Source: Alloalcanivorax mobilis
GTDB lineage: Bacteria > Pseudomonadota > Gammaproteobacteria > Pseudomonadales > Alcanivoracaceae
NCBI RefSeq assembly: GCF_002864685.1
Contig: NZ_NMQZ01000002.1
Coordinates: 1-64,000, forward strand
DNA: 64,000 bases
Direction: 5' to 3'
Part shown: one piece after another, positions 1 to 64,000 of the stretch
Layout: each line of letters begins with the position of its first letter
How positions within the stretch are numbered: position 1 is the first letter of the stretch
Made by a program: the position numbers and the translations under genes
Notes under the pieces: generated by a model
Seen by the model: only the letters and a program-made list of their open reading frames with translations
The model's database searches: none
Told to the model about the DNA's origin: nothing

Positions 1-34
1 CGGCCGGGATTTAATGCACCAGCCTGGCGGCCAC

Positions 35-58
35 AAAAAAGCCGCCCTATTGGGCGGC
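35..58 (-). terminator. Rho-independent terminator of the tRNA-Met gene
   Basis: Read on the minus strand, a GC-rich hairpin (7-bp GCCGCCC/GGGCGGC stem at 41-58, 4-nt loop) is followed by a run of six T (35-40). It lies 12 nt past the tRNA 3' end, as expected for its terminator. Confidence 0.85.
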
Positions 59-69
59 TCCCTTGAAGG

Positions 70-146
70 TGGTAGCAAGGGGCGGACTTGAACCGCCGAC
101 CCCAGCATTATGAGTGCTGTGCTCTAACCAGCTGAGCTACCTTGCC
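70..146 (-). tRNA. tRNA-Met (CAT), elongator
   Basis: A 77-nt cloverleaf on the minus strand with encoded CCA (70-72). The anticodon loop is CTCATAA, giving anticodon CAT. The D arm (AGCTCAGCTGGTTAGAGC) and T arm (GGTTCAAGTCC) are canonical. The body closely resembles the E. coli elongator tRNA-Met, including the GCAC-ACTCATAA-TG anticodon arm, which favours elongator Met over initiator or lysidine-modified Ile2. The first acceptor pair is a G-U wobble, a small oddity. Confidence 0.93.
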
Positions 147-243
147 AGAGGTCGCGAATTGTCCGCGAGCGGTTTGCCGCTGTCAAGAACGGTTGGCCAG
201 TGAGCCTCTCGGGTGGCGATTTCTTGTGCAGGATGTTTTTACA

Positions 244-258
244 TGAGAACAATTATCA
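244..258. promoter_or_regulatory. Predicted Fur box upstream of iscR
   Basis: TGAGAACAATTATCA matches the 7-1-7 Fur consensus TGATAATnATTATCA at 12 of 14 informative positions. It ends about 20 nt before the -35 box of the predicted iscR promoter. Fur would link iron status to iscR. No search was run. Confidence 0.55.
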
Positions 259-274
259 ATTAGTATGCCGATAA

Positions 275-306
275 TACTTGATAGATTTACTGGGTCTTTA
301 TAGGCT
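275..306 (+). promoter_or_regulatory. Predicted iscR promoter with degenerate IscR type 1 site
   Basis: TTGATA (278-283) and TAGGCT (301-306) are spaced 17 nt apart and read toward iscR. The overlapping stretch ATACTTGATAGATTTACTGG (from 274) resembles an IscR type 1 operator, with the left half better kept than the right. IscR autorepresses its gene in E. coli through such sites, so autoregulation is likely here. Confidence 0.55.
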
Positions 307-336
307 ACACGGTAATCACGTACCAAGGGTGTGGGT

Positions 337-810
337 ATGCGTCTGACCACCAAAGGCCGTTATGCGGTCACCGCCATGCTGGATCTGGCTCTGCACGCGG
401 ATGCCGGGCCGGTGTCGCTGGCGGACATCTCCGAGCGCCAGGGCATTTCGATTTCCTATCTGGAGCAGTTGTTCGCCAAGCTGCGCCGTTGTCAGCTGGT
501 AGGCAGTGTGCGTGGGCCCGGTGGCGGTTACCGCCTGAGCCGAGGCGGTGGCGAGATCAGCATCGCCGAGGTGATCGCGGCAGTGGACGAATCCGTGGAC
601 GCCACCCGTTGCGGTGGCCAGGGCGATTGTCAGGAAGGCCACACCTGCCTGACCCATCATCTGTGGTGCGATTTGTCCGATCAGATTCAGGATTTCCTCT
701 CTGGCATTACCCTGAGTGAGCTGGTGGCCCGCCATGAGGTGCGAAGCGTGGCCGAGCGGCAGGATGCCCGCCAGAATCGCCATCTGCGGATGACCGTCAA
801 CACCCTCTAA
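337..810 (+). CDS. iscR: Fe-S cluster-sensing regulator IscR
   Basis: An Rrf2-family transcription factor that carries a [2Fe-2S] cluster when cluster supply is adequate and then represses assembly genes. The 157-residue protein begins [16 protein letters not shown], the canonical IscR N-terminus, so ATG 337 is chosen over an in-frame GTG six bases upstream. It has a winged helix (about 1-70), and cluster ligands C92, C98, C104 and H107 sit at the E. coli positions. It heads a plus-strand unit with iscS 20 nt downstream. Fur-like and IscR-like sites precede it, and a strong IscR site lies at sufB, so it probably governs the whole locus. Confidence 0.96.
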
Positions 811-830
811 CAGCTCCGGTTTTAATCATC

Positions 831-1994
831 ATGTCTCAAGCGGTTTATCTCGATTACGCCGCCACCACCCCGGTGGACCCGCGGGTGGTGGCGGCGATGG
901 TGCGTCATCTGGATGCGGAAGGCACCTTCGCCAACCCGGCCTCGCGCAGCCATATGTACGGCTGGCTGGCGGAAGAGGCGGTGGAGACGGCGCGCCGTCA
1001 GGTCGCCGAGGTGCTGAACGCCGATGCCCGTGAAATCGTCTGGACCAGCGGCGCTACCGAGGCCAATAACCTGGCCATCAAGGGCGTGATCGAGCAGCGC
1101 GGCGGTGGCCACATCATTACCTCTGAAACCGAACACAAGGCGGTGCTGGACCCCTGTGGCTGGCTGGAGCGCCAGGGGCTGGCCAGCGTCACCTGGCTGA
1201 AACCGGCGGTGGATGGTCGTATTGATCCGGCCGACGTCAGCGCCGCACTGCGCGAGGACACCGTGCTGGTGTCGATCATGCACGCCAATAACGAAACCGG
1301 GGTGATCAACGACATCGCCGCCATCGGCGCCCTGTGCCGCGAGCACGGCGTGTTGTTTCACACCGACGCGGCCCAGAGCGTGGGCAAGCTGCCGCTGGAT
1401 GTGCGTGAGCTGCCGGTGGATCTGGTGTCGCTGTGCGCGCACAAGAACTATGGCCCCAAGGGCATTGGCGCGCTCTATGTGCGGCGCCATCCGGACGTGC
1501 GCGTGGCGTCGCAGATTCACGGTGGCGGTCATGAGCGCAATATGCGTTCGGGCACCCTGGCGACCCATCAGATCGTGGGCATGGGCGAGGCGCTGGCGCT
1601 GGCCGCCGGGCAGCGTGACGATGAGCAGGCGCGCATCGCCGGCCTGCGCGATCGCCTGTGGGGCGCGCTTTCCGGGCTGCCCGATGTGCAACTCAACGGC
1701 GCCGCGGCCCCGCGTTTGGCCGGGCATCTGAACGTGGGCTTCGCCGGGGTGGACGGGGAAATGCTGCTCACCGCCATGAGCGAGGTGGCGGTGTCCACCG
1801 GCTCGGCGTGCACCTCGGCGTCGCTGGAGCCTTCCTATGTGCTCAAGGCGATGGGCGTGGCCGATGCCCTGGCGCACAGTTCGGTGCGCTTCTCGGTGGG
1901 CCGCTTTACCACGGAAGCGGACATTGACCGGGCGGCGCAGAATGTGACGGATGCCGTCACCCGCTTGCGCGCGGCGTTGAAGAACCGCGCTTGA
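831..1994 (+). CDS. iscS: Cysteine desulfurase IscS
   Basis: A PLP enzyme that converts cysteine to alanine and passes persulfide sulfur to Fe-S assembly, tRNA thiolation and other acceptors. The 387-residue protein has the PLP lysine at K205 ([10 protein letters not shown]) and the mobile-loop cysteine at C327 ([17 protein letters not shown]), one residue off the E. coli numbers. It is a group I desulfurase but about 17 residues shorter than E. coli IscS, and the C-terminal tail that helps IscU binding is missing. No iscU, iscA, hscBA or fdx follows. It may therefore serve general sulfur transfer, with SufS serving the scaffold. SufS is a separate gene at 4382-5596. Confidence 0.95.
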
Positions 1995-2130
1995 ATCGTC
2001 GCTTTCAGGTTGGCCCGCGACTTGCTTTAAGATGAAAAGAATGGTGAAGAGAATGGGGGGCTGGGGTAGTCAGTGGGGCGCTCGGGAATAACACATCACG
2101 CGGGGAAATGAAGTTGGGGGCGTCTGTTTC

Positions 2131-2715
2131 ATGCACGGTGTGCTTCTTCATCACCTGCGGCCTTTTGTCAGTGAGCGGTTCGGCGCCCGGGTTTGGGAAA
2201 GCGTGCAGGTGCGCGCCGGCCAGCCGGGCAAGATGCATACGCCGGTGCACAACTACGCCGACGAAGAGCTGGAGCAGTTGCTGTTGGCGATGACCGGCGA
2301 AATCGGGTTGTGTCGCGATGACCTGCTGCAGGCGTTCGGGCACTGGCTGATCGGGCCGTTGATCAATATGTACCGGGCGATGATTCCCCGCCAGTGGGAT
2401 GCGCGCACTTTTCTGCTCCATGTGGAGGAGCACATTCACCAGAAAGTGGTTCGCCTGCGCGACCCGCGCGCCCGCCCGCCGCGCATTGATGTGACGGCGT
2501 TGTCCGCGGATACCCTGGAAATTGATTACCACTCACACCGCGACCTGAGCGCGCTGGCGCTGGGCTGTGTGTACGGGGTGGCGGATTATTTTGGCGAGCG
2601 GGTGGAGTTGCTGTCGTCGGCCAGCGGTGAAGAGGGAGGGCGTCGTTTCGTGGTGCGATTACAGAATGCCGCGCCACCGGGCGGGGAGGGCGCGGCCGCC
2701 GAGAGGCAGCCGTAA
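2131..2715 (+). CDS. Stand-alone H-NOX (heme NO/O2-binding) sensor protein
   Basis: H-NOX proteins bind heme and sense NO (or O2), then act on a partner enzyme. The 194-residue protein has an H-NOX-like N-terminus (MHGVLLHHLRPFVSERFG), a probable proximal heme ligand H103 in EEHIHQKV, and the family-defining YxSxR motif at Y133-S135-R137. The last 15 or so residues are a low-complexity tail. Bacterial H-NOX genes usually sit beside a histidine kinase or a cyclic-di-GMP enzyme. Here the neighbours are iscS upstream and the convergent sufE, so the partner is not evident. No distal tyrosine was identified, which leans toward NO sensing. The start follows a G-rich stretch about 12 nt upstream. 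Confidence 0.82.
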   Translation: MHGVLLHHLRPFVSERFGARVWESVQVRAGQPGKMHTPVHNYADEELEQLLLAMTGEIGLCRDDLLQAFGHWLIGPLINMYRAMIPRQWDARTFLLHVEEHIHQKVVRLRDPRARPPRIDVTALSADTLEIDYHSHRDLSALALGCVYGVADYFGERVELLSSASGEEGGRRFVVRLQNAAPPGGEGAAAERQP

Positions 2716-2725
2716 GCGTGCTCGC

Positions 2726-3178
2726 TCAGGCGGCCAGCGCTGAGGCTTCGTGCTTGACCCGCGCCACCATGGAGCGCAAGCCGTTACCTCGCGTGGGGCT
2801 GAGGTGGCGAATCAGATCGACCCGCTCAAAAAACGCTTCCATGTCGTAGGCGGCGACCTCGGCGGGGGTTTTGCGGTTCAGTGCGATCAACACCATCGCC
2901 GCCAGGCCACGCACGATCAGGGCATCCGATTCCACCGCCAGATAAAGCCGGTCCTCGGCCTGGTCGTACTCGGTGACCAGCCATACCTGGCTCTGGCAAC
3001 CGCGCACGAAACGTTCCTCGGTGCGCAGCGCCTCGGGCATCGACGGAATCTGCTTGCCCAGATCGATGATGTAGCGATAGCGCTCTTCCCAATCGTCCAG
3101 GAATTCCAGATCTTCGATCACATCGTCGGCGGTAACGGTATCGCCGAGATGGATGTTGCGGATATCAAAATCAGACAA
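2726..3178 (-). CDS. sufE: Sulfur acceptor protein SufE
   Basis: SufE takes persulfide sulfur from SufS and delivers it to the SufBCD scaffold. The catalytic cysteine is C61 (RFVRGCQSQVWL) with the start used here, and the helical C-terminus (LSPTRGNGLRSMVARVK) is typical. TTG 3178 is chosen because AAGGAG sits seven bases upstream. A TTG further upstream would overlap that ribosome site and the repeat. This is the last gene of the minus-strand suf set, separated from sufT by a palindromic repeat, and it converges with the H-NOX gene 10 nt away. Confidence 0.92.
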   Translation of the reverse strand: MSDFDIRNIHLGDTVTADDVIEDLEFLDDWEERYRYIIDLGKQIPSMPEALRTEERFVRGCQSQVWLVTEYDQAEDRLYLAVESDALIVRGLAAMVLIALNRKTPAEVAAYDMEAFFERVDLIRHLSPTRGNGLRSMVARVKHEASALAA

Positions 3179-3198
3179 TGTGCGGCTCCTTCGGAACC

Positions 3199-3285
3199 GC
3201 AAGCTTCAAGCCACAAGCTACAAGCTTCAAGTCGCGCTCGGCGTATCTCAAAGCTTGCAGCTTGTGGCTTGCAGCTTGCAGCTTC
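3199..3285. repeat. Inverted array of 7-bp words (AAGCTTC type)
   Basis: The left arm is built from heptads such as AAGCTTC, AAGCCAC and AAGCTAC (3199-3232). The right arm (3250-3285) carries the reverse complement (GCTTGCA, GCTTGTG). A short unique centre separates them, so the whole can form a long hairpin. It lies between sufT and sufE inside the suf gene set, ends one base from the sufT stop, and shares its design with the other arrays in the window. Confidence 0.75.
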
Positions 3286-3861
3286 CTAAAACAATCCCAG
3301 CTCCAGTTGAGCTTCTTCGGTCATCATTTCGCGGCTCCAGGGCGGGTCGAAGATCAGCGCCACTTCCACGGCGTCCACGTTGGGCACCTTGGCAAGGCGG
3401 TCTTCCACGTCGCCGACCAGCACCGGCCCCATGCCGCAGTTGGGCGCGGTCAGGGTCATGCGCACCTGCACCACATTCTGCTTCTCACCAGAATCCGCGG
3501 TGCGCTGGATCACATCGCAGCCATACACCAGCCCCAGATCGACGATGTTCACCGGGATTTCCGGGTCGAAAATGGTGCCCAGCGCGTGCTGCAAATCCTG
3601 TTCCCTCACCTGGCCATCGGCCCGTGGCGGATCGAAATCCAGTTCCAGGGGCGTCTGCCCGATGGCGTCCGCGTCGGTGCCGTCGATGCGCGCCATGTTG
3701 CCGTTCACGGTCACCGTATAGGTGCCACCCAGCGCCTGACGCAGATTCACGAAGGTGTTTTTATGGATGGTAATGCGGGTGCCATCGGGCACCAGCCGAG
3801 CGGGCACGTCCCGGCTTACCACCACGGTGCGTTGTTCGGAGGCGGAAGATCCAGTGGCCAA
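3286..3861 (-). CDS. sufT: Fe-S assembly accessory protein SufT (MIP18/DUF59 family)
   Basis: SufT proteins support Fe-S cluster assembly or insertion when demand is high. The 191-residue protein has an N-terminal segment typical of the SufT subgroup followed by a DUF59 domain containing DPEIPVNIVDLGLVYG and a conserved cysteine in LTAPNCGMGP. TTG 3861 is chosen because it lies four bases after the sufA stop, with GAGG nine bases upstream. A longer frame through sufA is only the shadow of that gene. The tight spacing implies coupling with sufA. Confidence 0.88.
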   Translation of the reverse strand: MATGSSASEQRTVVVSRDVPARLVPDGTRITIHKNTFVNLRQALGGTYTVTVNGNMARIDGTDADAIGQTPLELDFDPPRADGQVREQDLQHALGTIFDPEIPVNIVDLGLVYGCDVIQRTADSGEKQNVVQVRMTLTAPNCGMGPVLVGDVEDRLAKVPNVDAVEVALIFDPPWSREMMTEEAQLELGLF

Positions 3862-3865
3862 GCGT

Positions 3866-4234
3866 TTATACCTCGTCCATCTGATCCACGGTGAAGCTTT
3901 CACCGCAGCCGCATTCGCCGGTGGCGTTGGGATTGCGGAACTTGAACAGGCTGTTGACGCCTTCGGTGACGTAATCGATCTCCAGGCCGTTGAGCACGCC
4001 GAGCCATTTTTCCGGCACATACAAGGCGATGCCGTCCACGTCGAAGCGTTGGTCGCCGGCGTTGGCGGCGTCCACGAAATCGAGCACGTACATAAAGCCG
4101 GAACAACCGGATTCATCCAGATTCAAGCGGATGCCGGCGGCGCCGGCGCGCTCGATCTCGCGGCGCGCCTGTTTGCGGGCGGTCTCGGTCATGCGGATTT
4201 CCGCCTGGCCGGGTACGAAGGTTTGTACGGTCAT
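3866..4234 (-). CDS. sufA: A-type Fe-S carrier protein SufA
   Basis: An A-type carrier that receives clusters from SufBCD and hands them to client proteins. The 122-residue protein has the three conserved cysteines C44 (ESGCSGFMY), C108 and C110 (GECGCGESF). ATG 4234 follows AGGTG at seven bases. It lies between a repeat-filled gap after sufS and the tightly linked sufT. It could also be named by ErpA or IscA homology; the neighbours favour SufA. Confidence 0.9.
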   Translation of the reverse strand: MTVQTFVPGQAEIRMTETARKQARREIERAGAAGIRLNLDESGCSGFMYVLDFVDAANAGDQRFDVDGIALYVPEKWLGVLNGLEIDYVTEGVNSLFKFRNPNATGECGCGESFTVDQMDEV

Positions 4235-4256
4235 AATGGCACCTAGCAGAGAACCA

Positions 4257-4372
4257 GTTGAAAGTGACAAGTTAAAAGTTACAACGCGGTTCGGCGGCAT
4301 TGCCAGCCGGGCAGGCAGGGTGCCGCGCTCTCCGGTTGGCCTTTCAACTTTTCACTTTCAACTTTCAACTCT
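4257..4372. repeat. Inverted array of 7-bp words (AAGTTGA type)
   Basis: The left arm (4257-4284) is made of A-rich words such as AAGTGAC and AAGTTAA. The right arm (4342-4372) carries complementary TTTCAAC/TTTTCAC words. The GC-rich centre is unique. It lies between sufS and sufA. The same arm words recur at 18818-18911 and 25641-25793. Confidence 0.75.
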
Positions 4373-4381
4373 CCTCAAGTT

Positions 4382-5596
4382 TCAAAGAAAAGTCCGAACC
4401 TTTTCCAACGCCCGGAAAAGGCCGTCCACTTCTTCCAGGGTATTGTAGATCGAAAACGAGGCGCGCGCGGTGCCGGGAATGCCCAGGCTGTCCATCAGCG
4501 GCATGCAGCAATGATGCCCGGTGCGCACCGCCACGCCTTGCTGGTCGAGCAGCATGCCCACATCGCCTGGGTGCGCGCCGTCCAGCAGAAACGACAGGAT
4601 ACCGATCTTGGTGGCGGCGTTACCGATGATTTTCAAGCCCTTGAAGGCGCGGGCGTGTTCGGTGGCGGCGGCGATCAGCGCGTCTTCGTGGCTGGCCAGG
4701 GCGGTGCGATCCTGTTGGTTCAGCCAGCGCACCGCGGCGCCAAAGCCGACCACTCCGGCGATATTGGGCGTGCCCGGTTCGAACTTGTAAGGCAGCTGAT
4801 TCCAAGTGGTGCGCTCGAAGGTCACCACCTCGATCATCTCGCCGCCAGTCTGGTAGGGCGGCATTGCCTCGAGCAGGTCGCGGCGGCCGAACAGCGCGCC
4901 GATGCCGGTGGGGCCGAACATCTTGTGCGCGGAAAAAGCATAGAAATCGCAGCCGATGCGCGCCACGTCCACCGGGAAATGGCCTACCGCCTGGGCGCCG
5001 TCCACCAGGGTGATGGCGCCGGCTTCGCGGGCGGATTGCACCCATTTCGCCACCGGATTCACGGTGCCCAGGCTGTTGGACACATGGGACAGCGCCACGA
5101 TGCGGGTGCGCTCGTTGAGCAATTGATAGTAGGCGTCTTCGTCGACGCTTCCGTCCTCGCGCAGCGGCACCACTTTCAGGGTGGCGCCGGTGGCCAGGCA
5201 GGCCTGCTGCCAGGGCACGATGTTGGCGTGGTGCTCAAGCGTGGTGATCAGCACTTCATCGCCGGGCTTGAGCCGCTCGCGGCCCACGCACTGCGCCACC
5301 AGATTGATGCCCTCGGTGGTGCCCTTGGTCCAGATCACCTCTTCGCGGCTGGCGTTGATGAACGCGGCCACCTCGGCGCGGGTGTCCTCGAAGGTGCGGG
5401 TGGCGATGTCGCTCAGGTGGTGGGCGGCGCGGTGCACGTTGCTGTTGAAGCGGCGGTAATAGTCGTCCACCGCCTCGATCACCGCGCGCGGCTTCTGGGT
5501 GGTGGCGGCGTTGTCCAGATACACCAGCGGCTTGCCGTTCACCTGCTGATCGAGGATCGGGAAATCCTGGCGCAAGGTGTTCACGTCGAAACTCAT
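4382..5596 (-). CDS. sufS: Cysteine desulfurase SufS
   Basis: A group II PLP cysteine desulfurase that loads SufE with sulfur for SufBCD. The 404-residue protein has the PLP lysine at K225 (FSAHKMFGPTG) and the active cysteine at C363 in RTGHHCCMPLM. A second cysteine follows it where E. coli has alanine, a harmless-looking variation. ATG 5596 has a strong GAGGAGG ribosome site and overlaps the sufD stop as ATGA, so the two are translationally coupled. An upstream extension of the frame lies inside sufD and is rejected. Confidence 0.96.
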   Translation of the reverse strand: MSFDVNTLRQDFPILDQQVNGKPLVYLDNAATTQKPRAVIEAVDDYYRRFNSNVHRAAHHLSDIATRTFEDTRAEVAAFINASREEVIWTKGTTEGINLVAQCVGRERLKPGDEVLITTLEHHANIVPWQQACLATGATLKVVPLREDGSVDEDAYYQLLNERTRIVALSHVSNSLGTVNPVAKWVQSAREAGAITLVDGAQAVGHFPVDVARIGCDFYAFSAHKMFGPTGIGALFGRRDLLEAMPPYQTGGEMIEVVTFERTTWNQLPYKFEPGTPNIAGVVGFGAAVRWLNQQDRTALASHEDALIAAATEHARAFKGLKIIGNAATKIGILSFLLDGAHPGDVGMLLDQQGVAVRTGHHCCMPLMDSLGIPGTARASFSIYNTLEEVDGLFRALEKVRTFL

Positions 5597-6843
5597 GCTG
5601 CCTCCTCGCCGGCCTCGGGGCGCTGGCCCAGCTCCGCCGCCAGCCATGGGCGTACCCACTCGGCTACATTCTCATCGGGCAGGGCCATCACCAGCTCATT
5701 GATAAAGCCCAGGCCGAGCATGCGTTTGGCGTCCGCCGCCGGGATGCCCCGGGAGCGCAGGTAGAACTGCTGGGCGGCGTCGAGCTGGCCGACGGTGGCG
5801 CCGTGGGCGCACTTGACGTCGTCGTTGTAGATTTCCAACTCCGGCTTGGTGTTGATCTCCGCGCCCGGGTTGAGCAGCAGGTTCTTGTTGCTCAATTCCG
5901 CCAGGGTGCCGCTGGCGCCCCGGTGGATGTGAATGCGGCCATTCAGGGTCGCTTTGCCCTTTTCGCCGGCCAGGCCCCGGTAGATCTGGTTGGAAGTGCA
6001 ATCGGGCACGCGGTGTTCCACGCACAGCTGGTTGTCCACGTGGGTGCGGCCGCGGGCCACGAAAATGCCGTTCATGGCCAGCTCCGCGCCGCTTTTGTCG
6101 AGCAGCGCGATCACCTCGTTGCGGCGCAGCCGGTTACCGGCCATCAACTGGTAGCTGTCGATGCGGCTGACACCGGTCTGCTGGAACAGCAGGGTGCCGA
6201 TGTGCAGGCTGTCCGCCGCCTCGCTTTGCAGGCGGTAGTGGGTCAGTTGGGCGTTATCACGGGTCTCGATGGCGGTGACCGCGTTGGTCAGCGCCGCGCC
6301 ATGGCCCTCGTAGTGCTCGATCAGCGTCAGCCGGCTGCCCCGGTTCACCAGCACTTCCAGGCGGGTGTGGCAATGGGCGGGGGTGTCGCTGGCGGCGAAC
6401 ATCAGCACATGCAGCGGCTCGGCCACCTCGGTGTTGGGAGCCACTTCCAGCGAGATCGCGTCGTTCAGCGCCGCGCCATTGAGCAGCGCGAACGGATTAC
6501 TCAAGCCGTCCAGGCGCTCCGCTTCCCGGCGCAGGCTGACACCCTCGGGCAGGCGCGTCTGGCTCTCGTCCAGGTGGCCATTGACCATCACGATGCGGTA
6601 ATCGGACAGCACCGGCAGCCGCGCCGGCGCGGCGCCCTGGGCGGCGTGCTGCAAGTGGCCGTCGCTGAGCGGGTGCAGGGAGGTGTATTTCCAGCGCTCG
6701 CTTTTGCGGCCCGGGAAATCGGCGGACTGCAACGCGGCCAGGCTGTCCCGGCGCAGCGTGCTCAGCGCACCGTCCTCGGCCGGCGCCTGGCCGGCCCGGG
6801 CCAGCGCCTGGCGTTTAAGATCCTCGGGCAGGCTCTCGCTCAT
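5593..6843 (-). CDS. sufD: Fe-S scaffold subunit SufD
   Basis: SufD pairs with SufB in the SufBC2D scaffold where clusters form. The 416-residue protein has the right-handed parallel beta-helix core expected of SufB/SufD, with the conserved C-terminal stretch ending in GATVGQLDAAQQFYLRSRG. Its ATG overlaps the sufC stop (ATGA), and its stop overlaps the sufS start. These overlaps tie sufC, sufD and sufS together. Confidence 0.95.
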   Translation of the reverse strand: MSESLPEDLKRQALARAGQAPAEDGALSTLRRDSLAALQSADFPGRKSERWKYTSLHPLSDGHLQHAAQGAAPARLPVLSDYRIVMVNGHLDESQTRLPEGVSLRREAERLDGLSNPFALLNGAALNDAISLEVAPNTEVAEPLHVLMFAASDTPAHCHTRLEVLVNRGSRLTLIEHYEGHGAALTNAVTAIETRDNAQLTHYRLQSEAADSLHIGTLLFQQTGVSRIDSYQLMAGNRLRRNEVIALLDKSGAELAMNGIFVARGRTHVDNQLCVEHRVPDCTSNQIYRGLAGEKGKATLNGRIHIHRGASGTLAELSNKNLLLNPGAEINTKPELEIYNDDVKCAHGATVGQLDAAQQFYLRSRGIPAADAKRMLGLGFINELVMALPDENVAEWVRPWLAAELGQRPEAGEEAA

Positions 6844-7598
6844 GCGGACTCACCCTCTTCGCCGGTCAGCCAGCCGTAGCCTTTGTCTTCCAGCTCCAGC
6901 GCCAGCTCCTTGCCGCCGGATTTGATGATGCGGCCGTTGGAGAGCACGTGCACGTGATCCGGCACGATGTAATCGAGCAGGCGCTGGTAGTGGGTCACCA
7001 GCACGATGCCGCGCTCCGGGCCGCGCAGCGAATTGACGCCGCGCGCCACCGTTTGCAGAGCGTCGATATCCAGGCCGGAGTCGGTTTCGTCGAGCAGCGC
7101 CAGCTTCGGTTCCATCAGCAGCATCTGCATGATTTCGTTGCGTTTTTTCTCGCCGCCGGAAAAACCTTCATTGACTCCGCGCTTGAGGAATTGGGCATCC
7201 AGATTCACCTGTTTGCAGGCTTCACGGGCCTTGCGCAGCAACGTCACCGAATCCCACTCTTCCTTGCCCTGGGCCTTGCGGGTGGCTTCCAGGGCCGCCT
7301 TCAGAAATTCCATGTTGGAGACACCGGGGATTTCCACCGGATACTGGAACGCCAGGAACAGACCCAACTGGGCGCGTTCTTCGGGCTCCAGATCGGCCAG
7401 GCTTTTGCCCTCGAACAGCGCTTCCCCGCCGGTGATCTCGTAGTTGTCCCGGCCCGCCAGCACGTTGGCCAAGGTCGATTTGCCAGAGCCGTTGGGCCCC
7501 ATGATGGCGTGCACCTCGCCCGGTTTGACGGTCAGGTTCAGGCCTTTAAGGATGGCTTTGCCGCCAACGGCGGCGTGCAGATCGCGAATTTCCAACAT
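6840..7598 (-). CDS. sufC: Fe-S assembly ATPase SufC
   Basis: An ABC-type cytosolic ATPase that drives conformational change of the SufB-SufD scaffold. The 252-residue protein has Walker A GPNGSGKST (34-42), signature FSGGEKKR (146-153), and Walker B LALLDETDSGLD with catalytic E171. It is separated from sufB by a 186-nt gap with a palindromic repeat and overlaps sufD by four bases. Confidence 0.97.
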   Translation of the reverse strand: MLEIRDLHAAVGGKAILKGLNLTVKPGEVHAIMGPNGSGKSTLANVLAGRDNYEITGGEALFEGKSLADLEPEERAQLGLFLAFQYPVEIPGVSNMEFLKAALEATRKAQGKEEWDSVTLLRKAREACKQVNLDAQFLKRGVNEGFSGGEKKRNEIMQMLLMEPKLALLDETDSGLDIDALQTVARGVNSLRGPERGIVLVTHYQRLLDYIVPDHVHVLSNGRIIKSGGKELALELEDKGYGWLTGEEGESA

Positions 7599-7663
7599 GT
7601 ACGAATACGCCTTTCGATTGAATGTGCCAGCCCGAGGCTGTGTCTCCGTTACGTTCTGGAGAG

Positions 7664-7773
7664 TCCCCTCTCCCCTCGCGGGAGAGGGCCAGGGAGAGGG
7701 GGTGACCGGGTTGGCAACGACTCCGCGGTCGTTCCCTCTCTCCCTAACCCCTCTCCCTCCAGGGGAGAGGGGC
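7664..7773. repeat. Palindromic intergenic repeat (CCCTCTCCC type)
   Basis: CCCCTCTCCCCTCGCGGGAGAGGG opens the element in the form of a hairpin, and an inverted copy (CCCTCTCCCTCCAGGGGAGAGGGG) closes it, with a unique centre. Similar CCCTCTCCC repeats occur between genes in many proteobacteria. It separates sufB from sufC and may affect mRNA stability between them. Confidence 0.7.
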
Positions 7774-7784
7774 TCTAAGTTGGA

Positions 7785-9227
<1,443 letters not shown>

Positions 9228-9235
9228 AATTCAGA

Positions 9236-9264
9236 ATACCAGAGTAATTTACTCGGGTATTATA
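9236..9264 (-). promoter_or_regulatory. sufB promoter -10 with overlapping IscR type 1 operator
   Basis: The 25-bp palindrome at 9236-9260 (ATACCCGAGTAAATTACTCT and GGTAT when read toward sufB) fits the IscR type 1 pattern in both halves. A perfect TATAAT (minus strand, 9264-9259) abuts it, so IscR bound here would block transcription. No good -35 was found 17 nt upstream (TTCCAC). Confidence 0.75.
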
Positions 9265-9472
9265 CGCGATAACCGGCCGGGGTGGAATCCGCGTGCCGGG
9301 GCTCCGGCGGGGAGCCGGCAACGGTATCATATTCGAGGGCGGATGCGTATAATCCGCCGGTTTCAGGGCTCGGGAAGGCCAACGGGCCCTTCCGGGCCGT
9401 CAGGGGGCCGGCAGGCGCCCGCCGTGCACACATTCACGCTATACATTCACGTAAACCGGAGTAAACAGACAG

Positions 9473-9904
9473 ATGGCTGTTGAGCGTACCCTCTCTATCA
9501 TCAAGCCTGATGCCGTGGCCAAGAACGCAATCGGCGAGATCGTTGGCCGCTTCGAGAAAGCGGACCTGCAAGTCGTGGCAATGAAAATGCTGCACCTGAG
9601 CCGCGAGCAAGCCGAAGGCTTCTATGCCGAACATAAAGAGCGCCCCTTCTTCGGCGATCTGGTGGCCTTTATGACCAGCGGCCCGGTGATCGTGCAGGCG
9701 CTGGAAGGCGAGGGCGCGGTTCTGAAAAACCGTGACCTGATGGGCGCCACCAACCCCAAGGACGCCGAACCCGGCACCATCCGCGCCGATTTCGCGGAAA
9801 CCATCGATGAAAACGCGGTCCATGGTTCTGATTCCGTGGAATCCGCGGCCCGCGAAGTGGCCTACTTCTTCGCCGACGAGGAAATCTGCCCGCGCACCCG
9901 CTGA
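9473..9904 (+). CDS. ndk: Nucleoside diphosphate kinase
   Basis: It transfers the gamma phosphate between nucleoside triphosphates and diphosphates through a phosphohistidine. The 143-residue protein matches the family length and carries the active-site H117 in NAVHGSDS plus the [11 protein letters not shown] opening. It starts the conserved plus-strand block ndk-rlmN-pilF-rodZ-ispG-hisS. The 245-nt gap to divergent sufB holds both promoters. A weak GGAG lies 12 nt before the ATG. Confidence 0.97.
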
Positions 9905-9937
9905 AACACGGTTTCAGCAAGGTGCCTGGAGGACACT

Positions 9938-11080
9938 ATGACAGCCCCCGACAAGGTCAATCTGCTGGGCCTTACCCGCCCGCAAATGGAAGCGTTCTTC
10001 CTGGACATGGGCGAGAAGAAATTCCGCGCCCAGCAGGTACTGAAGTGGATCCACCACCATCAGGCGGATTCCTTCGAGCAGATGACCGACGTCGGCAAGG
10101 CGTTGCGCGAAAAGCTGGCCCGCGTGGCCGAAATTCGCGGTCCCAAGGTGCTCCACGAGGGCATCTCCCGGGACGGCACCCGTAAATGGGTGTTCGAGGC
10201 CGACAACGGCGGCGCCGTGGAGACCGTATTCATTCCCGACGGTCGCCGCGGCACCCTGTGTGTCTCTTCCCAGGTGGGCTGCGCGGTGGACTGCAGTTTC
10301 TGCTCCACCGGCAAGCAGGGTTTCCAGCGTGACCTGACCAGCGCCGAGATCATCGGCCAGGTGTGGCAGGCCAGCCGTGCCTTCGGGCCGCGCAAGAACC
10401 TTGGCGAGCACCCGATCACCAACGTGGTGATGATGGGCATGGGCGAGCCGATGCTGAACTATGGCCCGGTGCTGGAATCGATGCGCATCATGCGCGACGA
10501 TCTCGGCTACGGCATCAGCAAGCGCCGCATCACGCTCTCCACCTCCGGGGTGGTGCCGAAAATCGATCAGCTCAGCCAGGACCTGGATGTGTCCCTGGCG
10601 GTCAGCCTGCACGCCCCCAACGACGAGCTGCGCAACGAGCTGGTGCCGCTCAACCGCAAATACCCGCTCGCGGAGTTGATTGCCGCGTGCAAGCGTTACA
10701 GCGAAAACATCACCCATCGCCACAAGACCATCACCATGGAATACGTGATGCTGCGCGATGTGAACGACCAACCTGAGCACGCCCGCCAGCTGGTCAAGCT
10801 GCTCAAGGATGTGCCGGTGAAAGTGAACCTGATTCCTTTCAACGCCTTTCCTCATTCTGGCTACGAACGCTCGCGTCAGGCCGACATCCTGGCATTCCAT
10901 AAATTCCTGAACGACAATGGCGTGCTCACCATGGTGCGCACCACCCGCGGCGACGACATCGACGCGGCGTGCGGTCAATTGGTGGGTGAGGTGAAAGACC
11001 GTACCCGCCGCAGCGAGCGCTGGAAGCAATCCATTTTTCATCGCTCGGAACAGCCCGACAACAACACAGCGTCTGTGTAA
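9938..11080 (+). CDS. rlmN: Dual-specificity rRNA/tRNA methyltransferase RlmN (radical SAM)
   Basis: It methylates C2 of A2503 in 23S rRNA and A37 of some tRNAs. The 380-residue protein has the radical-SAM CxxxCxxC motif (C115, C119, C122 in CAVDCSFC) and the methyl-carrying C-terminal cysteine in [14 protein letters not shown] lies seven bases before ATG 9938. Its stop overlaps the pilF start (TAATG), suggesting coupling. Confidence 0.97.
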
Positions 11081-11853
11081 TGAGTGTCCTGTTGAGATTG
11101 GTTCCGATCCTGCTCGCCGCCGGCCTGCTGGCCGCCTGCGCCACGGACCCCAACGCCCCCCGGGTGAACATCGACGATGCGGTGACCACCCGCGTCGCCG
11201 CCGGGCTGCAATACCTCCAGCAACGCAATCCTTCCGAAGCGCGCCGGCACTTCTCGCGCGCCCTGGCGCTCAATCCGGACAGCCCCGAGGCGCACAACGC
11301 CATGGCGCTGCTGTACAGCTATGAGCGTGATCCGGAGAGGGAAGAAGAGCACTACAAAAAGGCGTTGCGCGCCGACAGTGATTTTTCGCCGGCGCTCAAC
11401 AATTACGGCACTTTGTTGTACTCGCAGGGTCGTTACAAAGAGGCACTGGAAAAATTCAAACGCGCCGCCAATGATGCCAGCTACGAGGCCCGGGGCAGCG
11501 CGTTCAGCAACATGGGACAGTGCTACCAGGCTCTCAACGAGCCCGAGCAAGCCAAACAGGCTTTCATTAAGGCGCTGCGCCTGAATCCCCAATCCACCAG
11601 CGCTTCGCTGGAACTGGCGCGGCTCTATTTTGGCGAGCAGCGTTACCGCCTGGGATGGGATTATTACCAACAGTATCAGAGCCGTACCGGCCGGCCGAGC
11701 GCCGACGGGCTGTGGTTGGGAATCCGTCTGGCCGCGGCGCTGGGGCGCAAGAATGAGCAATCCAGCTACGAACTCGCTCTGCAGAATCTCTACCAGAATT
11801 CCCGGGAATACCGGGCCTGGAGAGCGTGGCAGAGCGGGCAGGAGGCACGGTAA
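11080..11853 (+). CDS. pilF: Type IV pilus assembly lipoprotein PilF/PilW
   Basis: An outer-membrane pilotin needed for multimerisation of the PilQ secretin. The 257-residue protein has a lipobox (GLLAAC, lipid-bearing C20) and several tetratricopeptide repeats between about residues 40 and 230. It sits between rlmN (one-base overlap) and rodZ (adjacent, zero gap), the usual position in Pseudomonas-like genomes. The lineage-conserved name could be pilW. Confidence 0.93.
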   Translation: MSVLLRLVPILLAAGLLAACATDPNAPRVNIDDAVTTRVAAGLQYLQQRNPSEARRHFSRALALNPDSPEAHNAMALLYSYERDPEREEEHYKKALRADSDFSPALNNYGTLLYSQGRYKEALEKFKRAANDASYEARGSAFSNMGQCYQALNEPEQAKQAFIKALRLNPQSTSASLELARLYFGEQRYRLGWDYYQQYQSRTGRPSADGLWLGIRLAAALGRKNEQSSYELALQNLYQNSREYRAWRAWQSGQEAR

Positions 11854-12777
11854 ATGAACGAACAGGAAGCCGCACTGCCCGGCGCGCGTCTGCGCCAGGC
11901 GCGCGAAGAAAAAGGGTTAAGTCGCCAGGATGTGGCCCGCGAGCTGCATTTGTCGACGGCGTTTCTGACCTTTCTGGAAGAAGACGACTACGACCGCCTC
12001 CCCGAACCGCCGTTCGTGAAGGGGTACCTGCGCAATTACGCCCGCCTGCTGGGGCTCTCTGGCGAAGAGCTGGCGACCCTGTACCAGCGGCGTCTGGATG
12101 AGGATCGCCGCCACACCCGCGAGCAGGAAGCGGTGGCCGAGCCGCGTCCACGCGGCCGTGAGTGGCGTTTGCCGGCGCTGGTGGTGCTGCTGGCGGTGCT
12201 GGTGATCGCGGTGGGTTGGTGGCTGTGGCCGCGCGAGCAGCCGCAACAGGACAGTGGCACGGCACCGGCGGACGCCAACCCGGAACTGCGCATGGAGCAG
12301 GACCCGGCTGGTGAGCCGCCGGAGCGTGCCCCGGAACCGGCTCTGCCGGACACGGTTGAGCCCGCCGCGCCCGACACCGGGAGTGAGGACGCCGATGCCG
12401 CCCAGGGCGAGGACCCGCAAGCCCCGGGTGACGCCACCGCCGCCGCGGGCCCGGTGGCCAGCAATGGCGCCAGCGCTGCCGCACCGGCCGCCGCCGCCGC
12501 CGACACCGGCGCCGACGCGGCTCCCGCTGCCCCGGAGGTGGACCGGCTCAGCATGACCTTTTCCCGGGTTTGCTGGATCAGGATCATTGATGCCAGCGGC
12601 GCCACGCTCAGCCAGGGCCGGCGAAACGCCGGCGACAGCGTCAGCGTCGAAGGCAAGGCGCCGTTTCGCATGACCATCGGCGACGCGGCGGCGGTCTCGT
12701 CGCTGACCATCAATGATGAGCCCACCGAACTGCCCAGCAGCCGCTCCGGCGATGTGGTGCGCGTCACCTTGCCTTGA
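11854..12777 (+). CDS. rodZ: Cytoskeletal protein RodZ
   Basis: A bitopic inner-membrane protein that anchors MreB for rod shape. The 307-residue protein has a cytoplasmic Xre-type helix-turn-helix (about 8-75), one transmembrane helix (about 106-125), a long Pro/Ala/Asp-rich periplasmic linker (about 130-225) and a C-terminal DUF4115 domain. ATG directly follows the pilF stop. Confidence 0.95.
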   Translation: MNEQEAALPGARLRQAREEKGLSRQDVARELHLSTAFLTFLEEDDYDRLPEPPFVKGYLRNYARLLGLSGEELATLYQRRLDEDRRHTREQEAVAEPRPRGREWRLPALVVLLAVLVIAVGWWLWPREQPQQDSGTAPADANPELRMEQDPAGEPPERAPEPALPDTVEPAAPDTGSEDADAAQGEDPQAPGDATAAAGPVASNGASAAAPAAAAADTGADAAPAAPEVDRLSMTFSRVCWIRIIDASGATLSQGRRNAGDSVSVEGKAPFRMTIGDAAAVSSLTINDEPTELPSSRSGDVVRVTLP

Positions 12778-12830
12778 CCCTTCGTGCCCCCCATCTTTGC
12801 AGGTAACCCGCTCGAATTTCAGGAGTCATC

Positions 12831-13949
12831 ATGGAACCGGAAGTTTCCATAAAGCGCCGCAAATCCCGTCAGATCCACGTCGGCTCCGTGCCGGTGGGTG
12901 GCGATGCGCCGATCTCCGTGCAGAGCATGACCAACACCGACACCTGCGACGTCGCCGCCACGGTGGCGCAGATTCGCAGCCTGGAAGGCGTCGGCGCGGA
13001 CATCGTGCGGGTCTCGGTGCCTACCATGGACGCCGCCGAGGCGTTCGGGAAAATCCGCAAGCAGGTCAATGTGCCGCTGGTGGCGGACATTCACTACGAT
13101 TACAAGATCGCCCTGAAAGTGGCCGACGAAGGCGCCGACTGCCTGCGCATCAACCCCGGCAACATCGGCCGTGAAGACCGGGTGCGCGCGGTGATCCAGT
13201 CCGCCCGTGACCATGGCGTGCCGATCCGCATCGGCGTCAACGCCGGGTCCCTGGAGAAAGAACTGCAGCGCAAGTACCACGAGCCCTGCAGCGACGCGCT
13301 GGTGGAATCCGCCCTGCGCCACGTGGACATTCTGGATCGCTACGACTTCCAGGAATTCAAGATCAGCGTCAAGGCCTCCAACGTGTTTATGACCCTGCAG
13401 GCATACCGCAAGCTGGCCACCCAGGTGGAGCAGCCGCTGCATCTGGGCGTCACCGAGGCGGGCACGTTCCGCTCCGGCACGGTGAAATCGGCGGTGGCCC
13501 TGGGCGGGCTGCTGATGGAAGGCATCGGCGACACCATCCGCATCTCCCTGGCCGCCGATCCGGTGGAAGAAATCCGCGTCGGTTTCGATATTCTCAAGAG
13601 CCTGAACCTGCGCAAGAAAGGCGTGAACATCATCGCCTGCCCGAGCTGCTCGCGGCAGAACTTCGACGTCATCAAGACCGTCAACGAACTGGAAGCGCGC
13701 CTGGAAGACATCAACGAATCGGTGGATCTGGCGGTGATCGGCTGCTTGGTGAACGGCCCCGGCGAAGCCCGCGAAGTGGATGTCGGCCTGACCGGCGGCA
13801 CCCCCAACAATCTGTCCTACGCGGACGGCCAGAAGAGCCACCACATCAAATCCGAAAATCTGGTCGATGAGCTGGAGAGCATGGTCCGCGCCAAGGTCCA
13901 GAAAATACGCGACGACGAAGCCAAAGGCATTATTGCCAGAAGTGAATAA
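12831..13949 (+). CDS. ispG: 4-hydroxy-3-methylbut-2-enyl-diphosphate synthase IspG
   Basis: The [4Fe-4S] enzyme of the MEP isoprenoid pathway, making HMBPP from MEcPP. The 372-residue protein has the C-terminal cluster cysteines in [10 protein letters not shown] and GCLVNGPGE. Its dependence on an Fe-S cluster makes it a client of the assembly locus nearby. It is followed by a heptad repeat array before hisS. Confidence 0.97.
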
Positions 13950-13952
13950 GAA

Positions 13953-14063
13953 CGCCGGACGCTGGACGCCGGACGCTTGACGCTTAACTGCGGCAAGCCT
14001 CCGGCGTTTATCGTCTGGCGAAGGAACCAAAGCGTCCGGCGTCCAGCGTCTGGCGTCGAGCGG
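13953..14063. repeat. Inverted array of 7-bp words (GGACGCT type)
   Basis: Left-arm heptads GGACGCT, GGACGCC and TGACGCT (13957-13985) face a right arm of complementary GCGTCCG/GCGTCCA/GCGTCTG words (14030-14063), with a unique centre. It lies between ispG and hisS, which read in the same direction. Related arrays sit after bamB and after guaB. Confidence 0.8.
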
Positions 14064-14081
14064 CTTAATTAAGGAGTTCCG

Positions 14082-15353
14082 GTGAGCAAGAAGATCGCGT
14101 CGATTCGCGGTATGAACGACATTCTGCCCGAGCAGACCCCGCTGTGGCAGTGGCTGGAAGCGCGCGTGCGCGCGGTGCTGGGCGCCTACGGTTACCAGGA
14201 GATCCGCACGCCGATCCTGGAACAGACCGACCTGTTCAAACGCAGCATCGGCGAGGTCACCGACATCGTCGAAAAAGAGATGTACACCTTCGAGGACCGC
14301 AACGGTGACAGCCTCACCCTGCGCCCGGAAGGCACCGCCAGTTGCGTGCGCGCCGCTGAAGAGCACGGCCTGCTCTATAACCAGAGCCGCCGGCTCTGGT
14401 ATCAGGGCCCGATGTTTCGTCATGAGCGCCCGCAGGCGGGTCGCTACCGCCAGTTCCACCAGATCGGCGTGGAGACCTTCGGCATGCAAGGCCCGGACAT
14501 CGACGCCGAGGTGATCCTGCTCACCGCGCGCCTGTGGAAAGAGCTGGGGCTCGCCGACCAGGTCACCCTGGAGCTCAATTCCCTGGGCGACAGCGACGAC
14601 CGCGCCCGCTACCGAGAGGCGCTGGTGGCCTACCTGAAAGAGCACCAGGCCGGTCTCGACGAAGACTCCCGCAAGCGCCTGGAGCGCAGCCCGCTGCGAG
14701 TGCTCGACAGCAAGGACGCCGGCACCCGCGAAGTGCTGGAAAACGCGCCGCGACTGGCCGATTACCTTAACGACGAGGCCCGCGCCCACTTCCAAAGTCT
14801 GCGCGAGCTGCTTGACCGCGCCGGCATCGAGTATGTGATCAATCCCTACTTGGTGCGCGGGCTGGATTATTACGGCAAAACCGTGTTTGAGTGGACCACC
14901 CGCGCGCTCGGCGCCCAGGGCACGGTGTGCGCGGGCGGCCGTTATGATGGTCTGGTCGAGCAACTGGGCGGCAAACCGACGCCGGCGGTGGGCTTCGCCA
15001 TGGGCATCGAGCGGCTGATTCTGCTGATTGAGCAACGCAACCCGGAACTGCCCGCGCCTCTGGCACTCTATATCACCGCCATGGGTGATGTTCAGGCGCA
15101 CGCTCTGGCGCTGGCCGAACGTTTGCGCGATGCTCTGCCCGGCGTTGGCATTCAGTGCCACTGTGGCGGCGGCAGTTTCAAAAGCCAGATGAAAAAAGCG
15201 GACCGCAGCGGCGCCCGCTTCGCGCTGATTCTCGGCGAAGACGAAGTCGCCGCCGGCACCGTGACCGTCAAACCGCTGCGCGAACAGAGCGAACAAGTGC
15301 AACTGGCCAATGACGAGGCAGGCCCCTGGCTCGCCTCGCGGTTGGCTGGATAA
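14082..15353 (+). CDS. hisS: Histidyl-tRNA synthetase
   Basis: A class II aminoacyl-tRNA synthetase that charges tRNA-His. The 423-residue protein has the class II motifs, the histidine-specific [15 protein letters not shown] and [14 protein letters not shown] blocks, and a C-terminal anticodon-binding domain (about 325-420). GTG 14082 is used because AAGGAG lies six bases upstream and the protein then begins [16 protein letters not shown], typical of the family. Confidence 0.97.
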
Positions 15354-15399
15354 CCATTAAAAGCTGAACAGACGAACAGTGGAATAGGGAGAAACCGGG

Positions 15400-16035
15400 G
15401 TGGTTGATTACATCCGTAGCGAAGAAGAACAGGCCGAAGTGCTCAAGGAGTGGTGGAGCAAAAACGGCGTCGCCGTGGTGGTGGTCGTGGTGCTGGCGGT
15501 CGGGGGGCTGATCGGCTGGCGCGAGTGGAAGGCCCACAACAGCGATCTGGCGGCCGAGGCATCGCGCTCTTACGAAACGCTGATGACCGAGCTGCAAAGC
15601 GGCAACACGGATAAGGCGCGCGGCACCGCCGAGACCCTGGTGAAAGACTATGAAAGCACCAGTTACGCGGATTATTCACACCTGGTGCTGGCCAAGCTGG
15701 CGGTGGACGGTGGCGATTTCAACAGCGCCGCCGAGCAACTTAAAGCCGTGGTCAGCGACCCGGCCACCGCCGAGCTGGAATACACCGCTCGCCTGCGGCT
15801 GGCGCGTGTACAGATTCAACAGGGCGACCTGGACGCCGCCGAGAAGCAGATCTCGCGCAGCTTTCCTAACGCCTGGCAGGGCCAGGCCCTGGAATTGAAA
15901 GGCGACATCGCCGGCGCCCGTGAAAAATGGGACGCGGCAACAGACGCGTACAGTGGTGCCCTGGAAACGCTGGATTCCGGCGCTGAACGGGACCGCGTGC
16001 AAATGAAACTCGACGACCTGAAAAGAGCATCGTGA
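15400..16035 (+). CDS. yfgM: YfgM-family TPR membrane protein (SecYEG ancillary subunit)
   Basis: YfgM is a single-span inner-membrane protein that works with PpiD at the Sec translocon and buffers the Rcs response in E. coli. The 211-residue protein has a short cytoplasmic segment, one transmembrane helix (about 24-41) and periplasmic TPR-like repeats. It starts at GTG 15400, and its stop region overlaps the bamB GTG start. The hisS-yfgM-bamB-der order matches E. coli. Confidence 0.9.
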   Translation: MVDYIRSEEEQAEVLKEWWSKNGVAVVVVVVLAVGGLIGWREWKAHNSDLAAEASRSYETLMTELQSGNTDKARGTAETLVKDYESTSYADYSHLVLAKLAVDGGDFNSAAEQLKAVVSDPATAELEYTARLRLARVQIQQGDLDAAEKQISRSFPNAWQGQALELKGDIAGAREKWDAATDAYSGALETLDSGAERDRVQMKLDDLKRAS

Positions 16036-17177
16036 GACATTACCTAGCCCCCTTGATGATCGGCCTGCTGGTGCTGGCCGGTTGCAGCAGTAACCCCAAC
16101 GCCATCGAGCCCAATGAACTGCCGGACTTCGATGCCACCTACAACGTGGACCGCCTGTGGCGCTCCGGCGCCGGCGACGGCATCGACGAAACCGACATGG
16201 CGCTGCGCCCGGCGGTGACCAGCCAGCAGGTGTTCGCCGCCGACGTGCACGGCCAGGTGTTCGGCTTCGAACGCGAAAACGGCAAACGCCAGTGGCGGCA
16301 AAAAACCGAGGACCGCATCTCCGGCGGCCTCTACGCCGGCTATGGCCAGGTGCTGTACGGCACCCGCGAAGGCCAGGCGGTGGCGCTGTCCGCCGACGAC
16401 GGCAGCGAGCTGTGGCGCACCCAGGTGAGCAGCGAGATCCTGGCGCCACCCACCAGCGACGGCGCCATCGTGGTGGTGCAAACCCTGGACGGCCACCTGC
16501 TCGGCCTCAACGCCGAGGACGGCAAACAGGTCTGGAACTACGAAACCCCGGTGCCCAACCTCACCCTGCTGGGCATGGCCCAGCCGGTGATCGTCGGCGG
16601 GCGCGTGTACGCCGGTTTCGCCAGCGGCAAGGTCGCCTGCGTGGACCTGGCCAGCGGCGCGCCGGTCTGGGAGCGCCGCATCGCCGAGCCGGTCGGCCGC
16701 TCTGAACTGGATCGTTTGGTGGACGTGGATTCCAGCCTGATTGTCGAGAACGGCGGCGTGTTCACCGCCACGTTCCAGGGCAAGATCGGCGTGCTCGACT
16801 GGGAGAACGGCCGGCCCTATTGGAGCAAGGACATTTCCACCCACCAGGTGCTGAGCAGCGATATGGACAAGCTGTTCGTCGCCGACGCCGATGGCTTGGT
16901 GCGTGGTGTCGAACAGCGCAGCGGCACCTTCCTGTGGCAGCAAGACAAGCTCTACGGCCGCCGCCTCACCGGCACCGCCGTGCAGAACGGCCTGGTGGTG
17001 GTCGGTGACTTCGAAGGCTGGCTGCACTGGCTCGACCCGGAAACCGGCAAACTGGTGGCCCGCTACCACCACGACCGCGACGGCTTCGCCGCCGGCCCGG
17101 TGGTCTACGACGACGTGCTCTATGCGTTGAGCGCCGATGGCAAGCTGGCGGCGTATCGGATCGAAGCGGACGACTAA
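16032..17177 (+). CDS. bamB: Outer-membrane protein assembly lipoprotein BamB
   Basis: A beta-propeller lipoprotein of the BAM complex that inserts beta-barrel proteins. The 381-residue protein has a lipobox LVLAGC (lipid-bearing C18) and repeated PQQ-like blades (for example DGSELWR, DGKQVWNY, ASGAPVWER). GTG 16032 overlaps the end of yfgM by four bases (GTGA). Confidence 0.96.
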   Translation: MRHYLAPLMIGLLVLAGCSSNPNAIEPNELPDFDATYNVDRLWRSGAGDGIDETDMALRPAVTSQQVFAADVHGQVFGFERENGKRQWRQKTEDRISGGLYAGYGQVLYGTREGQAVALSADDGSELWRTQVSSEILAPPTSDGAIVVVQTLDGHLLGLNAEDGKQVWNYETPVPNLTLLGMAQPVIVGGRVYAGFASGKVACVDLASGAPVWERRIAEPVGRSELDRLVDVDSSLIVENGGVFTATFQGKIGVLDWENGRPYWSKDISTHQVLSSDMDKLFVADADGLVRGVEQRSGTFLWQQDKLYGRRLTGTAVQNGLVVVGDFEGWLHWLDPETGKLVARYHHDRDGFAAGPVVYDDVLYALSADGKLAAYRIEADD

Positions 17178-17178
17178 G

Positions 17179-17340
17179 GCGCTGGACGCTGGACGCTGGA
17201 CGCTGGACGCCGGACGCTAGACGCCAAACCCCAAGCCTGAGCGGGTTGGGGTGTTTTCTGCTACCGCGTTTGAGGAAACACCCCGTTCCGTCCCGGTTAC
17301 GGGTTTGGCGTCCGGCGTCCGGCGTCTAGCGTCCAGCGCT
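17179..17340. repeat. Inverted array of 7-bp words (GGACGCT type)
   Basis: The left arm holds four near-perfect GGACGCT/GCTGGAC heptads followed by variant words (17179-17227). The right arm (17304-17340) is the complementary set. The centre contains a terminator hairpin and a further self-complementary stretch. It fills most of the 244-nt gap between bamB and der. Confidence 0.85.
17228..17259 (+). terminator. Predicted terminator after bamB, inside the repeat
   Basis: ACCCCAA (17228-17234) pairs with TTGGGGT (17246-17252), followed by GTTTTCT. It sits exactly between the two arms of the heptad array, so the array frames the terminator. Confidence 0.6.
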
Positions 17341-17421
17341 TAACCAAACCCCTTCGCTAATCCTCCCGACGCCTGTATCCTGCCCCGATATATCGCCACC
17401 TCCAATCCGATTGAGCACCCA

Positions 17422-18816
17422 ATGAAACCCGTTCTCGCCCTGGTGGGCCGCCCCAATGTGGGCAAATCCACCCTGTTTAATCGCCTTACCCGCACCCGCG
17501 ATGCCATCGTGGCGGATTTCCCCGGTCTCACCCGGGACCGCCAGTATGGCGACGGCAAGCTCGGTGAGCGCCCCTACACGGTGGTGGACACCGGTGGCAT
17601 CGGTGAGAGCGAGGAGGGCATTGATCGGCCGATGACCGATCAGGCGCGGCTGGCGGTGGGCGAAGCGGACGCGGTACTGTTTCTGGTGGATGGCCGCGCC
17701 GGGCTGACCGCCGCCGACCAGCAGGTCGCCAACGAGCTGCGCCGGTTGCCCAAGCCGGTCTATCTGGTGGTCAACAAGACCGACGGCCTGGACCCGGACA
17801 CCGCGATGGCGGATTTCTACGCCCTCGGCCTCACCGAGGTGCTGCCGATCGCCGCCGCCCATGGCCGTGGCGTGCGCACCCTGATGGGCGTGGTGCTGGG
17901 CGACTTTCCGGAGCCCGAACAGCCCGCTGAGCCGGTGGATTACGACCCCAACACCGTGCGCGTGGCGGTGCTGGGCCGTCCCAACGTGGGCAAATCCACC
18001 CTGATCAACCGTATTCTCGGCGAAGAGCGGGTGATCGTGTTCGACCACGCCGGCACCACCCGGGATTCCATCGAAGTGCCCTTCGAGCGCCAGGACCGCC
18101 CCTATGTGCTGATCGACACCGCCGGCATCCGCCGCCGTGGCAAGGTCCACGAGACCATCGAAAAGTTCTCGGTGATCAAAGCGCTGCAAGCGGTGGAAGC
18201 CGCCCAGGTGGTGCTGCTGGTGGTGGACGCCCGCGATGGCATCACTGATCAGGATCTGCACTTGATCGGTTACACCATCGAGGCGGGCCGCTCCCTGGTG
18301 GTGGCGGTGAACAAATGGGACAACCTGGAAAGTGATCACAAAGACTGGGTGAAGCGGGAAGTGGAGCGGCGTCTGCACTTCGCCCCTTGGGTGAAGGTGC
18401 ACTATATTTCCGCGCTGCATGGCACCGGCGTGGGCGATTTGTTTGCCTTTGTCGAGCGGGCCTGGGATTCCGCCTTCATCAAGCTCAACAGCAACACCCT
18501 CACGCGCATGCTTGAAGACATCACCCGCTCGCACCCGCCGCCGCGCAGCGGCCGCTTCCGCGCCAAATTGCGCTACGCCCACCTGGGTGGCTCCAACCCG
18601 CCCACCGTGGTGATCCACGGCAACCGTACCGAGTCGTTACCGAACAGCTACCAGCGCTACCTGGAAAACCGCTTCCGCGAGCTGCTAAAAATTGAAGGCT
18701 CGCCGATTCGTCTCGAACTGAAATCCGGCGACAATCCGTTCGAAGGGCGCAAGAATAAGCTCACGGATCGACAGATCAAACGTAAGCGTCGCATGATGAG
18801 GCACGTAAAGAAGTAG
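17422..18816 (+). CDS. der: Ribosome-assembly GTPase Der (EngA)
   Basis: A double-Era-like GTPase required for 50S subunit maturation. The 464-residue protein has two G domains, each with a [10 protein letters not shown]-loop (residues 9-17 and about 188-196), and a C-terminal KH-like domain ending in a basic tail ([16 protein letters not shown]). Its position after bamB matches E. coli. Confidence 0.97.
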
Positions 18817-18817
18817 A

Positions 18818-18911
18818 AAGTTGAAAGTGAAAAGTTAAAAGCGCGGGCAGGGCGGTGCCGTGGGCGCGCGCCAGCCCGCGTTTCAACTTTCAACCTGTAA
18901 CCTTCAACTTA
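18818..18911. repeat. Inverted array of 7-bp words (AAGTTGA type)
   Basis: The left arm reads as AAGTTGA-AAGTGAA-AAGTTAA heptads (18820-18845), and the right arm as complementary TTTCAAC words (18880-18911). The centre is a GC-rich self-complementary block (GCGCGGGC and GCCCGCG). It lies between der and the TonB-dependent receptor gene. Confidence 0.8.
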
Positions 18912-18923
18912 CTGGGGTACGGG

Positions 18924-21044
18924 GTGAAACGCCATTGGGGATGGCTGGCGGCGGGGCTGCCAGTAGTGTTGTGTTCGCCGGTCAACGGCGCGGATCGCTT
19001 TTTTAACCAGAGCGATGTGCCGCGCGTGCTGACTCCGGCCCGTCTCGATCAGCCGATCTCCGACGTGCCCGCCAGTGTCACCGTGATCGACCGCGACCTG
19101 ATTCTCGCCAGCGGCGCCCGTGAACTGTATGAAGTGATGCGCCTGGTGCCGGGCATGAGCGTGGCCAAGGCCGATGGCAACGTGCCCTCGGTGGCCTATC
19201 ACGGCACCCAGGCGCGCGATCAGCGCCGCATGCTGGTGCTGCTGGATGGCCGCAGCGTCTACCAGCCCGGTTTCGCGCGGGTCAACTGGAACGACATTCC
19301 GGTGGCCCTGGAAGACGTGGAACGCATCGAAGTGACCCGGGGCCCGGCGGCCGCCGCCTACGGCGCCAACGCCTTCACCGGCGTGATCAACATCATTACC
19401 CGCGACCCGCGCGATTACACCGGCCAGCAGGCCCAAGTACGGCTTGGCAACAACGGCATCCGCGACACCCGCATCAGCGCCAGCCATCAGTTCGACAACG
19501 GCGCCTGGCGCCTGAGTCTGGGCTCCCAGCGTGATGACGGCTACGACGCCGGGCTGGCGCCCATCGAAGACGGCGACAGCAAGCGCGTGGACCGCATCAA
19601 CGGCCGCGCGGTCTGGGAGCTGAGCAATGGCGACACCCTGACCCTGCACGGCGGCGGCAGCCAGTCGCGGCTGGACCGCCCGCCGGAATCCAGTCTGGAA
19701 TCCATCGGTTATTACACCGAGCCCTCCGAGCAGCGTGGCCAGCGGGCCTTCGCCGGCGTTGAATGGCAGCACCCGTTCTCCGCCCGTCATCAGCTCAAGG
19801 TGACCAGCTACGCCCAATACAGCAACGAAAGCACCAATCTGGATCTGTGCTTTTATGATCCGATCACCGGCGCCCCCGGCCCCGGGGGCGGGCTGTTCTT
19901 CAGCCAGGAGCTGCGCGATCACTACCTGGCCAGCGGCGGCGACATCAACCAGACCCTGGCCACCGCCGCCGCCGACCCGGGCATTCAGAACCGCTACGCC
20001 ACCCTGCAGGCCAGTGGCGCCAGCGAATTTTGCGGCCAGGCGCGGCTGGATGCCCGCGAGATCCGCTACGATCTGGAAATTCAGGACACCCTGCAATTCA
20101 CCGACTGGGCGCGGTTGGTGTCCGGCGTCAACGTGCGCCATGACCGGGGTGAATCCCAGGCTTATATGTCCGGCAGCGCCGAGAGCATCAGCCAGCGCCT
20201 GTTCGCCAATCTGGCGCTCAAACCGCTGCAGCCGGTGACCATCAATCTCGGCGGCTTCTGGGAACACGATCAGATCACCGGCGACTATTTCAGCCCGCGC
20301 GCCGGCGCTAACTGGCAGGTGCTGCCCGGCCACACTCTGCGCCTGGCCTACGCCCGCGCGGTGCGCACTCCGGATTTGTATGAAGACCAGGCCGACATCA
20401 ATCTGGCGGTCCACGATCTCAACGCGCCGTTCGCCAGTAACCGCCAGGGCCTGCTCGGCTGGGCGCCGGCCTATTTCTTTATTACCCAGCAAAGCCCGGG
20501 CACCCTGGAGGCGGAATACGTGCGCTCCCGCGAACTGGGCTATTACGGCCGCTTCGCCGGCGTCGAGCTGGATGTGCGCCTGTTCCGGGAAGACCTCTGG
20601 CATCTGGTCAGCGATCCGCTGAATCCGTTCGATTTTCGGCCGAACAATGAAGGAGAAGTGCGCCACCAGGGCGGCGAGGCGCAGCTCACCTGGCGGCCCG
20701 GGGCGCGCCACCTGCTGCGTCTGGCCGGCGCCCATATTCACACCCGGGTCAACGACGATTCAGAGAGCCGCTTCGCCGCCGAAGACAGCGCCAGCGCCCT
20801 GTGGTTGTGGCGCGTGTCGCCGCGCTGGTGGTTTTCCAGTGCCTACTATCTGGCCAGGGATTACAACGACCACCCGTTCGAACGCCTCGACAGCCAGATT
20901 GGCTTTCGCCAGCGTCTGGCCGGCCTGGAGCTGCAATGGCGGCTGCTGGTGCAGCACCCGCTCAACAGCGAGCCGGAGGTGTTCGAAGAGAATCGCTACG
21001 AGGATGATGAACGTTACTGGCTCACCATGACGGTGAACTTCTGA
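18924..21044 (+). CDS. TonB-dependent outer-membrane receptor
   Basis: A TonB-gated outer-membrane transporter of unknown substrate. The 706-residue protein has a signal peptide (about 1-21), an N-terminal plug domain (about 40-155, with VLLDGRSVYQP and the plug-end motif YGANAFTGVINIITR) and a 22-strand-type barrel ending in a C-terminal phenylalanine (TMTVNF), the usual Bam signal. GTG 18924 is chosen so that translation starts at the signal peptide; an upstream extension would read through the repeat. The two genes downstream encode a periplasmic binding protein and a sensor kinase, so the three may form an uptake/sensing unit. Confidence 0.88.
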   Translation: MKRHWGWLAAGLPVVLCSPVNGADRFFNQSDVPRVLTPARLDQPISDVPASVTVIDRDLILASGARELYEVMRLVPGMSVAKADGNVPSVAYHGTQARDQRRMLVLLDGRSVYQPGFARVNWNDIPVALEDVERIEVTRGPAAAAYGANAFTGVINIITRDPRDYTGQQAQVRLGNNGIRDTRISASHQFDNGAWRLSLGSQRDDGYDAGLAPIEDGDSKRVDRINGRAVWELSNGDTLTLHGGGSQSRLDRPPESSLESIGYYTEPSEQRGQRAFAGVEWQHPFSARHQLKVTSYAQYSNESTNLDLCFYDPITGAPGPGGGLFFSQELRDHYLASGGDINQTLATAAADPGIQNRYATLQASGASEFCGQARLDAREIRYDLEIQDTLQFTDWARLVSGVNVRHDRGESQAYMSGSAESISQRLFANLALKPLQPVTINLGGFWEHDQITGDYFSPRAGANWQVLPGHTLRLAYARAVRTPDLYEDQADINLAVHDLNAPFASNRQGLLGWAPAYFFITQQSPGTLEAEYVRSRELGYYGRFAGVELDVRLFREDLWHLVSDPLNPFDFRPNNEGEVRHQGGEAQLTWRPGARHLLRLAGAHIHTRVNDDSESRFAAEDSASALWLWRVSPRWWFSSAYYLARDYNDHPFERLDSQIGFRQRLAGLELQWRLLVQHPLNSEPEVFEENRYEDDERYWLTMTVNF

Positions 21045-21136
21045 CCGACCCCGCCGGGGGAACACGGCGGAACCGGGGACACAGGGATGACGAACACGGG
21101 GAGACGCACACACAGCAACGCCAGGAGACGCGCGCG

Positions 21137-22039
21137 ATGAGCGCGGCGCGGCGCTGGCTGTGCGCGCTCCCCTTGCTGGCCATGATTGGCCTGGCAGCGG
21201 CGGACGTGGCGGCGCCGGAGACCGCGGCCGCGCCGGAAACAGCCGCCGCGCCGCGGATCGAGGTGCGTGAAACCGGTGGTGATCGCCCGGGCCGCTTCGG
21301 CGCTGCCCTGCAGGCCCGCCTGGCCCGTGTGCCCTGGCCGGCGGCCGGGCCGGGCGAGCCGCCAACGGTGATCGTGGCGGTGGGGACGGCGGCGTTTCGC
21401 GCCAGCCTGGCCGAGCCGGGCCACGGCCCGGTGCTGGGCCTGGATATCCCCCGCGCCGAGGCCGACGCCCTGGTGACGGCGAGTTGCGATTGCAGCGCCC
21501 TTTGGCGGGGCGTGTCGTTGCACAGCCAGCTTCGCTTGTTGCGCGAGCTGATGCCCGACGCGCACCGCATCGGTGTGCTCGGCGGCGCCGGCAGCGCCTG
21601 GTCGCCGCGCCCCGGCGAGCCAGCGCCGGCCGGGGTGGAATGGGTCACCGTGAACGGCGCCGAGCGGCTTGGCCCGGTGCTGCGCCGCCACCTGCCGGAT
21701 TGGGACGCCCTGCTGCTGCCGGTGGACGACACTCTGTTTAACGCCGGCACCGCCAAACTGGTGCTGCTCACCAGCTACCGTCAGCGGGTGCCGGTGATCG
21801 GGCCGGACGCCGCCTTCGTGCGCGCCGGCAGTGCCGCCAGTGGCGAAGTGTCGCTGGATAACATGCTCGACACGGTCGCTCACTGGCTGCTGCGGCGCCA
21901 GCAGCAACAGCGCTGGCCGGCGCCCGATTTCGCCGGGCGCTATTCGCCGGCAATTAACGATTACGTCGCCGACGCCTACGACCTGCGCATCGAAGACCGC
22001 GCCGCGCTCCGACGGGCCCTGGTGGAGGACGCTCGATGA
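21137..22039 (+). CDS. Periplasmic ABC-type substrate-binding-like protein
   Basis: The 300-residue protein has a signal peptide (about 1-22), a short Ala/Pro repeat and a body resembling the ABC_sub_bind (PF04392) family: a two-lobed fold with LLRELMPDAHRIGVLGG and DALLLPVDDTLFN segments. No permease or ATPase gene lies nearby. It overlaps the next gene (histidine kinase) by four bases (ATGA). It may act as a ligand sensor that feeds the kinase rather than as a transporter component. The substrate cannot be told from sequence. Confidence 0.7.
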   Translation: MSAARRWLCALPLLAMIGLAAADVAAPETAAAPETAAAPRIEVRETGGDRPGRFGAALQARLARVPWPAAGPGEPPTVIVAVGTAAFRASLAEPGHGPVLGLDIPRAEADALVTASCDCSALWRGVSLHSQLRLLRELMPDAHRIGVLGGAGSAWSPRPGEPAPAGVEWVTVNGAERLGPVLRRHLPDWDALLLPVDDTLFNAGTAKLVLLTSYRQRVPVIGPDAAFVRAGSAASGEVSLDNMLDTVAHWLLRRQQQQRWPAPDFAGRYSPAINDYVADAYDLRIEDRAALRRALVEDAR

Positions 22040-23898
22040 AAAAGTCCGGCGGCATTCGCCGACAACTGCAATGGCTGGGCGTGATCCCGGCGCTGATCAT
22101 GCTGATTCTGGTGCTGGTGGCCCTGATCTGGCAGCGCTTCGAGGACGCCGACAACGAAGTGCGCGAGCTGGGCGGGTTTCTTGCCCAGCAAATGGCGGCC
22201 TCCGCCGAATACGGCGTGCTCGCCGGCAGCGTGCCGGACCTGCGCCGCCAGGCGCGCATGCTGCTGCAGCGGCCGGACGTCAAATACGTGCTGTTTCTCG
22301 ACCAGCATGGCCAATTGCTGCTGCGCGCCGGCGACACCGCCGATCAGAAAACCAGCGAAGTGCTGGAATTCCACGCCGGCGTGTACCGCCAGCCGCCGAG
22401 CGTGAAAGAAGGCCCGGAACTGCTGCCCGACCGGGTCGGCGAGGTAGTGCTGGGGTTGTCACGGGCGCGCATTCTGGCGCGCCAGAAGGAGATTCTCGCC
22501 GCCAGCCTGCTGCCCGCCCTGCTGGCGATGGTGGTGGGGTTGATCAGCGCCCGCTATCTGGCCCGGCGCATCGCCGAGCCGCTGTCGTATTTGTCCGGCC
22601 TGGTGCGGGTGATCCGGCGCGGCGATTATCACGCCCGTGGCACCCACCGCCTGGAAGGTGAGCTGGGCAACCTGCAAACCGACATCAACGAACTGGCCGC
22701 TGGCCTGGAACAGGCGCGCCGCGACCAGCACAAAGCCATGGACGACCTGCGCGAAGCCCACCAGCGCGCCGAGACCGCCAGCCAGGCAAAAAGCGACTTT
22801 CTCGCCATGATGAGCCACGAGCTGCGCACCCCCATGAACGGCGTGCTCGGCATGCTGCAACTGCTGGAAACCACCCGCCAGAACGACGAGCAGCACGAAT
22901 ACACCGAGGCGGCGCTGGAATCCACCAGCCATTTGTTGGAAGTGATCAACGACATTCTCGATTTCTCGCGCATCGAAGCCGGCCGCATGGACATCGAGCA
23001 GACTTACTTCGCGCCCATTCCGCTGTTGCACAACGGCGTGGGCACGTTCCGCTATCTGGCCCGCGAGAAGGGCCTGTATCTGAACCTGGAAGGCACCGGC
23101 GACCTGGTCGATCTGGAGTTGCGCTCCGATCCCACCCGCCTGCGGCAGATTCTCAGCAACCTGATCTCCAACGCGGTGAAATTCACCGAACAGGGCGGCA
23201 TCACCGTGCGCGTGGCGGCCAGCATGGACAGCCACGACATGGTCGATCTGAGCGTGGAAGTGCGCGACACCGGCATCGGCATCGCCGAGCACAAGCGTGA
23301 CCGGCTGTTCCAGGCGTTCTCGCAGATCGACACCTCCACCTCGCGGCGTTTCGGCGGCACCGGCCTGGGCCTGGTGATCGCCCGGCGCCTGGCGCAGATG
23401 CTCGGCGGCGACCTCACCCTGACCAGCGAAGCCGGGCAGGGCAGCAGCTTTACCCTGCGCCTGCGGCTACGCGGCCGGCCCGCCCACCACCCGGCCCCGG
23501 CGCTGGATTCCCCCCCCGCCGAGCACCTGCAAGGCACCGTGCTGCTGGTGGAAGACAACGACGTCAACCGCATGGTCGCCCAGCGCATGCTGGAGTACCT
23601 GGGGTTACAGGTGGTCACCGCCGGCGACGGCCAGCACGCCCTTGAGCTGGTTCGTCAGCGTTCGTTTGACTGCGTATTGATGGACGTGCAAATGCCGGTG
23701 ATGGACGGCCTCACCGCCACCCGGGCGCTGCGCCAATGGGAGCGCGAACAGAGCCGCCCGCCGCTGCCGGTGATCGCTCTCACTGCCAACGCCATGGGCG
23801 ACGAGCGCCAGCGCTGCCTGGATGCCGGCATGGACGCCCACCTCGCCAAGCCGTTCCGGCGCCACGCCCTGGCGCGGCTGCTCAGCCGTTTTTTGTGA
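22036..23898 (+). CDS. Hybrid sensor histidine kinase with receiver domain
   Basis: The 620-residue inner-membrane protein has two transmembrane helices (about 14-32 and 155-172) flanking a periplasmic sensor region, a HAMP-like linker (about 173-230), HisKA with H261 in SHELRTPMNG, a HATPase domain (N379, DTGIGI at 411-416, GTGLGL at 441-446) and a receiver domain with phospho-acceptor D550 (LMDVQMPVMDG). This BarA-like layout lacks an Hpt domain, so phosphotransfer needs a separate Hpt protein. Coupling to the binding-protein gene suggests a periplasmic signal. Confidence 0.9.
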   Translation: MKKSGGIRRQLQWLGVIPALIMLILVLVALIWQRFEDADNEVRELGGFLAQQMAASAEYGVLAGSVPDLRRQARMLLQRPDVKYVLFLDQHGQLLLRAGDTADQKTSEVLEFHAGVYRQPPSVKEGPELLPDRVGEVVLGLSRARILARQKEILAASLLPALLAMVVGLISARYLARRIAEPLSYLSGLVRVIRRGDYHARGTHRLEGELGNLQTDINELAAGLEQARRDQHKAMDDLREAHQRAETASQAKSDFLAMMSHELRTPMNGVLGMLQLLETTRQNDEQHEYTEAALESTSHLLEVINDILDFSRIEAGRMDIEQTYFAPIPLLHNGVGTFRYLAREKGLYLNLEGTGDLVDLELRSDPTRLRQILSNLISNAVKFTEQGGITVRVAASMDSHDMVDLSVEVRDTGIGIAEHKRDRLFQAFSQIDTSTSRRFGGTGLGLVIARRLAQMLGGDLTLTSEAGQGSSFTLRLRLRGRPAHHPAPALDSPPAEHLQGTVLLVEDNDVNRMVAQRMLEYLGLQVVTAGDGQHALELVRQRSFDCVLMDVQMPVMDGLTATRALRQWEREQSRPPLPVIALTANAMGDERQRCLDAGMDAHLAKPFRRHALARLLSRFL

Positions 23899-24227
23899 TT
23901 CTCTTCCGGGCGGACATGCTTCCCTCTTGTTGTGTCGCTCATCTGTTGTTTAAGAAAGATGGGAAACTGAGAGATCAGGTGGCCAGAGCCGGGTAGGGCG
24001 AGGCTGGCGCGCCGCCCGGCTGCGCCGGTTCGCGGTCGAGGACCGCTCCCACAGCGGCTTCGTTGCTCAGTGGTGCGAATCTGACAAAAACCAGCCGCTC
24101 GCGGCTGGAGCGCCGAAGACGGCCCGAAGGCGGCCAACGCCACGAATCAAGTAGAACGCCCAAAAGGGCGTCAACAGCGGCGGGAGGAGCCCGATGACAA
24201 TCAGATTTCCTCCAATCCGCGACAAAG
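23899..24227. other. Intergenic region with REP-like element
   Basis: This 329-nt gap separates the convergent kinase and xseA genes. A REP-like palindrome (CGCGGTCGAGGACCGCTCCC, 24031-24050, followed by ACAGCGG) resembles the 3' half of Pseudomonas REP sequences. Two further small hairpins follow (CCAGCCGCTCGCGGCTGG at about 24098; CGCCCAAAAGGGCG at about 24158). They may end transcription of one or both genes. No gene is seen. Confidence 0.5.
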
Positions 24228-25577
24228 CTATTTTTTCGGCGGTATAACGGCGGTGACCCGCGACTCAAACTCGCCCCCGGCCAGCCGGGTGGTAACGGTG
24301 TCACCCTCGTTCAACGTTGCCGTGGAGCGCAGCGGCTGGCCGCCCACCAGGGTCAGCGAATAACCGCGATCCAGCGTCGCCAGCGGGCTGGCGGTGTTCA
24401 GCCGCCGGCCCAGCGAGGTCAAATGCTGCTGCAGCCGTTCCTGGCGGTGCAACAAGGGCACCGGCAGGCGCCGTTGCAACCCTTGAAGCCGCAGCGCCTG
24501 CTGTTGCACGCGCTGGGCCGGCGATTGCTGGCGCAGGCGCACATCGAGCGGCTGCCAGCGCCCGCGCAGCAGCGCCAGCCGCTGTTGCAGCGCCCGGCTC
24601 AGGCGGCTTTGCAGCTCGTCCACCTGCTGGCGGGTCTGTTCGAGTTGCCGGTACGGATGGCGCGCCCGCTGGCGCCGGGCCAGGCCGTCCAGGCGCTGGC
24701 GCTGGCGGCTCAGGTCGTGGCCCATCAACTGCCGCAGCCGGCGTGCCATCACCCCCAGCCGCGCCCGCAGGGCGTCGCCGTCCGGGCTGATCAGCTCCGC
24801 CGCCGCCGAGGGCGTGGGCGCGCGCAGAGCAGCGGCAAAGTCGGTGAGCGCGAAATCTACCTCGTGGCCCACCGCGCTGACCACCGGAATCGGGCTGTCC
24901 GCCACCGCGCGCACCAGGGCCTCATCGTTGAACGCCCACAAATCCTCCAGGCTGCCGCCGCCCCGGCCGATCACCAGCACGTCGCACTCGTTGCGCCGGA
25001 TCGCCAGTTGCAACGCCTGGCACAGCGCCGCCGGCGCCTCGGCGCCCTGCACCGGCACCGGGTAAATCACCACCGGTGTCCACGGGCTGCGGCGCTTGAG
25101 CACATGCAGAATATCGCGGATCGCCGCGCCGCTGGGGCTGGTGATTACGCCAATTTGCCGGGGCCAGGGTGGTAGTGGGCGCTTACGTTCCTGGGCGAAC
25201 AGGCCTTCAGCTTCGAGCTGTGCCTTCAAGGCCTCGAAGCGCGCCCGCAGCGCCCCTTCGCCGGCCTCTTCCATGTGCTCCACCACCAGCTGGAAGCTGC
25301 CGCGTGGCACATACAGGGTCACCCGCGCCCTGACCAGCACCTGCTGACCATCGCGCGGCTGAAACCGCAGCAGGCTGTTGCGCCCCCGGAACATCGCCGC
25401 GTTCACCTGGGCGCGCTCATCCTTAAGGCTGAAATACCAATGCCCCGAGCGCGGCCGCGACAGATTCGACAACTCCCCCTGCAACCAGATCAACGGAAAG
25501 CTGCCCTCCAGCAGGCCCTGGGCCTCCAGATTAAGACGGCTGATGGAAAACGGTTGGCTACGCGATGAAGGTTCCAT
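24228..25577 (-). CDS. xseA: Exodeoxyribonuclease VII large subunit
   Basis: The catalytic subunit of the single-strand-specific exonuclease VII (with XseB). The 449-residue protein has an N-terminal OB-fold (about 10-110; LIWLQGELSNLSRPRSGHWY), the catalytic core (about 125-330; IGVITSPSGAAIRDI and VLVIGRGGGSLEDLWAFNDE) and a long helical C-terminus. ATG 25577 is chosen because it matches the family start and the upstream extension is of poor quality. xseB is not in this window. Confidence 0.95.
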   Translation of the reverse strand: MEPSSRSQPFSISRLNLEAQGLLEGSFPLIWLQGELSNLSRPRSGHWYFSLKDERAQVNAAMFRGRNSLLRFQPRDGQQVLVRARVTLYVPRGSFQLVVEHMEEAGEGALRARFEALKAQLEAEGLFAQERKRPLPPWPRQIGVITSPSGAAIRDILHVLKRRSPWTPVVIYPVPVQGAEAPAALCQALQLAIRRNECDVLVIGRGGGSLEDLWAFNDEALVRAVADSPIPVVSAVGHEVDFALTDFAAALRAPTPSAAAELISPDGDALRARLGVMARRLRQLMGHDLSRQRQRLDGLARRQRARHPYRQLEQTRQQVDELQSRLSRALQQRLALLRGRWQPLDVRLRQQSPAQRVQQQALRLQGLQRRLPVPLLHRQERLQQHLTSLGRRLNTASPLATLDRGYSLTLVGGQPLRSTATLNEGDTVTTRLAGGEFESRVTAVIPPKK

Positions 25578-25640
25578 GGGGCGCAATGTAAGGCGCCACG
25601 GCGGCTGCGGCAAGCTTCAACGCCTATCGTTCTGGCGCCA

Positions 25641-25793
25641 GTTACAAGTTGAAAGTTAAAGGTTAAAAGGTCGCAGCAGCATCACATGCCCGCGGTCTTT
25701 GGCCGGGAGCGCGCCTCGCCTGAGCGCGGACATGGCGGGGCGGAGCACTGCCGGCCGGCCCGCGTTTCAACTTTTAACTTTCAACTTGTAACT
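25641..25793. repeat. Inverted array of 7-bp words (AAGTTGA type)
   Basis: The left arm is GTTGAAAGTTAAAGGTTAAA (25648-25667). The right arm is its near complement TTTCAACTTTTAACTTTCAA (25765-25784). A GC-rich centre of about 95 nt separates them. It lies between divergent xseA and guaB, upstream of the guaB promoter. Confidence 0.78.
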
Positions 25794-25815
25794 CCTGCCC
25801 AATGGCCGCCGGACA

Positions 25816-25845
25816 TTGCCGCTAAGGCCGGGAATGCTTTATAAT
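25816..25845 (+). promoter_or_regulatory. Predicted guaB promoter
   Basis: TTGCCG (25816-25821) and a perfect TATAAT (25840-25845) are spaced 18 nt apart, about 135 nt before guaB. The GC-rich stretch after the -10 box would be an untranslated leader. Confidence 0.6.
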
Positions 25846-25875
25846 GATCGGCTTAATTAACGGAGCCCTGGTTAG

Positions 25876-27459
<1,584 letters not shown>

Positions 27460-27460
<1 letters not shown>

Positions 27461-27609
27461 GCTGGACGCCTGACGCCGGACGCCAGACGCTAAAAATCGG
27501 ACGAGCCGCGGCTCGCCCGATTTTTGTTTTTAAAGCGTCCAGTATCCGGCGTCAGGCGTCCAGCGTCACAACAACCCGGCGTCCGGCGTCCAGCGTCCGG
27601 CGTCCAGCG
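27460..27609. repeat. Inverted array of 7-bp words (GGACGCC type)
   Basis: The left arm (27461-27490) holds GGACGCC/TGACGCC/GGACGCC/AGACGCT words. The right side (27533-27609) has two runs of complementary GGCGTCC/AGCGTCC words, one longer than needed to pair. A strong terminator is framed between the arms. It ends a few bases before guaA. Confidence 0.82.
27492..27530. terminator. Strong terminator between guaB and guaA
   Basis: AAAAATCGG-a-CGAGCCG pairs with CGGCTCG-c-CCGATTTTT (27492-27525), and T-rich TGTTTTT follows. The A run on the left and the T run on the right make it suitable for both directions. guaB and guaA may thus be transcribed separately. Confidence 0.8.
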
Positions 27610-27620
27610 GAATTTAAGCC

Positions 27621-29192
27621 ATGCAAGACATCCACGCCCAGCGCCTTCTGATCCTCGACTTCGGCTCCCAATACACCCAGCTGATCGCCCGCCGCGTGCG
27701 TGAAATCGGCGTGTACTGCGAGATCCGCGCCTTCGACATCAGCGCCGAAGAGATCGCCGAGTTCGACCCCAAAGGCATCATCCTCTCCGGCGGCCCGGAA
27801 TCCGTCACCGCCGCCGAGACCCCGCGTGCCCCGCAAGCGGTGTTTGAACAGGGCGTGCCGGTGCTGGGCATCTGCTACGGCATGCAAACCATGGCCGAGC
27901 AACTGGGCGGCACCGTGGTGGCCGGTGAAAAACACGAATTCGGCTACGCCCGCGTCACCAAGGCCGAAGGCAACGGCCTGCTCGACGGCATCGTCGACCA
28001 CGAAGAGGGCGGCCAGGAATTCCTGGACGTCTGGATGAGCCACGGCGACCGCGTCGGCAGCGTCCCCGAAGGCTTTGTTGTCACCGCCACCACCGACAGC
28101 TGCCCCATCGCCGGCATGGCCAACGACGAAAAGCGCTTCTACGGCATCCAGTTCCACCCGGAAGTCACCCACACCCTGCAAGGCGGCCGCCTGCTGGAAC
28201 GCTTTATCCGCGAACTGTGCACCTGCGACGCCCTCTGGACCCCCGCCAAGATCATCGACGACGCCATCGCCACCATCAAAGAACAGGTCGGCACCGACGA
28301 AGTCATTCTGGGCCTCTCCGGTGGCGTCGACTCCTCCGTGGTCGCCGCGCTCCTCCATAAGGCGATCGGCGACCAGCTCACCTGCGTGTTCGTCGACAAC
28401 GGCCTCCTGCGCCACGGCGAAGGCGACCAGGTAATGGAAATGTTCGCCGAACACATGGGCGTGCGCGTCATCCGCGTCGACGCCGAAGACCACTTCCTCT
28501 CCCGCCTCGCCGGCGAAGCCGACCCCGAGAAGAAGCGCAAAATCATCGGCAACACCTTCATCGACATCTTCGACGCCGAAGCCTCCAAACTCAAAAACGC
28601 CCACTGGCTCGCCCAAGGCACCATCTACCCGGACGTGATCGAATCCGCCGCCTCCAAAACCGGCGGCGCCCACGTGATCAAATCCCACCACAACGTTGGC
28701 GGCCTGCCCGAGCACATGAAACTCAAGCTCGTCGAACCCCTGCGCGAGCTGTTCAAAGACGAAGTGCGCAAAATCGGCCTCGAGCTCGGCTTGCCCTACG
28801 ACATGGTCTACCGCCACCCCTTCCCCGGCCCCGGCCTGGGCGTGCGCATCCTCGGTGAAGTAAAGAAAGAATACGCCGACACCCTGCGCCTGGCGGACCA
28901 CATCTTCATCCAGGAACTGCACGCCGCCGGCCTCTACCACAAAACCAGCCAGGCCTTCGCCGTCTTCCTCCCGGTCAAATCCGTCGGCGTCGTCGGCGAC
29001 GCCCGCCGCTACGAATACGTCGTCGCCCTGCGCGCTGTCGAAACCATCGACTTCATGACCGCCCGCTGGGCGCATTTGCCGTACGAGTTTCTGGAGAAGG
29101 TGTCTAGCCGGATCATCAATGAGATTCCGGGCATCAGCCGCGTGACGTACGATATTTCGTCCAAGCCGCCGGCTACGATTGAGTGGGAGTGA
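27621..29192 (+). CDS. guaA: GMP synthase (glutamine-hydrolysing)
   Basis: It aminates XMP to GMP using glutamine. The 523-residue protein has an N-terminal class I amidotransferase domain (nucleophile C85 in GICYGMQ), a PP-loop ATP pyrophosphatase domain (LSGGVDSS, about 232-239) and the C-terminal dimerisation domain ending KPPATIEWE. The gene is intact. Codon choice changes from strongly C-ending to mixed (GAG, TTT, ATT, AAT, GAT) from about 29070 to the stop. An integrase gene follows, fitting the known use of the guaA 3' end as an island attachment site. Confidence 0.97.
29140..29192. other. Probable attachment site at the 3' end of guaA
   Basis: This is inferred from the integrase start 300 nt downstream, the abrupt shift from core to accessory genes here, and the codon-use change near the guaA end. 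The exact core cannot be fixed because the other end of the element is outside the window. Confidence 0.5.
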
Positions 29193-29491
29193 AAATACGT
29201 CTTTCAGGGGCTATCGGTAGCGATCGGAAAAGCGACGTAACTTTATGATTCTTAGGAATTTACGTCGCATTACCTATCGGTGGCTATCGGCGGCAAGCAG
29301 AAACACCTGTCGGTAAAAGCGACGGTATCGCAAATCCCTCGAAGAACGACTCTCCCAATTACCGTCATGGCAATTTTCGGCATGACGGTAAAACTACGCC
29401 CTAACTTCTTTTGGTAACAAGGAGTTAGGGACATCATCAGGGCTCCTGACCCTTGACGGTAACTAACCGCAAACACAGGAGAGTCCCTGAC
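29193..29491. promoter_or_regulatory. Structured region between guaA and int (probable recombination and control sites)
   Basis: This 299-nt region contains short direct repeats of CTATCGGT/CTATCGG (about 29210, 29273, 29284; variant TGTCGGT near 29309). It also has an inverted pair GCGACGTAA/TTACGTCGC (about 29232-29268), a perfect 11-bp inverted pair TTACCGTCATG/CATGACGGTAA (about 29359-29391) and CCCTAACT/AGTTAGGG (about 29398-29430). Such repeats fit integrase arm sites and an autoregulated int promoter. Binding roles are inferred. Confidence 0.5.
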
Positions 29492-30748
29492 ATGCTGACC
29501 GATACAGCGCTACGCAAACTCAAGCCCAAAGCTGCCACCTACAAGGTCGCTGACCGCGATGGTATGTACGTGACGGTGTCGAAAAACGGTACCGTCACCT
29601 TCCGCTATGACTACCGCCTCAACGGCCGCCGCGAAACCCTCACCCTGGGCCGCTACGGGCCGGGCGGTATTTCCTTGGCCTTGGCGCGTGAGCGCCTGTT
29701 GGATGCCCGCAAGGTGGTGGCGGAGGGCCGCTCTCCTGCCCAGGAGAAGCAGCGGGAAAAGCGCCGCCTGTCCCGTGCGAAGACCTTCGCCGAATTCACT
29801 GATGTGTGGATGGAAGCCTCCGGCATGGCTGACAGCACCAGAGCCATGCGCAAGCACATCGTCGATCGCGATATCCTGCCGGTCTTCAAGAGCCGCTTGT
29901 TGGTGGAAATTACACCCGACGATCTTCGAGCCCTTTGTCTGAAGGTCAAGAAGCGCGGGGCGCCGGCAACCGCCATCCATGTTCGCGATATCGTCAAGCA
30001 GGTATACGCGCACGCCATCATGCATGGCGAGAAGGTGGCCAACCCGGCCGATGAGGTGAGCCCTTCCTCCATCGCAACCTTCGCACCGAAGGACCGTGCG
30101 CTGTCACCCGCTGAAATCCGTCTGATGGTCCATGAGATGGAAACCATCCCCACATCGCCGACCATTCGCCTGGCGCTGCGCATGGTCCTGCTGACCTTGG
30201 TGAGGAAAGGAGAACTGCTCAAGGCGACTTGGGATGAAGTGGATTTTGAAGCGGGTGTGTGGAGTATCCCCAAGGAACGGATGAAGCGCCGTTTTCCTCA
30301 TAACGTCTACCTATCCCGGCAGGCATTGGACATCCTCGTGGCGCTGAAGACCTGCGCTGGTGGCTCCAAGTACTTACTCCCGGCCCGTTATGACGGTGAC
30401 CAGTGCATATCCATGGGCACGCTGAACCGGGTGACTCTGAAGATTTCGGAGCAAGCGCGGAAAAAGGGACTGCCGCTGGAACCCTTCACCGTTCACGATT
30501 TGCGCCGTACCGGCTCTACGCTACTCAATGAAGTTGGCTTCAATCGAGACTGGATTGAGAAGGCCTTGGCCCACGAGGATGGCCGCTCCTCACGGGCGGT
30601 GTATAACAAGGCGGAGTACGCCGAGCAGCGTCGGCACATGCTCCAGGAGTGGGCCAATATGATCGATGCCTGGGCGGAAGGGGGCAGCTACGTTCCGTCC
30701 CTGATGCCGGAAAGTATGTCGGTGCCGGCATTGAAGGCATCGGTATGA
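29492..30748 (+). CDS. int: Tyrosine-type site-specific integrase (DUF4102/P4-like)
   Basis: It catalyses integration and excision of the element. The 418-residue protein has an N-terminal DUF4102 arm-binding domain (about 5-90), a core-binding domain and the catalytic domain. The catalytic residues are R238 (LVRKGELL), H335 and R338 (VHDLRRTG), H361 (LAHEDGR) and Tyr at Y371 (VYNKAEY). ATG 29492 follows AGGAGAG at eight bases; an upstream in-frame ATG lacks a ribosome site. Reading away from guaA and lying right after it is the standard layout for guaA-inserted islands. Confidence 0.93.
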   Translation: MLTDTALRKLKPKAATYKVADRDGMYVTVSKNGTVTFRYDYRLNGRRETLTLGRYGPGGISLALARERLLDARKVVAEGRSPAQEKQREKRRLSRAKTFAEFTDVWMEASGMADSTRAMRKHIVDRDILPVFKSRLLVEITPDDLRALCLKVKKRGAPATAIHVRDIVKQVYAHAIMHGEKVANPADEVSPSSIATFAPKDRALSPAEIRLMVHEMETIPTSPTIRLALRMVLLTLVRKGELLKATWDEVDFEAGVWSIPKERMKRRFPHNVYLSRQALDILVALKTCAGGSKYLLPARYDGDQCISMGTLNRVTLKISEQARKKGLPLEPFTVHDLRRTGSTLLNEVGFNRDWIEKALAHEDGRSSRAVYNKAEYAEQRRHMLQEWANMIDAWAEGGSYVPSLMPESMSVPALKASV

Positions 30749-30769
30749 GCATTGGGAAGCCTTTTCATG

Positions 30770-30799
30770 GCCCAAGGTTGTCACTTGACAACCTTGGGC
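30770..30799. promoter_or_regulatory. Perfect 13-bp palindrome before the small two-gene operon
   Basis: GCCCAAGGTTGTC-actt-GACAACCTTGGGC lies between int and the HicA-like gene. It contains a perfect TTGACA (30785-30790) with CATACT 17 nt downstream, so a regulator binding the palindrome would cover the -35 box. It could also end int transcription, though no T run follows. Confidence 0.5.
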
Positions 30800-30824
30800 G
30801 TCATTCCCATACTGGAGACAAGGA

Positions 30825-31094
30825 ATGACTCGTCCATCACATCCGAAGAAAGAGGTTGAAGCCGCGATCAAGCATGCGGAAGAGGAAGGCTGGCGAGTCG
30901 AGGTGGGCGGTGGTCATGCCTGGGGCAAGATCTACTGTCCCTACAATGACGATGAATGCCGCTGCGGTGAGTTCTGTATCGCGAGTGTGTGGAGTACGCC
31001 GAAAAATCCCGGCAGCCACGCTCGGGCGCTTCGCAGGGTGGTGGACAAATGCTCCACCCACAAGCGCTGGAGTGAGACGGAACCGGAGGATTGA
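30825..31094 (+). CDS. Small HicA-like protein (possible toxin)
   Basis: The 89-residue protein has the outline of a HicA-type double-stranded RNA-binding fold. It has an N-terminal helix, then a strand with a glycine-histidine pair (VEVGGGHAWGKIYCP) where HicA has its catalytic GSH, and a final helix (SHARALRRVVDKC). A cysteine cluster CPYNDDECRCGEFC is inserted and could bind a metal. It is followed three bases later by a putative DNA-binding protein, giving the layout of a toxin-antitoxin pair. The assignment rests on pattern only. Confidence 0.5.
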   Translation: MTRPSHPKKEVEAAIKHAEEEGWRVEVGGGHAWGKIYCPYNDDECRCGEFCIASVWSTPKNPGSHARALRRVVDKCSTHKRWSETEPED

Positions 31095-31097
31095 GCC

Positions 31098-31622
31098 ATG
31101 GAATACATTTTTACGCTGAAATACCAGTTGGCTGACCACAACAGTGATCTGGATGCACTGGTGGAGCGCCTGGGCGCTGCCGGTTGTGATGACGCCCTGG
31201 TGGGCGTGGGGCAGCCTGGTCGTCTGGCGCTGGAATTCTCCCGCGAGGCAGACAGCGCTGAGGAGGCAGTCCGGTCCGCCCTGGCTGATGTCAAAAGCGT
31301 GGTTCCTTCCGCGCGCCTGATCGAGGCCTCGCCGGACCTTGTTGGTTTGACCGATGTGGCGGACATTGTGGGCGTTTCCCGACAGGCAATGCGTAAATTG
31401 ATGCTTGCCCACCGAGCGACGTTTCCCGTGCCGGTTCACGAAGGTAGCGCCTCGATTTGGCATCTCGCAGAAGTGCTTGACTGGCTCAAGGCACGAGGGG
31501 GCCACCAAATTGATGTTGGCGTACTGGAAGCAGCGAAAGTGGCATTGGAAGTGAATATCGCCAAGGAATCGATTCGTCATCCGGTGCGTGACCACGGGGA
31601 TATGGAACTGTTGACCGCCTAG
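31098..31622 (+). CDS. Putative HTH partner of the HicA-like protein (possible antitoxin)
   Basis: The 174-residue protein has an N-terminal alpha/beta domain (about 1-80) and a helix-turn-helix of the MerR/excisionase kind (about 85-135; LTDVADIVGVSRQAMRKLM then WHLAEVLDWLKARG). Its start is three bases after the upstream stop, within one operon. An HTH partner downstream of a small toxin-like protein suggests an autoregulating antitoxin. The palindrome before the operon would be a natural operator. No named family was recognised for the N-terminal domain. Confidence 0.5.
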   Translation: MEYIFTLKYQLADHNSDLDALVERLGAAGCDDALVGVGQPGRLALEFSREADSAEEAVRSALADVKSVVPSARLIEASPDLVGLTDVADIVGVSRQAMRKLMLAHRATFPVPVHEGSASIWHLAEVLDWLKARGGHQIDVGVLEAAKVALEVNIAKESIRHPVRDHGDMELLTA

Positions 31623-31630
31623 CCAGCCGC

Positions 31631-31978
31631 TCAGTCATTGCGGCAGAGGACCGGACGGGCGATACGCTGTCTCACGTCCGGTCCTGGAGCGGGGGCTGCT
31701 TTTCCTGATCGGGATTGTCGTTTGCGCTCTTCGATCCAGGCCTCCACTTCCTCCAGGTCCCACACCACGCAGCGGGGTGTCAGGTTGAAGCGACGCGGGA
31801 ATTCGCCACGGCGTTCCATGTCGTAGATCGTTGTTTCAGCCAAGGGCACGATCTGATGCAACTCTTGCCGGCGGATCGTTCTGCGAAAGGGGAGTGGTGG
31901 ATTCTCCACGTATTGTGGCAACTCCTCGTATCCTGGTGTTCCCGGTAGTGGTAGAGGCTGGCGTGGTTGGGATTCCAT
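31631..31978 (-). CDS. AlpA-family excisionase-like DNA-binding protein
   Basis: The 115-residue protein has an AlpA-type HTH (about 40-90): IRRQELHQIVPLAETTIYDMERRGEFPRR followed by VVWDLEEVEAWIEER, the classic phage/island regulator pattern. ATG 31978 is chosen because GGAG lies six bases upstream. AlpA-like proteins control int expression or excision of islands. The gene converges with the HicA-like/HTH operon. Confidence 0.82.
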   Translation of the reverse strand: MESQPRQPLPLPGTPGYEELPQYVENPPLPFRRTIRRQELHQIVPLAETTIYDMERRGEFPRRFNLTPRCVVWDLEEVEAWIEERKRQSRSGKAAPAPGPDVRQRIARPVLCRND

Positions 31979-32276
31979 GTACGACTCCAATGCCGTGCTC
32001 AAGGCGAGTTTGGGCGATGGAGCTATGGTGGCTATTGAAGTCAATTGAGCCAACTTGCTGGGGCGAGTCACAGAAGAGGACGGCGGTAATGGCCGGATGG
32101 CTATGGCCAATCTTCCGGAATTAGCGCCGGAGGTTTGCTCCAAGGCTGTTCCACGAGCGTGTCCTGCTGCCATGGTCCAGGGAGGTTTGCATGTTCAGTC
32201 TCGCTCAATTAGCGGGCGGCGGTTAGGGGTGCTGATCGCCGCAATGGTGTGCGGCGGCTCGACTGATAACCCAACG
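31979..32276. other. Gap upstream of the alpA-like gene
   Basis: This 298-nt region separates two minus-strand genes. Weak reading frames cross it in several directions, but none has a ribosome site together with a recognisable domain. It probably holds the promoter of the alpA-like gene. Confidence 0.4.
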
Positions 32277-33995
32277 CTACAAGCTAAACTCTGGCCCATC
32301 GTGGGAACGGGGAGAACGTCGATGCTTGTCCATAGCCTTCTGGTATTTCTTTTCCGGCGTATCACGGTAGTGTTCGCGCAGCCTTTTTCTCAGCTCAAGG
32401 ACGTAGGGTTCGTCTTCGATGGCGACTAGGAATAAATGCTGAGGGAGATGCCCCGTCGATCCACTGCCGAGAATGCGAAATGCATCCTCAATCGTATCAA
32501 ACGGTTCGCCCAGGTCGGATGTGGGATTACACAAGCCGAAGCTAACGAAGCTGGCCCAGTCCCAACCAGATGTTCGCACATCTAGTCGCAGGTGGCGGGA
32601 TCCAGGATCCTTCTGCTCATCGAGCGCGCACTGCTGCAGGGCCTCAGCCGAACTGACGGTTGGCACTGGAGGATAAGGAGTTGAGGGAGATTCATGATAG
32701 AACAGGTAGTAGCCCGCCCTAGGCAAGCTGGAAAGTTTTGGGAGCTGGCCTTTGCCGCTCCCTAGGTTAGCAATACCCTGTTCGGCTCGTTTGGCCTGTA
32801 AAAGCACGGCTTTCCGGCACCTTAATCCACCCACGTTCAGTGAAATGATCACGCCGAGGTCGGCTCCCACACGGGCTTCTTCAGCCTTGCTCGCGAGTTG
32901 AAGGGTGCCCAGATAAGATGAGGACTTGGGATAGCCGAATTGCGGAATCCGTTTGGCGGCCCATCCTGACAGCCAAGATTCTACATAGGCACTGAACCGG
33001 CCGTTGAGCGGATCCTCATGCGCCTTGGTGCCGGAAAGGAAGTCTGCTGTCTGCTGTGCGCACTGGAACATGGACCAGTAGACAGTCCAGAGCACGTCGA
33101 TAGTCAAGTGCTGTGGTGATGTTGCCAGCAGTGGGAGCAACTGCCACTGGTCCGCCGGGTGGGAGTAGAGCGCTAGTTTCTGCGCTGGTGCGTCCCGCAT
33201 ACTGGCAATTGCAAGTTTGGCTGAAGCCTTGGCGATTTCGGTAAAGGCGCCTGTGGCGGGAATGCCAGCATGGTCGCGATAGGCCCTATCCCGAATTTTC
33301 TGGGCTTCCTGTTGCCAACGTGCGTAATCAGCTTCGGAAGGGCGAATCTGGAAAACGAGCCTCTCCAGAAGTTTGGTGGCCTCTGCTACGCGATCTGCTT
33401 GCACCAAAGCGGCAATGTTCTCGAAATTCTTGGCAAAGTCGGCGGCCAACCAACCTTCGCCGCATGCAGCGTCCATTGGCGCAGCTGCAGCCTTCTTGAA
33501 TTTGGTAAACGCTGTATGTCTTGCCTGATAGGATGCCAAGGCCCTTTTCAAGGCTGGCTGTTTGCTTCGTTCCTTTTCTACATCGCAGTTGTGTACGGCG
33601 ATATCCCTGGTTCGCCGCGCTTTAATGTCTGGTTCGTCGAAGTGGCGTTCGGCTTGCGCATACTGGTTTTGGGTATGTCGCCAGTCGTGCCATGCCCGGA
33701 ATGTTTTAACGGGAGAGAGCAGCCAGCCTAACCTACTTTTCTGCCTCACCTGGAGGAAGCGTTTTCTGCGTGCTTCGGCCTGGGTCCGTATTGGTGAGAG
33801 GGCTGCCTCGTGTTCTTGCTCCTCGCTTCGCAAGGCTAAACCCTTGATGCGAAGGATTTCCTGCTCTTTTGCCCGAATATGCTGGTCCAGCGTATCGAGG
33901 GTGCGTGATAGAAATGAGGCCAGTGTGCGGCTGGTGGCAGCAAGAGCGTGCCTGCCAGAAAGATGGTTCGGTGTCATCATTGGCTTCCTGGCCAT
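32277..33995 (-). CDS. Unknown large protein with coiled-coil N-terminus and nuclease-like motif
   Basis: The protein is about 572 residues long and not recognised as a whole. Residues 30-170 are rich in charged helices (probable coiled coil). A later segment EARVGADLGVII followed about 20 residues on by VLLQAKRAEQG gives a D...QxK pattern (D382, Q403, K405, counting from a GTG three codons upstream). This is typical of PD-(D/E)xK nucleases, as in several defence-associated families. GLPRAGYYLFYHE-type sequence follows. ATG 33995 is chosen since GGAAAG lies eight bases upstream. Its place in the int-radC gap is a common cargo spot. A defence role is inference. Confidence 0.6.
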   Translation of the reverse strand: MARKPMMTPNHLSGRHALAATSRTLASFLSRTLDTLDQHIRAKEQEILRIKGLALRSEEQEHEAALSPIRTQAEARRKRFLQVRQKSRLGWLLSPVKTFRAWHDWRHTQNQYAQAERHFDEPDIKARRTRDIAVHNCDVEKERSKQPALKRALASYQARHTAFTKFKKAAAAPMDAACGEGWLAADFAKNFENIAALVQADRVAEATKLLERLVFQIRPSEADYARWQQEAQKIRDRAYRDHAGIPATGAFTEIAKASAKLAIASMRDAPAQKLALYSHPADQWQLLPLLATSPQHLTIDVLWTVYWSMFQCAQQTADFLSGTKAHEDPLNGRFSAYVESWLSGWAAKRIPQFGYPKSSSYLGTLQLASKAEEARVGADLGVIISLNVGGLRCRKAVLLQAKRAEQGIANLGSGKGQLPKLSSLPRAGYYLFYHESPSTPYPPVPTVSSAEALQQCALDEQKDPGSRHLRLDVRTSGWDWASFVSFGLCNPTSDLGEPFDTIEDAFRILGSGSTGHLPQHLFLVAIEDEPYVLELRKRLREHYRDTPEKKYQKAMDKHRRSPRSHDGPEFSL

Positions 33996-34004
33996 ATAGT
34001 TCAC

Positions 34005-34494
34005 TTTCCGTAGTAGGACAATGGCGCATAGGTTATCTGAGAAGTAACGCCAATCATTTCAAGCAGTGTACCTGACCATTCCGCTGCGTGTGATGCTGCT
34101 GGGCCGATTGCAGCAGGCGATACAGCGGGCGTAGTTCGCAGGGTGGGCAACACCTCGTTTTAACTACCGTATCTACGCGCCCCGGCGTTCCGCCGTCGGG
34201 CTCGCGGGCTGCGCCCCGCGCTTCGTGCCGAATCGCGGCCATTCGGCTTTGATCCCTGACACCTCCGGCCCGTGAGGGCCTGCGCGCTCCACTTGCCAGA
34301 GGCGGGTGTGTGCAGTGGGCGGGGTGTGGGCGGTCTTGCTGTTCCCTTTACCGTATCACGGCGTTCTCGCCGTCAAGGGCTGCACGTGCTCTGCACGCTT
34401 GCGGCCATGGCCGTCCATGACCCTGTGACAGCTTGCGCTGCGCCGTGCTGGTACCGGTTCCGGGCATTTCCGCCCGAATAACCGGAGCACGATC
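34005..34494. repeat. Non-coding element region with repeated GC-rich block, upstream of radC
   Basis: No convincing gene is present in these 490 nt. At 34197-34297 lies a block (GGGCTGCGCC, CGGCCATTCGGCTT, ATCCCTGAC, GGGCCTGCGCGCTCC) that recurs in diverged form at 38132-38240 and, more weakly, at 37945-38037. This makes it a dispersed non-coding repeat of the element. The rest probably contains the radC promoter. Confidence 0.5.
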
Positions 34495-35004
34495 ATGACG
34501 CAACTGTCCTTTTCCTCGTTCGATTCCTCTCTTCTGGTACGTGACGCGCAGGGGCGCTATATGCCGGCGTCGGTGGACCAGATTCTTGACGCCGCGCGCC
34601 AGGTTATCGACCAGAAAATACAGCGGGGGATGTCCTTTACCTCACCGGCTCTCGTCAAAGAGTACCTATGTGCCAAGCTGGCTGGTTTCGAGCATGAAGT
34701 CTTTGCGGTACTGTTTCTCGATTCGCAGCATCGCCTGATTGAATACAGCGAGATGTTCCGGGGCACCATCGACAGTGCGTCGGTATATCCGCGAGAAGTG
34801 GTCAAGGAAGCTCTGCGGCTCAATGCGGCGGCGGTGATCTTCTCTCATAATCATCCCAGTGGGAATCCTGAACCGAGTCGTGCCGATGAGGCCATCACCA
34901 AGCGCCTCAAAGAGTCACTCGCGCTGGTAGACGTGCGTACATTGGATCACGTCATCATCGCTGGTAGCGATACGACGTCCTTTGCTGAGCGTGGCCTGAT
35001 CTGA
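34495..35004 (+). CDS. radC: RadC-like JAB domain protein
   Basis: RadC-family proteins have an MPN/JAMM fold of uncertain function and are frequent on mobile elements. The 169-residue protein lacks the N-terminal HhH part of chromosomal RadC. It carries the metal-site motif H118-N-H120-P-S-G ... D131 (SHNHPSGNPEPSRAD) and an upstream conserved Glu in EHEVFAVLFLD. It is a usual backbone gene of Tn4371-like ICEs. GGAGC precedes ATG 34495. Confidence 0.9.
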   Translation: MTQLSFSSFDSSLLVRDAQGRYMPASVDQILDAARQVIDQKIQRGMSFTSPALVKEYLCAKLAGFEHEVFAVLFLDSQHRLIEYSEMFRGTIDSASVYPREVVKEALRLNAAAVIFSHNHPSGNPEPSRADEAITKRLKESLALVDVRTLDHVIIAGSDTTSFAERGLI

Positions 35005-35037
35005 TCCTGGGGGCTTCGGCCCCTTTTTTCTTAACGG

Positions 35038-36624
35038 CTATTCGGAGGGTGGTCTAGGCTGCTCATCTTCTAATAGATCAGCACTCTCAGTCTCTTTGTC
35101 ATTTTCAGACTTGGTTGTCTGCGTTGAGTTGTCTGTGGCCTCAGTGGGCGCTCCGGATTGTTGTGTAACCTCTTTAATAGCGAGCGTTGATTGAGTGCCT
35201 GTTGCACTGGGTGGAGGAGTCTGAGAGCTTTTTATGTTTGTTTCGAGCGGCTTTTCTACAGAGTGAAAAAGCGGGATAAGAACAAAGGAAGCCAAAAATA
35301 TAATTGAAGCATAAATCATGCCTTTATTAGTGAATTTGGCGGTCTTCTTGTATAGCCGGACGGCATCCAATACAGGGCGCAATGCCAACTCCCTGTAATC
35401 GGATCGGGTTAATGCAGTATGAACATTTTTGTGCCAACGCCTCATGTTTCGCAGCTCATTCACTAATGACTTCGAGCTGACATGGCGTTGAAGAGTTATG
35501 CTGGCCCAAGTAATTGCGAGAACAACGAGGCAAAAAATGATTCCCACGGCTGGCCACGTACTTTTTTGTGATGTTAATAATGTCAGCCGAACACCTAATC
35601 CGGTTGCTAATGCCGCAAGACCAACGACAAAGCCAGTGGATAGCCGATGAACTCGCTCGACGATACGTGAAACATCTTCTCCGACGGCTTTCCGAAGATC
35701 AGCCATTGCCTTCACCGTCTCTGCTGACTTGGATCTTACATATGCACGATGATCAAGCCGCGCTCCATCAAGCGCTTCTTGCAGTGCTTCAGGTAATACG
35801 GTTAGCCAGTCGGTATTGGTGTCTGAATCCCTCACAATTGCGGAAAGACGTCGTACAAGAACTTCATGGCGTGCTTCGGTATCTTGCTTTACAAGTAGCC
35901 ACTCAGATGCTTGGCAGACTTTCTCATAAGCATTGTTATCCTGGCATTCATTCCCAAGTACAAAGGTACGCTTCCTTGCCCCATTAAGAGATATTTTTGT
36001 CTTATCTTCTTCCCATACATCTGAAACAAAAAGTGTGGCTAGCTTCCGAGTTGCCTTGTTTTTCCAGACCTCCCACGGTTCGCCACTCCCTTGGTCGCCC
36101 AATAGTATCCAGCGATATGGGTCAGCAGGAACAGTGGTACCAGTTAGATCTCGTACGATGCCTTTTCTCGGGTCAATCGCATCTGGGCTCGGGTCTAAAT
36201 AAGTCAAACCAGACAAAGGGATACCGTCCCAAGGCAAAACGGAAAAACCTCGGGTTTTGAATTCAGTAAATGAGCCCAGTACCAACAGCTCTCTGGATAG
36301 AGTTAACGACTGATCATCAAGAGCTGATGAAAACCCTGCCAACGTAGCAAAGAAAACCCTGCCGCCTACCGGCTTCTTTACGACAAGGGTAACATCCTCG
36401 TTCGTGATAAAATCTATAGAAATCTCTGAAAACTCACCATCGCGAATTGAAACCGACCACTCGTCAGACATCTCTTTCAAGAAGTCGTCATACGCCAGCT
36501 TAAACGAATCCGATTGTTCTGGAGAAACTCGGCCGGAAATATCGAGTTGCCCAATGGTTTCTCGAATATTTGCATGATTTCCTAACCCGTCAATCAGGGA
36601 TTCTAGGCATTTTTTCGAGTTCAT
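35038..36624 (-). CDS. Unknown membrane protein paired with an NdpA-like protein
   Basis: The 528-residue protein was not recognised. The first 300 or so residues look soluble and mixed alpha/beta. Residues about 300-330 are helical, followed by a hydrophobic pair (about 331-350 and 357-378), a cytoplasmic-type helical loop and a third hydrophobic helix (about 436-455). The tail (about 460-528) is low-complexity Ser/Thr/Glu/Pro. Its ATG lies 35 bases inside the end of the upstream gene, so the two are co-expressed and coupled. Base composition is lower in GC than the backbone genes, as expected for imported cargo. A membrane effector partnered with a nucleoid-binding protein is inferred. Confidence 0.6.
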   Translation of the reverse strand: MNSKKCLESLIDGLGNHANIRETIGQLDISGRVSPEQSDSFKLAYDDFLKEMSDEWSVSIRDGEFSEISIDFITNEDVTLVVKKPVGGRVFFATLAGFSSALDDQSLTLSRELLVLGSFTEFKTRGFSVLPWDGIPLSGLTYLDPSPDAIDPRKGIVRDLTGTTVPADPYRWILLGDQGSGEPWEVWKNKATRKLATLFVSDVWEEDKTKISLNGARKRTFVLGNECQDNNAYEKVCQASEWLLVKQDTEARHEVLVRRLSAIVRDSDTNTDWLTVLPEALQEALDGARLDHRAYVRSKSAETVKAMADLRKAVGEDVSRIVERVHRLSTGFVVGLAALATGLGVRLTLLTSQKSTWPAVGIIFCLVVLAITWASITLQRHVSSKSLVNELRNMRRWHKNVHTALTRSDYRELALRPVLDAVRLYKKTAKFTNKGMIYASIIFLASFVLIPLFHSVEKPLETNIKSSQTPPPSATGTQSTLAIKEVTQQSGAPTEATDNSTQTTKSENDKETESADLLEDEQPRPPSE

Positions 36625-37720
36625 CGTTCCGTTCCAGACCGGTGGACCGTATCGTTATTTCAACGCCGCCATTGTCTTCATCTTTTATTTTTACGTTTTT
36701 GTTCTCTTCATGTCCTGCACTGAATAAAAGGGTAATTCCTTCGTTCGTGACTACACGACGGTATTCGGCTGCAGGGGGGGTGGCTCCCTCGAACTTGAAT
36801 GCTTCTGTACTTATATTTTTGTTGGCGAGTTTGCTCTTAAAAGTTTTAAGGATTTTTGCTTCAGGGGAAACTCCCTGCAATACAGTGCTCAAAAACTCTT
36901 CAGGCTTTTCAAAGTCAAAACCATCAAGTCTTGAGATCGCTGTCCGAACAAAGCGTTTAGGGGCTTTAGCAACTTCGGCAGGAACTTCATGTTTGTTTGC
37001 TTTTATAGATTCGACAGCGGCATCTTCAAGACGTTTAGTCAGTTCGATAGGCTCAAACGTACGTTTAATATCCAAGAAGTTGGCAAAATGTTGGGTTGCA
37101 TCTCGGTAGCGGCCGGATGAATGGTCAATGACAACGACTGATGATTGAGGCGTCTTATGCTTGGTGGATTTTCTATAATCTTGGAATCGAATGACCGCAG
37201 ATTTCTGCATAGCTTTGCGATCTTTGGTAAATGTTTCCACAAGCGTCTGGAGATCAGGGACAGGGTTTCCATCGGCGTCTAAAACTGGTGTACCGCTCTC
37301 GTCTTTAATGTAGGAGTAAGAGACTACTTGCTGGTGCTCATACTTAATAACTGCGACCAGTTGAACGTTTCCTGTCGTTTTAAGTGCAAAGAGCATTAAT
37401 ACGCCTGGAGCAAGACGCTTGTCCTGTTTGACTTTGTCTTTGAACCGGTCTGCGAGATCATGCGAGACCTGAATAAAATCATCGTCCCCGTCAGAGGTTG
37501 GTAGAGCTCGATAGAGAAGTTCGGGAACACCTGCACCTGGAAGAAATTCGTACGCGGCCCCACGAAGGGTTTCTTTGACGCGTTCAACAAAAAAATCGAC
37601 GCATTGCGGCGGCTTCACTTCTGCTAGAAAGGTGGGTGATTCCGACGCGGGATCGACAACGTGGAAAATCATTCGTTCAATGGTTAGATTTTCAACCTCG
37701 GTCTCGCTAAGAAAGCTCAT
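36590..37720 (-). CDS. Nucleoid-associated protein, NdpA/YejK-like
   Basis: The 376-residue protein resembles the NdpA (37-kDa nucleoid-associated) family, with an opening like VENLTIERMIFHVVDP, the conserved FFVERVKETLRGAAYEF, and a mid-protein region of YSYIKDESG type. Length is slightly above the usual 335. The chromosomal YejK binds DNA and is not essential. Here it is the first gene of an overlapping pair with a membrane protein, in a cargo slot between radC and DUF736. Known two-gene defence systems such as Kiwa also pair a DNA-associated protein with a membrane protein. The resemblance is only of layout. Confidence 0.68.
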   Translation of the reverse strand: MSFLSETEVENLTIERMIFHVVDPASESPTFLAEVKPPQCVDFFVERVKETLRGAAYEFLPGAGVPELLYRALPTSDGDDDFIQVSHDLADRFKDKVKQDKRLAPGVLMLFALKTTGNVQLVAVIKYEHQQVVSYSYIKDESGTPVLDADGNPVPDLQTLVETFTKDRKAMQKSAVIRFQDYRKSTKHKTPQSSVVVIDHSSGRYRDATQHFANFLDIKRTFEPIELTKRLEDAAVESIKANKHEVPAEVAKAPKRFVRTAISRLDGFDFEKPEEFLSTVLQGVSPEAKILKTFKSKLANKNISTEAFKFEGATPPAAEYRRVVTNEGITLLFSAGHEENKNVKIKDEDNGGVEITIRSTGLERNDELEKMPRIPD

Positions 37721-38790
37721 CGACGCTCCATTTTTAACCGGTCTAAGAGCAAGCTATACGTAAACTTGGTTTTCAGACCGCTGTTATCGCTTTTGAGGAT
37801 GGTCACTAGAAAGTATAGGAATTGATACTTCACAAACTCTTGGATTTTCAACTCCCCCTTTGTTCAACCCCCTAATTTACCAGAAATTCATAACATTTGG
37901 ACACACTTTCACGTCTTCGCTTCGCGAACCGCGCTGCTCCAGGTTCGCTATCCGCTCATCCCTGACGGGACTGGCTGGTGCCAGCCACGCCTACGGCCCA
38001 GCTTCCAGCTTCGGGCCTGCGCGCTTCGCTTGCGTGCAGTCTGCACATTGAAGAGGTCGTTGCCTGTCCAGCCATCTCTCCTGATTCCATCACCTTGTCC
38101 GCGACTGTAGCCCGCATCCGTGTGCCATCAAGGCGCGCCGGGCTTTCAGGCTGCGCCTCGTGCCGACTTCGCTGTCACGGCCATTCGGCTTCAATCCCTC
38201 ACGCCTTCGCGCCTGCGGCGCTGCGCGCTCCGCTTGCCAATCTTGCTCCGCGGTTCGTTACCGCAATGGCAATGCTCCGGCTTGCTGCCGCAGGTTGTGC
38301 GAAAGCGTGCCGTCCATGACGCTAGCGGTTCAGCGCAATCACGTCACGAAAGACAGTTCGCCCGGCCTCGCTTCTATGGAGCTTCCACACCACTCCTCAA
38401 GCATGTGCCCGCGAGCTGCAGTAGGGACGCTCTGACCTTGTCGTCGGGGCTTTGACCTGGTTCGCGTCAGGGCGCAAGCCGGTGCAGGCGTCACGCGGAA
38501 ATGTCGAGTTGTCCAGGTCTCCTTTCGGAGCGGTTCGGCCCAAGGCGTCCTTGTGTCGTTGTGAATCCTGGCGGTGGCCCGTCTGCGTCTCGGGCTTTAT
38601 GGCTGCAACCGTGAGGCGCAAACAATTTCCCCTGCGCTGGGCGCATTCCTCGCGCGGCAAATTGTTTGCGCCTTCCGGTTCTTCACTACGTTGCGACCGC
38701 AAGCGGTGCAGCCAGCCCGTCCCCCGCCGCTCGGATCACAACAAGGACGCGATGGGCGCGAACCTTGGTTAACCCGAAAGGAGAAACACC
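37721..38790. repeat. Non-coding region with dispersed repeats and a long hairpin, upstream of DUF736
   Basis: No gene is supported in these 1070 nt. The first 140 nt hold the AT-rich promoter side of the NdpA-like gene. Two copies of a GC-rich block shared with 34197-34297 follow (37945-38037, weak; 38132-38240, clear). At 38615-38628 and 38659-38672 a perfect 14-bp inverted pair GGCGCAAACAATTT/AAATTGTTTGCGCC encloses 30 nt. AAAGGAG precedes the DUF736 start. Confidence 0.55.
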
Positions 38791-39105
38791 ATGGCCAACA
38801 TCGGCACTTTTACCTCAGAGACAGACGGCTACACCGGCACACTCCGCACCCTGACGCTCAACTTCAAGGTAAAGCTGGTTCCCAACGACAAGGGCGACAG
38901 CGAGAACGCTCCCAACTTTCGCCTCCAGGCCGCTGGGCACGACATCGGTGCGGCGTGGAAGAAAACCAGTGAGGCCGGGAGAGACTACCTGTCCGTCACC
39001 GCCGACGCCCCTTCCTTCCCGGCTCCGGTTTACGCTCGTCTGATCGAGGGCGAGGACGGCACGTATGACCTGATCTGGTCACGCAGCACGCCCCAGGCGG
39101 CGTAA
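38791..39105 (+). CDS. DUF736 family protein
   Basis: The 104-residue protein begins [20 protein letters not shown], the DUF736 hallmark, with the SENAPNFRL block in the middle. Function is unknown, but the family is a constant part of Tn4371-like and related conjugative elements. AAAGGAG lies eight bases before the ATG. Confidence 0.92.
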
Positions 39106-39243
39106 CCGCCGCTCACCGTGCCCCGCTCATTACGGCGGGGCGTCTTGCCACTGATGTGCAGGTCACGCGCTCACCTATGGCGCGTGTAATTCGGCTGCAT
39201 TGTCACCGTTGCTTTCTTTCAAGGCTTGATCAGCTAAAGCCGC

Positions 39244-39969
39244 TTACGAAATATCAATTTCCAGAACGCGAACCAATATTCGTTTATCCGGGAACCCATA
39301 CTTTCCAGCCGAATAGTTGGTATTAACCGGAACGGCTGATCTCAGCGACAACTCTGCGCCAGCGGAAAATATAACTTCGTTTTCATGGCCTAGATTCGTA
39401 CCTTTCCGCCTGTAGGCGAAAACCTTGGTCTTCGGATTGGTCGCTCTCAGTACGAACAAGTCAATTCGGTCGGCGTCATATCCCTTGCCTTTATGGTCTG
39501 CGTTACGTAAGGCAACCTGAGGGCAGAATGAGGTGGAAAGCGGACGATCTGTTAGCAAACGATTGTCATTGGTGGGCCATAGCCCTGCGTGGAAAAGACA
39601 TTGCCCTTCACTGAGCACATGGCCGACCGCTTCTATCTCTGCGGAAACCTGCTCGAAATTGCAATGTGGATAGCGCTTCTGATACCGCGAAAGTCCGTCT
39701 GGTGTCTTGGATGGCATCGCTTGCCGCCAAGACCTGTACGCGACACTGTTGTCCAAGGCATCGTCAATGAAGTTGCCAAGCCTACTATCGGCGCCGACTT
39801 TTGCCATGTGAGTGGCAGCATCGTAGGCGTTAGAGATAGATGCTTTCAATCTGATTGGGATACGAAGATGGGGATTTCCTGCTGCCAGCATCTCATCAAA
39901 CGTAGGATCTCTTGTTTCCCAAATCTCATAGGTGGGAGAGAACGTATCTACAAGAGGAAGTTTCACCAA
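39244..39969 (-). CDS. ADP-ribosyltransferase-like protein next to Gabija
   Basis: The 241-residue protein carries the three landmark motifs of an ADP-ribosyltransferase fold in the right order. These are CLFHAGLW (H127, at the first NAD-binding strand), DRPLSTSF with S145-T146-S147, and ENEVIF with E196 and E198 (E-x-E). The H/R, STS and ExE spacing fits enzymes that modify proteins or nucleic acids with NAD. It lies 136 nt downstream of gajB on the same strand. It could be an added effector of the defence locus, a toxin, or an inactive relative. The call rests on motif reading alone. Confidence 0.55.
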   Translation of the reverse strand: MVKLPLVDTFSPTYEIWETRDPTFDEMLAAGNPHLRIPIRLKASISNAYDAATHMAKVGADSRLGNFIDDALDNSVAYRSWRQAMPSKTPDGLSRYQKRYPHCNFEQVSAEIEAVGHVLSEGQCLFHAGLWPTNDNRLLTDRPLSTSFCPQVALRNADHKGKGYDADRIDLFVLRATNPKTKVFAYRRKGTNLGHENEVIFSAGAELSLRSAVPVNTNYSAGKYGFPDKRILVRVLEIDIS

Positions 39970-40105
39970 TAAAAGCCCTTTTCAACGGTTCTTCTGAGGG
40001 GATTACACGCCACATTCAACGAGGCGCTTCAGTTGTTGATCGGCTTTGCGTTCGCTCTTGTCGGCATACGCCCGTGTCAGCCGCGTACTCTGCAGTATTG
40101 TGAGA

Positions 40106-41776
40106 CTACCGATCAGGGTTGAGAAAAGGCATGGCATAGCCTAAAAACTCCGAGTGCGGCGTTCTGTTTTCCTTCCACCTGCGAGGATTGGATGATGGGG
40201 TGTCTCGGCGATCACTAACGGTCAGCATCAGCCGTTGCTTAGCCCGGGAAATGCCGACAAAAAAAGCACAACGTTCCGCATCCTCTTCCCCCCAGAAAGA
40301 CTGATCTTCAACAGCGAGAATGACAACCGTATCGAATTCGAGTCCCTTGCTCTTGTGGATAGTCAAAATGCGCACAGCTTGATCATCGGAAAAACGCTCC
40401 AGTGCTTTCGGTAAATTGGGTTCCGACTTTAATAGTTCATCTACGCGGGTCTTGGTGTCGTTGACGACTTGCACTAGTCTCGCTTTTGACTCGTAATCAT
40501 GGGAAAGTGCAGACAGAGTATCGATACCCACTTTTCTTAGAAAGGCGCGAACAAAATCCCACCAGTCCGCGAATGGTTCACCTAATAGTGCGCTCTGTAC
40601 GGCACTTTTCCTCTGACCAACAATAAAGTTCTGGAAATCTCTTCGCACGCTGGACTGTACATCGTCGTCGGCGAAAGGGATGAGTTGTGTCATCAATCGA
40701 ATCCAGGCTTTGGGTTCTCGCTGCCCATAGAGAGTGGACAGATAATCGACGATAAGCCTCGCGGCTGGTTCGACAGAGATGTCTTGGAGTTGTTGCTCAT
40801 TGCGAAAGGGGATGCGCCGCTGCTCCAACGCTTGGATTAGGTGGTCGCCATAGAGGTCAGGTTGCCGGACAACTAGGATCGCGATTTCTGAAGGTGGAAG
40901 TTGCTCATGGTTGATCCATGTGTCGATTGAGTCCGCCAGATGTTCGGCTTCCTCTTGACTATTTGGAAATTGCCGCGCGAATATCTGGCCCTCCTCACCG
41001 GCGAGTTGTTCATCAGGCATAACGGAGGTGGAGTCCATCACCTTAATGATCTCGTTCTGCATACGCAGCAGACGAGGCTTAGAGCGGAAGTTGCGGTACA
41101 TATTAAGTGGTTCAGCAACAAAGTCCTCTGCGAAGGTTTGGAATATGCCATCAAGCGCACCTGCCCATCCCATGATCTTTTGCTTGGTGTCGCCGACTGC
41201 CGTCAGACGGATAGCAGTGTTCTGGAACGCAAGCTTCACCAGTGCGTATTGCTGGTCGGTGCAATCCTGGAATTCGTCCAGAAAGACATCGCTGTAGGTC
41301 TGACGAACAGCGTTGCGGGCCGCAACGGATGTGCTGAGGATCTGTATGGCCAGGGGCACAAGGTCACTGAATTCGATCTGTCGTCGTGTCACTCTCCGGT
41401 CGCCGATTTGGTAGTCGACATCGAGGGCGTCCCGTCCGGTCAGCACTGGCCGGAAACGATCAATAATCCTCTTGGCGAAAGCATGGAAGGTGTAACTGTC
41501 GAAACGTGCTGCCAAGTCGAAACCACAACGGCGTTGCACGCGCTCCTTCAGGTTTTTGCAGGCATCAACCTTGAATGAGATGGCCAGTATTCGTTTCGGG
41601 TAACGGCAGGTTCCTGTGCGCAACAGAAAATCGGCGCGCTGTGCAAGCATTTCCGTTTTGCCTGCCCCCGGCCCGGCTGTCAGTGCAAGACAGCACTCTG
41701 TCTCCCGTGCGGCACGCAAGGCATTGGGTTCAAGCATCAGCCCGTCCGCCGGTTGCCAATCGCCTGCGGCGATCAT
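40106..41776 (-). CDS. gajB: Gabija protein GajB (UvrD-like helicase)
   Basis: A superfamily 1A helicase that senses nucleic acid or nucleotide state in the Gabija anti-phage system. The 556-residue protein has Walker A GPGAGKT (35-41), motif II DEFQD (167-171), motif III-like VGDTKQKIMGWAGA (about 194-207) and the UvrD motif V/VI region with LTIHKSKGLEFDTVVI (about 460) and ISRAKQRLMLTVSD. The ATG overlaps the gajA stop (ATGA). Its pairing with a class 2 OLD nuclease is the diagnostic Gabija arrangement. Confidence 0.88.
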   Translation of the reverse strand: MIAAGDWQPADGLMLEPNALRAARETECCLALTAGPGAGKTEMLAQRADFLLRTGTCRYPKRILAISFKVDACKNLKERVQRRCGFDLAARFDSYTFHAFAKRIIDRFRPVLTGRDALDVDYQIGDRRVTRRQIEFSDLVPLAIQILSTSVAARNAVRQTYSDVFLDEFQDCTDQQYALVKLAFQNTAIRLTAVGDTKQKIMGWAGALDGIFQTFAEDFVAEPLNMYRNFRSKPRLLRMQNEIIKVMDSTSVMPDEQLAGEEGQIFARQFPNSQEEAEHLADSIDTWINHEQLPPSEIAILVVRQPDLYGDHLIQALEQRRIPFRNEQQLQDISVEPAARLIVDYLSTLYGQREPKAWIRLMTQLIPFADDDVQSSVRRDFQNFIVGQRKSAVQSALLGEPFADWWDFVRAFLRKVGIDTLSALSHDYESKARLVQVVNDTKTRVDELLKSEPNLPKALERFSDDQAVRILTIHKSKGLEFDTVVILAVEDQSFWGEEDAERCAFFVGISRAKQRLMLTVSDRRDTPSSNPRRWKENRTPHSEFLGYAMPFLNPDR

Positions 41777-43677
41777 TCGGGTAGTTCCTCCAGCTTGGCG
41801 ATCACCGCGTCCGCCAGTCTCGCCAGTGATTCAGGCATGTCGTCGAGAAGTTCTGCGTCACTCAACTGGGCCAGTGCATCGATATGGGCCGCTGGCTTGC
41901 TGCCTAGCTTAAAACGCTTGTGATAGGTCTTGAAAAGTGCGCGCTCATCGTCATCGTACTGTGCCGCGTCGAAATGGCTATCGCCGAGAACGGCTTTGAC
42001 CGTGGCTTCACTCGGTGGATTAGATTCGACACCGTACTCATCGGGAAACGAGAGTAACATCGCGAAGTCGAGGTCCAGTGGATAGGAGAAAAAAACGTCT
42101 CGATTCTCCAGTTTTTCAAGGTAGTTGAGATAGCTACGAACCTTTTCTTTCGCATCGTTCCAAGCGGGAATTCCATGGTCCGACGGGAGCTTTTTGGCAG
42201 GAGCATATTCGCCTAACTGATCGTTGACGTACTTGATCCGACCCCAGCCCCCTTGATGCCGGGCGACATCCAAATCGAGCAGAGTGAGATAGGGGATTTC
42301 AAGAGCCGAGAGCAGGCGCCAGAAGTGATTGACATGGCGACCGCCCAGAGGCGCCACGGTTACAGCAGACTCGTCGACTGGAATACCTTTGGCACGCAGA
42401 ATGCGGGGCAGAACGATTTCCTCGCTATCACCTTCTCCAAGAATAACCAGCCGGGAGAAATAAATTTCGGGATATGCCTGCACGGCTTCGCGGACAAACT
42501 TGTGGGCTTCATTGGTTCTTTTCGGTAAGCGAATGCGCGTGGTCTTGGTAGTTCGCTCGCCGGTGAGCCGCAAGTAGCGTATGTGCCTAGGATTGACTCG
42601 CCGAAGCATGGAAGGTGCATGGGTGGCAATTAGGGCTTGGGCATCTTCGTTACTCGTCATAGTGACCAGAGCATTCACGATTCTTCCCAAATAGTGAGGT
42701 GAGAGACTGTTCTCAGGCTCTTCAAGGGCGACGATCGTAAACACCGGGGGACGCAACTTATCCGGGTCGAAGGTATCATCGTCACCGGCAAGGACCGCAC
42801 GCCCGATTGATTGTGCCGAAAGCACCAGTGACAGATAGAGCATGGACTTCTGGCCATCACTTAGCCTGGAGAAATCGACCAATTCTTCGTCATGCCCAGG
42901 AGAAAAGGAAACGGACAGGTGCCGTAATAAGGCTTCGATCTCGGATGCGGCGAAGGTGATTTGGGGGTCGGCGAAGAAGCTACCTTTGTGCAAGGTGCTC
43001 CAGGTTGTCTGCAGACTCTCGCTCAGAGTTGCGATTGATGGATTGCCCGCGAGGCTTTCACTGATTTTGTCTGTGAAGCCTTTGATTTCTTCTCGCTCAT
43101 TCTCCCAGTTTACGGCTCTTAGCATACGGCCAAGCAGAGCATTGGCGCTGTAGGCGATGTGATCAGCGGGATCTCGTCGTGCAGGTAGGTAATGAACCTG
43201 CACATGGTTGCGTTCCGCTCGCGTAACCTGTGCTGTGGTGAGGGGAGAGCCATCGGCATCGAGATCCAATACATGAACCAGGGTTTCTTCGATGTCACCA
43301 TTCACGCCCATCGTGGCGTCCAGGCGATATCGGACACGGGGTGGACCATCGGCGGAGTCCAGCCGCATATGGCCGAAATGAGGAGCTATCGTTGCGACAT
43401 CATCGTCATCTTCAAGTTCGGGAAAGATAAAGTCGGCTTCGATCCAAAGCTGCCGTTCTTCAGGAACTTCCTCTTCATCATAGGGAACGTGGAAGTCTGA
43501 CCGCCGGATGCGCCGTAGCGAGGGATCGAAGGCAAACAAGCGGCACAACGCCTGAAGTGCTGCGGTCTTGCCTGAACCGTTCGGGCCGATCAGATAGGTG
43601 ATGTCGTTGAGGGGCAGTTCAGTGGGCTCCGGCCCAAACGACTGAAAGCTGAATAGCCGGATGCTCTGTAGTTTCAT
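41773..43677 (-). CDS. gajA: Gabija protein GajA (OLD-family ATPase/TOPRIM nuclease)
   Basis: The effector nuclease of Gabija, which nicks or cleaves DNA when nucleotide pools fall. The 634-residue protein has an ABC-type ATPase with Walker A GPNGSGKT (31-38), signature LSDGQK (272-277), Walker B VFTIVALEEPENS (312-324), and a C-terminal TOPRIM domain with E415 (ILGEGDSEE) and the D468/D470 pair (LLDLDVARHQGG). It is a class 2 OLD protein, slightly longer than the reference GajA. The promoter is expected in the 100-nt gap after the HTH gene. Confidence 0.9.
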   Translation of the reverse strand: MKLQSIRLFSFQSFGPEPTELPLNDITYLIGPNGSGKTAALQALCRLFAFDPSLRRIRRSDFHVPYDEEEVPEERQLWIEADFIFPELEDDDDVATIAPHFGHMRLDSADGPPRVRYRLDATMGVNGDIEETLVHVLDLDADGSPLTTAQVTRAERNHVQVHYLPARRDPADHIAYSANALLGRMLRAVNWENEREEIKGFTDKISESLAGNPSIATLSESLQTTWSTLHKGSFFADPQITFAASEIEALLRHLSVSFSPGHDEELVDFSRLSDGQKSMLYLSLVLSAQSIGRAVLAGDDDTFDPDKLRPPVFTIVALEEPENSLSPHYLGRIVNALVTMTSNEDAQALIATHAPSMLRRVNPRHIRYLRLTGERTTKTTRIRLPKRTNEAHKFVREAVQAYPEIYFSRLVILGEGDSEEIVLPRILRAKGIPVDESAVTVAPLGGRHVNHFWRLLSALEIPYLTLLDLDVARHQGGWGRIKYVNDQLGEYAPAKKLPSDHGIPAWNDAKEKVRSYLNYLEKLENRDVFFSYPLDLDFAMLLSFPDEYGVESNPPSEATVKAVLGDSHFDAAQYDDDERALFKTYHKRFKLGSKPAAHIDALAQLSDAELLDDMPESLARLADAVIAKLEELPE

Positions 43678-43776
43678 GTGACGCGTTATTCCTCTGTTTT
43701 ATATGGCATTTTACGACAGCGATCACTAAGTTACAGACAACAACCAAGCTATGGCTCATCATTAGGCTGTTTGAAG

Positions 43777-44070
43777 CTAACTTTTTGCATCGTTAATGAT
43801 TTCACGCAGTTCGAGCTGTATCTGCTGGAGAAGTTGATCAACCTTATGCGGATTGTCACCACTGTAGGCCAGCGTCAGCAATGTGAGCGGATGCACCTCC
43901 ATCACCTCACACAACTCGGCCAGCTTGCTGAGGGTCGGGCTTTTCAGATCACGCTCCAGAGTGCTCATGTAGGTACGGCTGGACACGTCAGAGAAGGCTT
44001 CCTGGCTCAAGCCACGCGCCTTTCTGACTGCCTTCAATGCTTTCGCCAATGAGTACTGTTCTGCCACCAA
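43777..44070 (-). CDS. Xre-family helix-turn-helix regulator
   Basis: The protein is about 97 residues long with a Cro/CI-type HTH (ALKAVRKARGLSQEAFSDVS then TYMSTLERDLKSPTLSKLAELC) followed by a helical C-terminus. TTG 44070 is chosen because GAGGGA lies about six bases upstream; a TTG seven codons earlier is possible. It lies directly upstream of gajA on the same strand, so it may control the Gabija operon. Confidence 0.78.
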   Translation of the reverse strand: MVAEQYSLAKALKAVRKARGLSQEAFSDVSSRTYMSTLERDLKSPTLSKLAELCEVMEVHPLTLLTLAYSGDNPHKVDQLLQQIQLELREIINDAKS

Positions 44071-44160
44071 TGGTTTTCCCTCAAAAACCAAGATGACAGC
44101 CTTTTGCGCCCTATAGGGCTACAACCTATAGTGTTCATTTGGTGCTAGTCAGTGCTTTTG

Positions 44161-44340
44161 TGCCTATACGGAAATCCGCTTCTGCGGAAAGCGTGAAATC
44201 CGAAGAACCGTATCCGTGCCTTTCCTGACATACGCCAATGCGCTTTCACGCACCTACGTTTCCGTGGATTCGTGGACTTGCGCTTTGCTGCTTTCGCGTA
44301 CAAGCGGGGATACGGTTCGGCGGTTCTATTCCTTTGAGAA
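44161..44340. promoter_or_regulatory. Nested inverted repeats upstream of DUF2958
   Basis: GAACCGTATCC (44205-44215) pairs perfectly with GGATACGGTTC (44308-44318), and inside and beside it GCGTGAAA (44191-44198) pairs with TTTCACGC (44244-44251). The region lies between the divergent HTH and DUF2958 genes and looks like a structured leader or a multi-site control region. Confidence 0.45.
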
Positions 44341-44352
44341 AGGCGTGCGACC

Positions 44353-44694
44353 ATGATGCTACTCATCACCGCTCAAGAGCGCGGGCAACTGCTCGCCAAC
44401 GGCCAGGCTCGTACCACCGGCACCGACCCGGTGCCGGTGGTACGCCTATTCACCCCGGATGCACACGCTACCTGGCTGCTGGCCTCCCTCGATCCCGCCG
44501 GCGGCGACATCGCCCACGGCCTGATCGATCTGGGGATCGGAATGCCCGAGCTGGGAACGGTAAAACTCTCCGATCTGGCGTCGATCGTTGGGCCGCATGG
44601 ACAACCCGTGATGCGCGATCGCTACTTCCAGCCGGTACGACGGCTATCGGAATATCTGCGGTTGGCCGAGGAAAATGGTTCGATCACCGACTGA
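44353..44694 (+). CDS. DUF2958 family protein
   Basis: The 113-residue protein shows the DUF2958 pattern: LLITAQERGQLLANG, PVVRLFTPDAHATWLLASLDP, LGTVKLSDLAS and RDRYFQP near the end. Function is unknown, but the family is typical of the ICE/plasmid backbone between the accessory genes and the replication module. Confidence 0.88.
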   Translation: MMLLITAQERGQLLANGQARTTGTDPVPVVRLFTPDAHATWLLASLDPAGGDIAHGLIDLGIGMPELGTVKLSDLASIVGPHGQPVMRDRYFQPVRRLSEYLRLAEENGSITD

Positions 44695-45016
44695 ACCACC
44701 ACCATCAGTGGCGGCCCACCGTGTCTTTTTCGGTCTGAATCCAGACCATGCCGGTCTGGATGGGTAACCTTGCACCGACGCAGTGCATTGCTGATCCAAA
44801 CAGTCATGATGCACAGCGCGGCTTTTGGCAGGTTGGCCTATACGGCACGCCATTTTGGGGCGAGCCCTCGTCGCATTCGGACGAAACCCGCAACGCACCG
44901 GAGCCAATCGGTCTTGACGCCGACAGTGTATCGCTTCACCCATGACGATTTGATGATCGCTCCATAGCGGGCCTGTTGGCCGTGGCGACGTACCTCGAGC
45001 CGAGGGAGGTTGCGCC
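44695..45016. other. Gap between DUF2958 and DUF2285 genes
   Basis: These 322 nt contain no gene with a ribosome site or recognisable domain and no strong hairpin that I could see. It probably holds the promoter of the DUF2285 gene. Confidence 0.4.
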
Positions 45017-45808
45017 ATGGCTGATCCCTGCGCCCCGTCCTGGTATCCGACGGCGGCCTATCTTTACGTCCTGCACCTGGATGGTCCGGCGCTGGCTTGG
45101 GAATACCTGCGCCGCCACCCTGACTACCGCCAGGATTGGCGTCGTCGCCGACCGGATGCGGGGCATCGCTGGGGACTGCGCCTGCTGGAAAACCCGACTC
45201 TGGACGCGCGTGACGCGCACCCCGCCTGGTTTCCCGACCATGATGCCGTGCTTCAACTCTACCCGGATGTCGATCCACCGTCCGACGCGGCAGCCTTCAC
45301 GCTTTGGCACCTTCCGGGTCACAAGTATCTGATCCACGATGGCCAGCGTTTGTTGTTGGTAAGCCACTGGGCGGGTGGTTGCCTGCGATTCGCGTTGGCG
45401 CCGGACTTGGCTGACGGCATGGCTTACGTCTACGCCGTCCGTGCCAGCGACGCCTCCCAGGCACGTTGTCGGGCAATGATGGTCTCCCTGAATCAGTTGG
45501 CTGCCGCCACCAGCATGCTCCCCGTGGCGCTGACACGACCGCGGCCCTCCCTTTCGAACTTGCTGGAACTGCACACCTTGCAGGCGCTCGACGCCACCCT
45601 GGCCGGTGCGTCCTTGCGCAAGGTGGCCGAAGGGTTGTTCGGTGCTGATGTCGTCGCGGACGACTGGCACGCCGACAGCGCCTTGCGTGCCCGCGTGCGT
45701 CGCTTGGTACGCCGGGGTAATAGGCTGATGCACGGCGGCTATCGCTGCCTGGCACAGCTTCCACCCGTTGAACAGGGACGTGCGGCGGTGCCCGCAAAAC
45801 GTCCCTGA
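45017..45808 (+). CDS. DUF6499/DUF2285 regulator-like protein
   Basis: The 263-residue protein has an N-terminal WYPTAAYLYVLHLDGPALAWEYLRR segment (transcriptional-regulator-type, DUF6499) and a C-terminal DUF2285 region (LLELHTLQALDATLAGASLRKVAEGLFG, then a basic HTH-like RARVRRLVRRG). Such proteins occur beside excisionase-like HTH and repA genes on ICEs and are thought to control transfer functions. The role here is inferred from that setting. Confidence 0.85.
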   Translation: MADPCAPSWYPTAAYLYVLHLDGPALAWEYLRRHPDYRQDWRRRRPDAGHRWGLRLLENPTLDARDAHPAWFPDHDAVLQLYPDVDPPSDAAAFTLWHLPGHKYLIHDGQRLLLVSHWAGGCLRFALAPDLADGMAYVYAVRASDASQARCRAMMVSLNQLAAATSMLPVALTRPRPSLSNLLELHTLQALDATLAGASLRKVAEGLFGADVVADDWHADSALRARVRRLVRRGNRLMHGGYRCLAQLPPVEQGRAAVPAKRP

Positions 45809-45891
45809 GCAAGCATCTCATGTTGTTTGAGACTGCCTCCATCCGGTCGCGCTGTGTGGTCGGACGTTTTCAACCGATGGAGGTGCATCCC

Positions 45892-46176
45892 ATGCGACCC
45901 GCTCCCCTGCGGCCTGCTGCCGCCGCTACTGATACGCCCGCGCGGCCCCAACGCTACCTGACCAACGACGAAGCCGCCGAATATCTGCGCCTGTCACCGC
46001 GCACGCTGGAAAAACAGCGCGTGATTGGCGGTGGCCCCAAGTTTCGCAAGTTCGGCCGCCGCGTCATGTACGCCGTAGCCGATCTCGACGCCTGGGCCGA
46101 TGCCCGCAGCTACGAGGCCACGTCCGATCCCGAATACGCCGAACACCACGCGGGTGACTACCGTGACGGCCGCTGA
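45892..46176 (+). CDS. Excisionase-family helix-turn-helix protein
   Basis: The 94-residue protein has the MerR-like excisionase HTH (YLTNDEAAEYLRLSPRTLEK then GGGPKFRKFGRRVMYAVADLDAW). ATG 45892 is chosen because GGAGGTG lies seven bases upstream; the longer in-frame extension lacks one. It lies between the DUF2285 gene and repA, the usual place in this element family. Confidence 0.88.
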   Translation: MRPAPLRPAAAATDTPARPQRYLTNDEAAEYLRLSPRTLEKQRVIGGGPKFRKFGRRVMYAVADLDAWADARSYEATSDPEYAEHHAGDYRDGR

Positions 46177-46190
46177 TCGACAGCGCGCCG

Positions 46191-47054
46191 GTGGGCATCG
46201 TCATGCCCAGCCCATCGCTGCCGTCCCGGCAGCAGCCAGCAGGGGAGCAGCTCGATCTATTCCGCGCGCTACCGGGCGAGGACATGGCGCCGCGCGATGC
46301 TCAGGACCTGATGGCCTATCCGTTCTTCTCGCTGGCCAAGTCAAGGCGCACCACGCCGATCGACTTCCGCAGTCGCAAGATTACCCTGCGTGTGGAAGGC
46401 ACCCAGGAACACGGCATCGCCACCATCTGGGACGCCGACATCCTGATCTGGGCCGCCAGTCAGATCGTGGAAGCCCGAGATGCAGGCATCCAGCCGTCGC
46501 GGCGGATGCAGGCCACGCCCTACGAAATCCTGCGCTTTATCCGGCGCGGCACCTCGCTACGCGACTACCAGCGTCTCAAAGCCGCACTCGACCGGCTGCA
46601 ATCGACCACGGTGGCCACCTCCATCCGCGAGACCACCGGGCGGCGGTTGCACCGGTTTTCCTGGATCAACGAGTGGAAAGAGCTGGCCGATGCCAGCGGC
46701 AAACCGCTGGGCATAGAGCTGATCCTGCCGGACTGGTTCTATGCGGGCGTGCTAGATTCCGCTCTGGTACTGACCATCGATCCGACGTATTTCCGGCTCA
46801 CAGGCGGCATCGAGCGCTGGCTATACCGACTGGTGCGCAAGCATGGCGGTCGCCAGGCTTGCGGCTGGCAGTTCGATTTCCCTTACCTGTATCGCAAGTC
46901 CGGCAGCCTGGCGCAGCCGCGCGATTTTGCCCGCGATCTGCGCATTCTGGTGGCGAAGCAGTCGTTACCCGGTTACGAGCTGTTCATCGAACGCTGGCCC
47001 GGAGAACCGGAGATTCTTGCCTTCCGGCCCGTGCCGCAAACGGCACGGGGATAA
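46191..47054 (+). CDS. repA: Replication initiator protein A (RepA)
   Basis: An initiator of the RPA family found on Tn4371-like ICEs and some plasmids. The 287-residue protein has the conserved YPFFSLAKSRRTTPIDF, TPYEILRFIRRG, FSWINEWKE and RWLYRLVRKHGG blocks of two winged-helix regions. GTG 46191 or ATG 46203 could start it; neither has a clear ribosome site, so translation may be coupled to the upstream gene. Iterons and an AT-rich stretch follow the stop, so the element may replicate as a circle. Confidence 0.88.
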   Translation: MGIVMPSPSLPSRQQPAGEQLDLFRALPGEDMAPRDAQDLMAYPFFSLAKSRRTTPIDFRSRKITLRVEGTQEHGIATIWDADILIWAASQIVEARDAGIQPSRRMQATPYEILRFIRRGTSLRDYQRLKAALDRLQSTTVATSIRETTGRRLHRFSWINEWKELADASGKPLGIELILPDWFYAGVLDSALVLTIDPTYFRLTGGIERWLYRLVRKHGGRQACGWQFDFPYLYRKSGSLAQPRDFARDLRILVAKQSLPGYELFIERWPGEPEILAFRPVPQTARG

Positions 47055-47090
47055 GTCCGGGGATCGCAGCAGAACAAGCTGTGAATGGGC

Positions 47091-47267
47091 TCGTGCTATC
47101 GGGCGCGCCAGGACTCGTGCTATCAGGCGCACCGGTATCGTGCTATCCGGCGCGCAAACTGAACCTAACTCCAAGAGTGGTAAGGATTTTTCCGGCTCTT
47201 AACTTAATATCTAACTTAAAACCTTATCTAACCAATAATAATAAGCACCTATTACGGCGGTGGATAA
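47091..47267. other. Predicted oriV: three iterons, AT-rich stretch and a DnaA-box-like site
   Basis: TCGTGCTATC-n-GGCGC occurs three times in direct orientation at 47091, 47115 and 47138 (spacing 24 and 23 nt, about two helical turns). An AT-rich stretch with repeated CTAACTTA-like words follows (about 47195-47250), then TTATCCACC (minus strand, 47267-47259), one mismatch from the DnaA box. It lies between repA and parA. Confidence 0.7.
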
Positions 47268-47340
47268 CCGCCAACAACCCAAGGCAAGAGCGTTTTTCTG
47301 GCCGTTCATGGTGTTGCTTTCCGTTAAGGAGGGCCATGCC

Positions 47341-47979
47341 ATGATCGTCGCTTTGCTCAACCAGAAAGGCGGCGTGGGCAAGACCACGCTGGCCACTCAC
47401 ATTGCCGGCGAACTCGCGTTACGTGGTCAGAACGTCATCCTGCTGGATGCCGACCCGCAGGGTTCATCGCTGGACTGGGCGCAGCGCCGAAGCCAGCAAG
47501 GCTTGCCCAGGCTGTTCAGTGCCGTCGGTCTCGACCGTGAAACGTTGCACCAGGAGGTGCCAGAACTTGCCAGACGGGCCGATCACGTCGTCATAGATGG
47601 GCCACCCAGGATCGCCGCTCTGGCGCGCTCCGCGCTGTTGGCGGCTGAGCGTGTACTGATCCCAGTACAGCCCAGCCCCTACGATCTGTGGGCCAGTGCC
47701 GAGATGGTGGCACTGGTTCGGGAGGCTCAAGTGTTCCGTCCGCAGCTCATGGCGGCTTTCGCCATCAACCGACGCGTCAGTACCACGGTGATCGGGCGTG
47801 AAGCCCGGCAGGCATTGGCGGAACAACCGCTGCCGGCACTGCGCGCCGAGGTACGCCAGCGCATCGTCTTCGCCGACAGCGTGGCCGCTGGCCGCCTGGC
47901 ACGCGAAACGGCGCCGGACAGCATTGCTGCCCGTGAAATTACGGCACTGGTGGATGAATTGTTGCGGTGGCCGTTATGA
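47341..47979 (+). CDS. parA: ParA-type partition ATPase
   Basis: It separates replicated circles or stabilises the excised element. The 212-residue protein has the deviant Walker A motif NQKGGVGKTT (7-16), LLDADPQGS (about 38-46) and a VVIDGPP Walker B. It is a short ParA without an N-terminal HTH. ATG 47341 follows AAGGAGG at eight bases; a longer frame lacks this. The stop overlaps the next start (ATGA). Confidence 0.93.
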   Translation: MIVALLNQKGGVGKTTLATHIAGELALRGQNVILLDADPQGSSLDWAQRRSQQGLPRLFSAVGLDRETLHQEVPELARRADHVVIDGPPRIAALARSALLAAERVLIPVQPSPYDLWASAEMVALVREAQVFRPQLMAAFAINRRVSTTVIGREARQALAEQPLPALRAEVRQRIVFADSVAAGRLARETAPDSIAAREITALVDELLRWPL

Positions 47980-48227
47980 GCAAGGCACGCAGCAAGCGCG
48001 TCGGCATTGGTGCGCGTCCACCCCCCAATCCACAGGCGGAGGCTTGGATTCGCCAGGGCGACGCCGACACGCTCAACAAGGGCGATCTCTACACCGCGCG
48101 CCTGACCCTCGACATCACCCCCGCGATGCGAGCGCGCATCAAGGTCTCGGCCTTCACTCAAGGCGTGACCGTGGCCGAGTTGCTGCGTGCCTTGCTGGAA
48201 CGCGAGTTCCCGGAGAACCCATCATGA
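47976..48227 (+). CDS. Small ParB-like/ribbon-helix-helix partition partner
   Basis: The 83-residue basic protein has an N-terminal Lys/Arg-rich tail and a C-terminal ribbon-helix-helix-like region (YTARLTLDITPAMRARIKVSA then VTVAELLRALLEREF). Its ATG overlaps the parA stop and its stop overlaps the DUF2840 start. By position it is the DNA-binding partner of ParA, and perhaps the repressor of the operon. Confidence 0.75.
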   Translation: MSKARSKRVGIGARPPPNPQAEAWIRQGDADTLNKGDLYTARLTLDITPAMRARIKVSAFTQGVTVAELLRALLEREFPENPS

Positions 48228-48760
48228 ATACACAGCCTTGGACGACGCCGGTTGCATCGCCACCGCCGCTCCTCGCCACGCTCCCCGGTCAGGCTGACAA
48301 CGCACCGCTGACGCGCGTCTCGCTGGCCTATCTCGAATCACGCTTCAAACTTTACCTGCGCTTCGGCGAATCCGTGCGCATCATCCGGTTCGATCGCTGG
48401 CGGCGTGTGGCGATGTTCCTGCCTGGCGCCATATTCTGCCGCATTCGCTGGCAGGCCAACGACTACGGCACAGTGCGTTGGCAGCTCATGGTGATGCAGG
48501 CTGGCCCGCCACTGGATGCCATGCAGCGCATCCCTGGCGTGCAGCCCGGTGCACGCCTGCTGCTGCACACTGAAGGGGACCACGCCGTGCGCACCGTGCT
48601 GGAACGCATTGATGCCATCGAGGCGTTGGGCATTGCGCCGGCCACCGTATCGCCCGCGTACTGGCGCACGCTTGCCAATCGGCTTGCTGCGCGCTTGCCG
48701 TTGCCCGAATACACCGCCGAGCGGCACGCCGCCTGGCTGGCAGGGAGGGCGCTGCCATGA
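48224..48760 (+). CDS. DUF2840 family protein
   Basis: The 178-residue protein begins MNTQPWTTP and shows the DUF2840 pattern (LESRFKLYLRFG, FLPGAIFCRIRWQANDYGT, LLLHTEGDHAVRTVLERIDAIEALGI). Function is unknown. It is a constant gene between parA and traF in this family and overlaps both neighbours by four bases. A longer frame reaching into parA is rejected. Confidence 0.87.
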   Translation: MNTQPWTTPVASPPPLLATLPGQADNAPLTRVSLAYLESRFKLYLRFGESVRIIRFDRWRRVAMFLPGAIFCRIRWQANDYGTVRWQLMVMQAGPPLDAMQRIPGVQPGARLLLHTEGDHAVRTVLERIDAIEALGIAPATVSPAYWRTLANRLAARLPLPEYTAERHAAWLAGRALP

Positions 48761-49356
48761 CGATCCATTGCACCGCCGCACGCCCCCCTGAAGCCGCACC
48801 ACATCCTCGCTCGCGCCTGTGTGCTCGCATTGTGTTGGTAGGTTTGTCCCTCTGCGGCCTTGCTGTGCTGGCCTGGGCGTCTTTCGTGCAGCCGCTGCCG
48901 CGCCTGCTCTACAATCCATCCGATAGTGTGGCAGTGGGCTGGTATCGCCTTGATCCGCTGCAACGCCGATCCGGCTCGCTGCCACCTTTACTGAAAGTTG
49001 GTGACGTTGTTCTAACCGCCTTGCCGCCAGAAGCCGCTGCTCTGGCGGCGCAACGCGGATACCTGCCAGACCACATTCCTTTACTGAAACGTGTGGGCGC
49101 CGTCGCACCGCAACACGTTTGCATCGTCGCCGGACAGGTACGTATCGACGGTGTGCCGATAGCGACCACATTGCCTGCTGATCGTATGGGTCGTCCGCTG
49201 TCATCCTGGCGGCAATGCCGGCAGCTTCGGCCTGACGAACTCTTCCTCTTGAGCACAGCCAACCCGGCGTCGTTCGACAGCCGCTATTTTGGGCCGATCA
49301 ACGTATCTGCCGTGATCGGCATCGCACATCCGGTCTGGCTGGAGGCCCATCCATGA
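48757..49356 (+). CDS. traF: TraF-type S26 conjugal transfer peptidase
   Basis: TraF cleaves and cyclises the conjugative pilin in RP4-like systems. The 199-residue protein has one N-terminal transmembrane helix (about 24-42), the nucleophile-region NPSDSVAVGWY (Ser57), and the general-base Lys111 in PLLKRVGA. Overlap with DUF2840 (ATGA) places it at the end of the parA-traF operon. Confidence 0.88.
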   Translation: MTIHCTAARPPEAAPHPRSRLCARIVLVGLSLCGLAVLAWASFVQPLPRLLYNPSDSVAVGWYRLDPLQRRSGSLPPLLKVGDVVLTALPPEAAALAAQRGYLPDHIPLLKRVGAVAPQHVCIVAGQVRIDGVPIATTLPADRMGRPLSSWRQCRQLRPDELFLLSTANPASFDSRYFGPINVSAVIGIAHPVWLEAHP

Positions 49357-49792
49357 TGGCCGTCGATTCGCTGCACGTTGCCGTGCATCTTATGGAGCAC
49401 TCGGACGTACCGAGCCGGTGGCTTTGCACATGTCGTCGCGCATGCAGTGCGAGCGCATCCGCGTTGCACTTTGCGCTGCCTTCCCATGTGCAGGCGTCTT
49501 GCCTCGAAGGCGCCCGGCCTGCGGCCATTGGCGTGTTCGCCGGCGGGCTGGTTGCCAGCAGCGTAGCGTCGCCGGGCCGCCGACGCCCTGAGCGTTGGGG
49601 AAGGGCAAAGGCGGAAGGCAAGACAAAAGGGGGCGGCACCTAGCCGCCCGTAAAGCCAGTCTGCACGTGGGGGTGGTGCGGCACGATGTGGCTTCGCCAC
49701 CGTGCCGCGTGGAGCGCGAAACCCGCACCAACGTTGATCTGCCCGCGTGCTTCACACGACGGAGCACGCCACAGTTTACTAGGGACTTGGCC
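49357..49792. other. Non-coding region with strong hairpins upstream of the relaxase (oriT candidate)
   Basis: This 436-nt gap holds GGGCGGC-accta-GCCGCCC (49631-49649) and a longer imperfect hairpin GCGGCACG-at-GTGGC-ttc-GCCAC-CGTGCCGC (49678-49708). Origins of transfer usually lie just upstream of the relaxase gene and contain such inverted repeats beside a nick site, so this is the best oriT candidate. A frame of 96 codons starting at 49353 exists, but its Arg/Ala/Gly-rich sequence has no recognisable domain. Confidence 0.5.
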
Positions 49793-51766
49793 ATGAGCGA
49801 CCACCGCGATGATGATTTCCGTATCCGCCCCAGCGCCCCCAAGCATCGGGGGCAGGGCTTCGTTTCCAAGGTGCTCAAGCAGACAGTGAAAGCCAGTGGC
49901 GGCAAATCCTCGTCACGTCGGCAGACATCGGCGGGCAGCACCGGTCAACGTCCCGGCTCACGTCTGGGGCGCGGCCATACCGCGGCGCGCTTCACGGGCA
50001 CATCACTGACGCCATTCTCGCGTCGCGTCACCATCAAAACCCTGCTGGTTAATCAGCGCCGTGCCAGCCCGCAGTCGCTGGCGAAACACCTGCGCTACAT
50101 CGAACGCGACGGTGCGGGGCGTTATGGTGAGCAAGGTCGGGCCTACGGGCCGCAAATCGACGAGGACGATCTGGATGCCTTCAAGGAGCGCTGTCAGGAC
50201 GATCGGCATCATTTCCGCTTCATCCTCTCGCCCGAGGACGGGGCCGAGTTGGACGATCTGCGCACCTACACACGTCATCTGATGAACCGTATGGAAGCCG
50301 ATCTGGGCACGCAGTTGGATTGGGTGGCGGTGGATCACTGGAACACAGACAACCCGCACACGCACTTGGTGGTGCGTGGACGTGACGACACTGGCAAAGA
50401 CCTCATCATCGCCGGTGACTACATCGCCCATGGCGTCCGCCATCGCGCTGCCGAACTGGTGACGGAATGGCTGGGACGGCGCACGGAACTGGAGATTCAA
50501 CAGACCTTGCGGCGTGAGGTGGAACAGGAGCGGTGGACGAGTTTGGATCGCACGCTGCAACGTGAAGCTGGCGAGGACGGCCAGTTGCAGATCAAGCGCT
50601 TCAACGAACCTCGGCTGCAACGTCAGCGCCTGCTGCTGATCGGCCGCCTGCAACGCTTGCAGCACTTGGGCCTGGCCGACGAGACGCAGCCCGGCACCTG
50701 GGCCGTCCATGCGGACGCGGAGAAGACCTTGCGCGCCCTGGGCGAGCGTGGAGACATCATCCGCACCATGCAGCGCGCCATGAGCGGCCAGCCACGCGAG
50801 CTGGCGGTGTTCGAGCCGAGCGACGACGGCCGTGCCGTCATCGGCCGAGTGGCTGCAAAGGGACTGGCCGACGAACTGCGCGACCGGGGCTATCTGGTCA
50901 TCGACGGGGTGGACGGCAAGGCCCACTACGTCGCCTTGAATGCCCGTGACGAGTTGACGAACTATCCCACCGGCGCGGTGGTGGAGGTGCGCAGTTCAGC
51001 CGAGGTGCGGGCGGCCGACCGCAACATTATCGCGCTGGCGAGCGATGGCCTGTATCGCACCGACCATCACCTGGCGATTGAGCAAGGTCGGGCCATGCCT
51101 GACCGCGACCCGCAGGAAGTCGTTGCGGGCCATGTTCGCCGGCTGGAAGCCCTGCGCCGGGCTGGCATCGTGGAGCGCGTGGCCGATGGCTTATGGAAGG
51201 TGCCGGACGATCTGGTCGAGCGTGGCCGCCAGTACGACGCACAGCGGCTGGGTGGCGTGGCGGTAAAACTGAAATCTCACCTGCCGATTGAACGTCAGGC
51301 GCGAGTGATTGGTGCGACCTGGCTGGATCAGCAGTTGATCGGCGGGGGGCGTGGGCTGAGCGACCTGGGCTTTGGCGGCGACACCAAACGAGCCTTACAG
51401 CAGCGCGCCGACTTCCTCGAAGAACAGGGGCTGGCCCAGCGGCGCAGGCAGCGGGTAACCCTCGCCCGGAACCTGCTGGGGACGCTGCGCGACCGGGAAC
51501 TGACGCAGGCCGCCAAGGATATTGCCGCCGAAACCGGATTGGCGCACAGACCTGTCACGGACGGGCAGCGTGTGGCCGGTATATACCGGCGCTCCGTCAT
51601 GCTCGCTAGCGGACGCTACGCCATGCTCGATGACGGTATGGGGTTCAGCCTAGTGCCGTGGCGGCCGATGATCGAACAGCGACTAGGTCAGCAACTTACA
51701 GCGGTGGTGCGTGGTGATTTTGTATCATGGGACTTGGGCCGAGCACGAGGACCGGCAATCAGCTGA
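49793..51766 (+). CDS. rlxS: VirD2-type relaxase with DUF3363
   Basis: It nicks oriT and pilots the single strand during conjugation. The 657-residue protein has the HUH histidine motif DHWNTDNPHTHLVV (about 181-194) and a C-terminal DUF3363 region running to VRGDFVSWDLGR. A catalytic tyrosine is expected in the first 120 residues (the AKHLRYIERDG segment is typical of this subgroup). ATG 49793 is chosen by family similarity. The gene is complete. Confidence 0.9.
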   Translation: MSDHRDDDFRIRPSAPKHRGQGFVSKVLKQTVKASGGKSSSRRQTSAGSTGQRPGSRLGRGHTAARFTGTSLTPFSRRVTIKTLLVNQRRASPQSLAKHLRYIERDGAGRYGEQGRAYGPQIDEDDLDAFKERCQDDRHHFRFILSPEDGAELDDLRTYTRHLMNRMEADLGTQLDWVAVDHWNTDNPHTHLVVRGRDDTGKDLIIAGDYIAHGVRHRAAELVTEWLGRRTELEIQQTLRREVEQERWTSLDRTLQREAGEDGQLQIKRFNEPRLQRQRLLLIGRLQRLQHLGLADETQPGTWAVHADAEKTLRALGERGDIIRTMQRAMSGQPRELAVFEPSDDGRAVIGRVAAKGLADELRDRGYLVIDGVDGKAHYVALNARDELTNYPTGAVVEVRSSAEVRAADRNIIALASDGLYRTDHHLAIEQGRAMPDRDPQEVVAGHVRRLEALRRAGIVERVADGLWKVPDDLVERGRQYDAQRLGGVAVKLKSHLPIERQARVIGATWLDQQLIGGGRGLSDLGFGGDTKRALQQRADFLEEQGLAQRRRQRVTLARNLLGTLRDRELTQAAKDIAAETGLAHRPVTDGQRVAGIYRRSVMLASGRYAMLDDGMGFSLVPWRPMIEQRLGQQLTAVVRGDFVSWDLGRARGPAIS

Positions 51767-51811
51767 TGCCGATAGAACGTTAATGCTCAAGGTTAAGGGG
51801 GCTGTTCCCGG

Positions 51812-52150
51812 ACTTCCTCTGAAGGCGCGGAGAAACGTAGCAACGGCATCTTTGGCCCAGTGATCGTGCTGCGCGGCAAACGCTGGAATATGGGGATGCA
51901 TCAAACACTGAATTCACCCCAGCACTTACCATATCACTTCAAAGGCGCGGCGATGGAGTCAAATCCAAGGCCTGCAAGGTCCAGTTCACCTTCATATACA
52001 GCTCTTTCTAGTCTTTCCGCCACGATACGTTTGATCTTGGCAGAGCCGGCAAGGTGAAAGCGCGCAGCCTGAGCTCGGGAAACCTTGGGCTTCGGCCGCA
52101 ATCATGCGATATAGCGCCAACCCGTCAGGCGGATGGCATTGGAGGACGTT
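51812..52150 (-). pseudogene. Frameshifted remnant of a TetR-family repressor gene
   Basis: Reading the minus strand, three blocks match the intact TetR at 57498-58169. These are PPDGLALYRMI, then RFHLAGSAKIKRIVAERL, then QCLMHPHIPAFAAQHDHWAKDAV (split over two frames). Frame changes separate the blocks, and the N-terminal DNA-binding half is gone. The nucleotide match to the intact gene is obvious over about 330 bp. This is the decayed left copy of the efflux cassette regulator. Confidence 0.82.
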
Positions 52151-52312
52151 CCGATGCTAGAGCTGGCGGACATGTCGGTTACGTCTCTTTCTTCCTCTAC
52201 TGTTGTTACGGATACGGAGCATGCCAGGTCTTGTGTTTTCGTACCGGCCAGATCGGTTTTTTACCGATATTGACCACACGAGGAATTCGCCACATAATGC
52301 CATTTTTAGTAA

Positions 52313-52328
52313 CGAACCGATCGGTTCG
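52313..52328. promoter_or_regulatory. Relic TetR operator
   Basis: CGAACCGATCGGTTCG is a perfect 16-bp palindrome in the same relative place as the CCGAACCGACCGGT site before the live efflux operon at 58313-58327. It separates the tetR remnant from the remnant of an outer-membrane-factor gene. Confidence 0.6.
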
Positions 52329-52374
52329 GTTTGGTTCTGTCTGGGGTGTCGATCCCTTAAGCATTGACTAGGCG

Positions 52375-52550
52375 GTGCCAGCTAATTCTCTGTGGTGCAC
52401 ATCACATTAGCGGGAGCGTGGAGGCCTCTGGTGGTGAACGGTCGCCGCAATACCCTTGCCATATGGTGGCTTAGACCCGCATGCGCTGGTCCTGAATACC
52501 GGACTGACAACCTGCAGCTGTCAGCCTTGGAAAGCGGGATGGAAAGCATG
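52375..52550 (+). pseudogene. 5' remnant of an outer-membrane efflux factor gene
   Basis: From about 52375 the sequence follows the start of the intact efflux-factor gene at 58367. Shared stretches include CTGTGGTGCA, CCGCRATA and TGCGCT, and the lipobox-like region reads ACAGPEYR in one frame against SCALVPDV in the live gene. Similarity fades at about 52550. The reading frame is not kept. Together with 51812-52150 it shows a full tetR-operator-omf junction in decay. Confidence 0.65.
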
Positions 52551-52612
52551 GCAAGCATAACGAAGCACAGGAGCTTCAATACCCATGAAGACGCAGGTGA
52601 CGGAGTAACGTC

Positions 52613-54595
52613 ATGTTCGGAAAGCTCAGTTTAGATTCAATTCCCTGGCACGAGCCGATCATTATGGTCACGGCGGGGGTGGCAGCCATTCTTGGGCTCC
52701 TGCTAATGGGCTGGATTACAAAAAAAAGGTTATGGGGCTATCTCTGGAGCGAGTGGATCACTTCCATCGATCATAAGAAAATCGGCGTCATGTACTTCTT
52801 GGTGGCGTTGGTCATGCTGGTTCGTGGTTTCGCCGATGCCATCATGATGCGCACGCAGCAAGCCATCGCGGCTGGCGGTGCCGAAGGCTATCTACCACCC
52901 CCTCACTACGATCAGCTCTTCACCGCCCACGGTGTCATCATGATCTTCTTCGTGGCGATGCCCATGGTCATCGGTCTGATGAACCTGGTTGTGCCGCTGC
53001 AGATTGGGGCTCGCGACGTCGCCTTCCCCTTCATGAACAACCTGAGCTTCTGGTTCTTCGCGGTTGGTATGATCCTAGTCAACCTCTCTTTCGTGATTGG
53101 CGAGTTCGCCAAGACCGGGTGGCTGGCCTACGCACCACTGTCGGAGCTGCAATACAGTCCGGACGTGGGGGTCGACTATTGGATATGGGCACTACAGATA
53201 TCGGGGATCGGGACCACGCTGACCGGTATCAACTTCTTCGTGACGATCATGAAGATGCGCACCAAGGGCATGGCGCTTTTCCGCATGCCGATCTTCACCT
53301 GGACGGCGCTGTGCACCAACGTTCTGATCATTCTGTCGTTCCCGATTCTGACCGTGACGATCGCCCTGCTAACGCTGGATCGTTATCTGGGCATGCATTT
53401 CTTCACGAATGACATGGGCGGCAGCCAGATGATGTACGTCAACCTCATCTGGGCCTGGGGCCATCCCGAAGTCTACATCCTGATCCTGCCGGCGTTCGGC
53501 GTCTTCTCCGAAGTGATCGCGACCTTCACCAAGAAGCGTCTGTTCGGCTACAAGACGATGGTCTGGGCAACGGCGGCAATCACCGTGCTGTCCTTCATCG
53601 TCTGGTTGCACCACTTTTTCACCATGGGCGCCGGTGCCAACGTCAATGCCTTCTTCGGCATCATGACGATGATCATCGCCATACCGACCGGGGTGAAGAT
53701 CTTTAACTGGCTGTTCACCATGTATCGCGGTCGTATTCAGTTCACCACGCCCGTCCTCTGGACCATTGGCTTCATCATCACCTTCACCCTGGGCGGTATG
53801 ACCGGTGTCATGCTGGCCGTGCCGGGTGCCAACTTCGTGTTGCACAACAGTCTGTTCGTCATCGCCCACTTCCATAACGTCATCATCGGCGGCGTGGTGT
53901 TTGGCATGATGGCGGGTCTCACCTACTGGTTCCCGAAGGCCTTCGGCTTCACTCTCAGCGAAAAATGGGGCAAGCGCTCCTTTTGGTGCTGGCTCGTCGG
54001 CTTCTATCTTGCCTTCATGCCGCTCTACGCCTTGAGCTTCTTCGGTGCCATGCGTCGCATGCAGTCCTATGAGCAGACCGAGTGGCAGCCACTGATGATC
54101 GTCGCCTGGTGCGGCGCGGTGATCATTGCACTAGGTATCGCCTGCATCATCATCCAGTTCATTGTCAGTATTCGCGATCGCGAGAAGAACCGTGACGTCA
54201 CCGGCGACCCTTGGGACGCTCGTACCCTGGAATGGGCGACTTCCTCTCCGCCCCCGAACTACAACTTCGCTTACCTGCCGTCCGTCGATTCCATCGATGC
54301 CTACTGGGAGATGAAACAGCAGCCGGGCGGCTTCAAGCGTGAACTGGCCACCGAGTTCAAGGACATTCACATGCCCAGGAACACGGCGGAAGGCCCGATC
54401 ATGGGGCTGTTCAGTCTGTTCCTCGGCTTCGCCTTGATCTGGCACATCTGGTGGCTGGTGGGTCTGGGCGCCATCGGTATGTTCGTGACGTTCATGTTCC
54501 GTATCTTCAATGATGACACGGACTATCACATCCCCGCTGCCGAGGTCGAAAAGACCGAGCGTGAATACCACAAACGGTTGGAGTTGCAGGCGTAG
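52613..54595 (+). CDS. cyoB: Cytochrome bo3 ubiquinol oxidase subunit I (orphan CyoB)
   Basis: The heme-copper catalytic subunit that reduces O2 and pumps protons. The 660-residue protein is full length, with about 15 transmembrane helices. It has the CuB/Tyr crosslink motif [11 protein letters not shown], the HH pair in WLHHFF and the heme ligands in [16 protein letters not shown] lies eight bases before the ATG. No cyoA precedes it, and only a start-like scrap of cyoC follows, so it would need the chromosomal CyoA, C and D to function. Finding it as ICE cargo is unusual. It may replace the native subunit with a variant less sensitive to an inhibitor. Confidence 0.92.
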
Positions 54596-54597
54596 TC

Positions 54598-54645
54598 ATG
54601 GCAACTGACACGATCAGCAATCACGACACGAGTGGCTACTGCGCC
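54598..54645 (+). pseudogene. Truncated start of cyoC
   Basis: Two bases after the cyoB stop, an ATG opens MATDTISNHDTSGY, which matches the CyoC N-terminus of E. coli (MATDTLTH). Similarity stops within about 15 codons, and the frame runs into unrelated sequence. It marks the right edge of the imported cyo fragment. Confidence 0.5.
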
Positions 54646-54654
54646 GTCGCTGAG

Positions 54655-54800
54655 TGGTTCGACCACGGCACAGGTCTTTGTGTGGGGCTGATGCGCAAAT
54701 CGACACCGACGTAGCCGTACTGTATCGCTCATTGGGCGGTGGCTGGGAAGAGCAGCAAACGGCTCCCAAGCTTGGCGAGGGAAGGCCCGCCAACGGATAA
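54655..54800 (+). pseudogene. 3' remnant of an outer-membrane efflux factor gene
   Basis: One frame ends in HRSLCGADAQIDTDVAVLYR and then SLGGGWEEQQTA, followed by a TAA at 54798. This is the usual C-terminal signature of NodT-type outer-membrane factors (AQ-x-D-x-x-x-A-LY-x-x-LGGGW). There is no start or upstream body. With the 5' remnant at 52375 it brackets cyoB, as if cyoB had replaced the middle of this gene. It is not a copy of the live gene's 3' end, which reads LVKALGGGFESHS. Confidence 0.6.
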
Positions 54801-54848
54801 ACCGCATGGCGATCCAGTCGGCGCAGTCGCCCTATAAGGAGGAATGAC

Positions 54849-56654
54849 ATGGCGGCAAGAATTGAAGACTACGCCATGATCGGCGATTGCAGAACGGCTG
54901 CTCTTGTATCCATAGCAGGTTCGATCGACTGGTTGTGCCTGCCTCGTTTCGATTCGATGGCCTGCTTTGCAAGTCTGCTTGGCACTCAAGAGCATGGTGG
55001 TTGGCATATCGCGCCGACTACTCGGACATACACGAGCAGTCGCGCATATCTTGATGGCAGTCTCGTACTCAAGACTCGATTCGAAACCAAAAATGGAATA
55101 GTCGACTTGATCGACTTCATGCCGACCGGTCTGGAAAGTAGTCACGTGGTGCGTATGGTTTCGGGTGTTAAAGGGAGCGTGTCCATGGAGTCAAGCCTGG
55201 TGGTGCGCTTTGACTACGGCATGACTGCGCCATGGACTAGCGAGGCGGATAGCAAGACCACGGTGATGATTGCTGGTCCTGACATGCTTGTTCTTCGCAC
55301 GGAGCTCGGCAGTGACATGGAAAACGGGCGAATCTTGTCGAAGTTGAATGTGAAGGAAGGCGATGAGTTTACCTTCGTTTTGAGCCATGGCCCGTCGCAC
55401 CTGCAGCCGCCATCGACCATCGAGCCCGAAAGGCTATTACAGCAAACGAAGGCGTACTGGAAAGGGTGGTCTGGGCGTTGCGAGAGTGCAGGGCGGTGGA
55501 CGGAGGTCGTGCGGCGCTCGTTGATCACTCTAAAGGGGCTAACCTATGCTCCGACTGGGGGCATCATCGCCGCAGCTACAAGCTCGCTGCCCGAATGCAT
55601 TGGTGGGGAGCGCAATTGGGACTACCGGTATTGTTGGCTGCGAGATGCCACCTTTACACTGCTTGCATTGTTGACTGCGGGATACGAGGAAGAGGCTGAG
55701 GCGTGGCGTGCGTGGTTGCTGCGTGCAGCGGCGGGTGACCCTGCACAAATCCAAATTATGTATGGCGTGGCAGGCGAAAAGTGGTTGGAAGAGTGGACGC
55801 TGCCATGGCTTCCCGGCTATGAAGGCTCAAGTCCGGTGCGGGTCGGTAACAAGGCCGCTCAGCAGCTGCAGCTTGACATCTACGGCGAGCTTTTCAATGT
55901 CATGTCGGTTGCCTCCAGGGCCGGAGTTCTTCCACTGGCGCGGGGCCTCGAATTGCGAACCGCGCTGCTGGACCACCTTGAGGAGACATGGTCAAAGCCA
56001 GACGCCGGGATATGGGAAATTCGCGGCGAGCCGCAGCATTTTACTCACTCTAAGATCATGGCGTGGGTCGCATTCGACAGGGCGGCGAGCAACGAGTCAT
56101 ACCAAATTGACCAGGCTGAGCGTCGGAAATACCGGCACATCGCCGATGAGATACATCGCAGCGTTTGCGAAAATGCGATCGACCACGACCGGGGCTGCTT
56201 CGTGCAAGCCTATGGCAAGAATCACCTTGATGCCAGCCTGCTTCTGATTCCGATAGTCGGCTTTCTACCAGCCGACGATGAATGTGTACGCAACACCGTA
56301 TCGGAAATCGAACAACACCTGATGGTCGATGGTTTTGTATTGCGCTACGAAACGAGTACGGGTGTTGACGGTCTGTCTGCGGGAGAAGGCGCTTTTCTCG
56401 CCTGTAGCTTCTGGTTAGTCGATAACTACATTCTGCAAGGTAGGCTAGACGAGGCTGAATCGCTGTTCGAGCGCCTCGTCTCACTGGGTAATGACGTTGG
56501 CTTGTTTGCTGAGGAATACAATCCTTCCGAAAAGCGTCAACTCGGCAATTTTCCACAGGCATTCAGCCATGTCGCGCTGATAAATTCTGCGTTTTCACTC
56601 GCCAGGGCGACCGAGGCTAAGTCATCTCGAGTGCAACCAGTAGGTCAACATTGA
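54849..56654 (+). CDS. Glycoside hydrolase family 15 protein (glucoamylase/trehalase-like)
   Basis: The 601-residue protein has an N-terminal trehalase-like domain (about 1-210; RIEDYAMIGDCRTAALVSIAG, GSIDWLCLPRFDS) and a C-terminal GH15 (alpha/alpha)6 barrel. The barrel contains GGERNWDYRYCWLRDATF (about 260-277) and, near the end, FAEEYNPSEKRQLGNFPQAFSH, which contains the usual catalytic Glu. It probably hydrolyses trehalose or other alpha-glucosides in the cytosol, as no signal peptide is seen. AAGGAGG lies six bases before ATG 54849. It precedes wrbA in one unit. Confidence 0.9.
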   Translation: MAARIEDYAMIGDCRTAALVSIAGSIDWLCLPRFDSMACFASLLGTQEHGGWHIAPTTRTYTSSRAYLDGSLVLKTRFETKNGIVDLIDFMPTGLESSHVVRMVSGVKGSVSMESSLVVRFDYGMTAPWTSEADSKTTVMIAGPDMLVLRTELGSDMENGRILSKLNVKEGDEFTFVLSHGPSHLQPPSTIEPERLLQQTKAYWKGWSGRCESAGRWTEVVRRSLITLKGLTYAPTGGIIAAATSSLPECIGGERNWDYRYCWLRDATFTLLALLTAGYEEEAEAWRAWLLRAAAGDPAQIQIMYGVAGEKWLEEWTLPWLPGYEGSSPVRVGNKAAQQLQLDIYGELFNVMSVASRAGVLPLARGLELRTALLDHLEETWSKPDAGIWEIRGEPQHFTHSKIMAWVAFDRAASNESYQIDQAERRKYRHIADEIHRSVCENAIDHDRGCFVQAYGKNHLDASLLLIPIVGFLPADDECVRNTVSEIEQHLMVDGFVLRYETSTGVDGLSAGEGAFLACSFWLVDNYILQGRLDEAESLFERLVSLGNDVGLFAEEYNPSEKRQLGNFPQAFSHVALINSAFSLARATEAKSSRVQPVGQH

Positions 56655-56710
56655 ACGACCTGGAGATAGGTTGGATCGGCAGAGCACTCACGAGATCAAT
56701 GGAGACCAAC

Positions 56711-57325
56711 ATGACCAAAGTACTGGTTCTCTACTATTCAGCGGGCGGCCACACGGCGACACTTGCCAAAGCCGTTGCCGAGGGCGCTACCGCCACAGGA
56801 GCGGAGGTCAAGCTCAAGCGTGTCCCCGATCTGGATGAAGGCACCGTGCCCAAACGTAGAAGCCCGGATATCGAAGTGGCCGTCCCCGAAGAGTTAGTCG
56901 ACTATGACGCGATCATTATTGGTAGCCCCACGCGTTTCGGGCGTTTATGCGCTCAGGTCGCCAATTTTCTGGATCAGACCGTTCAGACGTGGAAAGAGGG
57001 CAAACTTATCGGCAAGGTCGGTGGCGCATTCACTAGTACGGCGAGCCAGCACGGAGGGTCCGAGTCCACCATATTTTCGATTCTTACTTCGATGATGCAC
57101 CATGGCATTATCACTGTGGGGCTTCCGTATTCCTTCAAGGGATTGCTCGAGATGGACGAACCGGCGGGAGGATCTCCATACGGTGCAACAACGATGACTG
57201 GCTCTGACGGTTCTCGATGGCCGTCAGAAGTTGAACTCGCCGGTGCTCGCTACCAGGGGGCTCATATTGCAGATGTGGCGCACGCCTTGTCCGCAGGAAG
57301 GGCTTTCATCAGCGACAGGTCATAG
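56711..57325 (+). CDS. wrbA: NAD(P)H:quinone oxidoreductase WrbA (flavodoxin-like)
   Basis: It reduces quinones by two electrons with FMN and NAD(P)H, avoiding semiquinone radicals. The 204-residue protein has the FMN loop YYSAGGHTATLAK, the WrbA-specific GSPTRFGRLCAQVANFLDQT and the ASQHGGSESTIFSILTSMMHHG region. ATG 56711 is chosen because GGAG lies seven bases upstream; the longer frame overlaps the GH15 stop. With cyoB it gives the cargo a quinone-respiration theme. Confidence 0.93.
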   Translation: MTKVLVLYYSAGGHTATLAKAVAEGATATGAEVKLKRVPDLDEGTVPKRRSPDIEVAVPEELVDYDAIIIGSPTRFGRLCAQVANFLDQTVQTWKEGKLIGKVGGAFTSTASQHGGSESTIFSILTSMMHHGIITVGLPYSFKGLLEMDEPAGGSPYGATTMTGSDGSRWPSEVELAGARYQGAHIADVAHALSAGRAFISDRS

Positions 57326-57497
57326 AGGTCTTCCATCTTCCGACGATACGTTCTGGTATTGAGGCGCCGGCCCAAGACACTGCCAGAATCTGACCACTCC
57401 ACATGGTGGCTTGAGATTCGGGGGCGCGCGAGGGCCAGCTACTGGCTGATGGAACGCCGGCGCTCAGGGGTGAGTACTTCCCGCGCAGAAGGAATAG

Positions 57498-58169
57498 TCA
57501 GCGTTCTTCGGCCTCGGCCCTTTTCTGAAAAGCGCGGAGAAACGCGGTAACAGCATCTTTGGCCCACTGGTCTCGTTGGGCTGCGGATGCTGGAGCGTCG
57601 GGATGCATTAGGCACTGCATCTGTGCTTCACCACGTACCATGTTCACGAAGAGCGCGGCTGCCGAGTCCACTCCAATGCCGCCGAGGTCCAGTTCGCCCC
57701 TCGCCGCAGCGGTTTGCAACCTTTCCGCCACGATGCCGTTGATCGTGGCGGGGCCGGCGAGATAGAAACGTCTTCCCAGTTCGGGAAATCTCGGTGCTTC
57801 GGCCACGATCATACGGTAGAGCGCCAATCCATCCTGCGACAGCACGATCTCTAGATAGGCTTGGGCCATCGAGTTCAAGATGTCTGATAGGCGCTCCCCT
57901 GTCAGCTTGGGCTTGCGAACCGTCTTCAGAAACTGCTCACATTCTGCTTCTACGACGGCCGCGAACAAAGCCTCCTTGTTCGGATAATGGGCATACATGG
58001 TCGATTTCGACACGCCGGCCGCCTGCTGGATCATATCGGTGGTCGCGCCAGCGAAGCCATTGGCCAGGAAAATATCCCGGGCCGCGTCGAGAACCGCACG
58101 CGCCTTCTTGGACAGAAGAGGTTTCCTGGGTGACGCCTCGATCTTTGAGTCGGTTGATGAAATGGCCAT
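57498..58169 (-). CDS. TetR-family repressor of the efflux operon
   Basis: The 223-residue protein has an N-terminal TetR HTH (AARDIFLANGFAGATTDMIQ, AGVSKSTMYAHYPNKEALFAAV, about 30-75) and an AefR/TetR_C-type ligand domain. ATG 58169 is chosen because AAGGGA lies nine bases upstream, inside a longer frame that starts six codons earlier. It is divergent from the efflux operon, with an operator in the shared gap. A decayed homologue lies at 51812-52150. Confidence 0.9.
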   Translation of the reverse strand: MAISSTDSKIEASPRKPLLSKKARAVLDAARDIFLANGFAGATTDMIQQAAGVSKSTMYAHYPNKEALFAAVVEAECEQFLKTVRKPKLTGERLSDILNSMAQAYLEIVLSQDGLALYRMIVAEAPRFPELGRRFYLAGPATINGIVAERLQTAAARGELDLGGIGVDSAAALFVNMVRGEAQMQCLMHPDAPASAAQRDQWAKDAVTAFLRAFQKRAEAEER

Positions 58170-58304
58170 GGTTGTTTTCCCTTCCATCGCTACTGGAATA
58201 AGCCCGGATCATATCACATGAGCGGTTCGAAGATACCGGTCAGTGCGGTATAAGCTTCGTCGACAAGATCTATCTTGGTGCCGTGGAACATTGTTTATGG
58301 ATTC

Positions 58305-58332
58305 TTGACTGTACCGAACCGACCGGTATATT
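58305..58332 (+). promoter_or_regulatory. Efflux-operon promoter with TetR operator in the spacer
   Basis: TTGACT (58305-58310) and TATATT (58327-58332) are spaced 16 nt apart. The near-palindrome ACCGAACCGACCGGT (58313-58327) fills the spacer and closely matches the relic palindrome at 52313. A repressor bound here would block RNA polymerase. An inducing ligand would be a substrate of the pump. Confidence 0.7.
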
Positions 58333-58366
58333 TTATGTGAATCGTTGATGATCGAAGGCAACAACA

Positions 58367-59866
58367 ATGTGGTGTCAGCTAGCGTCCTGTGGTGCAAGTC
58401 ATGCCGAGGGGGAACATAGACCCCAGAGGTGGTTGACCGTTGCCGCGATATCTTTGCTCTGTGTCGCGTTGAGCTCTTGCGCGCTAGTGCCGGACGTCGG
58501 GCCTGCGCCACAACCAATTCAGGCATCCGAATTGGCATCCAAGCGCAGTCTTGCCGCGCCAGAGGCTAACTGGCCGGCCCAGGACTGGTGGACCCGATTC
58601 CATGATCGTCAGTTGAACGAACTGATGACCGAGGCGTTGGCTCATTCACCTTCGATGGCCCAGGCCGAGGCGCGGGTACGGGAAGCGATCTCCCGCACTC
58701 AGATGGCCCGCTCCACGTTGTACCCGGCACTCGACGCTAACGCATCGGTCACTAAACAGAAGCTCAGCTACAACTATATCTTTCCCAAAACTGCCGTTCC
58801 TCGTGGCTGGAACGACATGGGCGAGGTTACGCTCGATTTCAGTTGGGAGCTGGATTTCTGGGGGAAAAATCGCGACGCCCTGCGTGCCGCCACATCAGAC
58901 GCAAAGGCCGCGGAAGCGGACGCCGCGGCGGCGCGACTACTGCTGACCACGACCCTTGCGGATGCCTATGTGCAGTTGCAGTACCTCTACCACTATCGGG
59001 ACATTACGACCGAGACGCTTCGCAACCGGCAAGCGTCTGCCCACCTTATACAGCGGCGTGCATCACAGGGACTGAACGCCCGGGCGGACATCGAGGAATC
59101 CGCGGCCAGAGTTGATGCCGCCAAGGCCGCTCTGGCCGAGGCCAACGAGCGGATACAGCTCGCCAAAAATGGCATTGCCGCCCTGTTGGGCAGGGGCCCG
59201 GACAGAGGGCTCGATATTGCACGGCCATCGCTGTCGAGCCGCCGGCCGATCGGAGTTCCTGCCGCATTGGACGCCAACCTGTTGGGACGAATTCCCGAGG
59301 TGGTCGCCGCACGTTGGCGCGTCGAAGCCGCTGCCAAGCGCGTTGGCGTGGCACGGGCCGCGTTTTATCCGAACGTGAATCTCATGGCGTTCATCGGGTT
59401 CCAGTCCCTGGGGCTCGACAACCTGACCCGCTCCGGCTCGGATGTCGGCAGCGTCGGGCCGGCAATCAGTTTGCCGATCTTCGAGGGAGGGAGGCTACGT
59501 GCCAACTATCGTGGCGAGCGGGCTGAATATGATTTCGCCGTCTCTTCATATGACCAGGCATTGACCCAAGCTCTGCACGAGACCGCGGATGCGCTTCGCA
59601 GTCTGACGGCCCTCGCCGACAGGTCGGCGGCAACCGACTCCGCCTTGGCCCACAGCAAAGAATCATATCGCCTGGCAAAAGCCCGCTATCAGGGAGGTCT
59701 CGTCGATTACCTGACGGTGCTCACCGCCGAAGATACGTTGCTTCAGGCGCGGCTGGCTGATGCCGCTATTCATGCCCGCGGATATTCCCTCGATGTGGCA
59801 TTGGTGAAAGCCCTGGGGGGCGGATTCGAGTCACATTCAACCTTTGAGGCGCGAGTAAAGCCGTGA
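58367..59866 (+). CDS. NodT-family outer-membrane efflux factor (lipoprotein)
   Basis: The 499-residue protein is a TolC-like channel. It has a signal peptide and lipobox ending LSSC (Cys38), and a long Ala-rich alpha-barrel with two repeats (about 75-275 and 290-480). The C-terminal signature is DVALVKALGGGFES. The N-terminal 20 residues before the signal are unusual but no better start is seen. It is the first gene of a three-gene operon with the membrane-fusion and MFS genes; the next gene overlaps its stop by four bases. Confidence 0.9.
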   Translation: MWCQLASCGASHAEGEHRPQRWLTVAAISLLCVALSSCALVPDVGPAPQPIQASELASKRSLAAPEANWPAQDWWTRFHDRQLNELMTEALAHSPSMAQAEARVREAISRTQMARSTLYPALDANASVTKQKLSYNYIFPKTAVPRGWNDMGEVTLDFSWELDFWGKNRDALRAATSDAKAAEADAAAARLLLTTTLADAYVQLQYLYHYRDITTETLRNRQASAHLIQRRASQGLNARADIEESAARVDAAKAALAEANERIQLAKNGIAALLGRGPDRGLDIARPSLSSRRPIGVPAALDANLLGRIPEVVAARWRVEAAAKRVGVARAAFYPNVNLMAFIGFQSLGLDNLTRSGSDVGSVGPAISLPIFEGGRLRANYRGERAEYDFAVSSYDQALTQALHETADALRSLTALADRSAATDSALAHSKESYRLAKARYQGGLVDYLTVLTAEDTLLQARLADAAIHARGYSLDVALVKALGGGFESHSTFEARVKP

Positions 59867-61059
59867 GTACCGAACACGACGAAACCAAGGGTAATGAACA
59901 GCCGGAACCCGCTGACGAGACAGTCATGAAAAATACGGCGATGAAAGGGAAACGCAAGAAAATGCTCCTGGCATTCTGCGTCCTTCTGGTTCTGGTTGGT
60001 GTGTGTTATGCGATCTGGCTGATCTTCTTCGCGGGAAAGAGCGTCTCCACGGATAACGCCTACACCGACGTTGAGGTGGCAGAGGTCACGCCATTAGTCA
60101 ATGGCCCGGTCAAGGAGGTCAAGGTGGTAGATACCCAGACCGTCCACGCCGGTGATGTTCTGGTGGTGCTTGATGATACCGATGCCAGGATTGCCGTCAG
60201 GCGGGCCGAGGCGGATCTGGGGAGTGCTCGTCGGAGGGTCCAGCAGATCATGGCCAGTGACAAGACGCTCACCGGGCAGTCTGATCAGCGCGAGGCCCAG
60301 ATCCACGCTGCTGAGCAAGCGGTCGCCAGGGCTCGCGCTAGATACGATAAAGCCGTGCTTGACGAGAAGCGTCGCCGGAACCTCGTGGAAGGCGGGGCCG
60401 TGTCCAGGCAGGAGTTTACTGATTCTCAGGCAGAACTGCGCGAGGCAACAGCGGCTCTGGAGCAGGCGGAGGCCAATCTCACGGCATCGCGTGCCGCTAG
60501 TGTATCAGCGCAAGGAGAGCGGCAAGCCAATCAGGCTCTGTTCATGGATAGCACGATAGAGACCAACCCCATCGTTTTGACCGCCAAGGCACGCCTGGAG
60601 AAAGCCCGCATCGATCTCGGTCGAACCGTCATACGAGCGCCGGTTGATGGCATTGTGACTCAGAGATCAGTGGATATTGGCCAGCATGTTCAGTCAGGCA
60701 TGCGTCTGATGAAGGTCGTACCCATTCAAAGTATCTATGTGAACGCCAACTTCAAGGAAACCCAATTAGGTCATGTCAAACCAGGGCAGAAGGTTCACTT
60801 GACCTCTGACCTCTATGGCGATGATGTGGTCTACGACGGGAGGGTAGAAGGGTTTGCCGGGGGGAGTGGGGCCGCCTTGTCGGTGATACCGGCTCAAAAC
60901 GCCACTGGCAACTGGATCAAAGTGGTGCGGCGTCTGCCGGTGCGCATTCGTCTCGAGCCCGAACAGCTCATAAAGCACCCCTTACGTATCGGCTTGTCGA
61001 TGGAAGCAACCGTCGACCTGACATCCTCGGGGAATCCCCGAGGTCACGTGCAGGAATAG
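59863..61059 (+). CDS. EmrA/HlyD-type membrane fusion protein
   Basis: It bridges the inner-membrane MFS pump to the outer-membrane channel. The 398-residue protein has a 34-residue cytoplasmic N-terminus, one transmembrane helix (about 35-57), a lipoyl half (VNGPVKEVKV), a coiled-coil hairpin (about 105-230) and the beta-barrel part (TVIRAPVDGIVTQRSVDIGQ). It starts at GTG 59863, overlapping the upstream stop (GTGA). Confidence 0.9.
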   Translation: MSTEHDETKGNEQPEPADETVMKNTAMKGKRKKMLLAFCVLLVLVGVCYAIWLIFFAGKSVSTDNAYTDVEVAEVTPLVNGPVKEVKVVDTQTVHAGDVLVVLDDTDARIAVRRAEADLGSARRRVQQIMASDKTLTGQSDQREAQIHAAEQAVARARARYDKAVLDEKRRRNLVEGGAVSRQEFTDSQAELREATAALEQAEANLTASRAASVSAQGERQANQALFMDSTIETNPIVLTAKARLEKARIDLGRTVIRAPVDGIVTQRSVDIGQHVQSGMRLMKVVPIQSIYVNANFKETQLGHVKPGQKVHLTSDLYGDDVVYDGRVEGFAGGSGAALSVIPAQNATGNWIKVVRRLPVRIRLEPEQLIKHPLRIGLSMEATVDLTSSGNPRGHVQE

Positions 61060-61063
61060 ATCC

Positions 61064-62596
61064 ATGTCCTCTTCGGAATTTCCACCGCTATCCGGTTTTA
61101 AACTCGCCTTCGCGGCGATCGTGCTTGCGCTGGGAAATTTCATGGTGGTGTTGGATACCACTATCGCTAATGTTGCAATGCCGACGATATCGGGTTACCT
61201 CGGCGTATCGACGAATGAAGGAATCTGGATAATTACTTCCTATGCTGTCGCGGAAGCAATTACCGTTCCACTCTCCGGTTGGCTCGCGCTGCAATTTGGC
61301 CAGGTTCGTGTTTTCATCGTATCGGTTGCTGGATTCGTCATATTCTCCGTATGCTGCGGCCTCTCATGGTCTCTGCCGAGCCTGGTGGTTTTCCGGATAT
61401 TACAGGGGCTTACCGGCGGACCTTTGATACCCCTTTCCGCAACACTGCTGCTAGCCGTCTTCCCAAAAGAAAGATCCAATATTGCAATGGCTCTTTGGGG
61501 AATGATGACTGTGGTGGCGCCGATTTTTGGCCCGATACTTGGCGGCCTGATTACCGATAACTGGCGCTGGCAGTGGGTATTTTACATCAATATTGGTTTC
61601 GGCCTGTTGGTGGGGATAGGAGGCTGGTGGGTATTGAAGGGACGTGAAACGATTATTCGGCGCTCGCGTATCGATGGAATTGGCTTGGCGCTTCTCGTTA
61701 TTTTCGTGGCAGCATTTCAAGTGATGCTCGATAAAGGGCGAGACTTGGACTGGTTTTCGTCCAATTTCATTGTGGGTTGCGCCATTGTGGCAGCGATATC
61801 GCTGGTCGTACTTATCATATGGGAGTTGACTGATAAAGCGCCCGTTATCGATTTGTCTGTCTTCAAATCCCGTAATTGGTTGGTCTCTACGATTGCCCTT
61901 TGTCTGATGTTCGGAATTTTCTTCGGCAATATCGTCTTGACGCCACTGTGGTTACAAAAGTTCATGGGGTATACCGCAACTTGGGCGGGCTATGCGACGG
62001 CGCCCATGGGCATCCTTGCTGTCGCGACTGCACCTATCATCGGCCGACTGTTGCCAAAAGTCGATCCACGCTGGCTGGTCAGCTATGGCATGGGCGTTCT
62101 GGCGGTTTCGTTCGGTATGAGAGCACTGCTGACAACGCAGATAGATTTCATGTCCGTGGCGATCCCGATGTTTGTACTGGGCGCGGGTGTACCTGCCTGC
62201 CTCATCACGCTCACATCCCTGGGGGTCTCCGATCTTCCAGAAGAGAAAGTCGCAGGTGGCGCGGGGCTACAGAACTTCCTTCGTGTCTTGTGCATGGCGG
62301 TTGGTTCGTCGCTCACCCAGACCTATTGGGAACACATGACCAAGTTCAATCGTGAGGAACTTGTTACGGCGATCGATCCCCAGGCATCCATGCAAGTAAG
62401 CTCACAGCTAGAACATTTAGGCGTTCCTTCTCAGAGTGCTGTAGCGATGTTTTCCCAAATTGTGGACAGTCAGGCGGTCATGTTGGCAACCAACGACTTC
62501 TACCAATCCGCGACGATTATGATGCTTGCGTCCATTGGCGTTATCTGGTTCATCAAACGGCCGAAAGGGCCCCTTAAGCAAGTCACGGGGCACTAG
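61064..62596 (+). CDS. EmrB-type MFS drug transporter (DHA2, 14 helices)
   Basis: The 510-residue protein is a proton-driven exporter of the DHA2 family, with the motif LDTTIANVAMPTISGYLG at helix 1, motif C-like GPILGGLITDNWRWQWVFYIN, and about 14 helices. EmrAB pumps in E. coli export uncouplers and hydrophobic toxins. The substrate here is not known. It follows the emrA-like gene after five bases. Confidence 0.92.
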   Translation: MSSSEFPPLSGFKLAFAAIVLALGNFMVVLDTTIANVAMPTISGYLGVSTNEGIWIITSYAVAEAITVPLSGWLALQFGQVRVFIVSVAGFVIFSVCCGLSWSLPSLVVFRILQGLTGGPLIPLSATLLLAVFPKERSNIAMALWGMMTVVAPIFGPILGGLITDNWRWQWVFYINIGFGLLVGIGGWWVLKGRETIIRRSRIDGIGLALLVIFVAAFQVMLDKGRDLDWFSSNFIVGCAIVAAISLVVLIIWELTDKAPVIDLSVFKSRNWLVSTIALCLMFGIFFGNIVLTPLWLQKFMGYTATWAGYATAPMGILAVATAPIIGRLLPKVDPRWLVSYGMGVLAVSFGMRALLTTQIDFMSVAIPMFVLGAGVPACLITLTSLGVSDLPEEKVAGGAGLQNFLRVLCMAVGSSLTQTYWEHMTKFNREELVTAIDPQASMQVSSQLEHLGVPSQSAVAMFSQIVDSQAVMLATNDFYQSATIMMLASIGVIWFIKRPKGPLKQVTGH

Positions 62597-62665
62597 AGCT
62601 GCATAGCTAACGAACGGCGGTGCATACAGTTGCCGATATGACTGTCGTCTGACAGGAAAGTATGT

Positions 62666-63610
62666 ATGGAATTACGCCACTTACGCTGCTTCCTTGCCGT
62701 CGCCGAAGAACTTCATTTTGCCCGAGCGGCGGAACGCCTGCACATTGAGCAATCGCCGTTGTCACGCACCATCAAAGAACTGGAAGAGGACTTGGGTGAA
62801 CAGTTGTTTGTACGCACTAGTCGAAGGACGCGGCTGACCCGTGCAGGCAAACTGTTTTTGGAGCATGTGCCGCGCGTTTTTACCACTCTGGAGCAGGCAC
62901 GGGACAGCGTGAAAGCTGCGGCCAATGGTTTTCACGGTCAGTTGCGTATCGCGCTATCAGATGGAGTGACGCCTTCACGGCTGCCAGCCCTGCTGGCCCA
63001 GTGTCGCCAGGAGGAGCCTGAGGTGGAAATACGCCTGTTCGAGGTGTCGCTGTCCCAGCAACTCAAAGGGTTGCAGGATGACCTGTACGATGTGGGGTTT
63101 GCTCAATCCGATGAAGTGGGTGAAGGCATTGTGGTTGAGGCGGTCTGGAGCGACCCGATCATGGTCGCCGTGCCGGCGCGGCATCCCTTATTAACTCACA
63201 AGTGCATCCCTCTGGAAGACGTGCTGCGTTACCCCCTGGTGCTGTGTGATCCGCAGGTCTGTGAAGGCCCTGCACGCCAAATCGAGCGGGTGTTGCGACG
63301 TGTGGAGCAAGAACCCTTGATCGCCGAGCGCGTGTCTTCCTGCGACCTGATGATGGCGTTGGTATCAGCAGGCTTTGCTCTTGGCTTGGCAGGCGCGCCG
63401 CACATCGCTTCCAGTCGTGAATCTGGTGTGGTCGCTCGTCCACTGGCCGGTCGTTCGCCGCTGTTGACGACCTATTTGCTGCACCGGGAAGCGGAGACGT
63501 CCGAGGTTCTATCCCGCTTCGTCGAGCGGGTGCATGCCATCGCATCTCCCGACACCATGAGACCCGTTCGTCCACCTGACCCCGATCCCGAAGCAGAGGT
63601 TGAGCTATGA
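62666..63610 (+). CDS. LysR-family transcriptional regulator
   Basis: The 314-residue protein has the LysR HTH (MELRHLRCFLAVAEELHFARAAERLHIEQSPLSRTIKELE) and a periplasmic-binding-protein-like effector domain (about 90-300). The gene is usual in Tn4371-like ICEs just before the coupling-protein and trb genes, and its stop overlaps the lipoprotein gene (ATGA), so it belongs to the transfer backbone, not the cargo. ATG 62666 is a typical LysR start. Confidence 0.9.
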   Translation: MELRHLRCFLAVAEELHFARAAERLHIEQSPLSRTIKELEEDLGEQLFVRTSRRTRLTRAGKLFLEHVPRVFTTLEQARDSVKAAANGFHGQLRIALSDGVTPSRLPALLAQCRQEEPEVEIRLFEVSLSQQLKGLQDDLYDVGFAQSDEVGEGIVVEAVWSDPIMVAVPARHPLLTHKCIPLEDVLRYPLVLCDPQVCEGPARQIERVLRRVEQEPLIAERVSSCDLMMALVSAGFALGLAGAPHIASSRESGVVARPLAGRSPLLTTYLLHREAETSEVLSRFVERVHAIASPDTMRPVRPPDPDPEAEVEL

Positions 63611-63885
63611 AACGAGCTGTCCCTGTATTGCTGATGGCAATGCTGACTGCCTGCAATCCCCCGGAGCCACCTAATCAGGAGGCAGTTGACGTCGCTAATG
63701 TACCCAGCGTAGACAAGTTGGCTGACGAGCCTGATCGCCTGAAGGCGCTGCGTCAGCAGTGCAAGGCCGACCGGCCAACGATGAGCGACGTGTTGTGCAA
63801 CCGGGTAGCCGAGGCCACGCGCAGACGATTCTACGGTGATGGCGATACCCCCTATACGCCGCCGGAAGACTCGCCGACATTCTGA
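63607..63885 (+). CDS. EexN/TrbK-type small lipoprotein
   Basis: The 92-residue protein has a lipobox LLMAMLTAC (Cys16) and a short cysteine-containing body (LRQQCKADRP, DVLCNRVAEA). Such lipoproteins in conjugative elements mediate entry exclusion of a second copy. It overlaps LysR by four bases. The remaining 115 nt of the window contain no gene and probably lead to traG beyond the edge. Confidence 0.75.
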   Translation: MKRAVPVLLMAMLTACNPPEPPNQEAVDVANVPSVDKLADEPDRLKALRQQCKADRPTMSDVLCNRVAEATRRRFYGDGDTPYTPPEDSPTF

Positions 63886-64000
63886 TTGTTCGCCATTCAA
63901 AAAGAAATTCCTCCATTCTTTTCTGACACGCCGCAGCACGCCCATGCTTGCCGCGTTTTCACGACACATTCTCCTGCATGAAACGATGCTTTTTGCATCA

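Follow-up and report, generated by a model that had tools for sequence, protein, structure and literature searches.

The overlapping genes P1 and P2, found in a 64,000-nucleotide stretch of DNA (the window, from a genome assembly of 92 contigs and 4.1 Mb), probably constitute a little-known phage defence system. Judged by its sequence, P1 is a divergent member of the NA37 (YejK/NdpA) protein family, and P2 is predicted to be a membrane protein. The pair is mobile, sparsely distributed among bacteria, inherited jointly and accompanied by defence genes. The overlapping arrangement given in a preliminary description of this DNA was reproduced exactly. The genes concerned and their setting are compiled in Table 1.

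Table 1. Features of the window around the P1–P2 pair; residue numbers refer to the encoded proteins.
Feature	Position	Strand	Evidence
Tyrosine integrase gene, left island end	29453..30748	+	Pfam PF00589, E 3.4e-21
radC, flanking the pair	34495-35004		E 3e-46
Terminator-like hairpin closing radC on the P2 side	35009..35024	+	consensus match
P2, 528 aa	35038-36624	-	
P2 TM3, residues 435-453	35266..35322	-	hydropathy
P2 TM2, residues 360-378	35491..35547	-	hydropathy
P2 TM1, residues 332-350	35575..35631	-	hydropathy
Most conserved P2 stretch, residues 300-312, SAETVKAMADLRK, just before TM1	35689..35727	-	alignment
Overlap of P1 end and P2 start, 35 nt	36590-36624	-	
P1, 376 aa	36590-37720	-	
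NA37 domain inside P1, residues 18-328	36737..37669	-	Pfam match
DUF736 gene, flanking the pair on the other side	38791-39105		E 8.7e-34
Gabija GajB, same island as P1–P2	40106-41776	-	PADLOC, 902 bits
Gabija GajA, same island as P1–P2	41773-43677	-	PADLOC, 1118 bits

The pair is inserted into an island whose left end is marked by the integrase gene, just behind a gene which we take by eye to be guaA; genes recognised in the same manner, presumably for ParA, replication and relaxase-like proteins, follow towards 51.8 kb. Exact att repeats of at least 12 nt were not found between positions 29101-29460 and 51601-52700. The proposed cargo slot between radC and the DUF736 gene is substantiated by Pfam matches on both flanks, and the base composition of the pair is indeed unlike that of its surroundings, with a GC content of 0.461 compared to 0.604 for the whole window; only 2 of 614 sliding windows of 2,683 bp are as low. 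The hairpin behind radC originates from the same kind of scan as the remaining promoter and terminator candidates, whose matches did not exceed the level of shuffled sequences.

The relationship of P1 to NdpA, already suspected in the preliminary description, is borne out by a match to Pfam family NA37 (PF04245; E 4.1e-9, 36.7 bits at a cut-off of 24.6), which with profile positions 1-290 of 325 covers nearly the whole family length. PF04245 is also matched by 29 of 31 P1 family members at E <= 0.1, and a search of PDB sequences with the P1 profile weakly recovered YejK (9be2, E 0.024). In a tree of NA37 proteins, computed without L109 and L150, the 18 P1 rows are united in a group of their own (support 100/99, 100% of 200 bootstrap trees) which stands apart from chromosomal YejK and does not join the housekeeping grouping. 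YejK and NdpA are long-known nucleoid-associated proteins of unclear purpose.

P2 of the window fits the description as a three-helix membrane protein with a large soluble N-terminal part, the helices being predicted by a hydropathy scan in the C-terminal region. When 16 P2 proteins, that of the window included, were scanned at one threshold, three segments were obtained in eight, two in seven and one in a single protein. From the distribution of charges, evaluated by eye, we read the N-terminal part and the loop between TM2 and TM3 as cytosolic. Conservation culminates directly ahead of TM1, where K305, D309, L310, R311 and K312 are invariant in all 30 aligned pairs and D309-K312 represents the sole run of adjacent invariant residues. 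No Pfam family matched P2 above its cut-off, the best being 8xMP (E 0.0078, 16.5 bits at a cut-off of 30), which was found in 6 of 31 P2 members at E <= 0.1 with a best value of 0.0029; an assignment as 8xMP protein was rejected on this below-cut-off score and on a profile comparison with hhalign (probability 0.2%). Likewise, no NCBIfam family passed its cut-off, and the P2 profile gave no credible match among PDB sequences. Neither P1 nor P2 matched any of the 5,027 models of PADLOC-DB 2.0.0 at E <= 1.

Two of the three outcomes which the preliminary description named as refuting its proposal were looked for, and the results favour a defence system in both cases: the genes are conserved as a unit, and defence genes abound around them (see below). 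A search with the P2 profile revealed 42 loci in genome contigs and four in viral contigs, and the P1 profile matches the gene directly upstream in 41 and four of them, respectively, i.e. in 45 of 46 loci; in the sole remaining one (L012) the P2 frame begins at the contig edge. Among 398 genomes of the window's phylum, the Pseudomonadota, the P2 profile matches four, and the P1 profile (E <= 1e-8) finds the same four, the window's own genome included. In one of these (G190) the search counted two stops within P2, yet a frame of 451 aa is open there. A search of 25 carrier genomes gave exactly one P1 match per genome. On plasmids, tblastn yielded nine records for P1 and nine for P2, seven of which are common to both. 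The genes overlap by 4-38 nt in 43 of 45 measurable pairs, 35 nt (n=20), 4 nt (n=10) and 14 nt (n=7) being the sizes that recur, with lengths depending on the start codons picked by the script. The two pairs separated by gaps are L033, whose gap of 77 nt would become an overlap of 4 nt with an earlier start codon, and L043, where P1 is shortened and the gap amounts to 181 nt. The distances within P1 and within P2 are correlated with r = 0.959 over 30 pairs, near-copies included, the best of 5,000 permutations reaching 0.353, and the nearest relative agrees in 19 of 30 pairs. This correlation shows joint descent and is compatible with contact between the proteins as well as with plain linkage of the genes.

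Such a near-constant pair of overlapping genes on mobile elements, with the putative antitoxin encoded first, would also be expected of a toxin-antitoxin module serving mainly the stability of the island, in which P2 acts as membrane toxin, P1 as antitoxin and phage defence arises as a side effect. The occurrence of other NA37 proteins next to RelA/SpoT-domain proteins (see below) points in the same direction, small alarmone synthetases being known toxins. On the other hand, both P1 and P2 are large for a classical toxin-antitoxin pair, and a pure maintenance module has no need for the company of defence genes described in the following paragraph. We regard this explanation as unlikely, although it shades into the anti-phage one.

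The neighbourhood of the pair was analysed with 212 proteins of at least 200 aa encoded within 6 kb, which were compared to PADLOC at E <= 1e-15. They stem from 30 of the 53 loci L001-L053; the loci left out (L001, L002, L004-L016, L021, L032, L033, L035, L043, L047-L049) are near-copies, contig stubs or were simply unused, and L041 and L042 were retained despite having a neighbour in common. An enrichment of defence genes, which the preliminary description had suggested measuring, was seen: one set of 107 proteins (16 loci) matched 171 PADLOC models and a second of 105 proteins (14 loci) 85, compared to four for 106 control proteins, which came from 13 of 17 regions fixed beforehand. As the models are redundant, the systems are fewer than these counts suggest, and the control regions, situated on the carriers' own contigs away from the pair, represent ordinary DNA that is not matched for mobile elements. 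Strong or partial defence matches were assigned to only 9 of the 30 loci. In single scans of 20 neighbours nine gave a match and 11 none at the thresholds used. Neighbours identified are PDC-S68 and QatA (L018), HamB (L024), SngA (L039) and a NERD-UvrD protein (L037), as well as, by partial or generic matches, a type IIG enzyme (L025), HEC-06/Orf5 (L029), a UvrD helicase (L041) and IetA (L040); in the full scan, two neighbour proteins match PtuA and two PtuB models. Moreover, plasmid pKAZ5 and Alcanivorax sp. 24 (L008) contain genes which cluster with GajA and GajB of the window, and anti-phage PLD and DUF1156 proteins are annotated near the pair on a Methylocystis plasmid, with DUF1156/PLD anti-phage genes recorded for L003.

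The carriers include plasmids and IMG/VR viral contigs, and the location of the pair between two genes of the element, radC and the DUF736 gene (on pKAZ5 the same pair adjoins radC) might indicate a housekeeping function for the mobile element itself. P1 would then be an NdpA2-like regulator which, together with the membrane protein, tunes ICE conjugation, partition or silencing. A precedent is NdpA2 of the ICE PAPI-1, which together with TprA is reported to raise the transfer of the element (PMC8565334, consulted in part). This explanation is at odds with the unrelated contexts of homologous pairs, which were found on Rhizobium and Methylocystis plasmids, in Pantoea beside an integrase gene and in Pseudomonas contigs, and with two high-scoring, mobile-looking NA37 genes (L164 and L165; 284 and 329 bits) that lack an abutting membrane partner. 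We consider it improbable.

To place P1 within its family, NA37 matches were listed across the 398 genomes, and most of the low-scoring ones were retrieved. Of 11 usable low-scoring loci (above the family cut-off and below 190 bits, a limit set once the list had been viewed), ten contain an abutting gene for a membrane-anchored partner or a RelA/SpoT protein. Three are P1–P2 pairs (G000, G178 and G286), P1 of G190 being detected by the P1 profile only; five (L154, L155, L157, L159 and L161) possess a partner with predicted C-terminal membrane helices, the NA37 gene of L157 being cut off at the contig end; in L158 and L160 a RelA/SpoT gene abuts; and L166 (155 bits) has no partner. L162 and a 69-aa piece in G023, both broken or fragmentary, and L163, which is below the cut-off, were excluded. 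L154 is additionally adjoined by a CBASS-type SMODS enzyme, and L160 by a two-helix gene on the opposite strand, called by eye. Among the high-scoring loci, which were judged by an automatic test while the low-scoring ones were read by hand, no frame with a predicted membrane helix abuts on the same strand in 36 of 46. Such a frame is present in the other ten, seven times as one of about 116 aa in loci of the Pseudomonas order, and a membrane neighbour alone is therefore not specific.

A second search among 19 relatives of G286 added three loci (L110, L111 and L112) with NA37 and a membrane partner of 418-420 aa, a broken P1–P2 copy (L113), and L114, in which a SLATT_4-like protein and NA37 are followed by a RelA/SpoT-like gene past a transposon. 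The RelA_SpoT domain was confirmed in all four proteins tested (L158, L160, L169 and L174), and L114 and L176 showed SLATT_4 matches just under the cut-off. The order SLATT/DUF4231, nucleoid-associated protein and RelA/SpoT or GTP pyrophosphokinase recurs in the annotation of a Klebsiella plasmid and in 3 of 5,426 E. coli genomes, where the modules reside in islands at tRNA-Thr together with an integrase gene. On Ochrobactrum and Streptomyces plasmids NA37 is followed by RelA/SpoT, and no SLATT gene is annotated alongside. In the NA37 tree the RelA/SpoT-linked proteins form a group (99/93), the membrane-linked ones other than P1 scatter, and the housekeeping group needs one change at weak support (60/75). 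Profile comparison detected no homology between P2, the other NA37 partners, SLATT and 8xMP; the probabilities for P2 and the other partners are 0.2-3%, the highest stemming from a first run and all others being 2% or less, and the likeness of the partners is thus one of layout only. For the same reason, the putative role of P2 as membrane effector rests on its architecture. Based on these data, it is conceivable, at slightly less than even chances, that the NA37/YejK scaffold serves as a general immune sensor whose divergent members are coupled to P2, to other partners with a soluble N-terminus and C-terminal membrane helices but without sequence relation to P2, or to RelA/SpoT, often together with SLATT, the pair of the window being one branch of a "nucleoid-guard" class that would fire when phages disturb the nucleoid or DNA.

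For P1–P2 itself, we consider it rather likely that the genes form a mobile two-gene anti-phage system which acts by abortive infection at the inner membrane. Phage protection by the pair, the choice of the sensing protein and the nature of the membrane step are what we infer. A combination of a sensor or restraint with a growth-stopping effector offers the best reading because NA37 is paired near-invariably with P2 and in relatives with RelA/SpoT and SLATT. In this scenario P1 would be a cytosolic sensor or adaptor on the YejK/NdpA scaffold which watches the state of DNA or the nucleoid and restrains P2 until triggered. P2 would reside in the inner membrane and expose its N-terminal part of about 330 residues and the TM2-TM3 loop to the cytosol, where P1 is located. 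When P1 encounters phage DNA in replication or the collapse of the nucleoid, the signal might be passed to P2 by the conserved stretch beside TM1 (D309-K312 and K305), whereupon P2 would assemble, the membrane would be disturbed and growth would stop. The suggested sensing of DNA or the nucleoid is derived by analogy to the family of P1. The actual input could also be a nucleoid protein instead of DNA, since NdpA2 alone was reported not to shift promoter DNA, according to the part of that study consulted (PMC8565334). Independent of these details, the analysis provides a concrete, clonable two-gene candidate together with the wider NA37 pattern, and if divergent NA37 proteins are indeed sensors that restrain membrane or alarmone effectors, disturbance of the nucleoid itself would count among the signals guarded by bacterial immunity.

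Among the established systems, Kiwa consists of one membrane protein and one DNA-linked cytosolic protein, and P1–P2 shares this two-part layout. Nevertheless, a sequence relation was found for neither protein, in agreement with the preliminary description, which had seen a parallel to Kiwa only in the layout. P1 has no KwaB match in PADLOC, PF16162 is not matched in the genome, and hhalign of P1 against six KwaB homologues gave a probability of 1.0%; P2 has no KwaA match in PADLOC and no Pfam match above cut-off. We thus consider it highly improbable that the pair is Kiwa or a variant of it. SLATT/DUF4231 effectors, which accompany NA37 in several of the RelA/SpoT modules, resemble P2 by a cytosolic helix, two membrane helices and a charged loop, as assessed by eye. 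P2 differs from them in its large N-terminal part and third helix, and its identity as a SLATT protein was rejected at a profile similarity of 0.1-0.2% (hhalign). With the housekeeping protein YejK/NdpA, P1 shares the near whole-length NA37 match; however, the high-scoring copies reach roughly 190-380 bits, whereas P1 scores far lower, forms its own clade and has P2 as partner. NdpA2 of PAPI-1 is, like P1, an NA37 protein of a mobile element, but the part of the report consulted makes no mention of a membrane partner (PMC8565334). This ICE-encoded protein is described there to act through MvaT on conjugation genes, an observation which speaks against a phage-defence reading.

The proposal of a new system holds in part. 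No PADLOC match was obtained, and neither the P1–P2 family nor the pairing of NA37 with effectors was found described in the literature within our scope, which lay outside preprints and most subscription journals. However, a YejK-domain unit has already been validated in E. coli: of the 94 E. coli units cloned in the DefensePredictor study 42 were protective, one of them with a YejK domain (PMC13092281, consulted in part). The YejK/NA37 domain is hence already known in phage defence. The unit resembles P1 in its YejK/NA37 domain, and its protection of E. coli MG1655 was seen in plaque assays; its partner, sequence and system number are not given in the text consulted (PMC13092281). It is probably of another NA37 type, since E. 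coli genomes gave no DNA match with the pair of the window or of Pantoea; the L155 pair gave none there either. If the reading proposed here is true, the trigger of this published E. coli YejK unit becomes directly testable.

Two genes of the window island are without a family assignment. The product of the 575-aa gene gave no match above the cut-off in Pfam or NCBIfam and only a weak one in PADLOC (E 0.016); the gene is possibly further island cargo. The 241-aa product is without a family in Pfam, NCBIfam and PADLOC. The same island as the P1-P2 pair (the divergent NA37 protein and its membrane-helix partner) harbours a Gabija system (GajA 1118 bits, GajB 902 bits), and genes clustering with the window GajA and with GajB are carried by pKAZ5 and Alcanivorax sp. 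24 (retrieved loci L001 and L008).

In Pseudomonas-type loci (L028, L030, L031, L038, L043, L113 and L115) a 209-aa gene, for which no Pfam family was found at E <= 0.01, recurs ca. 0.33 kb upstream of P1 on the opposite strand. In the copy carried by a symbiotic plasmid of Sinorhizobium, frames judged by eye to be transposase-like break up P2, while P1 is open.

A Klebsiella plasmid and tRNA-Thr islands of E. coli carry operons of SLATT/DUF4231, NA37 and RelA/SpoT or GTP pyrophosphokinase genes. These likely represent a separate NA37 type, which is rare (3 of 5,426 E. coli genomes). In a Neisseria record (2.17 Mb, labelled plasmid, evidently chromosome) NA37 is followed by a gene, RelA/SpoT-like by eye, broken across two frames.

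Elsewhere, NA37 is followed by a protein of 407–425 aa for which membrane helices are predicted at the C-terminus and whose profile shows no relation to P2; the L112 pair adjoins genes resembling, by eye, those of Tn7-type transposition. Another NA37-membrane pair neighbours a SMODS (CD-NTase) gene and a four-helix membrane gene, an arrangement resembling CBASS.

Coordinates of the features (local to each locus for L numbers)
Locus	Position	Strand	Feature	Flanks
Window	32277-34004	minus	575-aa gene	AlpA-like gene; radC
Window	39244-39969	minus	241-aa gene	DUF736; Gabija
Window	40106-43677		Gabija	
L028	7919-8548		209-aa gene	
L005	9010-11433		P1, disrupted P2	
L174	8854-11374		Three-gene operon	
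L175	8785-11335		Three-gene operon	
L176	8145-10719		Three-gene operon	
L167	5518-8081		Three-gene operon	
L173	5001-7047		NA37, RelA/SpoT-like	
L110	4997-7395		NA37, 407–425-aa partner	
L111	2282-4678		NA37, 407–425-aa partner	
L112	4426-6846		NA37, 407–425-aa partner	
L170	4900-7278		NA37, 407–425-aa partner	
L172	4861-7257		NA37, 407–425-aa partner	
L154	1708-5408		SMODS, four-helix gene	NA37-membrane pair
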